39,003 bases of DNA, from positions 1 through 39,003 of the IMG/VR virus record IMGVR_UViG_3300023284_000338. One strand, 5' to 3'. Below the pieces are notes generated by a model. The model made no database searches. It had not been told where the DNA came from and was given only the letters and a program-made list of their open reading frames with translations. Positions 1-39,003 of the stretch are shown here, in pieces (position 1 is the first letter of the stretch; every line of letters starts with the position of its first letter). The translations under genes were made by a program, and so were the position numbers. This stretch comes from a virus.

Positions 1-144
1 GATACTAATGTTAGTTGGGAGGAAGCATGGAGTTATTTTTATGGTGATGTAGCTTATATCTGGCATTCAGATAAGCAAATTATTGGAGTCGGTCAGTCAT
101 TATTAGCCGCTGGATTTCAACTTAGACAGCAAATTATCTGGGCA
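1..144. repeat. Left copy of 144-bp terminal direct repeat
   Basis: These 144 bases are identical to the last 144 bases of the window. The reading frame of the methyltransferase runs through both copies without a break, so the repeat is best read as the overlap of a circular or circularly permuted assembly. It could also be a true terminal redundancy; the sequence alone cannot separate the two. Confidence 0.95.
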
Positions 145-525
145 AAAAATACATTTACAGTAGCCAGAACACATTTTAGTTATCAACACGAGCATTGCTG
201 GTATGTCGTGAGAAACAAAGGCCATTGGAACGGAAGCAAAAACCAAACAACACTATGGAAAATCGATAAAGTGATAGCTGATTCCGGGCATGGCGCACAA
301 AAGCCAGTGGAATGTATGCGTCGTCCTATCGTGAATAACTCATCCCAAGGGCAGACTGTTTATGATCCATTCCTCGGCTCAGGAACGACAATAATCGCAG
401 CGGAAATGGAAGGACGGAATTGCTATGGTCTTGAGATCGAGCCAGCGTATTGCGATATAATCGTCAAGCGGTGGGAGGAATTTACAGGTCAAAAGGCAGA
501 TAGAGAAAAGGCTAAGGCAGCATGA
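1..525 (+). CDS. ParB-domain DNA methyltransferase, C-terminal part (continues from 38197)
   Basis: This is the 3' part of a gene split by the circular cut. The frame is open from base 1 and ends at 525. It holds the AdoMet-binding motif DPFLGSGTTI (about 364-393) near the end. The catalytic DPPY motif lies in the other piece at 38767-38787. The order DPPY then FxGxG is that of beta-class amino (N6-adenine or N4-cytosine) methyltransferases. The joined protein would be 395 residues. Its stop overlaps the next gene (ATGA at 522), so it is translated with the terminase genes. Likely role: modify phage DNA against restriction, or regulation. The base specificity is inferred only from the class. 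Confidence 0.88.
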   Translation, partial: DTNVSWEEAWSYFYGDVAYIWHSDKQIIGVGQSLLAAGFQLRQQIIWAKNTFTVARTHFSYQHEHCWYVVRNKGHWNGSKNQTTLWKIDKVIADSGHGAQKPVECMRRPIVNNSSQGQTVYDPFLGSGTTIIAAEMEGRNCYGLEIEPAYCDIIVKRWEEFTGQKADREKAKAA

Positions 526-1019
526 CTAAGAAGGCAAAAAAAAAGACTGGACGGAAAGTCGGACGACCAGCATTCAAAGTTACCGCAGAGGTACTGAAGA
601 AGGTCCAAGCGTATGCGGCACAAGGTCTTGCCGACTATCAGATAGCCGATTGTCTCGGTATTCATCGCTTCACATTCCAGGCGAGGAAGGAACAGTTTAC
701 CGACTTTTTGGACGCCATAGAGCTAGGTCGCTCGAAAGGCATTGCTACCATTACGAATTCGCTATTCAATACTGCTAAAGAAGGCCACTTTCCGGCGCAG
801 AAGTATTACCTGAATAACCGGGCTGCTGACGACTGGGCCGATGTGAAAGCCATTGAACATAGCGGAATAGTGGAACACGTACACCTTACTGAAATGACTG
901 AGGCCGAGCTTGAAGACGATATCGCCGCAGCAACAGCAAGACTTGGAGATTTGGCGAAGCCGGTCGAGCGAGATTCTGAGGCGCAAACGCAGCCGCGTAA
1001 GTCTTCAGAGCTTCACTGA
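522..1019 (+). CDS. terS: Terminase small subunit-like protein
   Basis: 165 residues. It begins with a very basic stretch, followed by a helix-turn-helix-like region (residues about 30-60, with GLADYQIADCLGIHRFTF) as in small terminase subunits that bind the packaging start site. Later it has FPAQKYYLNNRAADDW, a pattern common in phage small terminases. It overlaps the methyltransferase stop by 4 nt and sits directly upstream of, and overlapping, the large subunit. Position and HTH together make the call; no direct proof of DNA binding is visible. Confidence 0.75.
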   Translation: MTKKAKKKTGRKVGRPAFKVTAEVLKKVQAYAAQGLADYQIADCLGIHRFTFQARKEQFTDFLDAIELGRSKGIATITNSLFNTAKEGHFPAQKYYLNNRAADDWADVKAIEHSGIVEHVHLTEMTEAELEDDIAAATARLGDLAKPVERDSEAQTQPRKSSELH

Positions 1020-2394
1020 GTACACGCAACAACGCTGGCAAGCCGCAAAACCGCATAAGATTATCTGCGAGGCATTTGAGCGAGTCGAGCGAAAAGAAAT
1101 CGACCGACTGATCATCGTTATCCCGCCGCAGTTCGGCAAGTCCACAATAGCCAGTCAGAGCTTCCCCGGCTACACGCTCGGTCACGACGGTACTCACGAT
1201 GTCGTGTCGATTAGTGCAGGCGTACAGTTAGCGACGGACTTTGGCCGCGACGTTCGTAATATGATCGCCGGTCAGGAATGCCAGAATATCTTTCCCGAGC
1301 TTCTATTGGCGCCGGATAAAAAGGCCGCAGGTCGATGGAAAACACAAGGCGGAGGTTCGTATTACGCTGTCGGTATTGGCGGTTCGCTGTATGGTCGTGG
1401 TGCGACTCGGGCGATTATCGACGATCCATTCGCTAGTTGGGATGATGCACAATCGGACCTGAAACGAGAAAAGGTTTGGGAATGGTACACAGGTACGCTG
1501 TATAATCGTGTCCGACCAGGCGGCGCCATAATCATAATACAGCACCGGATGCACGAGGCTGATCTCGTCGGTCGTCTTATTCAGGTAATGAAGGACGGCG
1601 GCGAATACGCGGATCAGTGGAAGATCATCGAGCTGCCAGCAATATCCGAGCAAGGCGAGGCGCTATGGCCTGAACGATACACGCTTGAATACCTGCATCG
1701 GATCAAAGCGAATACCAGCCCGATCAAATGGTCGTCGCTGTATATGCAGCAGCCGATGCCGGAGGAAGGTACCTATTTCAAGCGTGAGTTCTTTGAGTTC
1801 TTTGATCCGGCTAAGGTTGGTCGATGCCACAAGTACACGACTGGCGATTTCGCAGTTACCGACGACGATGGTGACTATACGGAAATCGCTACGCATGGCT
1901 ACACGGACGAGTATCTGTATCTCGCACTTGAAGGCTGGCGTGGTCAAAAGACTGCTGACGTATGGTTCGAGACTATGATCGACCAGTTCAAACGCCATAA
2001 ACCGTTATGCTTTTTCGGTGAGACAGGTCCAATCCGACGATCAATCGAGCCGTTTCTAATTCGTAGAATGAGAGAACGACAGGCTCATTGTCGGTTGGAA
2101 TGGCTGCCAAGACCACACGATAAGCCAACGATGGCACGTGGATTGCAGGGACTTTGCGCCATGAAAAAGGTTAAGATAGCCGACACCGATTATGGTCATG
2201 GGCTATTACGGCAATTCCTGAATTTCCCCGGTGGAATATTGGACGACGGAGTTGACATGGCGGCACTCATGGGAATGGCAATCGACCAGGCGCACCCTGC
2301 TATCATGGAGCCAATGAAGACCGAAGCCGAACCCGGCGAGGATTACAGCTATGTCGATGACGAGGATGATGTAAGACCGTGGCGAGTAGCGTAA
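910..2394 (+). CDS. terL: Terminase large subunit (packaging ATPase/nuclease)
   Basis: 494 residues from a TTG start at 910, which lies 110 nt inside terS. No nearby ATG gives the expected N-terminal region (LRRKRSRVSLQSFTEY, then HKIICEAFERVERKEIDRL), so the early TTG is preferred. Walker A is PPQFGKST at about residue 72-79, Walker B RAIIDDPF at about 167, and the coupling motif IIIIQHRMHEADL follows. The RNase H-like nuclease part starts at TTGDFAVTDDDGDYTE (about 310) and has a further acidic site in DDGVDMAAL near the end. It drives DNA into the procapsid and cuts it. Headful packaging is inferred from the P22-like neighbours. Confidence 0.93.
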   Translation: MKTISPQQQQDLEIWRSRSSEILRRKRSRVSLQSFTEYTQQRWQAAKPHKIICEAFERVERKEIDRLIIVIPPQFGKSTIASQSFPGYTLGHDGTHDVVSISAGVQLATDFGRDVRNMIAGQECQNIFPELLLAPDKKAAGRWKTQGGGSYYAVGIGGSLYGRGATRAIIDDPFASWDDAQSDLKREKVWEWYTGTLYNRVRPGGAIIIIQHRMHEADLVGRLIQVMKDGGEYADQWKIIELPAISEQGEALWPERYTLEYLHRIKANTSPIKWSSLYMQQPMPEEGTYFKREFFEFFDPAKVGRCHKYTTGDFAVTDDDGDYTEIATHGYTDEYLYLALEGWRGQKTADVWFETMIDQFKRHKPLCFFGETGPIRRSIEPFLIRRMRERQAHCRLEWLPRPHDKPTMARGLQGLCAMKKVKIADTDYGHGLLRQFLNFPGGILDDGVDMAALMGMAIDQAHPAIMEPMKTEAEPGEDYSYVDDEDDVRPWRVA

Positions 2395-2404
2395 TAGAAT
2401 ATCA

Positions 2405-2527
2405 ATGGAAAATACTTACTATTTTATTGTCCATCCGGTCTTCGCAAAACTTGATCCTGAATGGATTCAGTTACTAAGAGATAGCGGAATTGTTGTGATT
2501 ATTCAGAGTAGGCTCTCAAATGGCTAA
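2405..2527 (+). CDS. Small hypothetical protein between terminase and portal
   Basis: 40 residues (MENTYYFIVHPVF...), ending 8 nt inside the portal gene. No recognisable domain and only a weak ribosome site. The overlap with the next start is like that of real neighbours here, but the gene could be chance. Confidence 0.4.
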   Translation: MENTYYFIVHPVFAKLDPEWIQLLRDSGIVVIIQSRLSNG

Positions 2528-4454
2528 ACACGTACCGGGCGAGAAACCGGAGACTCCCGAAGACGAAGACTTGACGTTGGTCAAAGCTCAGTTCGTCGAT
2601 TTCGAGAACAACACATCCGATTATCGAACAGAAGCCGAACTGATGCGGGCTTACTTCGATGGCAAGCAATGGACTAAAGCGGAAAAGAAAGCTATCGAGA
2701 AACGCGGCCAGCCGGTTATTACTGATAATAAGATCGCCGATAAGATAGGCACGATGTTAGGTGTCGAAAAGCAACGACGCACCGATCCAAAAGCCCTACC
2801 GAGAAACAACCCGGCCGATGAACAAGCGGCGGAAGCGGCGACCGATGGATTGCGTTATGTCGCCGACGATAATATGTGGGCTTTCGATAAATCGTTAATC
2901 GCCGAAGATATGTTTGTCGAAGGCGTCGGTGGCGTTGAAATAACCGTCGATGCCAAGATACAAAAGAACAGTAAAGTGCCGAAGGTACGAGTAGATCATA
3001 TTCGATGGGACCGACAGTATTGGGACGCGCATTCGTTTATGTGCGATTTCTCGGATGCCATGTTCAAGGGTATCGTGACTTGGATGGATGTCGAAGTTGC
3101 TAAAGCTAAGTGGGCGGATAAAACGGAGATCATTGATGAATCGATCTCACTCGCAGGAGAATATTCAATCCGGCAATTAGCGTCGGGTAGTCAGTCCACT
3201 ACGTTCGCTGATAAACCACGATGGGCGATAAATACGGCAGGAAGAAAACGAATACAGGTTTTTCAACACAATTTCATAAAAGATGGTCAGTGGCACAAAT
3301 GTAAGTTTGTCGCCGCTGGATTTATTGAGGAAGTCGAAGTTTCAGAATATGACGATGAAGAAGGCGAGCCGCAAAGTTCAATCGAATACCAGGCGCTATA
3401 TCGTCAAGGCGCGGATGGTATGCCATACGGTGCAATTCGTCGTTATCGAGACTTGCAGGACGACTGGAATAAGCGGCGTTCGAAATCTACGCACATGCTC
3501 AACACCAACCAAGTCATTGTTGAAGAAGGTATGTTGAGCCAAAAGGAAATAGAGAAAATTCGCAAGGAAGCAGCCAGACCGGACGGCGTAATTACGCATC
3601 CAGCGGGAGTCGCAATCAGGCTAGAAAAGAATATCGATCTCGCTCAAGGTCATGTAGCACTCATGGAATTGACCGGCAGATCGTTAGATGCGATTGGCCC
3701 GAACGCGGCGCTTGCGGGACAAACCGGCAGCTTATCGGGTCGTGCAAAACAGATCGATGCACAAGGCGGGCTAATCGCAATCGACAAGCCGTTCGATCAG
3801 TTACGTCATTTAACGCTGCGGGTGTTTCGACATATGTGGAATCGTATTACGCAGTTCTGGAAAGCAGAAACGTGGATACGCATTCGGGACGAGGAACACC
3901 TGCGATTTGTCGCCTTGAATCAAGAGATAACACGAGCAGAACTGCTTTCAGCAGAAGTCGGTAAGCAGCCGGATTTGAGCGAGGATGAAAGGACCGCAAT
4001 CATTGCTCAGATTATTGCGAATCCAGAGAACCAGGAAGTGTTGAAACTTAATGATGTTGCGCAACTGGATGTCGATATTCTGATTGACGAGGCACCGGAT
4101 GTCGTGACGTTACAGCAAGAGGAATTTGCAATCATTGCAGAAGTCGCCCGAACGCGCCCTGAATTACCATTCATGGTATTCATCGAAGCATCGAATCTAC
4201 GCAGCGATACCAAGCGCAAGATTAAGGAAGCGCTGCAACCGACCGACGATCCAGGCGCGGCTTTACTTCTACAAGTACAGCAAGCAGTCGCAATGCTCGA
4301 ACCGTTAATCAAGGAAGCTCAGGTTCGTAAACTTGCCGCAGGAGCTGCTAAGGACGAGGCTATTGCCGCCGAACACGCGATTGATACGGTCATAAAGACG
4401 GCAACACATATCGAAGGCGATGCAGAGCCAGAACTTTCAGTAAACGTAAATTAA
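2520..4454 (+). CDS. Portal protein, P22-like
   Basis: 644 residues, a usual length for P22-type portals. The N-terminus has the typical RAYFDGKQWTKAEKKAIEKR followed by GQPVITDNKI, seen in portals of short-tailed phages. The middle has the WDRQYWDAHSFMCDFSDA region and the C-terminal third is rich in helix and charge, as expected for the barrel and crown. The portal forms the dodecameric ring through which DNA enters and leaves the head. It lies right after terL and before scaffold and coat, the standard order. Confidence 0.9.
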   Translation: MAKHVPGEKPETPEDEDLTLVKAQFVDFENNTSDYRTEAELMRAYFDGKQWTKAEKKAIEKRGQPVITDNKIADKIGTMLGVEKQRRTDPKALPRNNPADEQAAEAATDGLRYVADDNMWAFDKSLIAEDMFVEGVGGVEITVDAKIQKNSKVPKVRVDHIRWDRQYWDAHSFMCDFSDAMFKGIVTWMDVEVAKAKWADKTEIIDESISLAGEYSIRQLASGSQSTTFADKPRWAINTAGRKRIQVFQHNFIKDGQWHKCKFVAAGFIEEVEVSEYDDEEGEPQSSIEYQALYRQGADGMPYGAIRRYRDLQDDWNKRRSKSTHMLNTNQVIVEEGMLSQKEIEKIRKEAARPDGVITHPAGVAIRLEKNIDLAQGHVALMELTGRSLDAIGPNAALAGQTGSLSGRAKQIDAQGGLIAIDKPFDQLRHLTLRVFRHMWNRITQFWKAETWIRIRDEEHLRFVALNQEITRAELLSAEVGKQPDLSEDERTAIIAQIIANPENQEVLKLNDVAQLDVDILIDEAPDVVTLQQEEFAIIAEVARTRPELPFMVFIEASNLRSDTKRKIKEALQPTDDPGAALLLQVQQAVAMLEPLIKEAQVRKLAAGAAKDEAIAAEHAIDTVIKTATHIEGDAEPELSVNVN

Positions 4455-4584
4455 TGTTATTTCGTGTACATTCAGGAAACTGTGGTATATTCCACAAAAC
4501 CCGCCGCCGGGGTCAAACGGGCGCACCGTTGCCGCCTGACGATATAGGGCGATTTCGCTTATTCCCGCGATAGAGGAACGATGG
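4455..4584 (+). promoter_or_regulatory. Possible structured leader ahead of scaffold/coat genes
   Basis: A 130-nt gap in an otherwise tightly packed gene run. It holds the inverted repeat TGTGG-TATATT-CCACA (4481-4496), then a GC-rich stretch with several short alternative stems (for example GGCG/CGCC around 4519-4536 and GCGA/TCGC near 4550-4559), then the scaffold ribosome site GAGGAACG. TATATT could also be a -10 element, but no good -35 is present. A promoter or mRNA processing site to raise scaffold and coat expression is an inference. Confidence 0.4.
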
Positions 4585-5421
4585 ATGGCAGACGATATTG
4601 AGGAGGTTGTAGAAGATACGCCGTTCTCGCAGATTCTTGCTAAAAAAGTCGAAAGCGACACCGATGTAAAACCTGCGAAAGCAGCCGAGACGCCATCGGA
4701 CTCGAAGGATATAAAGCCCGACGAAGCGAAAGATAAGCCGGGCGAAGGCGACGCAAAAGCCGCAGACGCGAAAGATGCGAAGCCGGAAGATCAGCAAGAA
4801 CCAGATCGGCTTGCGGATATCCAGTCCGAATTGAAGGGCATTAAAACGGCCCTGAAAAAGGAACGGGATAAAAACAAGGCGCTCGCAGCGGAACAGCGGG
4901 AAGAAATACCCAAGACATCATGGGATGAAGACCCGGATAAGGCGTTAGAAGAACGTCTGGCGGATCAGGCACAGAGCTTAGAAAATCGTTTCTATGTAAT
5001 GTGTGAAAATCTCGTCAAAGCCGACCACGACGATTTTGATAAGGTGGTCGGCACATTCATGGAAGAAGCTGAAGACAACCAGGCATTAGCCGGAAATGTT
5101 TATCAGCAGATGTCAGGGGAAGCGAATCCCGCGTTGTATCTTTACAACTTCGCCAAGAACAGGGCCGAAATGTCCGAAGTTGGCGGTGATTTATCGAAGT
5201 ATAAAGAATCGATTGAAGCACCGCTAAACGTCAAAATCTCGGAACTGGAAAAGGCAAATAAAGAGTTGACGGACCAACTCCAATCCCTCGGTAAAGTCTC
5301 ACCATCGTTAAACAAAGAGCCGTCAGCGACGAAGGTTCAGGTCGATGCAGAAGCATTGGATGACGATACGCCGTTTGACGACATTGTTAAATCGAGACAT
5401 CAGCTACGCAAGACAGGTTAG
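4585..5421 (+). CDS. Scaffolding protein
   Basis: 278 residues, strongly acidic, with a long low-complexity DAKDAKPE/KPDEAKDKPGEG region (residues about 30-75) and predicted coiled coil (KGIKTALKKERDKNKAL and LEKANKELTDQLQSL). It sits between portal and coat, where P22 gp8 lies. Such proteins fill the procapsid and leave before DNA packaging. The motif DDTPF near the end echoes EDTPF near the start. Confidence 0.8.
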   Translation: MADDIEEVVEDTPFSQILAKKVESDTDVKPAKAAETPSDSKDIKPDEAKDKPGEGDAKAADAKDAKPEDQQEPDRLADIQSELKGIKTALKKERDKNKALAAEQREEIPKTSWDEDPDKALEERLADQAQSLENRFYVMCENLVKADHDDFDKVVGTFMEEAEDNQALAGNVYQQMSGEANPALYLYNFAKNRAEMSEVGGDLSKYKESIEAPLNVKISELEKANKELTDQLQSLGKVSPSLNKEPSATKVQVDAEALDDDTPFDDIVKSRHQLRKTG

Positions 5422-5450
5422 TAGCGTAGTTCGACTGCAAGGAGTCAGTC

Positions 5451-6548
5451 ATGGCCGAGTCCACTATCCCTGCTGGCAATATTGTCAAGAAATGGGAACG
5501 CAAGTTTTTTAACGAATACATCAGGGACGGGCGCTTCACGCCGTACATGGGTGAAGACGAGTTCAAGATGATTCAAGTCAAGACTGCCCTACAGGGCGAA
5601 ACCGGGCGTGATCTTTCGATTACGTTGGTCAATCGACTGACCGGTACCGGCAAGACCGGAAAATCTACGCTGAAAGGCAACGAAGAAACGATGGATCAAC
5701 GGACCTTCGTGTTCATCGTTGATCGCCTTCGTCACGCCGTTTTGCATGATCGGTTGGATGAAGATTTCAATGCCATCGATCTGGTAAAAGCCAAAAATTC
5801 AATCCTACTGGATTGGTTCAAAGAGAGAATGCGCGATGATCTTCTCGATGCTTTTGGTTCCATTTCGGTATCCGGTGGCGTAGCGGTAACTTTTGCAACC
5901 GCGACCGAAGCGCAGAAGGACGCTTGGCTGGTCGATAACGCAGACCGCATTTTATTCGGTGCAGCGGTATCGAACAACTCGTCGAACGATCACTCAGCAT
6001 CGCTATCCAATATCGACAATACTGCGGACAAATTCAACGCCTCGACTTTGAAGTTAATGAAACGCCGCGCCAAGACTGCAAGTCCTCGAATCCGACCGAT
6101 CACTGTCACTGGTGATGAGGAATGGTTCGTTGCCTTTGCCGGTTCGAATACCTTCCGCGACTTCTCGAACGACAGTACAGTCCAACAGGCGAACCGAGAA
6201 GCCTGGGCGCGTGGTCGGGATAATCCGTTGTTTACCGGTGGCGATTTGATTCTCGATGGCGTGATTGTTCGAGAGATACCTGAACTCGCCAACATAACCG
6301 GCGTCGGCGCAGGTTCGATTGATGTCGGCCCGGTGTACTTAGCCGGTGCACAAGCAGTCGGTATTTGCTGGAAACGGCGCAGCCGCATGATCGAGGACAT
6401 CGACGATTACGGTGCCAAGAAGGGCGCTGGCTTCGAGGAAATCCGCGACATTAAGAAACTCTTGTTCGGTAAGGGAACGACCGATCTCGATGATCTTGTG
6501 CAGCATGGTGTTCATACTGGTTACTTTGCATCGGTCGACGACGCATAG
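5451..6548 (+). CDS. Major capsid protein, N4-gp56/DUF4043-like
   Basis: 365 residues. The N-terminal half (WERKFFNEYIRDGRFTPYMG, then TGRDLSITLVNRLTG and LRHAVLHDRLDEDF) matches the family of coat proteins named after N4 gp56. It follows the scaffold by 29 nt with a good ribosome site (GCAAGGAGTCAGTC). It would form the icosahedral shell. An alternative assignment is unlikely given size, position and motifs. Confidence 0.9.
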   Translation: MAESTIPAGNIVKKWERKFFNEYIRDGRFTPYMGEDEFKMIQVKTALQGETGRDLSITLVNRLTGTGKTGKSTLKGNEETMDQRTFVFIVDRLRHAVLHDRLDEDFNAIDLVKAKNSILLDWFKERMRDDLLDAFGSISVSGGVAVTFATATEAQKDAWLVDNADRILFGAAVSNNSSNDHSASLSNIDNTADKFNASTLKLMKRRAKTASPRIRPITVTGDEEWFVAFAGSNTFRDFSNDSTVQQANREAWARGRDNPLFTGGDLILDGVIVREIPELANITGVGAGSIDVGPVYLAGAQAVGICWKRRSRMIEDIDDYGAKKGAGFEEIRDIKKLLFGKGTTDLDDLVQHGVHTGYFASVDDA

Positions 6549-6574
6549 GCCATAATCTGACGTAGGAGAACGGC

Positions 6575-6844
6575 ATGGCTGTTAATCAACAAGAGATCGC
6601 TGAAAACGGAATGCTTCAAGGCGATATATTCAGGTTGCTGGAAAATCTTCGTGACGTAGTGAACGAATTGCAGGCGGATCACGATACGACAACTGCCGCA
6701 ATCGATGGTATTGTTCAAAAACTCGATGGTGATGCTGGCATAACTGATACCAATTACGAAGCTGTTCATGGACTCGGTGGATCAGGTGCGGCGTTACCGG
6801 CTGATTTAACTAATTCAACTGCGATCACGCTGGCGCAGGGCTAA
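6575..6844 (+). CDS. Small capsid-adjacent protein of unknown function
   Basis: 89 residues. The first half is helical and acidic (LQGDIFRLLENLRDVVNEL), the second half has TDTNYEAVHGLGGSG. The ribosome site GTAGGAG lies just upstream. It is between coat and the next virion-like gene, so a minor head or assembly role is likely, but no domain was recognised. Confidence 0.65.
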   Translation: MAVNQQEIAENGMLQGDIFRLLENLRDVVNELQADHDTTTAAIDGIVQKLDGDAGITDTNYEAVHGLGGSGAALPADLTNSTAITLAQG

Positions 6845-6864
6845 CTTTTTATTAGGAGCAAAAC

Positions 6865-7371
6865 ATGGCCACCTTTACAAGTACACAAGCTGCTGCCGGC
6901 ATTCAGTCGTTCAAAGCGCATGGCGAGGGCCTTATGCAATTTGCTTTCGGCGAGCTTGCTATTGCCGCTAATCCGGTCGCTGCCGATCTCTATGAATTAT
7001 GCAAAGTTCCTGCAGGTGCCGTCGTGGTCGGCGGTCAGTTGTATGCATCAGATATGGATACCGGTACAGAGACACTTGATCTTGATGCTGGTTGGGCTGC
7101 CAATGGCGGCTCGCTGACGCATGATTCGCTCGACGCCGATGGACTTGGTAATTGGGGAGTATGGACAGGCGATGCTTTTGCTGCCGGTAATGTCAGTAAT
7201 GTAGTCGGCATATCATTGCCATTAGCCGGTATTCTGGTCACCGGCGTATATCCGAAGTTTTCCCGCGAAACTACGATTCAACTAACTTGTGTTGTAACAG
7301 CCGCGACTTTTGCAGCAGGAAATGTTGCCATCAGGGTGCAGTATTACGTTGACGATTCACTAGCCGCTTAG
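6865..7371 (+). CDS. Probable head decoration or minor virion protein
   Basis: 168 residues, rich in Ala, Gly and Val with a beta-strand pattern (VPAGAVVVGGQLYASDMDTG, LTCVVTAATFAAG, NVAIRVQYYVDDS). The pattern of a measured-quantity style beta sandwich next to the coat gene is common in short-tailed phages and fits a capsid surface or cement protein. The ribosome site TTAGGAGC lies 8 nt before ATG. No charge or signal suggests an enzyme. Confidence 0.6.
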   Translation: MATFTSTQAAAGIQSFKAHGEGLMQFAFGELAIAANPVAADLYELCKVPAGAVVVGGQLYASDMDTGTETLDLDAGWAANGGSLTHDSLDADGLGNWGVWTGDAFAAGNVSNVVGISLPLAGILVTGVYPKFSRETTIQLTCVVTAATFAAGNVAIRVQYYVDDSLAA

Positions 7372-7379
7372 GAGGTCCC

Positions 7380-7697
7380 GTGAGCAAGTACAGATATATA
7401 GGCGAATGCGCCGCTGGTTTCGTGCAGTTCAATCGTCCGAATAAAATCGAAGAGCCTCCGGTCGTTATGCCAACTGGTAAGGCTGTGGAGGTACCGGATT
7501 GGCTTGCAACGAAACTCGCTGATAATTCTCACTTCGAAGAAGCGACGGGCAGCAAAAGCAAAGACGAAAAAAGCAAAGACGATAATCCGGGCGAGTCTGA
7601 AACAGAACATGAAACGGGCGAATGTCCTGATTGCGGTAAGACCGTAAAGGTTAGGGGCGACGGTTATCTGTACAGTCATAAATGCGTCGGTGATTAA
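7380..7697 (+). CDS. Small protein with C-terminal zinc ribbon
   Basis: 105 residues with GTG start preceded by a strong TAGGAGGT. The first half is YRYIGECAAGFVQFNRP...VEVPDWLATKLADN, a layout seen in small head-region proteins. A charged linker (KSKDEKSKDDNPGE) leads to a C-terminal CPDCGKTVKVRGDGYLYSHKC, a likely single zinc site (two Cys, then His-Lys-Cys). Role in head assembly is inferred only from place. Confidence 0.65.
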   Translation: MSKYRYIGECAAGFVQFNRPNKIEEPPVVMPTGKAVEVPDWLATKLADNSHFEEATGSKSKDEKSKDDNPGESETEHETGECPDCGKTVKVRGDGYLYSHKCVGD

Positions 7698-7699
7698 CT

Positions 7700-8080
7700 A
7701 TGACTCCCGCGCAACTGAAAAGCGCGGTTCTCAAAAAACTGCAAAAGACCGCTGCAGGAGATACTGACGCTCCTGATGATGTCGCTATTCTTACGGAAAA
7801 GTACGATGCTTTACACGCGATGTTATTGGATGATGAACTGGTCATATGGTCACTGACTGAGAATATCCCGAAGAAAGCGGAACTACCCCTTATTGCTATG
7901 TTGGCAGCATTCGCGGCAAATGAGTTCAATGTCCCTGACCCACGCTATAGCCGACTTCAAATAGAAGGACAATTTAATCTACCGGCAAATGTCGGCGGGC
8001 CTTCGTTGGCTGAACGACAACTACGAAAAGCACTATCGGCCGATTATGTTTCGAGTCCATTGGTCAGTGAGTATTTCTAA
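7700..8080 (+). CDS. Head-to-tail adaptor, P22 gp4-like position
   Basis: 126 residues, mostly helical (LKSAVLKKLQKTAAG; VAILTEKYDALHAMLLDD), with a loop around FNVPDPRYSRLQIEGQF. P22 gp4 is about 166 residues and sits between coat and gp10, just as here. Its stop overlaps the next start (TAATG). It would form the ring under the portal. Similarity to gp4 is by position and helical make-up. Confidence 0.6.
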   Translation: MTPAQLKSAVLKKLQKTAAGDTDAPDDVAILTEKYDALHAMLLDDELVIWSLTENIPKKAELPLIAMLAAFAANEFNVPDPRYSRLQIEGQFNLPANVGGPSLAERQLRKALSADYVSSPLVSEYF

Positions 8081-9447
8081 TGCGCTTGCAATTCGGCCTC
8101 GGTACTTACGAGCATCGGGCCAGTCCGCTGGTCATGATTCAGCAAAATTGCTTGCTGGAACAAAATCCACTTAACTCAAAGAATCCAATAACGCTGCTTG
8201 GTAGTTACGGCGTCGATGACTTCGCAACGCCCGGTACTGGACCGTTACGAGGCGGACGAACTATTAAAGCCGTTCCGTATGTAGTATCTGGAAACGAACT
8301 CCATTCGATAAATTCGGCTGGTGCGGCGACCTTACTAGGCACTATCCCGAACTCGGATCGGGTTAGCCTGGCCGGAGACGGTACCAATGTCATGGTCGTA
8401 ACCGAACAGGACGGTTTTGTATGGGACGGAACAACTGTCGCACAAATCACCGATGCCGATTTTCCCGGTGCAGATTGGGTCGATTATCTGGATACCCGTT
8501 TCGTCATTGGCATTAATGGTCAAGTTTATTTAAGTGATTCTCTAGCCCCGAAGGATTGGCAAGCGCTGCAATTCATAACAACTGAGGCAGCTCCAGACGA
8601 TATCGTTGGCGGTATTGTTGAAAAGCGTGAATTATTTCTCGGTGGTACAGAGTCATTCGAAATATGGGCGACCAGCACTTCAACTGTACCGATTGATCGC
8701 GTCGCATCCGGCTTTATCGAAGTTGGCTTAATGAGTAAATTTGCATTGACTAAAACGGACAATACGGTGTTCTGTATTGCCACGGATGCAACCGTCAGGC
8801 GTTTCGAGGGATACACGCCGGTCGTTGTCTCGACTCCCGCTGTAACGCAGATGATCGAGGATTTAGTTAATAAAGAAAGCCTGTATATGACATCGTTCAG
8901 TGAAGGCGGTCATTCTCTTTTAGCGATTGGCTCAGATGAATGGACGCTGGTATTAGATTTGTCAACGCAACTATGGCATACGCGAATCAGCCAAGGATTT
9001 CCGTACTGGAAACCACTTTTCGCCTTAAGTGCTTTTAATAAATATCTAGTTGCTGATCAGAACACGAATAAGCTCGGTCAATTAGACGGGAACAAGTTCG
9101 CTGATTGGGGCGATCCTCTTATTATGAAATCGACCTGCCAACCGGTACACGCAGAAAATCGTGTGATTACTGGCGGTGATTTGGAATTGATATTTCAGGC
9201 TGGTGTCGGTCTAACAACTGGTCAGGGATCGAATCCGGTAGTCGGTATGCGACAGTCCTTTGATGACGGCAATACTTGGACAAACGAACGCCTGCGGTTC
9301 CTTGGTAAAATTGGCAGATATAAAGAACGAGTAGTATGGTCGCGTATGGGACAAGCACGAAACAGGATCATCGAGTATCAGATTTCCGATCCGGTGCGCC
9401 GTAGTCTGATGTATTCGAATCTGGATATTGAGGTTGGACAACCCTAA
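8080..9447 (+). CDS. Packaged DNA stabilization protein, P22 gp10-like
   Basis: 455 residues, close to the 472 of P22 gp10. It starts MRLQFGLGTYEHRASPLVMIQQNCLLEQNP, the family form in which the product is described as a multi-blade beta propeller. The repeated pattern of beta strands, DGFVWDGTTVAQITDADFP and FLGGTESFEIWATS, is typical. The protein closes the tail hub so that DNA does not leak. Starts at the stop of the gp4-like gene. Confidence 0.85.
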   Translation: MRLQFGLGTYEHRASPLVMIQQNCLLEQNPLNSKNPITLLGSYGVDDFATPGTGPLRGGRTIKAVPYVVSGNELHSINSAGAATLLGTIPNSDRVSLAGDGTNVMVVTEQDGFVWDGTTVAQITDADFPGADWVDYLDTRFVIGINGQVYLSDSLAPKDWQALQFITTEAAPDDIVGGIVEKRELFLGGTESFEIWATSTSTVPIDRVASGFIEVGLMSKFALTKTDNTVFCIATDATVRRFEGYTPVVVSTPAVTQMIEDLVNKESLYMTSFSEGGHSLLAIGSDEWTLVLDLSTQLWHTRISQGFPYWKPLFALSAFNKYLVADQNTNKLGQLDGNKFADWGDPLIMKSTCQPVHAENRVITGGDLELIFQAGVGLTTGQGSNPVVGMRQSFDDGNTWTNERLRFLGKIGRYKERVVWSRMGQARNRIIEYQISDPVRRSLMYSNLDIEVGQP

Positions 9448-9917
9448 TGCCATTAGGCATCAAACAACCGATTCGGGAAATCCCTACAACGATTCGGGAT
9501 TTCGACAGATTCTTGCGCGAGCAACTGACAGTCAGCGCAGATAATGACAGTGTTTCTACGGCCCAGTTGAAAACTCAAGCCGTAACGCTTGCCAAGGTCG
9601 CTAGTATTACCGCAGACAGGATTTTAGGCAAAATCACACCGGCAGGATCGCCGGAAGAACTAACAGCGGCACAGGTCGTTACTTTATTACAGGCTGTTAC
9701 CTGGATTTTTGCTCTTGCGGTGAAATTCGATGGTAATATTGGGTTTTATGGAAAGTCGCCTATTGCGCAGCCGACGAATATCACTGATGCGGTGACAGCA
9801 CATGCACTGAATGCGACATTCGACGATACCGAAGTTGAAGCGGCGTTGGACGCATTAGGAACAAAATTCAACGACTTGAAAGACAATGTTATTGAAGCAC
9901 TTGGATTATCGGCATGA
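9447..9917 (+). CDS. Tail needle or fibre-like small virion protein
   Basis: 156 residues. The N-terminal part has a DFDRFLREQL helix; the middle is a heptad-like coil with TAQLKTQAVTLAKVASITADRILG. The C-terminal part has FDGNIGFYGKSPIAQPT followed by a helical ALNATFDDTEVEAALDALG, a signature often seen at the ends of phage fibre or head-fibre proteins. It stands where P22 carries gp26, the tail needle, which would suit a trimeric coil. It overlaps both neighbours. Confidence 0.6.
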   Translation: MPLGIKQPIREIPTTIRDFDRFLREQLTVSADNDSVSTAQLKTQAVTLAKVASITADRILGKITPAGSPEELTAAQVVTLLQAVTWIFALAVKFDGNIGFYGKSPIAQPTNITDAVTAHALNATFDDTEVEAALDALGTKFNDLKDNVIEALGLSA

Positions 9918-10351
9918 AAATCCGCGACGCAACGATTGATGATTTTCCTGAATTACATCGTATGGGTGTCGATTTTGCTGGTGCAGCAGGACTGCCTGAT
10001 GTTGATATCGATACGTTGCATCAATCAGTAGAGAATTTAATCAATGGCGGTATTTTGAAGGTTGCAGAAAACGGTGCTATTTGTGGCTGTGCCGGTGCGC
10101 TTGTTTTCCCTCATTACTGGAACGCAAGTGAGTTAATAGCACAGGAGTTATTTTGGTGGGTTGATAAAACAGCTAGACACAGCACCGCAGCAATTCGCCT
10201 GTTGAACGCTATGGAGAATACAGCCAAGGAAAAAGGCGCGAAATCAATGATCATGCTAACGCTTGAAAAATTGACGCCGGACGTTTTAGAAAAGATATAT
10301 CTCAAGCGAGGCTACAAACCGCAAGAACGGTCATTCGTTAAGGATTTGTAA
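9914..10351 (+). CDS. GNAT-family N-acetyltransferase
   Basis: 145 residues beginning KIRDATIDDFPELHRMG, the usual GNAT N-terminal strand-helix. The core strand ILKVAENGAICGCAGALVFP, QELFWWVDKTARHST and the later AIRLLNAMENTAKEKGAKSMIM, then YLKRGYKPQERSFVKDL fit the fold. The classic acetyl-CoA loop Q/RxxGxG/A is weak (KTARHSTAA). Genes of this sort recur among phage virion genes, where they may acetylate host or virion targets. Substrate unknown. Confidence 0.8.
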   Translation: MKIRDATIDDFPELHRMGVDFAGAAGLPDVDIDTLHQSVENLINGGILKVAENGAICGCAGALVFPHYWNASELIAQELFWWVDKTARHSTAAIRLLNAMENTAKEKGAKSMIMLTLEKLTPDVLEKIYLKRGYKPQERSFVKDL

Positions 10352-11046
10352 TGGCAATCTCAGCAGCAACGGCAATTATTGGCGGCGCACTCATTGGCGG
10401 AGGCGCGTCGATTGCTGCTAGTCGCCAAGCGGCCGGAGGTGCTGATCGTGCCACAGAAGAAAGTAGACGACAGTTCGATATCCAGCGCGAAGATCAACTG
10501 CCATTTATTGAAACCGGTCAATCTGCACTAGCACGATTACGGTCGCTCTTTGGTCTTAGTCGTGGCGATGATCCGGGTGGTGCAGGAGATTTTTCGTTCT
10601 TCGAGGAATCGCCGGGATTTCAATTCCGTAAAGAACAAGGCGAAGAAGCAGTTAATCGTTCACTAGTGGCGCGTGGTAAAGCCTTATCTGGCCAAGGAGT
10701 TAAAGAATCGATTCGTTTTGCTTCCGGCCTGGCGGCGCAGGAGTTTGGGTCGTTCTTTGATCGTTTGGCAAGTCTTGCTGGTATTGGTCAAAAGGGTGCA
10801 GCGCAATCAGCCGCAGCAGGCGCGGTATCAGCCGGACAAGTTGGCAGAGCTGAAATCGCTGGTGGTAATGCCCGAGCGTCTGCATTCGCTGGATTAAATA
10901 ATGCGTTCCAGGGCGGCCTTTCGAATTTCTTATTATTGCAACAACTGAATCCGGCCGGTGCGCCAGTAACAAGTCCGATTAATACTCCAACGCAGAGAGG
11001 TGGTATAGGACCAATTTCTACTGGTGGCGGTTTTAGGATTGGATAG
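10351..11046 (+). CDS. DNA ejection (internal virion) protein, gp7-like
   Basis: 231 residues. It opens with a glycine-rich hydrophobic helix (ISAATAIIGGALIGGGASIAAS), then QAAGGADRATEESRRQFDIQREDQLPFIETG, a pattern common in internal virion proteins of short-tailed phages. The middle has AVNRSLVARGKALSGQGVKESIRFASGLAAQEF. The C-terminus is Gly/Pro-rich. First of three consecutive ejection-type genes, as P22 gp7-gp20-gp16. The hydrophobic start fits insertion into the host membrane. Confidence 0.75.
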   Translation: MAISAATAIIGGALIGGGASIAASRQAAGGADRATEESRRQFDIQREDQLPFIETGQSALARLRSLFGLSRGDDPGGAGDFSFFEESPGFQFRKEQGEEAVNRSLVARGKALSGQGVKESIRFASGLAAQEFGSFFDRLASLAGIGQKGAAQSAAAGAVSAGQVGRAEIAGGNARASAFAGLNNAFQGGLSNFLLLQQLNPAGAPVTSPINTPTQRGGIGPISTGGGFRIG

Positions 11047-11054
11047 GAATAATT

Positions 11055-12119
11055 ATGGCTTTTGAAACTTTCAGTCTCGCCGATGTACTCAACAACGCCG
11101 AGATAATAAACAATAAAAGGTCAAGATCGAATCTTGATTTATTGCGTGGTGCAGCGCTTGAAGAAAACATTGAATCATCAAAACTTAGCCGACGACTCAC
11201 TGAACGCGGCTTAAAACGCGAAGAACAAACATTTAATGCCCAACAGCAGTTGAGCAATACCAAATTTCTCATCGGCGCGACCGATCAAATTATTGCCGCT
11301 GGTGACAATGGACCCGCACTGGCGCAGCAATTTCTGCCTATGGCACAGGAGCGCGGCATCGTTGCGCAAGGTGTAGATTTCTCAGACGGCTTAGACCTTG
11401 AAGAAGTCAAATTGATCAATCAGCAAGCAAAACTTGCGCTTGGTGAATCGCCACGTAGCGAACGTCTTACTACGGTAGGTAAGGACGAAACTATCATCGA
11501 CGATCAGGGAAATGTAATTTTCAGCAATTTCGATCCTTCTGAGCGTATCGACAAAGAAACCGAGAAACGTCTAAAGACCGAAGCAGGATTGCGCAAAGAA
11601 TTCAATACACTGATCAAAGACTTTAATCTGGTTGCCGATTCGTTTGGTCGTGTTCGTGCTTCTGCAAAAGACCCGAGTGCAGCAGGTGACTTGGCGTTAA
11701 TCTTCAACTACATGAAAATGTTGGACCCAGGTTCTACGGTTCGTGAAGGCGAGTTCGCCACGGCACAAAATGCTGCCGGTGTGCCGGATCGAATCGTCGC
11801 TTTCTATAACAACATCGCTCGCGGCGAACGCATGGAAGAAGACCAACGGAATGATTTCCTTGACCGTTCGAATCGTTTGTTCGACGCACAGCGTACATCG
11901 TCGGGACAGACCGCGACTGCTTACGAGAAGATTGCCAGAGATGCGGGCGTTCGGCCGGAGAATGTTGTCACAGTATTTAGAGAGCGTGAAGACCAACCAG
12001 TAGTTAAAATAACGCCAAGCGCGAGAGCGATAGAACATTTGCAACAGAATCCGCACTTGCTGCCTCAGTTCATTGATAAATATGGCGAAGCGGCTGTGCC
12101 AAGCGATATTTCACGATAA
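11055..12119 (+). CDS. DNA ejection protein, gp20-like position
   Basis: 354 residues, mostly helical and charged. Long coiled-coil segments (LDLLRGAALEENIESSKLSRRLTERG; KRLKTEAGLRKEFNTLIKDF) dominate, with a stretch resembling phage internal proteins, MLDPGSTVREGEFATAQNA (also met in phage proteins of the T7/P22 type). It lies between two other ejection-like genes; its stop shares one base with the next start. Confidence 0.65.
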   Translation: MAFETFSLADVLNNAEIINNKRSRSNLDLLRGAALEENIESSKLSRRLTERGLKREEQTFNAQQQLSNTKFLIGATDQIIAAGDNGPALAQQFLPMAQERGIVAQGVDFSDGLDLEEVKLINQQAKLALGESPRSERLTTVGKDETIIDDQGNVIFSNFDPSERIDKETEKRLKTEAGLRKEFNTLIKDFNLVADSFGRVRASAKDPSAAGDLALIFNYMKMLDPGSTVREGEFATAQNAAGVPDRIVAFYNNIARGERMEEDQRNDFLDRSNRLFDAQRTSSGQTATAYEKIARDAGVRPENVVTVFREREDQPVVKITPSARAIEHLQQNPHLLPQFIDKYGEAAVPSDISR

Positions 12120-14323
12120 TGGCCGACGCAAATGCATTTGATCAGTTCGATGATGAGGCAGTAACGAATCTAAATCCGTTCGATCAATTCGACGAAGAAC
12201 AAGAGGAAATAAGCGGGCGCACCTTCGGCGGTAAAGTGCTGGTCAACGCGATACGAGCGATTGGTCAGGGAATAGCGGCTGAGATTTCGGCAGGTTTAGC
12301 GACAGGAACGGTCGCCGCTGCTCGTAGTGATATTGCCGAAGGCGTTGAAGTCGGCGAGAAAACTCGTGAGAAAATCCAATTCGAGCCAAGCACTCAAGCG
12401 GGAGAAGTAGCGGTACGCGGACTCGGCAAATTGGCTGAAGTTGTGACTGGCGCAGTACGCAAGCCGTTCGCCGGAATAGCCGGAATATTCAATCTACCAG
12501 GCGGATCAGAAAAAGCGGCAGAGGCCGTAGGGCGCGTCCAAGAAGAAGGGGTTGGCTCAGTACTGGCCGATGCGCTTTTTGAAGCCACAGGCAGCCCCGG
12601 TATCGCTACAGCGGCAAGAACGGCACCCGAAGCGATTGGGATACTAGCGGGTACAAAGGGCGTAGGTAGGGCAGTTAAAGCCGTTCCAGAGCCTGTTCCA
12701 CGTGGAACACTCGATATTCAGACGGGATCTGTTCCACGCCCGCTGGTTGGCCGAGAGCCGGAGATATCGGTCGGGCGACCGCGACTTGATGAGCCGGTCG
12801 ATGTGACGCCGCCAAGCGAAATCGAGCAAGCAGCGGCGATTGGCAAGGATGTTCGCCGTACCAAAACTACGACCGTGGCCGAGGAAGTCCGCCCTAATCC
12901 TGAAATTGTCGCAGCAGCGGACGAACTCGGTATTGAACTGCCGGCCAGTGCGACCAGCACCAACCGAGCATTTCAGGAGTTGGAACAAGCGGTCAAATCG
13001 CAACCCGGCTCAAAGATTGCCGTTAAAGAACAGGCCGCGATCGCAAAAGTTAATGAGCGGGCCGATGAAATGATCCGTGATTTTGGTGGCACCACGGATA
13101 AGAGCTTGTTGGACGACACGATTCGAAATGATTTTCTAAGCACTATCGATGACATGGAAGTGTCAGCGAAAGTCGCTTATAAGATAGTGGACGATACGAT
13201 TCCGAAAACGCATCGTATTGATCTGACGCAAACAGAAAATGGCGTTAAGGCGTATCTCGATAATGTCCTGGAAGAACTGGGCGGCGATATATCGTTATTG
13301 AGTGCTGCCGAACGCAAGTTGCTGACACTGACACGCACTAAGGGAGAAGGCGGCAAATTAGTTGATCGGCAACCGACTTATGCGGCATTGGATCGAGTGC
13401 GAAAAGACGTTGGCGAAGGATTCAATCGACGCAGCGGCCCGTTCAAAGATGATCGTGTTGCTAATCTCAAGCGGGTTTATGCCGCACTCAGCGAAGAACA
13501 ACAAGCGGTCGCTAATTTCTTTACCGTCGGTGGCGATTATGCGCGGGCGCGTGGTTTGGTCAACAAACGAAAAATCCTCGAAGGCGAAGCACAGGTTATT
13601 CTCGGTCGTGATTTGAACAGTTCGATTGTGCCGAAATTGCGCGCTGCGGCAACAACATTGACAAAAGGCGATACTTCAAAATTCAAAACCATCATGGACT
13701 CTTTACCGGAGGGCTTACGGCCGGAAGTTGCGGCCAGTATGTTATCGGATATTTTCGCATCAGGATCGCGGACTGGTAGTGGTGTCGGTAGTGGTTTCGT
13801 CAAAGCATTCGAATCACTGAATAGAAATTCGGTAGCGAAAAATTTGTTATTTAGTTATTTACCGAAAGGCGCAAAGCGCCGGTTTGATTTAATCGGAAAA
13901 GTAGCAACTGGATTATTCCGAGCTAAGGCACTGGAAAATAACTCCCGAACGGCACGAGCGATACTGCAAGCTCTTGACGATGGTGGCTTAATGGATAAAA
14001 TCTACAATGTCGGTAGAAAGGCGGCAGTGGCAGAAACCGCGACAACGGTAGCCGGTCTTCCACTGGTCGGTTCTAGCGTAGTCTTAGCGGTTAATATTGC
14101 CAAGAAATCGACGCCAGCAATTATCGCCGCCGATGAATTTTTAGCTTCGCCAGTATTTGCAAGAGCGATTCGTTTGTCTGGAACCGGTAAAACAGAACTG
14201 GCGAACGATATTGTGACGAAAAGCCCGAGATTTCAAAAGTGGCTGAAATTCGCTGATGAGAATTCTGCTGGTGAGATTGCGAGATTTGGTTTCATTGCGT
14301 GGCTAATTGGAGAAAACAAATGA
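12119..14323 (+). CDS. DNA ejection protein, gp16-like
   Basis: 734 residues, with a size and position like P22 gp16. It starts with DANAFDQFDDEAVTNLNPFDQFDEEQ, a repeated NPFDQFD motif common at the N-terminus of phage internal proteins. Then come hydrophobic Ala/Gly-rich segments (residues about 45-65 and 115-130) and an extended helical domain. The protein would be injected with the DNA. A parS-type palindrome lies inside its coding sequence (see 12694). Codons 192-208 have a duplicated VPRG/VPRP. Confidence 0.75.
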   Translation: MADANAFDQFDDEAVTNLNPFDQFDEEQEEISGRTFGGKVLVNAIRAIGQGIAAEISAGLATGTVAAARSDIAEGVEVGEKTREKIQFEPSTQAGEVAVRGLGKLAEVVTGAVRKPFAGIAGIFNLPGGSEKAAEAVGRVQEEGVGSVLADALFEATGSPGIATAARTAPEAIGILAGTKGVGRAVKAVPEPVPRGTLDIQTGSVPRPLVGREPEISVGRPRLDEPVDVTPPSEIEQAAAIGKDVRRTKTTTVAEEVRPNPEIVAAADELGIELPASATSTNRAFQELEQAVKSQPGSKIAVKEQAAIAKVNERADEMIRDFGGTTDKSLLDDTIRNDFLSTIDDMEVSAKVAYKIVDDTIPKTHRIDLTQTENGVKAYLDNVLEELGGDISLLSAAERKLLTLTRTKGEGGKLVDRQPTYAALDRVRKDVGEGFNRRSGPFKDDRVANLKRVYAALSEEQQAVANFFTVGGDYARARGLVNKRKILEGEAQVILGRDLNSSIVPKLRAAATTLTKGDTSKFKTIMDSLPEGLRPEVAASMLSDIFASGSRTGSGVGSGFVKAFESLNRNSVAKNLLFSYLPKGAKRRFDLIGKVATGLFRAKALENNSRTARAILQALDDGGLMDKIYNVGRKAAVAETATTVAGLPLVGSSVVLAVNIAKKSTPAIIAADEFLASPVFARAIRLSGTGKTELANDIVTKSPRFQKWLKFADENSAGEIARFGFIAWLIGENK
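12694..12709. promoter_or_regulatory. parS-type site (perfect 16-bp palindrome)
   Basis: The 16-mer TGTTCCACGTGGAACA is its own reverse complement. It equals the parS consensus form known from many bacterial chromosomes, to which ParB binds. A half copy, TGTTCCACG, follows at 12730-12738, exactly 36 nt on and in the same codon phase. The match is exact; that a host ParB binds here is inference. Confidence 0.6.
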
Positions 14324-15471
14324 AGTTCCGAATATTATTTGCTGCATTATTCCTGGCGCTTGCTCCTATTACCTATGCCGTTAATAATGGTCTTTTATTT
14401 AATACGCCAAAACAAACACCGTTCGGTTCCGGAGCGGTTATTGCTGGCGGCAAGATATTTTTCTATACCGCTGGCACCACGACAAAGCAGAATACTTATA
14501 CGACAGCTGCATTAGCGACGCCACATACAAACCCGGTAGTTGCCGATGCTGATGGTAAATTCGCTGCAATTTTTCTTGATCCGGGTCTTGGCGATTATAA
14601 GGTCGTTATCACGACAGCAGCAGATTCTGATCCACCGATTGCTGCGATTGATACTGTTGATAATTACCCTGTCGTGACAGCTCAAGTAGTAATAGAAGGT
14701 ACAGCTCCGTTTTTAGACTTGAAAGAAACCGATGAGCCTGTAGACGAGAAAGTATGGCGCATAGATTCGTTTGGTGGCGACATGCGCTTCACAACAAGAA
14801 CCGACGCAGGAGGTGGTGGCGAAGATTGGATGACTGCAATTCGTGGAACTGGCACGGCAGTCACAGAGGTACGGTTAAGCAATCCGATAAAAATCCTGGA
14901 ACAAGCTGCTGCTGGTACTGATACGGCTACTTATGGACAGCTATGGGTTAAGACCGTCACACCAAATGAACTTTGGTTTACTGATGATGCTGGCACGGAT
15001 ATACAGATTGGTGGTACGGCGTTCGCAGGAAAGAAAGTTTATAAGGTCAAAGCTACAACTTTATCAAAAAGCTCGACTACATCGCTAAGCGATGATCCTG
15101 ATTTATTTGGTTTTGTTCTCGAAACCGGCAAGCGGTATTCGGTTAAGTGTTATTTGAAATATACACAAAATGTAGGCGATTTCAAATTTACCTTTCAATT
15201 TACGAATACGCCAACCAGCTCCACAATGATTTATTGGGCAACCGATGAAAGCAAAGTTCAGGACAATGATTTCTTGAACTCTTTGACAACGGCAGTTGCC
15301 ATTACTACCATGACCGATACCGACGATGTTGGTTTACTTATAGAGGGAAGTTTCAGGGCTGATGTGACGACTGGAGGAACATTGGATTTTCAATGGGCGC
15401 AAAACACATCGAGCGCCAATAATACCACCCTGTTTATAAATTCATGGATGGAGGTAACACAATTAGATTGA
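14320..15471 (+). CDS. Tail-fibre-like protein with N-terminal signal peptide
   Basis: 383 residues from ATG at 14320; a longer ORF begins at 14299 but adds only MANWRKQ. From 14320 the first 22 residues are KFRILFAALFLALAPITYA, a clear Sec signal peptide with AxA-like cleavage (TYA|V). The mature part begins with a phage fibre head domain: PKQTPFGSGAVIAGGKIFFY, then TTTKQNTYTTAALATPHTNP and FLDPGLGDYKVVITTAADSD. The rest is beta-rich, with Gly/Thr loops. It overlaps the end of the gp16-like gene, the usual place of a tail fibre/spike gene. A signal peptide on a virion fibre is unusual. Confidence 0.75.
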   Translation: MKFRILFAALFLALAPITYAVNNGLLFNTPKQTPFGSGAVIAGGKIFFYTAGTTTKQNTYTTAALATPHTNPVVADADGKFAAIFLDPGLGDYKVVITTAADSDPPIAAIDTVDNYPVVTAQVVIEGTAPFLDLKETDEPVDEKVWRIDSFGGDMRFTTRTDAGGGGEDWMTAIRGTGTAVTEVRLSNPIKILEQAAAGTDTATYGQLWVKTVTPNELWFTDDAGTDIQIGGTAFAGKKVYKVKATTLSKSSTTSLSDDPDLFGFVLETGKRYSVKCYLKYTQNVGDFKFTFQFTNTPTSSTMIYWATDESKVQDNDFLNSLTTAVAITTMTDTDDVGLLIEGSFRADVTTGGTLDFQWAQNTSSANNTTLFINSWMEVTQLD

Positions 15472-15815
15472 CCTTCATTGTAATTTTTCTTTTTTGTTCG
15501 GCTTGCGCAACAGATTGGAGTCGCCGAGATTCTATTTTGCAAGCAGGTTTAGCAGTAACAATGATAGCAGATGCCATCACGACAGCGAGGATAAAGGATC
15601 ATCCAGAATTGCGTGAAACTGGTTTTTTGGCGGAATACATATTAGGAGAACAACCAGAACAGGCTGAAACATATCTCTATTTTGGAACCCTGATTGTCAG
15701 TTATTACATTATTTCAAGAACATTGCCTTCTAAGTGGCGACCTTATTTCCAAATCGGTTCAACCATTTATTTTGCAGATTTAGTAATAAATAATTGTCAA
15801 ATTGGACTGTGTTAA
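15444..15815 (+). CDS. Putative lipoprotein/membrane protein in lysis region
   Basis: 123 residues if ATG at 15444 is used. GGAGGT at 15450-15455 lies inside that version and suggests a later start (TTG at 15468). From there the protein begins TFIVIFLFCSACATDW, a lipoprotein-like signal with Cys at the end, though the lipobox is not ideal. It has hydrophobic segments (LQAGLAVTMIADAIT; YFGTLIVSYYIIS). It stands before the lysin gene. Function unknown; a membrane part of the lysis set is possible. Confidence 0.55.
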   Translation: MDGGNTIRLTFIVIFLFCSACATDWSRRDSILQAGLAVTMIADAITTARIKDHPELRETGFLAEYILGEQPEQAETYLYFGTLIVSYYIISRTLPSKWRPYFQIGSTIYFADLVINNCQIGLC

Positions 15816-15825
15816 TAACGGATAC

Positions 15826-16284
15826 ATGATGCAAATTACAGCTTTTGATATCGCGCAACGATTCATCGGTATTAAGGAAGTGCCTGGAATGGAATCCAAT
15901 CCGATGATTCTTGCTATGCTCAAGCTCGATGGTAAATGGCCCGAGGACGATTCTGTGCCGTGGTGTTCGGCGTTTTTGAACTATGTATGCTGGCTATTGC
16001 GGCTACCAAGATCGAAGAATTTGCGCGCACGATCATGGTTAAATGTCGGCTATGCGATTCATCCGGACGAAGCAATGCCCGGTTTTGATGTCGTCATTTT
16101 GCGACGAGGAAAAGAGCCACAACCGGGACCAGACATAATCGCGGCTCCGGGTCACGTTGGATTGTATGCTGGCTATCAAGCGGGCGGAATAGAACTTTTA
16201 GGCGGAAATCAGGGCGACACTGTAAAGGTATCGCGCTATGATTCAAAACGAATTCTCGGCATACGCCGTTTAGTGAGGGAGTAA
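15826..16284 (+). CDS. Endolysin, NlpC/P60-like peptidase (TIGR02594-type)
   Basis: About 152 residues from ATG at 15826; a TTG at 15802 would add eight. It begins ITAFDIAQRFIGIKEVPGMESNP and has PWCSAFLNYV (catalytic Cys), PGHVGLYAGY (catalytic His) and LLGGNQGDTVKVSRYD. This set is typical of the 150-residue CHAP/P60-like lysins named TIGR02594. It would cut peptidoglycan peptide links at the end of infection. No signal peptide is seen, so release probably needs the following holin-like protein. Confidence 0.85.
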   Translation: MMQITAFDIAQRFIGIKEVPGMESNPMILAMLKLDGKWPEDDSVPWCSAFLNYVCWLLRLPRSKNLRARSWLNVGYAIHPDEAMPGFDVVILRRGKEPQPGPDIIAAPGHVGLYAGYQAGGIELLGGNQGDTVKVSRYDSKRILGIRRLVRE

Positions 16285-16288
16285 GATT

Positions 16289-16474
16289 ATGCGGACTTCT
16301 ACAAATGTCGGTATCGCTGCAGGACTAGCAACCATTCTTATGTGGCTTCTGGGTTATTTCTCACCAGACCTCATGGCTGCAGCACCAGTAGGACTTGAAG
16401 CGGCGATTACAGGTGTGATCGCAGTCGTCGTTGCAAGATGGTCTAAAACGCCTGAAAATCCGGGGGTATTCTAG
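16289..16474 (+). CDS. Holin-like small membrane protein
   Basis: 61 residues with two hydrophobic helices (VGIAAGLATILMWLLGYF and VGLEAAITGVIAVVVARW) and a short charged tail. Directly after the lysin with 4-nt spacing. Two-helix layout is that of many class II holins. Confidence 0.65.
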   Translation: MRTSTNVGIAAGLATILMWLLGYFSPDLMAAAPVGLEAAITGVIAVVVARWSKTPENPGVF

Positions 16475-16476
16475 TC

Positions 16477-16926
16477 ATGAAACGATTATCTCAAATTGTT
16501 GTTCTATGGCCTGTCATTATTCTATGCCTGTTGAGCGTGTTCGCGGCCTGTAGTGGTACGCGAGAAGCCTATCGAGCTGCCGAGGGCGTTGAGGAAATAG
16601 CTAAGGTCGTAGGCGAGCATTACTACGCTCTTATTAAGGAAGCGAATCGTTTATCCAGTGACGGTGTACTCTACGGTAACTCTTTAGCGAAGGCGCAGGA
16701 TGTAGTCCGAGCGACGCAACCCGTTATTTCGGAACTTGCGGAAGCCGCTAAAGCGTATAAGGCATTGCGATCTGCTGAAACGGAAGCTGAACTCAAGACA
16801 GCGATTACGAATGCCGCGATTGCGGTATCAAGGCTAATCAATGCAGTTAAAGGTTCGAATCTGACCGGCGAGATTTGGCTTCAAGAAACATTCGGCGTCG
16901 AAACTATGGTATTTGCTTTCCAATAA
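16477..16926 (+). CDS. Putative lipoprotein of the lysis region
   Basis: 149 residues. N-terminal hydrophobic segment IVVLWPVIILCLLSVFAAC ends in a Cys that fits lipid attachment (FAAC|S). The rest is helical (EAYRAAEGVEEIAKVV; LRSAETEAELKTAI), likely coiled coil. Following a holin-like gene, an outer-membrane spanin role is possible but unproven; no C-terminal membrane segment for a unimolecular spanin is seen. Confidence 0.55.
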   Translation: MKRLSQIVVLWPVIILCLLSVFAACSGTREAYRAAEGVEEIAKVVGEHYYALIKEANRLSSDGVLYGNSLAKAQDVVRATQPVISELAEAAKAYKALRSAETEAELKTAITNAAIAVSRLINAVKGSNLTGEIWLQETFGVETMVFAFQ

Positions 16927-16936
16927 GGAGTAGAAC

Positions 16937-17179
16937 GTGGACGACTTAAAACTTTATGGAGTCATTACCTTACGTGGTTTGGCAATGTTATTCGGTCTCC
17001 AGGGACAAGATTCCGCAGCATCAGCACTAAATAAATTGGCTACTGGTATTGAAGCCGGGATGAATGTGGACGCGCACATGAAAACTGTCGCGGAAGCATT
17101 TAAGGCCGGTACGGAAGCCAGTTGGGACGACATTACTGATCGCATCGATGTAGAAGTCGATGAATTTCTGAATCGCTAA
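16937..17179 (+). CDS. Small helical protein, lysis region
   Basis: 80 residues, GTG start with AAGGAG 6 nt upstream. Helical and amphipathic (LRGLAMLFGLQGQDSAASAL; AHMKTVAEAFKAGTEASWDD). No recognised family. In line with the lysis genes. Confidence 0.55.
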   Translation: MDDLKLYGVITLRGLAMLFGLQGQDSAASALNKLATGIEAGMNVDAHMKTVAEAFKAGTEASWDDITDRIDVEVDEFLNR

Positions 17180-17187
17180 AGCGGTTG

Positions 17188-17286
17188 GTGAAGAAGGATA
17201 ATTATAGACCGATACCTGTTCTGTATTTGATTGCTGTTGCGGCAGTTATTTCGTTTTTTGTTATCGTGATAATTGAATGGATTTGA
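17188..17286 (+). CDS. Tiny single-span membrane protein
   Basis: 32 residues from GTG at 17188. Charged start KKDNYRPIP followed by one hydrophobic helix (VLYLIAVAAVISFFVIVIIEW). It ends one base before the next ATG. Spacing and a clean transmembrane span support it. Start codon and ribosome site are weak. Confidence 0.45.
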   Translation: MKKDNYRPIPVLYLIAVAAVISFFVIVIIEWI

Positions 17287-17287
17287 C

Positions 17288-17656
17288 ATGACTAACATTG
17301 CCGGTCATGAAATCAGTAAAAATACGATGGTGAGCGCCAGTGTGGGTTCTATTTGTATTCTAATTGGGATTGTCTGGACGGCCTTGGGTATCGGGCGCCC
17401 GTTGTTTGCTTCGGACCTGGAATTCGTCGTAAAGAAAATCGATAACTACCAAATTAGTACCGCTATCCAGATATTGTATATTCGCAAAGCAGCCTTGGAA
17501 ACTGAACTACGTGAAGTCAAACGGGACTTGCGGCGCAATCCAGAGGATAATCATGCGGCCGAGGATATAGATAAAATACAAAGCGATATTGAACAATGTG
17601 ATGCCGCTATTCTCTGCCATCGCACCGAGGGCTGCGAGGTTATCGGAGGTGCCTAA
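17288..17656 (+). CDS. Membrane-anchored coiled-coil protein, spanin-like
   Basis: 122 residues from ATG at 17288 (a TTG at 17273 would add five). One transmembrane helix (VGSICILIGIVWTALGIG) near the N-terminus, then a long coil (FVVKKIDNYQISTAIQILYI; AALETELREVKRDLRRNPED). This matches the build of an inner-membrane spanin, but other membrane anchors are possible. It is the last rightward gene and converges, with a 17-nt overlap, on a leftward gene. Confidence 0.45.
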   Translation: MTNIAGHEISKNTMVSASVGSICILIGIVWTALGIGRPLFASDLEFVVKKIDNYQISTAIQILYIRKAALETELREVKRDLRRNPEDNHAAEDIDKIQSDIEQCDAAILCHRTEGCEVIGGA

Positions 17657-17825
17657 TCGGTGCTTGCCAGTTACATTCGCGGCAACCTAAACCAGCCAAA
17701 CTAAGGACAAGTTTGTGCGCCTTGAACGGACAGATAAATGGACCGGTCGGCTGTTGAGATTTGCGCCTGCGAGTGTTCCCGTTGTTAGCTTTCCGGCTAG
17801 AATTCATATCAATCAGGGTCTTCAT
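17640..17825 (-). CDS. Small basic protein with Cys residues, end of leftward operon
   Basis: 61 residues from ATG at 17825, with a basic first half (NSSRKANNGNTRRRKSQQP) and a C-terminal part with Cys (FICPFKAHKL; GLGCRECNW). It may bind zinc or nucleic acid. The 3' end overlaps the convergent + strand gene. Low certainty. Confidence 0.4.
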   Translation of the reverse strand: MKTLIDMNSSRKANNGNTRRRKSQQPTGPFICPFKAHKLVLSLAGLGCRECNWQAPIRHLR

Positions 17826-17934
17826 CCAAATAAAATACAAGCCGAGCTAGGCCAACCCCCACAATAATTGCACCGGCCATGAGAGCAATCCATATCAATA
17901 CCCCCATCAGTACATAATCTAAGATTGGGTCCAT
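17809..17934 (-). CDS. Tiny membrane protein
   Basis: 41 residues with one long hydrophobic stretch (VLMGVLIWIALMAGAIIVGV) and acidic tail YLDEDPD. Upstream sequence has GGAG at a fair distance (ACGGAGCGAATGTAAG). No family recognised. Confidence 0.5.
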   Translation of the reverse strand: MDPILDYVLMGVLIWIALMAGAIIVGVGLARLVFYLDEDPD

Positions 17935-17950
17935 CTTACATTCGCTCCGT

Positions 17951-17972
17951 TTTGTTTTGATCAGACACGCTC
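17951..17972 (-). repeat. Junction repeat, copy A (degenerate)
   Basis: GAGCGTGTC at the 3' end of the gene ending at 17961, coding ERV before the stop. Only the first half of the consensus is present. Confidence 0.4.
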
Positions 17973-18254
17973 AATTACCTTCAATGCTGCTCTAGCATAG
18001 TCTCCAACTTCATACCAACATGACGCTTTGAGCGCCTTGGCAAACCTTCCAAATGATCCAGCCCAACCCGGATTGGATAAATCTTCTTTCTTTTGCCGCA
18101 CCCACTCCAACACCGCATAGTCATCATTGGCGTCTGTGAAGGGATCTGGCAGATCAACGCATTCTGGATGTTCGACGGGCTTTATATATGCTTCCCATAT
18201 TGGCCCGCCCATCGCCTCTGCTAATATGATCCTGTCTTGGTTAGACTCGCTCAT
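17961..18254 (-). CDS. Small phage protein of unknown function, ends in ERV
   Basis: 97 residues from ATG at 18254, preferred over an upstream in-frame start because it overlaps the preceding stop by 14 nt, as others do in this operon. It has ILAEAMGG, DDYAVLEWV, FGRFAKAL and WYEVGDYARAALKVI. The layout resembles phage ABA-sandwich proteins, but the match is weak. Its last codons (IERV, stop) are part of the junction repeat. Confidence 0.65.
   Translation of the reverse strand: MSESNQDRIILAEAMGGPIWEAYIKPVEHPECVDLPDPFTDANDDYAVLEWVRQKKEDLSNPGWAGSFGRFAKALKASCWYEVGDYARAALKVIERV
18229..18252 (-). repeat. Junction repeat, copy B
   Basis: GAGCGAGTCTAACCAAGAC then AGGATC, at the end of the gene ending at 18241; it codes ERV and the stop is inside it. 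Confidence 0.5.
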
Positions 18255-18546
18255 CGTCCTGTACCTCGTAGCTGCATGGACAGAAAGCGCCTGAATATTC
18301 GTCGCCGCACTTCGGGCATTTCCGTTGTCCTTCCGAGACAGAGTCGATAACGTCCTGAATCTTTGCCATAACGGCAGCATTGTCGATTCCGTGGTCTTTC
18401 ATCATGTCAAAAGCTAGATCAAGGCGACGCTGAAGAATTGTGACTTCACAAGACTCGCGCTCAAGGGCGCAAGCAAGACAACCACCGTCACTTTTGGGCA
18501 GATCAAATACGCCACTAAAGCGCGGATCGTGGTCACATTTACTCAT
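18241..18546 (-). CDS. Small zinc-ribbon-like protein
   Basis: 101 residues. N-terminal part with CDHDPRF and GGCLACALERESC; C-terminal KCPKCGDEYSGAFCPCSY, a Cys4 knuckle. A helical stretch lies between (ILQRRLDLAFDMM). Likely binds zinc; role unknown. Ends in DDERV followed by stop at a copy of the junction repeat. Confidence 0.65.
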   Translation of the reverse strand: MSKCDHDPRFSGVFDLPKSDGGCLACALERESCEVTILQRRLDLAFDMMKDHGIDNAAVMAKIQDVIDSVSEGQRKCPKCGDEYSGAFCPCSYEVQDDERV

Positions 18547-18561
18547 TTTGAGATGTTCCCT

Positions 18562-18675
18562 CTAAATCAATATCTCAGTAGTTACCAAAATGGCATACCA
18601 AGTAACCGTTCCAAAGGCAAATCCGGCCAAGAACCACAAAAAACACATCATTTTGTAGAAGGTCTTATTTTTCAC
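18562..18675 (-). CDS. Tiny membrane protein
   Basis: 37 residues, GTG start, overlapping the end of the upstream gene. One hydrophobic helix (MCFLWFLAGFAFGTVTWYAI). No family recognised. Confidence 0.45.
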   Translation of the reverse strand: MKNKTFYKMMCFLWFLAGFAFGTVTWYAILVTTEILI

Positions 18676-18949
18676 AAGTCTGTTCCTCTAAGACAGCACC
18701 CAACGCCGTGTTCAGCTTATGAACTCGCCACTTCGGATAGGCCAGCACCGAACTGACAGTGCTTCGTTCCTGTACTGAGCTACCTATTAGACCCTTTGCT
18801 GCCTCAATCACAGCCAGCATTGAGTCAAGGGATTCGGCGCTATTCCGCATAACCTCTGCCATGTCTCTATCAATGTCACGCGATCTACGTGTTTCGATCC
18901 ATTGAGCACACGCATTTAGCTGGTCAATTTGTTCTCGAACCTCACTCAT
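18665..18949 (-). CDS. Small helical protein of unknown function
   Basis: 94 residues from ATG at 18949, inside a junction repeat. Helical (EQIDQLNACAQWIETRR; AESLDSMLAVIEAAKGLI). The ATG overlaps the upstream stop by 8 nt. A longer reading back to 19012 belongs to the membrane protein upstream. Confidence 0.55.
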   Translation of the reverse strand: MSEVREQIDQLNACAQWIETRRSRDIDRDMAEVMRNSAESLDSMLAVIEAAKGLIGSSVQERSTVSSVLAYPKWRVHKLNTALGAVLEEQTCEK

Positions 18950-19100
18950 CTGGAGACTGCCTTGTCTGGGCAGAGTCATTTGTGGCAACGCCATAAGAAA
19001 TTGCAAAAGCAATATTTAAAATAATGACGCCAAGCATCAGCCACATAAGGATCGGGTCAGGGCTACCAAATAGCTCTTGACAAAAACTGCCTGTGTTCAT
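18942..19100 (-). CDS. Small membrane protein ending in RQSPDE
   Basis: 52 residues. Hydrophobic span LMWLMLGVIILNIAFAIS near the middle, then NDSAQTRQSPDE at the C-terminus, coded by the junction repeat. Start ATG at 19100 overlaps the upstream stop by 4 nt. No family recognised. Confidence 0.55.
   Translation of the reverse strand: MNTGSFCQELFGSPDPILMWLMLGVIILNIAFAISYGVATNDSAQTRQSPDE
18949..18976 (-). repeat. Junction repeat, copy C
   Basis: GACTCTGCCCAGACA then AGGCAGTCTCCAGA before the ATG at 18949; codes the end TRQSPDE of the upstream protein. Confidence 0.6.
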
Positions 19101-19303
19101 TTTCGCTCCCGTTCAGACTGGACTGTAGCAAGGTGTTTTGCTGTAGCTAAATCAGTACATCCCGGCATTGTGTAACCACCGTGAGCGCCGTCAACATGTT
19201 CGATGTAATGGGCCGGACAAAACAACAGCATAGGCTCATCGTAACCCCCACAAACGCAGAGATTGTCTTGGCTCTTGCAGACCTCGCATCTAGGCCCTTT
19301 CAT
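19097..19303 (-). CDS. Small zinc-finger-like protein
   Basis: 68 residues. Cys/His pattern CEVCKSQDNLCVCGGYDEP, LFCPAHYIEH suggests one or two zinc sites. GGAGC ribosome site upstream. Function unknown. Confidence 0.6.
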   Translation of the reverse strand: MKGPRCEVCKSQDNLCVCGGYDEPMLLFCPAHYIEHVDGAHGGYTMPGCTDLATAKHLATVQSERERK

Positions 19304-19315
19304 TTCTGCTCCTGC

Positions 19316-19765
19316 CTATCCTGAGCAGTCGCCATCTGGCTCAAGTCGGAACTTTTCTTCACAATGTGGACACTCAATTACCTTTCCAGTCAGCACCATG
19401 TCCGAATGCACGGCCTTGCCATCTTCCCATTCGAGAACCCACCGATCATCAAAGGCTTCGCCAGTAGCTCGCATCGTGCCTGTCAAAGCGAAATCCGGTA
19501 TCTTCTCGCGAACCTTGTCAATCAAGTAGTTTACGATGCACGACATGTCGCCCGTCTTTTCCGCCCCGTCCCATTGCAGGCCGCTGAAGTCATCAAGCAA
19601 CTCAAGGTCAACATAATACCAATAGCCGCCATAACGCTTATATGCGTCATCATCTCCAAGATCCCGTACATCAGCGCCAAGGAATTTCTTGACGTGACTC
19701 AATTCAGAGGCCGTTAGTTCTCGCCGGAACTTCAAGTCGCCTTCGTAACTTGTTGAATATCCCAT
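19316..19765 (-). CDS. Conserved-type phage protein with C-terminal zinc knuckle
   Basis: 149 residues. It starts MGYSTSYEGDLKFRRELTAS, a form shared by a phage protein family of unknown function. Middle: GGYWYYVDLELLDDFSGLQW. C-terminus: IECPHCEEKFRLEPDGDC, a zinc-ribbon-like half. AAGGAG ribosome site 5 nt before ATG. Confidence 0.65.
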   Translation of the reverse strand: MGYSTSYEGDLKFRRELTASELSHVKKFLGADVRDLGDDDAYKRYGGYWYYVDLELLDDFSGLQWDGAEKTGDMSCIVNYLIDKVREKIPDFALTGTMRATGEAFDDRWVLEWEDGKAVHSDMVLTGKVIECPHCEEKFRLEPDGDCSG

Positions 19766-19767
19766 TT

Positions 19768-19953
19768 CTACTCCTTTGGAGACTGTCTATCGAGAACACG
19801 CGCTAGCGCCGCATGCAGCAGTCCAACTTCTTTCCATGCGTGTGTAGCTGGGTGATGTGCGCTATCAACTAATGCTTGCGCTGCCTGAGCTACATCAGCT
19901 AACCGATCTCGCTCTGCTCGTAGTAATTCAAGCATTTCAACTTGCTCGTTCAT
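19768..19953 (-). CDS. Small helical protein ending in RQSPKE
   Basis: 61 residues, helix MLELLRAERDRLADVAQAAQ followed by HHPATHAWKEVGLLHAALARVL, then DRQSPKE coded by the junction repeat. Start ATG overlaps the upstream stop by 4 nt. Confidence 0.6.
   Translation of the reverse strand: MNEQVEMLELLRAERDRLADVAQAAQALVDSAHHPATHAWKEVGLLHAALARVLDRQSPKE
19777..19802 (-). repeat. Junction repeat, copy D
   Basis: GCGTGTTCTCGATA then GACAGTCTCCAA; codes LDRQSP at the end of the gene ending at 19768. Confidence 0.65.
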
Positions 19954-20174
19954 TTATTCTCCTGCACGCGGATCGTTCCAACATGAACGCCGCCATCCCA
20001 ATCGCCAATGCTGATTAATTGACCACAGAGATTGCAATGAGTGTGACGGTCTTTCGTTCCACACTCGCAATCAGCCTCACAACGCATGGCGTCCTTCTCT
20101 CGATACTCTGAGTGGTACGGATGCCCCTTCTGGCATCTTGTCTTGTGCCAAGGAAATGCTGCTACTATCTCCAT
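19950..20174 (-). CDS. Small Cys/His-rich zinc-binding protein
   Basis: 74 residues. Many possible metal ligands: RCQKGHPYHSEY, RCEADCECGTKDRHTHCNLCG. Looks like a phage zinc-ribbon protein. First gene after an internal leftward promoter (20204-20231). Confidence 0.6.
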   Translation of the reverse strand: MEIVAAFPWHKTRCQKGHPYHSEYREKDAMRCEADCECGTKDRHTHCNLCGQLISIGDWDGGVHVGTIRVQENK

Positions 20175-20184
20175 TTCGTTAACC

Positions 20185-20199
20185 CCTTGATTAACAAGG
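20185..20199. promoter_or_regulatory. Inverted repeat at probable transcription start
   Basis: CCTTG-ATTAA-CAAGG, a 5-bp perfect inverted repeat. It overlaps the expected +1 of the leftward promoter at 20204-20231, a usual place for an operator. Confidence 0.4.
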
Positions 20200-20203
20200 A
20201 ATT

Positions 20204-20231
20204 AGTATAACATATCTTATTTTTCAATAAC
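20204..20231 (-). promoter_or_regulatory. Internal leftward promoter with extended -10
   Basis: On the - strand TATACT (20209-20204) is preceded by TGT, an extended -10. The -35 GTTATT (20231-20226) is weak, 16 nt away. It lies in the longest AT-rich gap of the leftward genes, just before the gene starting at 20174. Confidence 0.5.
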
Positions 20232-20274
20232 TTACGCATGATATTTGAGCATTTTCTGGGGTCGTATCAATCAC

Positions 20275-20472
20275 TTAGATTCGGTTTGCGCGGTTCCAAT
20301 ATATTGCCGCAATATCCTGTAATTTCTCAGGGTCTGTCTCATATTGTGTCCGAAACTCCACGCTCCACTCGCTACAGCAGTCTCCAGAGGCGTACTGCCA
20401 CTTGGAGCTTGTTGGGTCAATGTGCAGCTTGGTCGGTATTAAGCCGCACGGACATGGTTTCAGTTCAGTCAT
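20275..20472 (-). CDS. Lar-like restriction alleviation family protein
   Basis: 65 residues. It begins ELKPCPCGLIPTKLHI and ends DIAAIYWNRANRI, the frame of the Lar-like family (LKPCPxCG ... AIxxWNRR), with GDCCSEWSVEF between. Members are small zinc proteins; lambdoid Lar reduces type I restriction. Here one Cys of the first knuckle is shifted (CPCG). Role is inferred from the family. Confidence 0.65.
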   Translation of the reverse strand: MTELKPCPCGLIPTKLHIDPTSSKWQYASGDCCSEWSVEFRTQYETDPEKLQDIAAIYWNRANRI

Positions 20473-20500
20473 TTGGAGATAGTCCTAGCGAGACACGCGC
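20473..20500 (-). repeat. Junction repeat, copy E
   Basis: GCGCGTGTCTCGCTA then GGACTATCTCCAA. Close to copy D base for base, but read in another frame; it ends the protein as RRVSR. Confidence 0.65.
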
Positions 20501-20886
20501 CGAAAGACTGCAATATCAGGCAATGCCTTGAACCACATATCTTGAATGTCCTGCATTTCACGATACACTTCTCTCAGCTTATCCAGAAACTCCTTTTGTT
20601 TGTCCTTGTCATCGGCTGCGTCCGCAAGTCCCTGTTCAAACCATGAGGCCAAATCCGGCCAATTGATTGATCGACAGAGGTTGTGCATCTCGCTCTTGGT
20701 GTATGCCGCTGAATCAGCTACAGACTTGTTTTGTAGAGTCATCGGATACAGGCGATCACCAAGCCTGCCGCTTGTTTCAATGGTTCCGGTCGAAACACTG
20801 TACGAACCATTATCTTTCTTTGTCTTTATCTGAACCGGCTTGTCGCCAAGCAGCGCCCAGTCACCTTCATTAAATGTTGCTTCCAT
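20485..20886 (-). CDS. Small phage protein of unknown function
   Basis: 133 residues from ATG at 20886, behind AGGAG at good spacing; the ORF extends 18 codons further but lacks such a site. N-terminal small beta domain (FNEGDWALLGDKPVQIKTKK), C-terminal helices (LREVYREMQDIQDMWF). Ends FRRVSR at a junction repeat. Confidence 0.65.
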   Translation of the reverse strand: MEATFNEGDWALLGDKPVQIKTKKDNGSYSVSTGTIETSGRLGDRLYPMTLQNKSVADSAAYTKSEMHNLCRSINWPDLASWFEQGLADAADDKDKQKEFLDKLREVYREMQDIQDMWFKALPDIAVFRRVSR

Positions 20887-20887
20887 C

Positions 20888-21055
20888 TTATTTCTCCTGT
20901 GGGGCGTGTCCTGTCGAGACACGACCCAACAACTTGTCACGAAAGCATGATGGGCAGTACGTTTTCAAGAAGTTCCCTTCGTGCTTAAAGCAATATTGGT
21001 CATCAACCGATACAAGCGGAATATCGAAGTGAATTTTTGGTAATCGTTCATTCAT
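20888..21055 (-). CDS. Small zinc-finger-like protein
   Basis: 55 residues. YCFKHEGNFLKTYCPSCFRDK gives a Cys-His-Cys-Cys set. Tail GRVSTGHAPQEK is coded by a junction repeat. Ends 1 nt before the next start. Confidence 0.55.
   Translation of the reverse strand: MNERLPKIHFDIPLVSVDDQYCFKHEGNFLKTYCPSCFRDKLLGRVSTGHAPQEK
20894..20925 (-). repeat. Junction repeat, copy F
   Basis: GTCGTGTCTCGACA then GGACACGCCCCA. Codes GRVSTGHAP at the end of the gene ending at 20888. Contains a GTGTC/GACAC stem. Confidence 0.6.
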
Positions 21056-21081
21056 TTGGAGTGAGTCCTGTTTGAACTGTA
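21056..21081 (-). repeat. Junction repeat, copy G (non-coding)
   Basis: GCTACAGTTCAAACA then GGACTCACTCCAA, between the methyltransferase stop and the next ATG at 21055. Retains the second half well. Confidence 0.5.
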
Positions 21082-21085
21082 GCCA

Positions 21086-21649
21086 TCATGGATTAGCCAT
21101 CCTGAATGCCTGAGCAAAGCCCAATGGCGTTGCTGATCGAATGTTCTTCCTGTCCGGCCCTGGAGCTACCAAGTGCATCTTAGATCCCTCAGTCGGCTCT
21201 ACGGGGTTCTTTTGAGGCATGGTGAACTCGCCCCATAGGCAAGTTCTTTTCGTATATGCATCGCCGTAGTCACAGGGTTGAAAGGTTCCCACTGGCGCTC
21301 CCAAATAACGTCGCAGCCGTCCCACAGGATTCTCCAACACCCACCATTCCGGCCTATGGGTAAATACGATACGTAAACATGCGTCAACGAGTTGCAGCCC
21401 TTCGATAAGAGCGGCGTTACCCTTGGATTTCCACCACCTGGCCCCGCTTCCAGCAAATGCATCGCAAGGGGGCTGGCAAATGATGCCGTGGACATTATCA
21501 GTGTGCTCAAATAGCCTAATATCTGCCTCCGGGTCACGTTGCAAATCGACATAAATTACCTCGTAATCATCCTCATATTGGCCGCCCCACACACCTGTAA
21601 AGTCGCAAAGTGAAAGTATCTTAGCCAGGAGACTGCCTTTGTTGGACAC
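21086..21649 (-). CDS. C5-cytosine DNA methyltransferase-like protein
   Basis: 187 residues from GTG at 21649. Family start ILSLCDFTGVWG (AdoMet site) is followed by YEVIYVDLQ, then CQPPCDAFAGSG with the catalytic PPC motif, and LENPVGRLRRYLG (ENP motif), CDYGDAYTKRTCLWG, and TPLGFAQAFRMANP at the end. Shorter than bacterial Dcm-type enzymes but typical for the compact phage family. The start is uncertain: a CTG at 21628, right after the junction repeat and overlapping the upstream stop by 8 nt, would give the usual short N-terminus. Likely role: DNA modification or antirestriction. Confidence 0.8.
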   Translation of the reverse strand: MSNKGSLLAKILSLCDFTGVWGGQYEDDYEVIYVDLQRDPEADIRLFEHTDNVHGIICQPPCDAFAGSGARWWKSKGNAALIEGLQLVDACLRIVFTHRPEWWVLENPVGRLRRYLGAPVGTFQPCDYGDAYTKRTCLWGEFTMPQKNPVEPTEGSKMHLVAPGPDRKNIRSATPLGFAQAFRMANP

Positions 21650-22085
21650 GCTCAAAAAGCGGCTTGTCATGTAATTTACACGGAATTCCGTGAATACACT
21701 CATAGCAGAACACATCGTCATCGGGATCTATCGAGAAACGCGCCGGACGTGAGCGAATTTGGATGTTGTACCGCATTCCCTCAAGCTCAATATCGAGATC
21801 CGACAAACATGCACCGAATCCTGCGCCAGTAATCTCTGCGCCTTTAGCTTCTAGTGCCTCTTGTACCCAACACCGCATATTGTAGTTAGCTTTCCAATCA
21901 CCGGGATTGCCTTCTAACGTCAGATTCTCGGGTAACTCAGTGGTTGTTTCTGTAGGTTCGACAGCCAGCATCTTTTCCATAAAATCAGCATCCACCAAAA
22001 CAAACTCTGCATTATCATCTGGCTTGCCAAAAGCATCGTAACGCCTAGATTTGGCAAGTTCTTGTCGTGTCTTATCATTCATCAT
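21621..22085 (-). CDS. Phage protein of unknown function ending in RQSPG
   Basis: 154 residues from ATG-ATG at 22085/22082. Middle segment GDWKANYNMRCWVQEALEAKGAEITGAGFG and DLDIELEGMRYNIQIRSRP is a recognisable compact domain, but unnamed. C-terminal CYECIHGIPCKLHDKP looks like a zinc site. The last residues FERVQQRQSPG are coded by a junction repeat. Confidence 0.65.
   Translation of the reverse strand: MMNDKTRQELAKSRRYDAFGKPDDNAEFVLVDADFMEKMLAVEPTETTTELPENLTLEGNPGDWKANYNMRCWVQEALEAKGAEITGAGFGACLSDLDIELEGMRYNIQIRSRPARFSIDPDDDVFCYECIHGIPCKLHDKPLFERVQQRQSPG
21628..21653 (-). repeat. Junction repeat, copy H
   Basis: GAGCGTGTCCAACAA then AGGCAGTCTCC. Codes ERVQQRQSP at the end of the upstream protein; the methyltransferase start lies in or next to it. 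Confidence 0.65.
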
Positions 22086-22112
22086 GGTTACTGCCTTCGT
22101 GGGACTCGCTCC
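22086..22112 (-). repeat. Junction repeat, copy I
   Basis: GGAGCGAGTCCCACGA then AGGCAGTAACC, just before the ATG at 22085. Codes ERVPRRQ at the end of the upstream protein. Confidence 0.6.
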
Positions 22113-22261
22113 ACTTTCTTTTGAAAATATCGGCGTATCTTCATATTCATTGCAAAAGCAAACGGGTTTTTGTGCAGCCACATACGAGCGACGAATTGTT
22201 TATCGAATAGCCTGTCCATTTCCGCTTGCGTACATGGTTCGATATGACTGTCATTTAGCAT
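22088..22261 (-). CDS. Small protein ending in ERVPRRQ
   Basis: 57 residues, start ATG overlapping the NinB-like stop by 11 nt. HIEPCTQAEMDRLFDKQF then a hydrophobic/basic part. Its C-terminus ERVPRRQ lies in the junction repeat. No family recognised. Confidence 0.55.
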   Translation of the reverse strand: MLNDSHIEPCTQAEMDRLFDKQFVARMWLHKNPFAFAMNMKIRRYFQKKVERVPRRQ

Positions 22262-22700
22262 TTTGTTCCTCCGGTTCCGTGAGTTTTACGCCAAGTGTTG
22301 TGAAATAGATATAAACGTCGTCTAAGTATCGTTTCTTCTGCCCTGTTTTCATCAGGCGCGTTACCGGAATCTCTATTTTTGGGCCGATCATCATTTGTAA
22401 TTTTTCTTCGTAAGTGTAGCGCTTGCGAATTTTCCGGTCATACTCGCGTCGAAAATCTGCATCCTCGCCGCGTAATATCGGAACGCCAAAGTGCAGTTTG
22501 CAATAGGCGCGATAATCCTCGACGCTATATTCGCCTAGTTGTTCTGCGGCTTCATTCAGCCAAAGCCATTGAAGCCGGTTTTGTTCGATGGAACGATTTT
22601 GTCCTTTCGTGAGATTCACGGTGCACGGCAATTTATAAGTATTTAATAGTGCGATGAAATCGTCCCGGTCTGCACCAGTTTTGATAACGCGGGAAGTCAT
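22251..22700 (-). CDS. NinB-like recombination protein
   Basis: 149 residues. The stretch KGQNRSIEQNRLQWLWLNEAAEQ is the form known from NinB-like proteins (RSxEQNRxxW), with YRAYCKLHFGVPIL and VTRLMKTGQKKRYLDDVYIY in the second half. NinB (Orf of lambda) helps mediators of recombination. It lies directly downstream of the exonuclease and Erf genes. Confidence 0.65.
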   Translation of the reverse strand: MTSRVIKTGADRDDFIALLNTYKLPCTVNLTKGQNRSIEQNRLQWLWLNEAAEQLGEYSVEDYRAYCKLHFGVPILRGEDADFRREYDRKIRKRYTYEEKLQMMIGPKIEIPVTRLMKTGQKKRYLDDVYIYFTTLGVKLTEPEEQNAK

Positions 22701-23323
22701 TCTGCTATCTTCATTCTGGCATCGGCTAATTGTTTCGCAAATTGTTCGATCGCCTGACCGATTTGCGTTGTGTATTCATCGGGCTTGATTTCGACTATTA
22801 GCGGTTGGAAGCGTGGATGATATGACATTAACAACCATTTCGGCAGTCCGGTAATATAGAGCGAACCGTGTACTTGTGGTTTATAAAAATCCGGCAACTT
22901 ACCGTCTAGCAAGTAGCCGACTTGTGTTGATCCTTTCGGGCATTTGACCTCGATACCGAATTTCTTATGTGCTGCCGAACGTCCATTTAATTTATGTCCG
23001 GCATCAGGACTACAGCCGAGCGTTCCGGCGTCATTAGTAATAAACCCAATCGGGTCGATTTCGATATCATGCAGAAACGCTAGTAAGTCCAGCGCCTCCG
23101 ACTGTAATTCGTGGCCGCGCTGCATCCAAAGCGTCGGCTCAAATGTATCTTCTTCCTCGTGCGTAATCGGCTCGGCAATCAGCTTGTTTCGGTAGTCGAT
23201 TGATTGCGTCGACAGCTTGACGGTTTTCGGCGTGATTATTTTCGTGAATTGGGAACTGGTAGGAACTCCGCGACGGAGTTCCCACCACTCAGGAGAATAT
23301 TGCTCAACGTCGTGAACGATCAT
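22697..23323 (-). CDS. YqaJ-type viral recombinase (exonuclease)
   Basis: 208 residues. It starts VHDVEQYSPEWWELRRGVPTSSQF, the YqaJ start, followed by RGHELQSEALDLL, GTLGCSPDAG and GIEVKCPKGSTQVGYLLDG, which hold the acidic and Lys residues of the PD-(D/E)xK site. HGSLYITGLPKWLLMSYHP is also typical. Paired with a single-strand annealing protein, so the two form a recombination unit. Stop overlaps the NinB-like start (ATGA). Confidence 0.88.
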   Translation of the reverse strand: MIVHDVEQYSPEWWELRRGVPTSSQFTKIITPKTVKLSTQSIDYRNKLIAEPITHEEEDTFEPTLWMQRGHELQSEALDLLAFLHDIEIDPIGFITNDAGTLGCSPDAGHKLNGRSAAHKKFGIEVKCPKGSTQVGYLLDGKLPDFYKPQVHGSLYITGLPKWLLMSYHPRFQPLIVEIKPDEYTTQIGQAIEQFAKQLADARMKIAE

Positions 23324-24048
23324 TCTTCCTCGCCAATTTTCCTGAGATACTTACAGGCAAAATCAAAGTCAGCGAGCGGCATTTGCTCGACAGTTTCGAT
23401 TTTTGCCCATTTGAAAAACGCCTTTTTACGAGTCGGCGTCAGGCCAATTTCGTTAATCAGCGCGGTAAGATCGTTAGCCTGATCCTCGCTGATTGTCTCG
23501 ACTGGCTGCTGAGCATCGTTATCGTCACCTGTCGCAACATCGAACATCATGCAGGTCAGATAGCGGCGGCCATAAGTGAAAGTGCTGCCCGAGGCGTGAA
23601 TCCGGGTTTTGTTCACGTTTCCCTTAATTCCAGCCATATCTAGGGGCAATTCCAGGCTGTACGGCTCACTGTGACCTTCCCTGTGGCGCAAAACGCCCTC
23701 GATCCTTATATAGTCTTCCTTCTCTGTTTTTCCCTCCCAAAACGACGCTGAAAAGCCTTCACTTGTATAGACAGGCTTAATCGCCCGAGCGACTGTTTCT
23801 AGCTTAGCGTACATGCTGCTCGTCTGTTTATTTAGCGCATCCTTGGCGACGGTCGGCAATCCTGCCTGTACGAGATTCATCGCGTTATAGAAAGCATCCC
23901 GAGCGTTCCGATCCATGATTTGCATTTGCAAATCGACCAGCTTTTGCATCTTGTCGGGATCAACTGCCTCGTTGGTAGCGAGTCGTTCGACCATATCGAC
24001 AAACGGATCGGGCGTGATTGTTACAACTTCTTTATTCGGTTCTGCCAT
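23320..24048 (-). CDS. Erf-family single-strand annealing protein
   Basis: 242 residues from ATG at 24048, 7 nt after GGAG; an ATG at 24054 is too near that site. Core motif set: DPFVDMVERLATNEAVDPDK, MDRNARDAFYNAMNLVQAGLP, KLETVARAIKPVYTSEGFS, GSTFTYGRRYLTCMMFDVATGDD, typical of the Erf superfamily. It pairs single strands together for recombination or circularisation of the phage DNA. Confidence 0.87.
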   Translation of the reverse strand: MAEPNKEVVTITPDPFVDMVERLATNEAVDPDKMQKLVDLQMQIMDRNARDAFYNAMNLVQAGLPTVAKDALNKQTSSMYAKLETVARAIKPVYTSEGFSASFWEGKTEKEDYIRIEGVLRHREGHSEPYSLELPLDMAGIKGNVNKTRIHASGSTFTYGRRYLTCMMFDVATGDDNDAQQPVETISEDQANDLTALINEIGLTPTRKKAFFKWAKIETVEQMPLADFDFACKYLRKIGEEE

Positions 24049-24078
24049 TTTCATACTCCTACGTTATGTGTATCTCAG

Positions 24079-24101
24079 GATGCGCCCTGTCACGACGCAT
24101 C
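24079..24101. repeat. Inverted repeat upstream of the Erf gene
   Basis: GATGCG and CGCATC arms, 6 bp each, with an 11-nt loop, in the short gap between the DUF2958 and Erf genes. Could be an operator or mRNA hairpin ahead of the recombination genes. Confidence 0.4.
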
Positions 24102-24111
24102 ATGTTTACAC

Positions 24112-24495
24112 TCAAGCGGTTCGACGATAAGGCGCGGCCGCCATGACTTCGGAGAGCTTATGATCGTCATAATGTAGGTCGCGTTCGATTTTTAATCCAG
24201 CAAAGCCTTTGATAGATTGCAACTCACTTAATAGTACATATCCAAGTTCAGCCATGATTGGATCGCCTAGATCACAGAAGCCAAATAAGTGCCAGTCTTT
24301 GGCATTTTCTAGCGTTGTGGGTTCGCCGTTTATATCATCAAGCGGCGTACCGCTGACAATGAACCAAGTGCCATTAGCCCAAGGGGTAAACAATTTGATG
24401 ATGATATTGTCGGATGTCTTGCCATCTGCGCTTGCCAAAAAGACAGAATCGGCAGCGGCTAGTTTTTCGGCAATGTCCTTCGTGATTAGCTTCAT
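24112..24495 (-). CDS. DUF2958-like protein
   Basis: 127 residues from ATG at 24495 (a longer ORF to 24546 adds 17 residues overlapping the upstream gene). KLITKDIAEKLAA, IIIKLFTPWANGTWFIVSG and LGYVLLSELQSIKGFAGLKIERDLHYDDHKLSEV form the typical DUF2958 pattern. The family is spread on phages, plasmids and integrative elements; no biochemical function is known to me. Confidence 0.8.
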   Translation of the reverse strand: MKLITKDIAEKLAAADSVFLASADGKTSDNIIIKLFTPWANGTWFIVSGTPLDDINGEPTTLENAKDWHLFGFCDLGDPIMAELGYVLLSELQSIKGFAGLKIERDLHYDDHKLSEVMAAAPYRRTA

Positions 24496-24500
24496 TACGT

Positions 24501-24674
24501 TTATCCTTTCCTTATAGATAATGGACGCTGGCCGACGAGTCTCCATCCCCGTCGCCAGCTTTTGAGGTTCCGATTAGGTGGACCATCCATTGTCCACCCT
24601 TCTTTAACGAGCCGTTTTACCCTCCTTTCTTCCTCGCGGAAGTCGGTCTTTGAAATTCGTTTTGCGGTAGTCAT
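24501..24674 (-). CDS. Small basic protein carrying a hairpin in its gene
   Basis: 57 residues: TAKRISKTDFREEERRVKRL then WTMDGPPNRNLKSWRRGWRL. Rich in Arg and Trp. A perfect 7-bp inverted repeat (24577-24598, GGTGGAC/GTCCACC) lies in its coding region. It overlaps the ancestral stop of the upstream gene by 4 nt. No family recognised. Confidence 0.55.
   Translation of the reverse strand: MTTAKRISKTDFREEERRVKRLVKEGWTMDGPPNRNLKSWRRGWRLVGQRPLSIRKG
24577..24598. repeat. 7-bp inverted repeat inside a small gene
   Basis: GGTGGAC, 8-nt loop, GTCCACC. It would form a stable hairpin in either strand's RNA. No T-run follows, so terminator function is doubtful. Confidence 0.4.
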
Positions 24675-24712
24675 GCGAAATTCTCGATCAGAACTTCTTC
24701 AGCACCGAACAC

Positions 24713-24877
24713 TTATTTCTCGTCACACAACTCGCAAGTGTAATTCCGGGCATCAGGTTCACACCCAAAGGCGTCTTCACCGCAAGCGAGACAGAACCCA
24801 GGATTTTCAAGTCCGAAAGTTTCTGCCTCGACCGCAGCGATTACTCGATCTATCGTGATTGATTTGTGGATACTCAT
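24713..24877 (-). CDS. Zinc-ribbon protein cut by an in-frame stop
   Basis: 54 residues: ITIDRVIAAVEAETFGLENPGFCLACGEDAFGCEPDARNYTCELCDEK, then TAA. The Cys pattern CLACG ... CELC and EPDA are those of a small phage family, whose members go on with V-F/Y-GAEE. Exactly this sequence (VFGAEEVLIENFA) follows the TAA in frame, and its own TGA at 24671 overlaps the next ATG by 4 nt. So the gene once ran to 24671 and a single change (for example CAA to TAA) now removes 13 residues. Confidence 0.7.
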   Translation of the reverse strand: MSIHKSITIDRVIAAVEAETFGLENPGFCLACGEDAFGCEPDARNYTCELCDEK

Positions 24878-25083
24878 TCCGGCCTCGCAATATCAAAGAG
24901 TACGTCTGTCAATTCGTCGGCCACTTCCCGCGCTAGTTCTTCCCGGTATTCCCGGTCGAAGTCGTCGCAGTGTTCGCAGGATTCAAAATAGTCGATCTCG
25001 TGAATCGGACAATGATGCTGTTCGACAGCGCCATCGTCTGCGCCGGAACTTACCATGTGATTTTCAATGTCGTGGCAATTCAC
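24874..25083 (-). CDS. Small acidic protein with Cys/His
   Basis: 69 residues from GTG at 25083 with GGAGA upstream. HHCPIHEIDYFESCEHCDDFDREY gives possible metal ligands; C-terminus helical and acidic (ELAREVADELTDVLFDIA). Overlaps the next start by 4 nt. Unknown. Confidence 0.55.
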   Translation of the reverse strand: MNCHDIENHMVSSGADDGAVEQHHCPIHEIDYFESCEHCDDFDREYREELAREVADELTDVLFDIARPE

Positions 25084-25115
25084 AATTCGTCTCCATTAGG
25101 TTACTTGCTGGCTAC

Positions 25116-25316
25116 TTAGAGTTCTCTAATATCAACACATTGCTCTAATTGCTCAAAGAGGGCGTCTGCATATTTATCAGATACACAGGCAAGCTCGATG
25201 ACAGGGCTATCAATGCAGGCGATCTGCACATTATAAACATGCGAATCATCCGTTAGCGTTTCTTCAACGACGCTGATGTTAACTTCTGCTAGTTCTGTGC
25301 GTCTTACTGTTGTCAT
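25116..25316 (-). CDS. First gene of leftward operon, unknown small protein
   Basis: 66 residues: TVRRTELAEVNISVVEETLT, VIELACVSDKYADALFEQL. It follows AGGTGAC at good spacing and is the first gene after the leftward promoter at 25358-25385. Small alpha/beta fold likely; no family recognised. Confidence 0.65.
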   Translation of the reverse strand: MTTVRRTELAEVNISVVEETLTDDSHVYNVQIACIDSPVIELACVSDKYADALFEQLEQCVDIREL

Positions 25317-25357
25317 GGTGTCACCTCAAGAATGGTATGGCTGCAGTTCATAAGCTC

Positions 25358-25385
25358 ATTCTATAGATGTACGTACATATGTCAA
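25358..25385 (-). promoter_or_regulatory. Leftward early promoter
   Basis: On the - strand TTGACA (25385-25380), 16 nt, TAGAAT (25363-25358): a near-consensus sigma-70 promoter. Its spacer carries the palindrome ATGTACGTACAT. It should drive the genes from 25316 to about 17640. Confidence 0.75.
25367..25378. promoter_or_regulatory. Operator palindrome in leftward promoter
   Basis: ATGTACGTACAT is a perfect 12-bp palindrome between the -35 and -10. A second copy, AAGTACGTACAT, is in the rightward promoter. Probable sites for the RHH protein encoded at 25435. Confidence 0.65.
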
Positions 25386-25397
25386 GCATTATTGTGC

Positions 25398-25426
25398 TTG
25401 AAAGTACGTACATTTGTATGTATTAT
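25398..25426 (+). promoter_or_regulatory. Rightward promoter for the RHH repressor
   Basis: TTGAAA (25398-25403), 17 nt, TATTAT (25421-25426). One mismatch in each box. The expected +1 is at about 25433-25435, that is, at the ATG (25435), which implies a leaderless mRNA. Confidence 0.7.
25404..25411. promoter_or_regulatory. Second TACGTAC operator
   Basis: GTACGTAC, the same palindromic core as 25369-25376, inside the spacer of the rightward promoter. Two like operators in two facing-away promoters suggest one regulator for both. Confidence 0.6.
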
Positions 25427-25434
25427 CGCCGATT

Positions 25435-25590
25435 ATGGAAGTCAAAAATCAACGATTTAACCTGCGATTGACCGAGCAAGAATTAGCAGCATTGAGAAAA
25501 CTGTCGGAATATCAAAGGGTTAGCATGTCTGAGGTATTGGCCAAGATGATTTGCCGAAAAGCCAAACGGGAAAAAATCTGGGCGGATTGA
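25435..25590 (+). CDS. Ribbon-helix-helix (Arc-like) repressor
   Basis: 51 residues. QRFNLRLTEQELAALRKLSE is the ribbon plus first helix, VSMSEVLAKMICRKAKRE the second helix, the usual RHH (Arc/MetJ-like) build. Members bind palindromic DNA as dimers through the ribbon. The gene begins at the expected transcription start of its own promoter and has no ribosome site. Its promoter and the divergent one each carry a TACGTAC operator, so autoregulation and control of the leftward operon are likely. Not listed by simple ORF length filters because it is short. Confidence 0.8.
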   Translation: MEVKNQRFNLRLTEQELAALRKLSEYQRVSMSEVLAKMICRKAKREKIWAD

Positions 25591-25594
25591 AGAA

Positions 25595-25951
25595 ATGCCT
25601 TATACAAATGCCGACAAAATACCTATGCATATCCAATGTTGTTATGCGGCATTTTTGGCAAATGGTATCGTGAAAATTGGCGTTACCGAAAATTTATTCA
25701 GACGATTTTATGGCTTGAGAAGTGATGCAAAACGTCTTTTCAATAGCACTATATTATCGTATGCAATTGCAACACCTTGTTATTCAGCAAGACGAGTAGA
25801 ACGAATTTTGCTCAATAGATTATCAAAAGACCCAACAGGAAAATTACATGAATGGTTGCATGATATTCGTCGAGTTGATGTAGTTAAAGAATTGCGAATT
25901 TGGTCAGACGATTTGATATTTACAAGATATGAGCGGCGCAATGCAAAGTAA
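25595..25951 (+). CDS. Putative GIY-YIG/T5orf172-like protein
   Basis: 118 residues. YAAFLANGIVKIGVTENLFRRFYGL resembles the start of GIY-YIG-type and T5orf172 domains (strand, then KIGxTxxxxxR). ARRVERILLNRLSKDPTGKLHEW resembles the E-containing helix that follows. The catalytic set is only partly clear, so nuclease activity is unproven. It follows the repressor by 4 nt. Confidence 0.5.
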   Translation: MPYTNADKIPMHIQCCYAAFLANGIVKIGVTENLFRRFYGLRSDAKRLFNSTILSYAIATPCYSARRVERILLNRLSKDPTGKLHEWLHDIRRVDVVKELRIWSDDLIFTRYERRNAK

Positions 25952-26087
25952 GTGCAGTTGGTGTAGGAAGCTCGGCCAACTCGGAAACACTATTCGGCGT
26001 ATTTTTATTGACGGAAAATACACGAATCTTTGTCATCTATGCGAAGATCGTTACCATGCCAGGGTAGCTCGAATTCCAGACAAATGA
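25929..26087 (+). CDS. Small CxxC...CxxC zinc protein
   Basis: 52 residues from ATG at 25929 or 48 from 25941. KCSWCRKLGQLG and LCHLCEDRYHARV form a four-Cys zinc site. The stop overlaps the next start (ATGA). Likely nucleic-acid or protein binding; unknown. Confidence 0.55.
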   Translation: MSGAMQSKCSWCRKLGQLGNTIRRIFIDGKYTNLCHLCEDRYHARVARIPDK

Positions 26088-26248
26088 AGCGCCTTGAGAT
26101 AATGAGCAAGCGAGAATTACGCGGCGAGCTGCGTCGGCATAGATCGACATTGCGATTTATTGCTGGTGGAGTTTCTGGAAATTTGGCGCAGACTTATATC
26201 GACATTGCACAAAAAGCGATAGTTGCGGAGGAAAAGAAAACAAAATGA
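26084..26248 (+). CDS. Small basic helical protein
   Basis: 54 residues from ATG at 26084. KRELRGELRRHRSTLRFIAG then TYIDIAQKAIVAEEKK. Overlaps neighbours by 4 nt on both sides. Unknown function. Confidence 0.5.
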   Translation: MKRLEIMSKRELRGELRRHRSTLRFIAGGVSGNLAQTYIDIAQKAIVAEEKKTK

Positions 26249-26466
26249 CGGAGTTTTTCAAGACTTTCATATTTTTGCTACTTGGGATGTGCGGCTTAGT
26301 TGGATTGCTTATTCCCTCGGTGGTGGTCTTGCATATTACGGCAACGCAGTTCGGGCTTTATATTGGTATACCGTGTTTCGTCGTGTCATTTGTGGCTACG
26401 CTCGCGGCGATATTTACGATCATCCAAAAGATCGACCGGAAAAGAAATGACATTCCGTGCTGCTGA
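26245..26466 (+). CDS. Two-span membrane protein
   Basis: 73 residues with hydrophobic segments (FIFLLLGMCGLVGLLIPSVV and IGIPCFVVSFVATLAAIFTI) and a charged tail. No family recognised. Overlaps the next gene by 20 nt. Confidence 0.55.
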   Translation: MTEFFKTFIFLLLGMCGLVGLLIPSVVVLHITATQFGLYIGIPCFVVSFVATLAAIFTIIQKIDRKRNDIPCC

Positions 26467-26803
26467 ATATCTTGAACGCTGGCGAGTGCCGCTGCATGGG
26501 GAATTAGGCGACGAACAAAACGGCTCTTTCATAATCAAGCCCAATGGCCTGACTTTGATTATGTCGAACGGTGGAGGGTGGGAACACGTAAGTCTATCGC
26601 GTCGATCACGCGACCCAAGTTATCAAGATATGTGTTTTGCAAAAGCAAATTGTTGGAGCGACGAAGATACTGTAATGCAATTACACGTACCGGCACCCGA
26701 CCATGTGAATTTTCACGAACATTGCTTACATTTGTGGAGGCCGATTAGTCAGAAAATTCCACGGCCGCCGATCTTTTTTGTCGGGCCACAAAGTAATGAG
26801 TAA
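26447..26803 (+). CDS. DUF7694-like phage protein
   Basis: 118 residues from ATG at 26447; the ORF is longer upstream but that part is a shadow of the membrane gene. FIIKPNGLTLIMSNGGGWEHVSLSRR, DMCFAKANCWSDEDTVMQLHVP and HVNFHEHCLHLWRP are the pattern of a phage family without known function (W-H-V-S then H-xx-C-L-H-L-W-R). Start overlaps the previous gene. Confidence 0.65.
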   Translation: MTFRAAEYLERWRVPLHGELGDEQNGSFIIKPNGLTLIMSNGGGWEHVSLSRRSRDPSYQDMCFAKANCWSDEDTVMQLHVPAPDHVNFHEHCLHLWRPISQKIPRPPIFFVGPQSNE

Positions 26804-26927
26804 GCGAAAACAAAAACGCTGGACGAAAACCGATGCTAAGAAAAAGAGCATGGTTGCGCCATTATGTCGTCTTTGTAAAACGCGCCATTGGGGAAATCAG
26901 CCGCATAACTTCTCGGAAATTGGATAG
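26796..26927 (+). CDS. Small basic zinc-knuckle protein
   Basis: 43 residues, very basic start (SKRKQKRWTKTDAKKK), then LCRLCKTRHWGNQPHNFSEI, a Cys2-His2 set. Overlaps the previous stop. Possibly nucleic-acid binding. Confidence 0.5.
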   Translation: MSKRKQKRWTKTDAKKKSMVAPLCRLCKTRHWGNQPHNFSEIG

Positions 26928-27287
26928 CTGATCAATCTTGAACAATATATAATATGAGCGTACTGTCAGATAAAGCAAAGCCCGAACTCCGCTGGAGTGG
27001 AATTCGGGCCTTGACTGGAGTTGAGTGTCATGCTCGGGGTTCCAGTAACGCAAATATACCACATCTTGCGCTTCTGCAAACCCCCAAACACAACATATTC
27101 CAATCTCGCAAAATGTCCGGCGAGCTACGGACTAGGCCGGGACTGAGCCGGGGAAAAGAAAACCCCGGAGTCGGCAAACGCAGCCGCTCTATCCCCGACA
27201 AGCGTACTGGCGCAACGTCGATAGCCTCGTTATGCGAAAGGCCACCAGCGAGATTTGCGAATTGTCTGAAAATCGCGGAGTTGTGTT
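26928..27287 (+). other. 360-nt region with stem-loops, possible structured RNA
   Basis: TATAAT at 26948-26953 (no good -35) is followed by two stable stem-loops: GCCCGAA...TTCGGGC with inner CTCC/GGAG (26980-27009), and CCGGGG-AAAAGAAAA-CCCCGG (27148-27168). GC content is higher than nearby. An ORF from 26954 to 27298 (114 codons) spans it, but its product is low in usual protein features (no clear fold) and it runs into the next start. Whether it is coding, an ncRNA or a control region is unresolved. Confidence 0.4.
26980..27009 (-). terminator. Possible intrinsic terminator, - strand reading
   Basis: The stem GCCCGAA/TTCGGGC with inner CTCC/GGAG is followed on the - strand by TTTGCTTT, a T-rich tail. 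On the + strand no T-run follows. No leftward gene ends here, so its use is unclear. Confidence 0.35.
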
Positions 27288-27842
27288 ATGGAATATAGCA
27301 AGTCATTCGAAGAATTTTGGCAAGGTTATCCACGAAAAATAGCCAAGCCCGCTGCTAGTCGCGCATGGCAGAGAATAGCCGAAGGCGATGCGTTTTTGCC
27401 GTTGCAGATTCGCCAAGATATCGAAAAGCGAACGCGGCTCAAATGGTGGGCGAAAGACAAAACCAAAATTCCGTATCCGGCAACGTGGCTGAATCAGCGC
27501 CGATGGGAAGATGAAGGGTGGGAAAAGGAAACCGAACCGGATAAACAATACCGACCTACGCCGAACTATCAGCCAATCGATACCGGGCCAGATTTGACTC
27601 CGTGGGAAGCGTGTCTGAATCGAATGTTGCTCAAATATATGCGAACTGCGGGTGGCCTGGACGATTTCAAAAAGGCAGTACAAATCAAGAGCGAAGTTCT
27701 GCGAGAAACAAGCGTTGCTATGGACGAAGAACTGGAAGCGGAAACTCCAATAGGAGAATGCTACGTGACGATTACAGAAATGTTTCTCGACCGACTCGAC
27801 CAGGCATTGGGCCTGTCGCTCAAAGCGCGAGTATTGATATGA
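27288..27842 (+). CDS. Phage replication protein, initiator-like
   Basis: 184 residues. FEEFWQGYPRKIAKPAASRAWQRI, then IRQDIEKRTRLKWWAKDKTKIPYPATWLNQRRWEDEGW, is the common form of phage replication or DnaT/O-like proteins (the IPxPATWLNQ-RWEDE motif). The second half is helical and acidic. Only this one recognisable replication gene is present, so the host replisome must be recruited. A single TTATCCACG, close to a DnaA box, is at 27324-27332 within the gene. Confidence 0.55.
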   Translation: MEYSKSFEEFWQGYPRKIAKPAASRAWQRIAEGDAFLPLQIRQDIEKRTRLKWWAKDKTKIPYPATWLNQRRWEDEGWEKETEPDKQYRPTPNYQPIDTGPDLTPWEACLNRMLLKYMRTAGGLDDFKKAVQIKSEVLRETSVAMDEELEAETPIGECYVTITEMFLDRLDQALGLSLKARVLI

Positions 27843-28048
27843 GCAAGAATAATGAGAGACGGCCATATATTTTTTTTGATCTTGCTGAAATTAGTGATGA
27901 CATCGAATTACGCGCTAGGTGTAGATTTCACGATATTGAATACGGAGAAGCTATTAGTATTGATTTCCCGTTAGAAAAAAAGATGCTATTAAAAATAATG
28001 GAAACTATGCGGGAAGCTTTGCGTCGTCGATTAGATAATTTATTATAA
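27839..28048 (+). CDS. Small protein after the replication gene
   Basis: 69 residues from ATG at 27839, overlapping the replication stop (ATGA). RPYIFFDLAEISDDIELRAR, then DFPLEKKMLLKIMETMREAL. Mixed strand/helix. Unknown function. Confidence 0.5.
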   Translation: MSKNNERRPYIFFDLAEISDDIELRARCRFHDIEYGEAISIDFPLEKKMLLKIMETMREALRRRLDNLL

Positions 28049-28071
28049 ACAAAGAGGAGAGTATTGACATA

Positions 28072-28215
28072 ATGAACGATGACTTAATTCCACCTGAAGA
28101 TGTAAAAAGGAAAGCGGCCCGGCGTAAATATATTATTAGGTGGACCGTTGATCTTTCCGTTGTTGCCATCGTTGTGGCTTGGGTTTTATGGATGGAAGGT
28201 ATTTGGAGATTTTGA
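28072..28215 (+). CDS. Small single-span membrane protein
   Basis: 47 residues: charged start (EDVKRKAARRKYIIRW) then VDLSVVAIVVAWVLWMEGIW. AGAGGAGAG ribosome site upstream. Unknown. Confidence 0.5.
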   Translation: MNDDLIPPEDVKRKAARRKYIIRWTVDLSVVAIVVAWVLWMEGIWRF

Positions 28216-28291
28216 AAAGTGAACTATAGCGAACACGCATGGCGTTTGCGATTGCCACCAGCGCCGAGGATTTAGTGAAAGGAGATAAAAC

Positions 28292-28687
28292 ATGAATAGA
28301 TATCTAATCATATTGTTTCTATTGACTGGTTGTCAGCAAGATCCTTATGACGCAATAACTTCAGAGGCATTTGACGAGGATGCTATCGACAGAATAGAAC
28401 TTACTTTAGAAATAACAGTAGAAATTTATGTCAAAGATCAGCCAGTCTATACTGGATTTGTCGAACATTGGGCCTTTAATAATATAGTTTATCTTCAAGA
28501 CAGCGCTTCAGATATTGACGATTTTTATACTGGAATGAGCGTGAAGTTCGATAATATAGATGAAATAAACGATGGATGCGTGCACGATTACAGAGCCGCA
28601 ATTCGAGAACTTACTTTCGGGCCATGTTTTGAAGATATCCACAAATCACACTTCGAATCTGAGATCGTCGATCCGAATGCCAATTAA
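28292..28687 (+). CDS. Phage-encoded lipoprotein
   Basis: 131 residues. NRYLIILFLLTGCQQDPYDA is a clear lipoprotein signal with lipobox LTGC. Ribosome site AAAGGAGA. Mature part is beta-rich and acidic (IELTLEITVEIYVKDQPVYTGF) with two Cys (DGCVHDY; FGPCFED). After the lipobox, D at +4 and no D at +2 suggest outer-membrane sorting. A role in superinfection exclusion is possible but not shown. Confidence 0.6.
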   Translation: MNRYLIILFLLTGCQQDPYDAITSEAFDEDAIDRIELTLEITVEIYVKDQPVYTGFVEHWAFNNIVYLQDSASDIDDFYTGMSVKFDNIDEINDGCVHDYRAAIRELTFGPCFEDIHKSHFESEIVDPNAN

Positions 28688-29009
28688 AAAAGAAAACCAG
28701 AAACGATACCCAGATAATTGGAAACAAATCGTTGAACAAGTTAGAGAGCGTAGCGGAAATTGCTGTGAAGGATCACCAGCATATCCAGACTGTCGTGCTT
28801 CCAATGGACAACCACATCCTGTTACTAGTTCGAGAGTTGTTCTTACGACTGGACATCGTAATCATATTCCAGAAAATTGTGAACTCGAAAACTTGCGCCA
28901 CTGGTGTCAGCGTTGTCATTTGACTTATGATGCCAAGCATCACGCAGAATCCGCATACATGACCCGACGGCAAGGTAAGGCCATCGATTTTATTGATGAC
29001 ATGGTATGA
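28677..29009 (+). CDS. HNH-type endonuclease
   Basis: 110 residues from ATG at 28677. YPDNWKQIVEQVRERSGNCCEG, then VVLTTGHRNHIPENCELENLRHWCQRCHLTYDAKHH, hold a zinc knuckle (C..C, CQRC) and the His-Asn/His pattern of phage HNH nucleases. Such proteins recur in early regions. Overlaps the lipoprotein gene by 11 nt. Confidence 0.75.
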   Translation: MPIKKENQKRYPDNWKQIVEQVRERSGNCCEGSPAYPDCRASNGQPHPVTSSRVVLTTGHRNHIPENCELENLRHWCQRCHLTYDAKHHAESAYMTRRQGKAIDFIDDMV

Positions 29010-29203
29010 GTAAAGATACTTACTGGCTCACCGTTGAAGTTCGGAAAGAAACGGAAAAGGCTGTACTCGTTCACGATGCAGACGTAACGACATGGATACC
29101 AAAAAGCCAGATCATAGACGCTGACATTGATTTCGAGATCGGGAAACTTGTTGAGATTGAATTGCCCGCCTGGTTGGCAGAAGAAAAGGGGTTCATAGCA
29201 TGA
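29006..29203 (+). CDS. Small phage protein with WIPKSQI motif
   Basis: 65 residues: KDTYWLTVEVRKETEKAVLV, then TTWIPKSQIIDADIDFEIGK, KLVEIELPAWLAEEKGFI. This form is met near phage HNH and recombination genes; likely a small beta domain that acts on nucleic acid. Overlaps HNH stop (ATGA). Confidence 0.65.
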   Translation: MSKDTYWLTVEVRKETEKAVLVHDADVTTWIPKSQIIDADIDFEIGKLVEIELPAWLAEEKGFIA

Positions 29204-29451
29204 TCCAACTTGCATTGAAAATTGAAAAGACAACGCAGAAAAAGGATATTTTATATTACCTGCTTATGCACGGCTCGATTACGCGCATGGAGGCATTTGA
29301 TAAACTCGGCATCTGCGAGTTAAGTTCGAGAATTGGTGAACTGGAAAAAGACGGATGGACTATTAATCGGGAATGGCTACGTGGAAAAGCGAGGAACGGT
29401 AGAAAATGGGCTGTGATGAAATATCTGCGGCCGGTTATGAATAATTTATGA
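29200..29451 (+). CDS. Winged helix-turn-helix protein, HTH_39-like
   Basis: 83 residues. KKDILYYLLMHGSITRMEAF, then DKLGICELSSRIGELEKDGWTIN, is the pattern of small phage wHTH proteins (goal T, EA, LG, L, RI, L, G, I). Possible transcription regulator. Ends with an ATGA overlap to a split small gene. Confidence 0.65.
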   Translation: MIQLALKIEKTTQKKDILYYLLMHGSITRMEAFDKLGICELSSRIGELEKDGWTINREWLRGKARNGRKWAVMKYLRPVMNNL

Positions 29452-29550
29452 CTTGGGATCGGAGATACTTTCCGGGGCGAGCGGTGGCGTCCTAATAGAT
29501 TTGATGCAACGCCGTTCCGATTCCGACGCGTTATCCATTCGGCAAATTGA
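29448..29550 (+). pseudogene. Small gene split by a 1-nt frameshift
   Basis: ATG at 29448 overlaps the previous stop (ATGA). Frame one reads TWDRRYFPGRAVAS and stops. Changing frame at the CCGGGGCGAG run gives ERWRPNRFDATPFRFRRVIHSAN and stops at 29550, one base out of phase. The joined product (33 residues) reads as one basic, Arg/Phe/Trp-rich protein. Either a real frameshift, a programmed slip, or a sequencing error in the G run. Confidence 0.45.
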
Positions 29551-29569
29551 ATCGACCACCGACTAATTT

Positions 29570-29830
29570 ATGCCGAGAAAACCTTGGAAATTTGTTACTT
29601 TAACGACTGGCGAAATTATTGATATCAAGCGCCGGGTCGCGTTGGGCGAGTCTATCAATTCGGTATCCTTGAGCTACCGAAAATATGCAGTCTGGACTAT
29701 TCTGCGCGCCTCGCGGGGCGAATACGATTACAAGGCGATTCAGGACGACCGGCCGCCGCTGGATGATAAACAAATCCAAAAATTGCTGTCATGGCCGACA
29801 CTGCGCCAACTAGAAAATATCCGGCACTAG
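29570..29830 (+). CDS. Small DNA-binding-like protein of unknown family
   Basis: 86 residues. KPWKFVTLTTGEIIDIKRRVALGESINSVSLSYRKYAVWTILR resembles a helix-turn-helix (GES-INSVSLSY). Basic. Position near the end of the early operon fits a regulator or a NinH-like Holliday resolvase regulator; unproven. Confidence 0.5.
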   Translation: MPRKPWKFVTLTTGEIIDIKRRVALGESINSVSLSYRKYAVWTILRASRGEYDYKAIQDDRPPLDDKQIQKLLSWPTLRQLENIRH

Positions 29831-30123
29831 CCGCCATCATCCCCTTTTGCTGTGGCTGTCGCTCACCGAGCGATGGCAGCATTCGCCTGGCGCATAGAAA
29901 CCTGAACGGTTGGGGGCTGCTATTCGGTCGCGGCATCAAATCTCTGTCTTTATCTGGTGCTTTCCTTTGCTATACTTGCGACCACTACTACAGCGACGGA
30001 GAAGGCCGACGAGACGCTGAATGGTGGGAACTAGCTGTTCAACGGTCGCAAACATGGGCCTGGCAAAGTGGATTCCTCAATTTCAATCAAGGTGGCGGCG
30101 ACTCCGATTCCGCACTTCGCTAA
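29791..30123 (+). CDS. YbcO/DUF1364-like nuclease domain protein
   Basis: 110 residues. CCGCRSPSDGSIRLAHRNLNGWGLLFGRGIKSLSLSGAFLCYTCDHYYSD is the zinc/His framework of DUF1364 (YbcO-like) phage proteins: CxxC, AH, GxGxK, and CxxCH-like. It ends with TWAWQSGFLN. Usually in lambdoid ninG-like regions. Overlaps the previous gene by 40 nt. Confidence 0.55.
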   Translation: MADTAPTRKYPALAAIIPFCCGCRSPSDGSIRLAHRNLNGWGLLFGRGIKSLSLSGAFLCYTCDHYYSDGEGRRDAEWWELAVQRSQTWAWQSGFLNFNQGGGDSDSALR

Positions 30124-30200
30124 TTTCCGGCATTCGCACTCGGAAATCCGTGTCAAAAAATGGCCTTTATCGACTGGGCGCGGGTGCCGGATTCTTTGAT

Positions 30201-32375
30201 ATGAAACGACTGCTTGCCGTCATTGCACTTATCTTTGTCTGTTCTCTGAATGTACAAGCACAACTCACGCCTGAAGAACCGCTGCTTATTACCTCCATCA
30301 CTGGGGGTGAGCTTGGTCGCTTTACGGATAGTCATGTCAAGGCATTCGAGCCGGTTGGCCAGAATAAAATCTTTGCTGACCGTATAAATACTTGGTACGA
30401 AAATTCACTTCCTGATGAGTTCAACCATTGTCAATCAATTCGCACTAATTTTAGTGATCGCGGCTCGACAGCGACGGGCTTAGTTTCCTTCACGCTTTCG
30501 CGTGAGGCACAAGTTACGGTTTGGATGTCCGATTCGCTAGTTGGTGGTGTGCCGGCGTGGGTAGATACCAAGGACTACAAAGATAATGGTTATTCGAAGG
30601 CTATATTCACAGACTTTGGCGGGTCCGCTACTGGCTATTCAGCTATCAAGGCTGCCGGCGCGCATGTACTAGACGGAGCAACCACAGACGGCAACGAAGA
30701 CTTTCCGACCTATGCCATTTCTATTTGTTCGTCGTCATATCAAGCATTCCCTATCGTAGCTCCTGCGCCGACTGATAAAGGCGAATATCGCTTCCTTGTG
30801 TCCACGGGCGCGGACATTCCCGAATCAACAACGGTGCAGCGTGGTGCGGTAGAACGTGTTCCTGGCGCCGGCAATGATACTGCGGTCAGTGTGGATATAT
30901 CCGATGCCTCGGGAGCTGGTGACTGTGTTTCAGGCACCGACTACACGGCGTTCTCAGATAAAACCGCTAACTGGGCCGATAATGTTGACGGAACCGTTCA
31001 AGGTATTAGCGGCATTGTCGCCCTGGACGTGAGTGCCGATTGTACGCTTCGAATGAATCTCATCAATCCTAGCAGCGGTTTTACGGCTGCCAAAACGATG
31101 CAGACTTACACGGTGACAATTACCAATTCTGAATCGGTGGCAAATATCTTCGTTGATAAGAGCTGTAGTGGTTGTGATGCCACAGGTGACGGCTCAAGCG
31201 GTAGCCCGTATCAAAATGCTGAAAAGGGGATGCAACAGGCGAGTCCGGGCGACGTGGTTTGTTTGAGAAACGGCACTTATGACGACCACGATAACAGCAA
31301 TAGTATTATCAAAGTGACGTCCGGCATGAGTGGCACTGCTGGCAATCCCATCACGATACAACCTTGCGCTGGACACAGCCCCCTTATTGCGGATGCGGGT
31401 GCTTTCTGGGGCATTATCGCAGAACGCTCCAGCTATATTACTGTCAAGAACTTAGAATTTGGGGTCGTTAAAAACTCTTGCATCTACATCGCTGGTGGTA
31501 GTTCAACGAAAACGGGTTCTCACAACTGGATCATCGAAGACGCGCTCTTGCATGATTGCGGCGCGGTATCTGCTGCATGTAAGGAGTCAAATGGACGCTC
31601 TGGAATTTTCACTAACAAGTGGAGCAGAGACGTCACTATAGATTCCTCCACGATCCACAGTATTGGCCGGATACGGAATGCAGCCTGTGATGCCAACTCT
31701 GAAGCCGACAACGATATGTACCGGCACGACCACGCGCTCTATGCCAAGGGCAAAAACATCAAGCTGCAGAACAGCGTGATTTACAACATATACGCTGGTT
31801 ACGGGGTCAAGGTTGACGGCTACGCGACCCAGCTCGGCCAGGTGCCCTCGGACGAATTCAGCCATTTCGTTCTGAATAACACCTTCGGGCCAAATACAAA
31901 TCCGAATCCTTACGGTCAGGGTAAACGCTCAGGCTCACCACAGCGGCCAGTAAACAGCACATCAGGCTCATATCGCCCACGATGGTTCTTTGGCAACAAT
32001 ATCTGTCTGGATTTAGATGGCTCTCCTGGCTGCATTATAATTACAGATAAAACATGGAGCAATTTCCCGACCAACAACGTCTGCCGAGATAATGTCGTGC
32101 AAACGCCGGGTCAGTCTGGATTTTTGTCAACGTGCGGGACACATGATGCGGGTGTTGATCCAAATGTAGTTCAATCTGGTAATCTTACGGGACAGTCTGC
32201 GGCACAGCTTGATATGGTGAATCCAGGTGCTTTTGACTATGATCTAAATGCACCCAGTACCGCAGCAGGGCAAGGCGATTGCACTACGATAGATAACTTG
32301 GTTTTTCCAACAGACGACAAGGATGGTGTGACTCGCGGCTCGCCCTGCGATGCAGGAGCTTTCGAGGCACCATAA
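30201..32375 (+). CDS. Secreted right-handed beta-helix protein
   Basis: 724 residues from ATG at 30201; the ORF extends 60 codons further but a Sec signal peptide starts here (RLLAVIALIFVCSLNVQAQ, cleavage AQA). The core, from NIFVDKSCSGCDATGDGSSG (residue about 330), has repeats of strand-turn (CLRNGTYDDH, ITIQPCAGHSPLI, ITVKNLEFGVVKNS) that are a right-handed parallel beta helix of pectate-lyase type. Tail DKDGVTRGSPCDAGAFE is like those of bacterial surface beta-helix proteins. Probably binds or cleaves polysaccharide. An acquisition from bacteria is likely. Confidence 0.75.
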   Translation: MKRLLAVIALIFVCSLNVQAQLTPEEPLLITSITGGELGRFTDSHVKAFEPVGQNKIFADRINTWYENSLPDEFNHCQSIRTNFSDRGSTATGLVSFTLSREAQVTVWMSDSLVGGVPAWVDTKDYKDNGYSKAIFTDFGGSATGYSAIKAAGAHVLDGATTDGNEDFPTYAISICSSSYQAFPIVAPAPTDKGEYRFLVSTGADIPESTTVQRGAVERVPGAGNDTAVSVDISDASGAGDCVSGTDYTAFSDKTANWADNVDGTVQGISGIVALDVSADCTLRMNLINPSSGFTAAKTMQTYTVTITNSESVANIFVDKSCSGCDATGDGSSGSPYQNAEKGMQQASPGDVVCLRNGTYDDHDNSNSIIKVTSGMSGTAGNPITIQPCAGHSPLIADAGAFWGIIAERSSYITVKNLEFGVVKNSCIYIAGGSSTKTGSHNWIIEDALLHDCGAVSAACKESNGRSGIFTNKWSRDVTIDSSTIHSIGRIRNAACDANSEADNDMYRHDHALYAKGKNIKLQNSVIYNIYAGYGVKVDGYATQLGQVPSDEFSHFVLNNTFGPNTNPNPYGQGKRSGSPQRPVNSTSGSYRPRWFFGNNICLDLDGSPGCIIITDKTWSNFPTNNVCRDNVVQTPGQSGFLSTCGTHDAGVDPNVVQSGNLTGQSAAQLDMVNPGAFDYDLNAPSTAAGQGDCTTIDNLVFPTDDKDGVTRGSPCDAGAFEAP

Positions 32376-32391
32376 TTGGAGAGGATAAGCA

Positions 32392-32976
32392 ATGAAATTT
32401 AGAACCTGGCTAGCAGTAGTATTACTGGCGTTTTCGCCGCTCGCATTTTCTGCAAGCGGAGACGCACTTCTTGTATGGACGGCTTTATCAAATGAGCCGC
32501 CTGATGCGGATTATGCGACCCTTGACGCGATCTTAACGGCTAGCGCAGACGAACCCGATGATGTAATCCTTGTCCTCGAGTTTGATCCGGGCGCAACGAA
32601 TGAGTTTGCCGCTTTCTCTGCTGTCATGCCAGAGCATTACGGTGGCGGCGGTGTCACGCTGACGATTATGTGGGCTAGTGATGGCGCGACAACTGGAAAC
32701 GTCAAATGGGATGCCGCATTCAAGAGCTTCACAGTCGATGTCGATAATCTCAATACCAAAGTCTACGCAGCGATTCAGACTGCTACTGAGGCAACGGCGA
32801 GCGCGTCCGGCGAACTTCAGTACACCGACGTAAATTTCACTGATGGCGGACAGATGGACTCGGTAGCGAAGAATGAATATTTCCGTCTTACGCTGGAAAG
32901 AGACTCCGCTGATGCTGGCGATACGATGAATTCAAACGACGCTCAGGTCGTCGCCGTCTACCTTACCGAACAATAA
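32392..32976 (+). CDS. Secreted beta-rich fibre-like protein
   Basis: 194 residues. Signal peptide FRTWLAVVLLAFSPLAFSA. Mature part: LVWTALSNEPPDADYATLD, FSAVMPEHYGGGGVTLTIMWAS, GNVKWDAAFKSFT, NEYFRLTLERDSADAGDTMN, resembling a jelly-roll-like structural domain (PEHYGGGGVTLTIMW-S-A-T-GNVKWD) found on phage virion proteins. GAGAGGA ribosome site. Confidence 0.65.
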   Translation: MKFRTWLAVVLLAFSPLAFSASGDALLVWTALSNEPPDADYATLDAILTASADEPDDVILVLEFDPGATNEFAAFSAVMPEHYGGGGVTLTIMWASDGATTGNVKWDAAFKSFTVDVDNLNTKVYAAIQTATEATASASGELQYTDVNFTDGGQMDSVAKNEYFRLTLERDSADAGDTMNSNDAQVVAVYLTEQ

Positions 32977-32980
32977 GACC

Positions 32981-33742
32981 ATGAAAAGACTATCAATATT
33001 GCTGTTATTTTGGATTGCATTTGCAGTGCAGGCTGGCGTTCAGTTTGATAATGTCGATGATGAATACACGGCAGCATCGACCACTTTCAATCTTGATACC
33101 GGCACAATTAGTTGGTGGGCAAATCACGACCATGCTTCAAGTTCAGCAACTCCCCTTCATGCTTATTTTGATACTGTCACTTCTCGCTACACCATGTATC
33201 GGTCAAGCTCTACTGCCAATAGGCATCAGTTCTTTGTCGATGGGCGTAACCGTGATTGGACGCTTGTTTATGCGGCTGATGTTTGGGTCCATATGCTTGT
33301 GGTCTATGACAAAGGCAGCGACCTAAAAGATATTTATATCGACGGCTCGTTAGCCACGCCTGTTGGTGGCTCATCTGGCACATGGGGTTCTAATTCCCAC
33401 GGCACTACACATATCGCTGCAGCAGAGAGTGGCAGTTCCGCCTTTTTCTTTGCTGGATCAATGGCCGAGTTTGCGACCTACGATGTCGTTCTTACTGCTG
33501 CCGATATAACGGCGCTGTCAAAGAAGGCTTCGCCGCTATTGGTCCGCCCGGACAACCTAATCAGATACTGGCCAATGTATGGTCCAGACAGGATAGAGCC
33601 TAAATTCGGCCCCGCAGCGCTGACGAAAGTCGATGCTCCCACCCAGGACGACCACCCCGGCGTATTTATGCCATCGACGCAGATATTTCGGTTTCCGGCG
33701 GCCGGGGTTGCGGGAGCTGGACCTTTAAGACGCAGACGATGA
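32981..33742 (+). CDS. Secreted LamG/concanavalin-like lectin protein
   Basis: 253 residues. Signal peptide RLSILLLFWIAFAVQAG. Then VQFDNVDDEYTAASTTFNLDTG, ISWWANHDHASSS, YTMYRSSST, ADVWVHMLVVYDKGSDLKDIYIDG and FAGSMAEFATYDVVLTAADI, the LamG/concanavalin A-like fold. Such domains bind sugars. Stop overlaps the next start (ATGA). Confidence 0.75.
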   Translation: MKRLSILLLFWIAFAVQAGVQFDNVDDEYTAASTTFNLDTGTISWWANHDHASSSATPLHAYFDTVTSRYTMYRSSSTANRHQFFVDGRNRDWTLVYAADVWVHMLVVYDKGSDLKDIYIDGSLATPVGGSSGTWGSNSHGTTHIAAAESGSSAFFFAGSMAEFATYDVVLTAADITALSKKASPLLVRPDNLIRYWPMYGPDRIEPKFGPAALTKVDAPTQDDHPGVFMPSTQIFRFPAAGVAGAGPLRRRR

Positions 33743-33912
33743 AAAAACTCGCTTTTTTGCTGCTTCTGGTATTACCGGCTCTCGCCATTGCCGTAGTCAG
33801 TTGGAACCAACATCCTGTCGATACTTCTGGCGATGCTCTGCTGATCGATGATAATGGCGATAAATTGCTGATCGACGATTCAAGCTCCGACATACTGCTG
33901 ATTCAGGAATGA
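33739..33912 (+). CDS. Small secreted protein with LLIDD repeats
   Basis: 57 residues. Signal peptide KKLAFLLLLVLPALAIA, then a 40-residue mature part with three near-repeats: GDALLIDD, GDKLLIDD, SDILLIQE. Acidic. No family recognised. Stop overlaps the next ATG (ATGATG). Confidence 0.65.
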   Translation: MKKLAFLLLLVLPALAIAVVSWNQHPVDTSGDALLIDDNGDKLLIDDSSSDILLIQE

Positions 33913-35636
33913 TGAAAAAACTAGCCTTTCTAATCTGCTTACTGACGGCCTCTGTTTCTGTTTTTGCCGTTGACTCAACGCGGCCGAATTTGAATGCGGT
34001 CGTTACTCCTGCCGGTACTGATTTATATGGTGTTCGGCAAAGCGGCGACACCAGAGACAAAAAACTTACTCGGGCCATCCATGAGAATTATGGCTGGAAA
34101 GTACGATCTGCCGCCGAAATTGCTGCCTCGATCACGCCATCAGATTACAGCTATCCGCCAGGCATGGTGCAACGATATGGCGCAGTCGGCGACGGTACTG
34201 CTGACGATTATCAAGCGATTGTCGATTCCATAGCACAAAATGCCCAGGGCGGCGCTGCCGTTTATTTACCCGCCGGCACGTATCAGGTTGAACTCACGAT
34301 TCTCTTGCAGAGTGTGTCTAACATACAGATATACGGAGACGGCGCAGGCGTCACCACGATCAGGGCCAAAGTCTTCCCGGCGAGCTTTCCGCTGCCGATA
34401 ACCGGATCGCAAGGCGTTATCACCATTGGCAATCAATCGGAGGTTGCGGGGCAGGCACCGTCCTATGTGACGATTCACAATTTAACCATCGACGGACAGG
34501 GAGCCGCGCAACCTAATGAGGACGCTTTTGGCGAGTTCATGGGTCTGGCGATCAGGGCCGGTTCATATATTTGGCTCTATGACATGGAGATTAAAGACGG
34601 CCCCAAAGATACGATTTATGTGGCCGATACAACGAATTTTGGCAGCGCGACGCTGATACATCATATCTGGTTCGACAACATCCATTTTGGTGCTGCGAGC
34701 CTTCGCCGAACTCTGTCGCTGGTAAGCGGCACAGACATGGTGTTCAGCAATATCATCGTCAACGGTGGTAACGGTAGTTCTGTCGGGCTTGAGTCTAATA
34801 CTGGCAACACGGCGATTGAAAGGGTGTTGTTTAGCAATATTCTGGTTGACGGTGGCAACCGTTGCATTGCAATGACCGCTGACGACACTCAGGCAAAAAG
34901 TGTCGATATTGCATTTCAGAATATGGTTTGTAGCGGCAGCGTCAATACTGATTCTGCGATTCAGTTATCAGTTGGGGATAGAATCAGCTTTGATAACCTC
35001 ACTATTCTGGCTGCTGCCGGACGCGGCATCGATACGGGGACTGGTTCAGAACTTAAAAACCTAACTCTGAGCAATGTCTTGATAACTGGCCCGGCCTCGA
35101 CTGGAGTCAGGTTGCGCTCTACGAAGCACGCCACACTGGACAATGTGCGGGTGTTTGGGGCGCTCAATTCCGGGGTCGGTATTCAGATCACTGATTCGGG
35201 TGCCAATTTCTCATCAGATATCAAGCTGACAAATTGTGTGACGAATGACGGCACTAGCTATGGTGTTTGGGTGCAGGATGCAGCGACCAGGGTGCAAATT
35301 ATCGGCCACGAAAGCGTCAATAATGACGCAGCGGGTCTTTTCCTCAATCCAGATATCACCGACGCTGAGTATCAGGTAATCGGTGGATATTTTGGAGACA
35401 ATGCTACCGATGGGATTTCAGTGGCCCCCCCGGCTTCGTTTGTAGGCAGCATTTTGCTTGATGGTGTCAGGGCGACGGATACGGCAGCGTCAGATTCTCA
35501 AGAGGATGGTATTGATCTGTCTGACACTGATGTTGACTATGTGCGGCTGGTCAATAGCGACTTACGTGGTAATGTGACAAACTCAGTTAACGGGTCTGTG
35601 GGTGGAAACGGTGTTTCCGCAAACAATATATTGTGA
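33909..35636 (+). CDS. Tailspike-like beta-helix protein with signal peptide
   Basis: 575 residues; ATGATG allows a start at 33909 or 33912. Signal peptide KKLAFLICLLTASVSVFA. Then PNLNAVVTPAGTDLYGVRQSGDTR, a phage-virion-like N-terminal adaptor. RYGAVGDGTADDYQAIVDSI and AAVYLPAGTYQV are the tailspike/pectate-lyase-3 signature, followed by a long beta helix (VTIHNLTIDGQGAAQP, IWFDNIHFGAAS, VLFSNILVDGGNRC). Likely polysaccharide depolymerase or adhesin. The signal peptide is the odd feature. Confidence 0.8.
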   Translation: MMKKLAFLICLLTASVSVFAVDSTRPNLNAVVTPAGTDLYGVRQSGDTRDKKLTRAIHENYGWKVRSAAEIAASITPSDYSYPPGMVQRYGAVGDGTADDYQAIVDSIAQNAQGGAAVYLPAGTYQVELTILLQSVSNIQIYGDGAGVTTIRAKVFPASFPLPITGSQGVITIGNQSEVAGQAPSYVTIHNLTIDGQGAAQPNEDAFGEFMGLAIRAGSYIWLYDMEIKDGPKDTIYVADTTNFGSATLIHHIWFDNIHFGAASLRRTLSLVSGTDMVFSNIIVNGGNGSSVGLESNTGNTAIERVLFSNILVDGGNRCIAMTADDTQAKSVDIAFQNMVCSGSVNTDSAIQLSVGDRISFDNLTILAAAGRGIDTGTGSELKNLTLSNVLITGPASTGVRLRSTKHATLDNVRVFGALNSGVGIQITDSGANFSSDIKLTNCVTNDGTSYGVWVQDAATRVQIIGHESVNNDAAGLFLNPDITDAEYQVIGGYFGDNATDGISVAPPASFVGSILLDGVRATDTAASDSQEDGIDLSDTDVDYVRLVNSDLRGNVTNSVNGSVGGNGVSANNIL

Positions 35637-35649
35637 GGCGGGTAGATCA

Positions 35650-36870
35650 ATGAAAAAGCTATTTTTATTACTGTTGTTGCTTCCACTTGTGGCACAAGCG
35701 GAATATCACCCGCCAATTAAGTATGGCGAAGCAAAGACGATTTATTTCAAACTGTACAACACGGATGGAACACTTGATGTAAATGAGGCAGATGGTGGTG
35801 CAGAAATAACAGCCGACTGCGATGGCACCCCGACTAATCCGATTACAAATGATTTTGCTGATGAAGGTGCTTTCTACAGTATCGCCTTAACAGCAGGAGA
35901 AACCACCTGCGGCATAATCACTCTTACAATAGCCGCAACTGATACAAACGTCGTTATCATACCGACCTTTGGCCATCCATCAGCAGGTATCGTTTCATAT
36001 CATCAGATTAAGGCAGCCGGTTTAGTCGATGCCGCTGGTACGACAACAACGCTAGAACTCGCAACGGGTGACTCAGAAGCCGACGATTTTTATAATGACT
36101 ATTGGGGAGCTATAGTTGCTGGCACTGGTCTTGGGCAAGAGTTTGTGATTACCGATTATGCCAATACTGGAAACGTCGCAACGATCACGCTATTGGTTAC
36201 GAATACTGATGCCACTTCCTATTATCACATCTACTCTGAGAAAAAAGCCGTAGTAAACATTACATCCGGCGTGATCGAAGCGAAAGTCATGTCAACGGCA
36301 ACAGATGCCATTACAGCAACCAGCCTTCAGGCGGATTCCATCGGCGCGTCCGAACTAGCGACAGATGCGATCGGTTCCGCAGAAATTGGTACAGCGGCTA
36401 TAGATGCTGACGCAATCGCGGCAAGTGCGATTGGAGCATCGGAGTTAGCAACCGATGCCATAGGTGCCGCCGAGATAGCTACGGACGCCATTGGTGCTGC
36501 CGAGCTGGCGGCCGACGCCGCGACCGAGATTATCGACCGGATGCCGATGGTCATGGAAACCACGACCATTGCGACACTGGCAAGTCAGGTTAGCTTTACC
36601 TTGACGGCGGGTTCGGCCGATGATGATGCCTATAATGGCTGCGGTGCGATCATTACGGATGTATCGACCGCCGTACAGAAAGCCTATGGCGGTATTCAGG
36701 ACTATGCTGGCGGCACTAAAACTGTGACGCTGGACGCTGATCCGGCCATATTCACGATGGCTGCAACTGATCTTGTTGATCTTATCTGTCTGCCATCGAC
36801 GGTTGAATTTATGAATAAATCCGAAGTTCTCGGCGTTGGTTCATCGGGTGACAAATGGCGCGGCAACTAA
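35650..36870 (+). CDS. Secreted fibre protein with alanine-rich DAIGAAE repeats
   Basis: 406 residues from ATG at 35650. Signal peptide KKLFLLLLLLPLVAQAE (AQA|E). N-terminal beta domain (KTIYFKLYNTDGTLDV), then DDFYNDYWGAIVAGTGLGQEF. From residue about 217 (MSTATDAIT) a repeat block: SLQADSIGASELATDAIGSAEIG, ADAIAASAIGASELATDAIGA and so on, as in phage triple-stranded coils. Ends with a short beta domain. Typical tail-fibre architecture with a signal peptide. Confidence 0.7.
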   Translation: MKKLFLLLLLLPLVAQAEYHPPIKYGEAKTIYFKLYNTDGTLDVNEADGGAEITADCDGTPTNPITNDFADEGAFYSIALTAGETTCGIITLTIAATDTNVVIIPTFGHPSAGIVSYHQIKAAGLVDAAGTTTTLELATGDSEADDFYNDYWGAIVAGTGLGQEFVITDYANTGNVATITLLVTNTDATSYYHIYSEKKAVVNITSGVIEAKVMSTATDAITATSLQADSIGASELATDAIGSAEIGTAAIDADAIAASAIGASELATDAIGAAEIATDAIGAAELAADAATEIIDRMPMVMETTTIATLASQVSFTLTAGSADDDAYNGCGAIITDVSTAVQKAYGGIQDYAGGTKTVTLDADPAIFTMAATDLVDLICLPSTVEFMNKSEVLGVGSSGDKWRGN

Positions 36871-37061
36871 GAAAATCACTACTAGTCGTAATGCTGTTGC
36901 TGTTACCGGCAGTATTATCTGCACAGGCATACGATACTGCTGCGTTTGATGACAGTAACGCATTCGATATGACTTCATTTGACTTTGGTGCGATATCGGT
37001 GAGTGGTAAATCTGGAAACAGCTCTGGTTTGTCAATCGAAGGAGTTAGCATAGGATTATGA
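36855..37061 (+). CDS. Small secreted protein
   Basis: 68 residues. Signal peptide LRKSLLVVMLLLLPAVLSAQ, mature part AYDTAAFDDSNAFDMTSFDFG followed by AISVSGKSGNSSGLSIEGV. Acidic and Phe-rich repeat FD/SFDFG. Stop overlaps next start. Confidence 0.6.
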   Translation: MARQLRKSLLVVMLLLLPAVLSAQAYDTAAFDDSNAFDMTSFDFGAISVSGKSGNSSGLSIEGVSIGL

Positions 37062-37414
37062 AAAAATTATTTCTATTGATCGTCCTGTTTTTCGCGCTGC
37101 CAGCATTAGGGGCGACTTGCAAAATCAGTGAGTACGCTTTTCTGGTTCAGGATGGTGCAGGGCGCACTGTTCCTGTTGCAGCGGCCCCGGCTATTACGAC
37201 TCAAAATATAACATATACGACATCAACACAGAGTGCAGCCGTAAATTCACAAACGCGTTTTATTCGTGTTATCTGCGATGCTAAGGCACATTTTGTTATC
37301 GGCGCAAATCCAACCGCAGCGACAACTGATCCTTACTTAGCAGCAGACACGCGAGAATACTTCGGTATTCCAGTAAATGTCAGCATGAAAATAGCTTTTA
37401 AGGATACTAGTTAA
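37058..37414 (+). CDS. Secreted phage virion-like small protein
   Basis: 118 residues. Signal peptide KKLFLLIVLFFALPALGA, then TCKISEYAFLVQDGAGRTV, FIRVICDAKAHFVIGANPTA and YLAADTREYFGI. Without the signal it matches a common phage virion domain (strand, CDA-xx-FxIG-xPTA). Overlap with the previous gene by 4 nt. Confidence 0.65.
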   Translation: MKKLFLLIVLFFALPALGATCKISEYAFLVQDGAGRTVPVAAAPAITTQNITYTTSTQSAAVNSQTRFIRVICDAKAHFVIGANPTAATTDPYLAADTREYFGIPVNVSMKIAFKDTS

Positions 37415-37416
37415 TA

Positions 37417-37716
37417 ATGTCCGATTACGGCCTTTTGCCTGATGCTGGTCCGCTGAATTTTGAGAAGACACCGGACGAGGCAATTACCGTTTTATTCCAT
37501 TGGGCATCACGGCTTAACGGCGAAACCATATCGACCGCAACTTACGAATTACCGGACGGTTTGACAAACGAGGCGGATAGCGAATCCGGTACGATCGCTC
37601 AGGTTCGTGTTGCTGGTGGAACTGATGGTTTGACCTATCGCGTTATTTCCAAAGTCACGACGAATAATTCGCAGGATTTCGAATGGGTTAAGCGGGTAAA
37701 GGTCGTGGACCCATAA
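37417..37716 (+). CDS. Fibre/tail adaptor-like virion protein
   Basis: 99 residues, no signal peptide. ITVLFHWASRLNGETISTATYELPDG, then SGTIAQVRVAGGTDGLTYRVISKVTTNNSQDFEW, the immunoglobulin-like build of phage fibre-tail adaptor proteins. It ends the fibre cassette. Confidence 0.65.
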   Translation: MSDYGLLPDAGPLNFEKTPDEAITVLFHWASRLNGETISTATYELPDGLTNEADSESGTIAQVRVAGGTDGLTYRVISKVTTNNSQDFEWVKRVKVVDP

Positions 37717-37907
37717 TGCCATCGCACACCGTATCAGAGAGGCTAAGAAATATGCCAGCAACTAGTGAACTTCAGCGTGGAGCTGCGGGATCAGAACTCG
37801 GTAAACGTCGCGGCGGTGTGAAAAAGCAAAAGAAGAAATCTCGCAAGAAACGGGCATTTGGCACAGCTACGATTGCGCAGCTTCGTGATTTTGCTCGCAG
37901 GGCATGA
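37716..37907 (+). CDS. Small basic protein, possibly DNA-binding
   Basis: 63 residues, with a basic middle (GKRRGGVKKQKKKSRKKRAF). Start overlaps the previous stop (TAATG). Also in line with the methyltransferase genes. Unknown. Confidence 0.5.
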   Translation: MPSHTVSERLRNMPATSELQRGAAGSELGKRRGGVKKQKKKSRKKRAFGTATIAQLRDFARRA

Positions 37908-38200
37908 ATCACGTACCAGAAGGCAGACGCGGCATTGTTCGGGCAGAACATTGCTGTCGTGGTCGAACTACGTGCAAGCCATTAACACAAATTTGCTCAG
38001 ATGATGGTACGTCTTTCGTTTGTCTTGGCCGGAATGATGGAAGCGAAAGAGAAGTCAAAGATGACAGACTGACATTCTGTTTCAAAAACGACGCATCAGA
38101 CGATGAATGGCACGTCGATGAACACGATGTACTTTCGATGCTCGGCGTCCTGGCTCACGGAATGGCGGTAGATAATTGTCTGACGATGGTGGAAAAGTGA
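37904..38200 (+). CDS. Small protein of unknown function, ahead of methyltransferase
   Basis: 98 residues. HCCRGRTTCKPLTQICSDD has several Cys. EWHVDEHDVLSMLGVLAHGMA is the C-terminal helix. Overlaps neighbours by 4 nt on both sides. Role unknown. Confidence 0.55.
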   Translation: MNHVPEGRRGIVRAEHCCRGRTTCKPLTQICSDDGTSFVCLGRNDGSEREVKDDRLTFCFKNDASDDEWHVDEHDVLSMLGVLAHGMAVDNCLTMVEK

Positions 38201-39003
38201 GCAATCTAAGAATAAAATATCTGAATTTGGACGAGCTTGAGCCGTTCGAAGATAACTCCCGAACTCATTCGGAGGATCAGATCGCTCAAGTCGCAGCATC
38301 GATCACTGAATTTGGCTTCACCAATCCCATACTCATCGACGAGAATAAGGGCGTAATCGCTGGCCATGCTCGTCTGCTGGCCGCACAGCAGTTGGAAATG
38401 GACAAGGCCCCTACGATTACCTTGCCTGGACTATCGTCGGCACAGAAGCGGGCCTATGTAATCGCTGACAATAAATTGGCCCTGAATGCTAGTTGGAATG
38501 AGGAGTTGCTCGGAATTGAATTGCAGAATCTACTCAACGCTGATTTTGATGTTGGCCTGACCGGATTTTCCGATACCGAGATCAATCTATTGTTACCTAG
38601 CGGATCAGGGCTTACCGATCCTGACGCAATCCCTGAAAATGTGGAAGCAATTACTCATTACGGCGATCTATACATTCTCGGAGATCACAGGTTGTTATGT
38701 GGCGATGCCACAAACTCCGAGGATGTTAGTCACTTACTCGGCAAAGTTAGACCACATCTTATGGTGACTGATCCGCCTTACGGGGTTCAATATGATCCGA
38801 ACATGCGGCGTAGAATTGATGGCGGATCAACTCGGCGTAAATATATGTCGGCAAATAAAGATACTAATGTTAGTTGGGAGGAAGCATGGAGTTATTTTTA
38901 TGGTGATGTAGCTTATATCTGGCATTCAGATAAGCAAATTATTGGAGTCGGTCAGTCATTATTAGCCGCTGGATTTCAACTTAGACAGCAAATTATCTGG
39001 GCA
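38197..39003 (+). CDS. ParB-domain DNA methyltransferase, N-terminal part
   Basis: GTG start at 38197 overlapping the previous stop (GTGA). Residues 1-110 are a ParB/sulfiredoxin-like domain: LNLDELEPFEDNSRTHSEDQ, ENKGVIAGHARLLAAQQLEM, SSAQKRAYVIADNKLALNASW. Then YGDLYILGDHRLLCGDATNS and HLMVTDPPYGVQYDP with the catalytic DPPY. The gene continues at 145-525. ParB-like plus methyltransferase is a common phage and plasmid fusion; the ParB domain here probably helps target or process DNA and is not a partition protein. Confidence 0.88.
   Translation, partial: MSNLRIKYLNLDELEPFEDNSRTHSEDQIAQVAASITEFGFTNPILIDENKGVIAGHARLLAAQQLEMDKAPTITLPGLSSAQKRAYVIADNKLALNASWNEELLGIELQNLLNADFDVGLTGFSDTEINLLLPSGSGLTDPDAIPENVEAITHYGDLYILGDHRLLCGDATNSEDVSHLLGKVRPHLMVTDPPYGVQYDPNMRRRIDGGSTRRKYMSANKDTNVSWEEAWSYFYGDVAYIWHSDKQIIGVGQSLLAAGFQLRQQIIWA
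38860..39003. repeat. Right copy of 144-bp terminal direct repeat
   Basis: Identical to bases 1-144, at an offset of 38,859. Removing one copy joins codon for codon the N-terminal part of the methyltransferase (from 38197) to its C-terminal part (to 525), giving 1188 nt in one frame. Confidence 0.95.

Follow-up and report, generated by a model that had tools for sequence, protein, structure and literature searches.

Spikes and fibres of tailed phages are taken to fold and attach to the virion in the cytoplasm. The locus described here raises the question of why a tailed phage would place signals for Sec export on such proteins. The window, the whole 39,003-base stretch that we analysed, is an entire IMG/VR virus record. 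A first-pass annotation of it had noted eight signalled, fibre- or adhesin-like genes in succession (30201–37414) and a ninth at 14320, and the genes do lie at these positions, all on the + strand. That annotation offered two purposes for the signals, namely secretion of a surface-acting set of proteins or a role in virion assembly.

A signalled fibre set in a complete podophage genome

In order to decide what the nine genes represent, it matters whether the phage could carry others. Positions 1–144 of the window are identical to positions 38860–39003, forming a 144-bp direct terminal repeat, and a ParB-like/DNA methyltransferase gene spans the join of the two record ends. Because of this repeat and of the gene running over the join, the genome is complete, circularly permuted and ∼38.9 kb in size. 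The nine signalled genes are therefore the whole recognisable fibre set of the phage. The phage belongs with the P22-like podophages, since genes for TerL, portal, the head-closure protein Hc3, DNA ejection and an Erf annealing protein are all present, and its major capsid protein is 35–43% identical to those of the Pseudanabaena phages Pam1, Pan3 and Pam5 and of prophage CBW1004C-Prop1. An acetyltransferase-like gene (9914–10351) lies within the tail/ejection block in a position resembling that of Pam1_11. Additionally, the window encodes two putative lipoproteins (16477–16926 and 28292–28687) with FAAC and LTGC lipobox-like ends, of which 16477 lies in the lysis region and is a candidate for an outer-membrane spanin. 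From these lipoprotein-type signals and from the relatives of the phage, we assume that the host is probably Gram-negative.

Each gene is referred to by its start position. The isolated gene, 14320 (14320–15471, 383 aa), encodes a signal (residues 1–20, MKFRILFAALFLALAPITYA), a Pam1-type tailspike head-binding domain and a fibre C-terminal region. The cassette opens with 30201 (30201–32375, 724 aa), in which a signal (1–20) precedes a weak right-handed beta-helix protein; the beta-helix assignment made in the first-pass annotation has weak backing here, from a PF13229 match of 0.005, under Pfam's cut-off. It is followed by 32392 (32392–32976), a signal (1–20) with a 174-aa protein that has no assigned fold, and by 32981 (32981–33742, 253 aa), where a signal (1–18) precedes a LamG/concanavalin-like lectin domain (PF13385, 4.4e-12), as had been proposed. 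The beta-helix proposed for 33909 (33909–35636, 575 aa) was likewise borne out, as its signal (1–20) leads into a pectate-lyase-like/beta-helix tailspike (PF12708, 3.2e-17). Further downstream, 35650 (35650–36870, 406 aa) is a fibre with Ala-rich repeats behind a signal (1–17), and 37058 (37058–37414, 118 aa) carries a signal (1–18) and a small phage beta domain. The two remaining genes are very short: 33739 (33739–33912, 57 aa), whose start overlaps the upstream stop, has a signal (1–18) and a 39-aa mature peptide of repeated LLIDD-type units, and 36855 (36855–37061, 68 aa) has a signal (1–25) and a 43-aa mature peptide. Both are too small to be called adhesins, and neither had relatives by pattern search of related loci or recognised homologues, while the link of the cassette to fibre-type proteins stands. 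The cassette ends at a gene without a signal, the Gp77 fibre-tail adaptor (37417–37716, +; PF23148, 5.8e-14; 52.8 bits against a gathering cut-off of 27). AlphaFold models were too weak to build on, with a mean pLDDT of 56 for 14320 and 68 for 37058, and searching by fold brought no informative match. By megablast against 50,697 phages the cassette region had no similar sequence, and single-protein scans for close cassette relatives returned none for 37058 and one distant match only for gp77.

The signals were scored with a home-made signal-peptide scorer, built from a weight matrix of 20 E. coli Sec signals together with rules for the n-, h- and c-regions. By this scorer, all nine proteins have the Sec-type signals claimed for them, with a basic n-region, a hydrophobic core and an A-x-A-type site. 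Thus, the positive n-region, the h-region and the small residues at −3 and −1 that mark signal peptidase I substrates are found in 9/9. The cores are Leu-rich, with a mean hydropathy of 3.0–3.7 as compared to 1.7–3.1 for the E. coli signals (median 3.48 vs 2.66; P 2e-5). Matrix scores for the nine were 6–12, below most of the scorer's own training set, and given these low scores the predicted cleavage sites carry moderate certainty. Recent duplication of a signal among these genes is conceivable from short DNA matches between the signals of 33739 and 33909 (89%) and between those of 14320 and 32392 (63%), but the flanks are unrelated.

Within the window, signals were present on 9/9 fibre-like genes and on 0/15 head, portal, connector, ejection and adaptor genes. 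By a strong-signal rule, 8/61 window genes qualified versus 15/3,590 genes of 306 related viral loci, and 292 of the 306 loci had no strong-signal gene; these 306-locus rates are approximate, since many loci are fragmentary and genes were called crudely. In an earlier count over 196 loci, 11/1978 genes were signalled (binomial P 2e-9). Could the signals be an artefact, either because N-termini are hydrophobic by chance or because start codons were misassigned? We regard this as scarcely credible. All nine pass a scorer that accepts 0.7% of whole-protein shuffles and 1.8% of first-40-residue shuffles, and the strong-signal counts given above also argue against chance. At 33739, 33909 and 37058 the start overlaps the stop codon of the gene before, a GGAG lies 7 nt upstream of the 14320 start, and there is no ATG, GTG or TTG near the mature N-terminus of 14320, 30201, 32392, 35650 or 37058. 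A signal-less form made from an alternative start codon therefore appears to be precluded in most of the nine. An artefact would be easiest to accept for 30201, whose start is the least certain of the nine because its ribosome-binding site is poor and it falls within a longer open frame (30021).

Signals ahead of virion-type domains

The clearest virion part among the nine is 14320. Its mature part, predicted to begin VNNGLLF, opens with the head-binding domain of the tailspike of Pseudanabaena phage Pam1 (PDB 7EEQ; phmmer E 1.7e-17; 51% identity), a domain that is also present in the Pam1-like tail spike chains 9VYG and 9VYH. The phage therefore shares with Pam1 and the P22-type podophages both this tailspike domain and a P22-like gene set. 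However, the spikes of Pam1, Pan3 and ctkAd229 start at the head-binding domain itself, whereas the primary product of 14320 begins with a 20-aa Sec signal and the anchor domain comes only after it. Nearly all of ∼100 relatives of 14320 begin at the head-binding domain. Among 80 viral loci, a signal preceded the domain in only two, L158 (by the scorer) and L105 (by eye), and in 0/8 loci from bacterial genomes.

Similar to 14320, the signal of 37058 sits exactly in front of a domain that other phages use without one. Predicted cleavage gives the mature N-terminus ATCKISEYAF, and homology to full-length relatives without a signal, L183 (MATAYIREYRF) and L160 (MANAYIREYA), begins exactly at the predicted cleavage point, with ATCKISEY pairing with residue 2 of the signal-less form (M-ATAYIREY). 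Cleavage of 37058 is thus predicted to expose the same N-terminus that the signal-less relatives have after loss of Met. The signal was absent from this domain in 34/34 viral loci and in L160, and in other phages the small domain adjoins structural genes. In the homologue comparison, with and without signal, that the first-pass annotation had suggested, relatives start without a signal mostly (14320) or in all cases (37058).

For the rest of the set the comparisons are partial. The 35650 fibre has one domain in common with a signal-less fibre in L251 and an N-terminal part without a clear alignment, and 33909 shares the module RTAAEIAAxVTPxDYxYxPG..RYGA with phage tailspikes. Clear virion-type homologues were found only for 14320 (the anchor domain), 37058 and 35650; our searches returned no close virion relative of 30201, 32392, 32981, 33739 or 36855. 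Judged by the comparisons for 14320, 37058, 35650 and 33909, the signals appear to be add-ons to virion parts. Composition was also compared. Mature signalled proteins contain 1.08% Cys versus 0.47% in signal-less virion proteins, an excess mostly due to 30201, which has 18 Cys in the 704 residues of its mature protein. This content is high for a phage protein and would be compatible with disulfides formed outside the cytoplasm.

Proposed export and docking at lysis

Since this complete genome offers no recognisable receptor-binding candidate without a signal, at least some of the signalled proteins must reach the virion. The domains of these proteins likewise suggest that the exported forms would be virion members. 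The explanation that we consider best, and to which we give about an even chance of being correct, is that the proteins are exported by Sec to the periplasm, cleaved, and docked at lysis on virions assembled in the cytoplasm. Tailspikes, fibres and small fibre-associated proteins would enter the Sec translocon, probably co-translationally because their cores are unusually hydrophobic. Signal peptidase I would then cut the signal and leave mature N-termini equivalent to the ones that phage spikes made in the cytoplasm ordinarily have. The parts without signals, namely the heads, the short tail and the gp77 adaptor, would be assembled in the cytoplasm as the exported fibres fold in the periplasm. 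Once holin and endolysin open the envelope, virions would reach the folded periplasmic fibres and dock them. Tailspikes of the P22 type are added last in assembly, to particles that are otherwise finished. A point against this order of events is that docking after lysis would dilute the fibres.

Of the two purposes originally put forward, the role in assembly is thus favoured, and a secreted surface-acting set is less likely given the complete genome, the 14320 anchor and the 37058 cleavage point. In such a set the nine would be effectors acting on the envelope or surroundings of the infected cell, by degrading glycans, masking receptors, keeping out rival phages or affecting biofilm, and would not be virion parts. 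We consider this unlikely, if deserving of real weight, since the LamG lectin, pectate-lyase-like and beta-helix folds, the many Cys of 30201 and the Sec-type signals on all nine are what exported effectors might show, and phages do export proteins, Lom for one (PMC12309495). However, it would leave a complete phage without a recognisable receptor-binding protein, and 14320, the one protein for which this was established, retains an anchoring domain, the virion head-binding domain, that an effector should lack. The placement of the signal-less 37058 domain beside structural genes in other phages also speaks against effectors, and Sec alone would deliver them to the periplasm, not the medium, if the host is Gram-negative.

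Alternatively, uncleaved hydrophobic N-termini could tether the fibres at the inner membrane, where virions would pick them up. Core hydropathy above that of typical E. coli signals would favour such membrane insertion, but A-x-A-type cleavage sites are present in 9/9 and an uncleaved hydrophobic tail before the anchor domain would alter the virion-binding end, making a tether improbable. A division of the set, with 14320 and the proteins next to gp77 belonging to the virion and 30201, 32392, 32981 and 33909 secreted as enzymes or lectins, would fit the restriction of clear virion-type homologues to 14320, 37058 and 35650. Yet all eight cassette genes form one contiguous block ending in the gp77 adaptor, and 33909 carries the module common to phage tailspikes; we hold this division, too, to be improbable.

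Signalled proteins in this and other phages

Virion proteins made as Sec precursors are familiar from filamentous phages: the Inovirus coat proteins pIII and pVIII carry Sec signals, and inoviruses assemble in the membrane. In contrast, the phage described here belongs to the tailed dsDNA phages, its capsid is preformed, and it encodes a tailed-phage TerL, portal and major capsid protein, not a set of Inovirus coat and assembly genes in place of such a head. Lom is likewise a phage-encoded Sec substrate, but it is an outer-membrane barrel encoded by a single gene, whereas here the signals are on virion-type fibres and on the whole fibre set. A paper on rumen phages gives 0–2 signal peptides per genome (PMC5723332), and a survey of hypermutation describes cellular targets that carry membrane domains or signals at the N-terminus (PMC8144416). 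Among open-access papers, to which the search was largely confined, none turned up that describes Sec signals on the fibre sets, tail fibres or tailspikes of tailed phages. Podophage spikes and fibres are known, and a Sec-signalled fibre set is apparently undescribed; that it represents a categorically new assembly route is an unproven upper reading.

The surroundings of the cassette are conventional. As in the Gp77 fibre-tail adaptor family (PF23148, phage GP4), the adaptor gene directly follows the fibre cassette and is upstream of the terminase. However, fibre genes adjoining gp77 in the relatives L231, L230 and L234 lack the Sec signals seen here. Fibre-like genes upstream of the terminase in four TerL relatives (L238, L244, L246 and L297) also lack convincing signals, so the signal route appears to be dispensable in the lineage. 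In one relative, L243 (TerL 63% identical, gp77 match 1e-37), the gene immediately preceding gp77 is signalled and weakly matches a PHROG tail-fibre family. The alignment of gp77 (n=5 sequences) was too divergent for scanning.

Signalled genes of this kind were also found further afield. The unrelated phage contig L344 has three close together after the major capsid gene (9138–16864), two with signals identified by the scorer and the third by eye; the last, with a GTG start, encodes a fibre-like protein of 1,643 aa. L342 and Bradyrhizobium phage ppBdUSDA122-1 (L007) encode signalled proteins that clearly match PHROG tail fibres. In ppBdUSDA122-1, a possible bench model, two adjoining signalled genes are of tail-fibre type (5285–7882 and 7918–9366), and WAX24263 is a signalled tail fibre of this phage. 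An alphaproteobacterial assembly (L224) encodes a signalled spike-like protein. Taking L344, L243, L342, L007, L158 and L224 together, signalled structural or fibre genes appear to recur independently. The broader proposal is a split assembly line, with heads and tails made in the cytoplasm, receptor-binding parts Sec-exported, processed and folded in the periplasm, the two joined only during lysis, and the signals added independently in several phage lineages; we rate its chances as somewhat short of even. With an entire recognisable fibre set encoded as Sec precursors, and with scattered parallels, a different assembly compartment becomes testable. It also raises the questions of disulfide-bonded spikes and of what infected cells do with their own receptors ahead of lysis. 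When metagenomes are read, signal-bearing fibre-like proteins may be misfiled as secreted host proteins.

Nine named phages in all were sampled without finding fibre signals. Fibres of the CPTRP..STNACASTAF type, considered as a candidate for a known signalled class, were rejected as such after the matches in Mae-JY30, R5C, RL2RES, PHB04 and Touem01 showed no convincing signal, and signals were not found on the fibres of Leptospira LE3, phiLM21, P106B or ICBM3. Two small signalled proteins lie beside the portal gene in L266, and near them 19548–20102 encodes a protein whose start resembles a twin-arginine signal (RRSFLKG) and leads into a stretch resembling a tail collar (WVPCAGQ). Lastly, fn3-type proteins that are signalled or membrane-anchored occur near the fibre region in L251 (4458–5222) and L297 (4037–4936), possibly forming a separate exported family.
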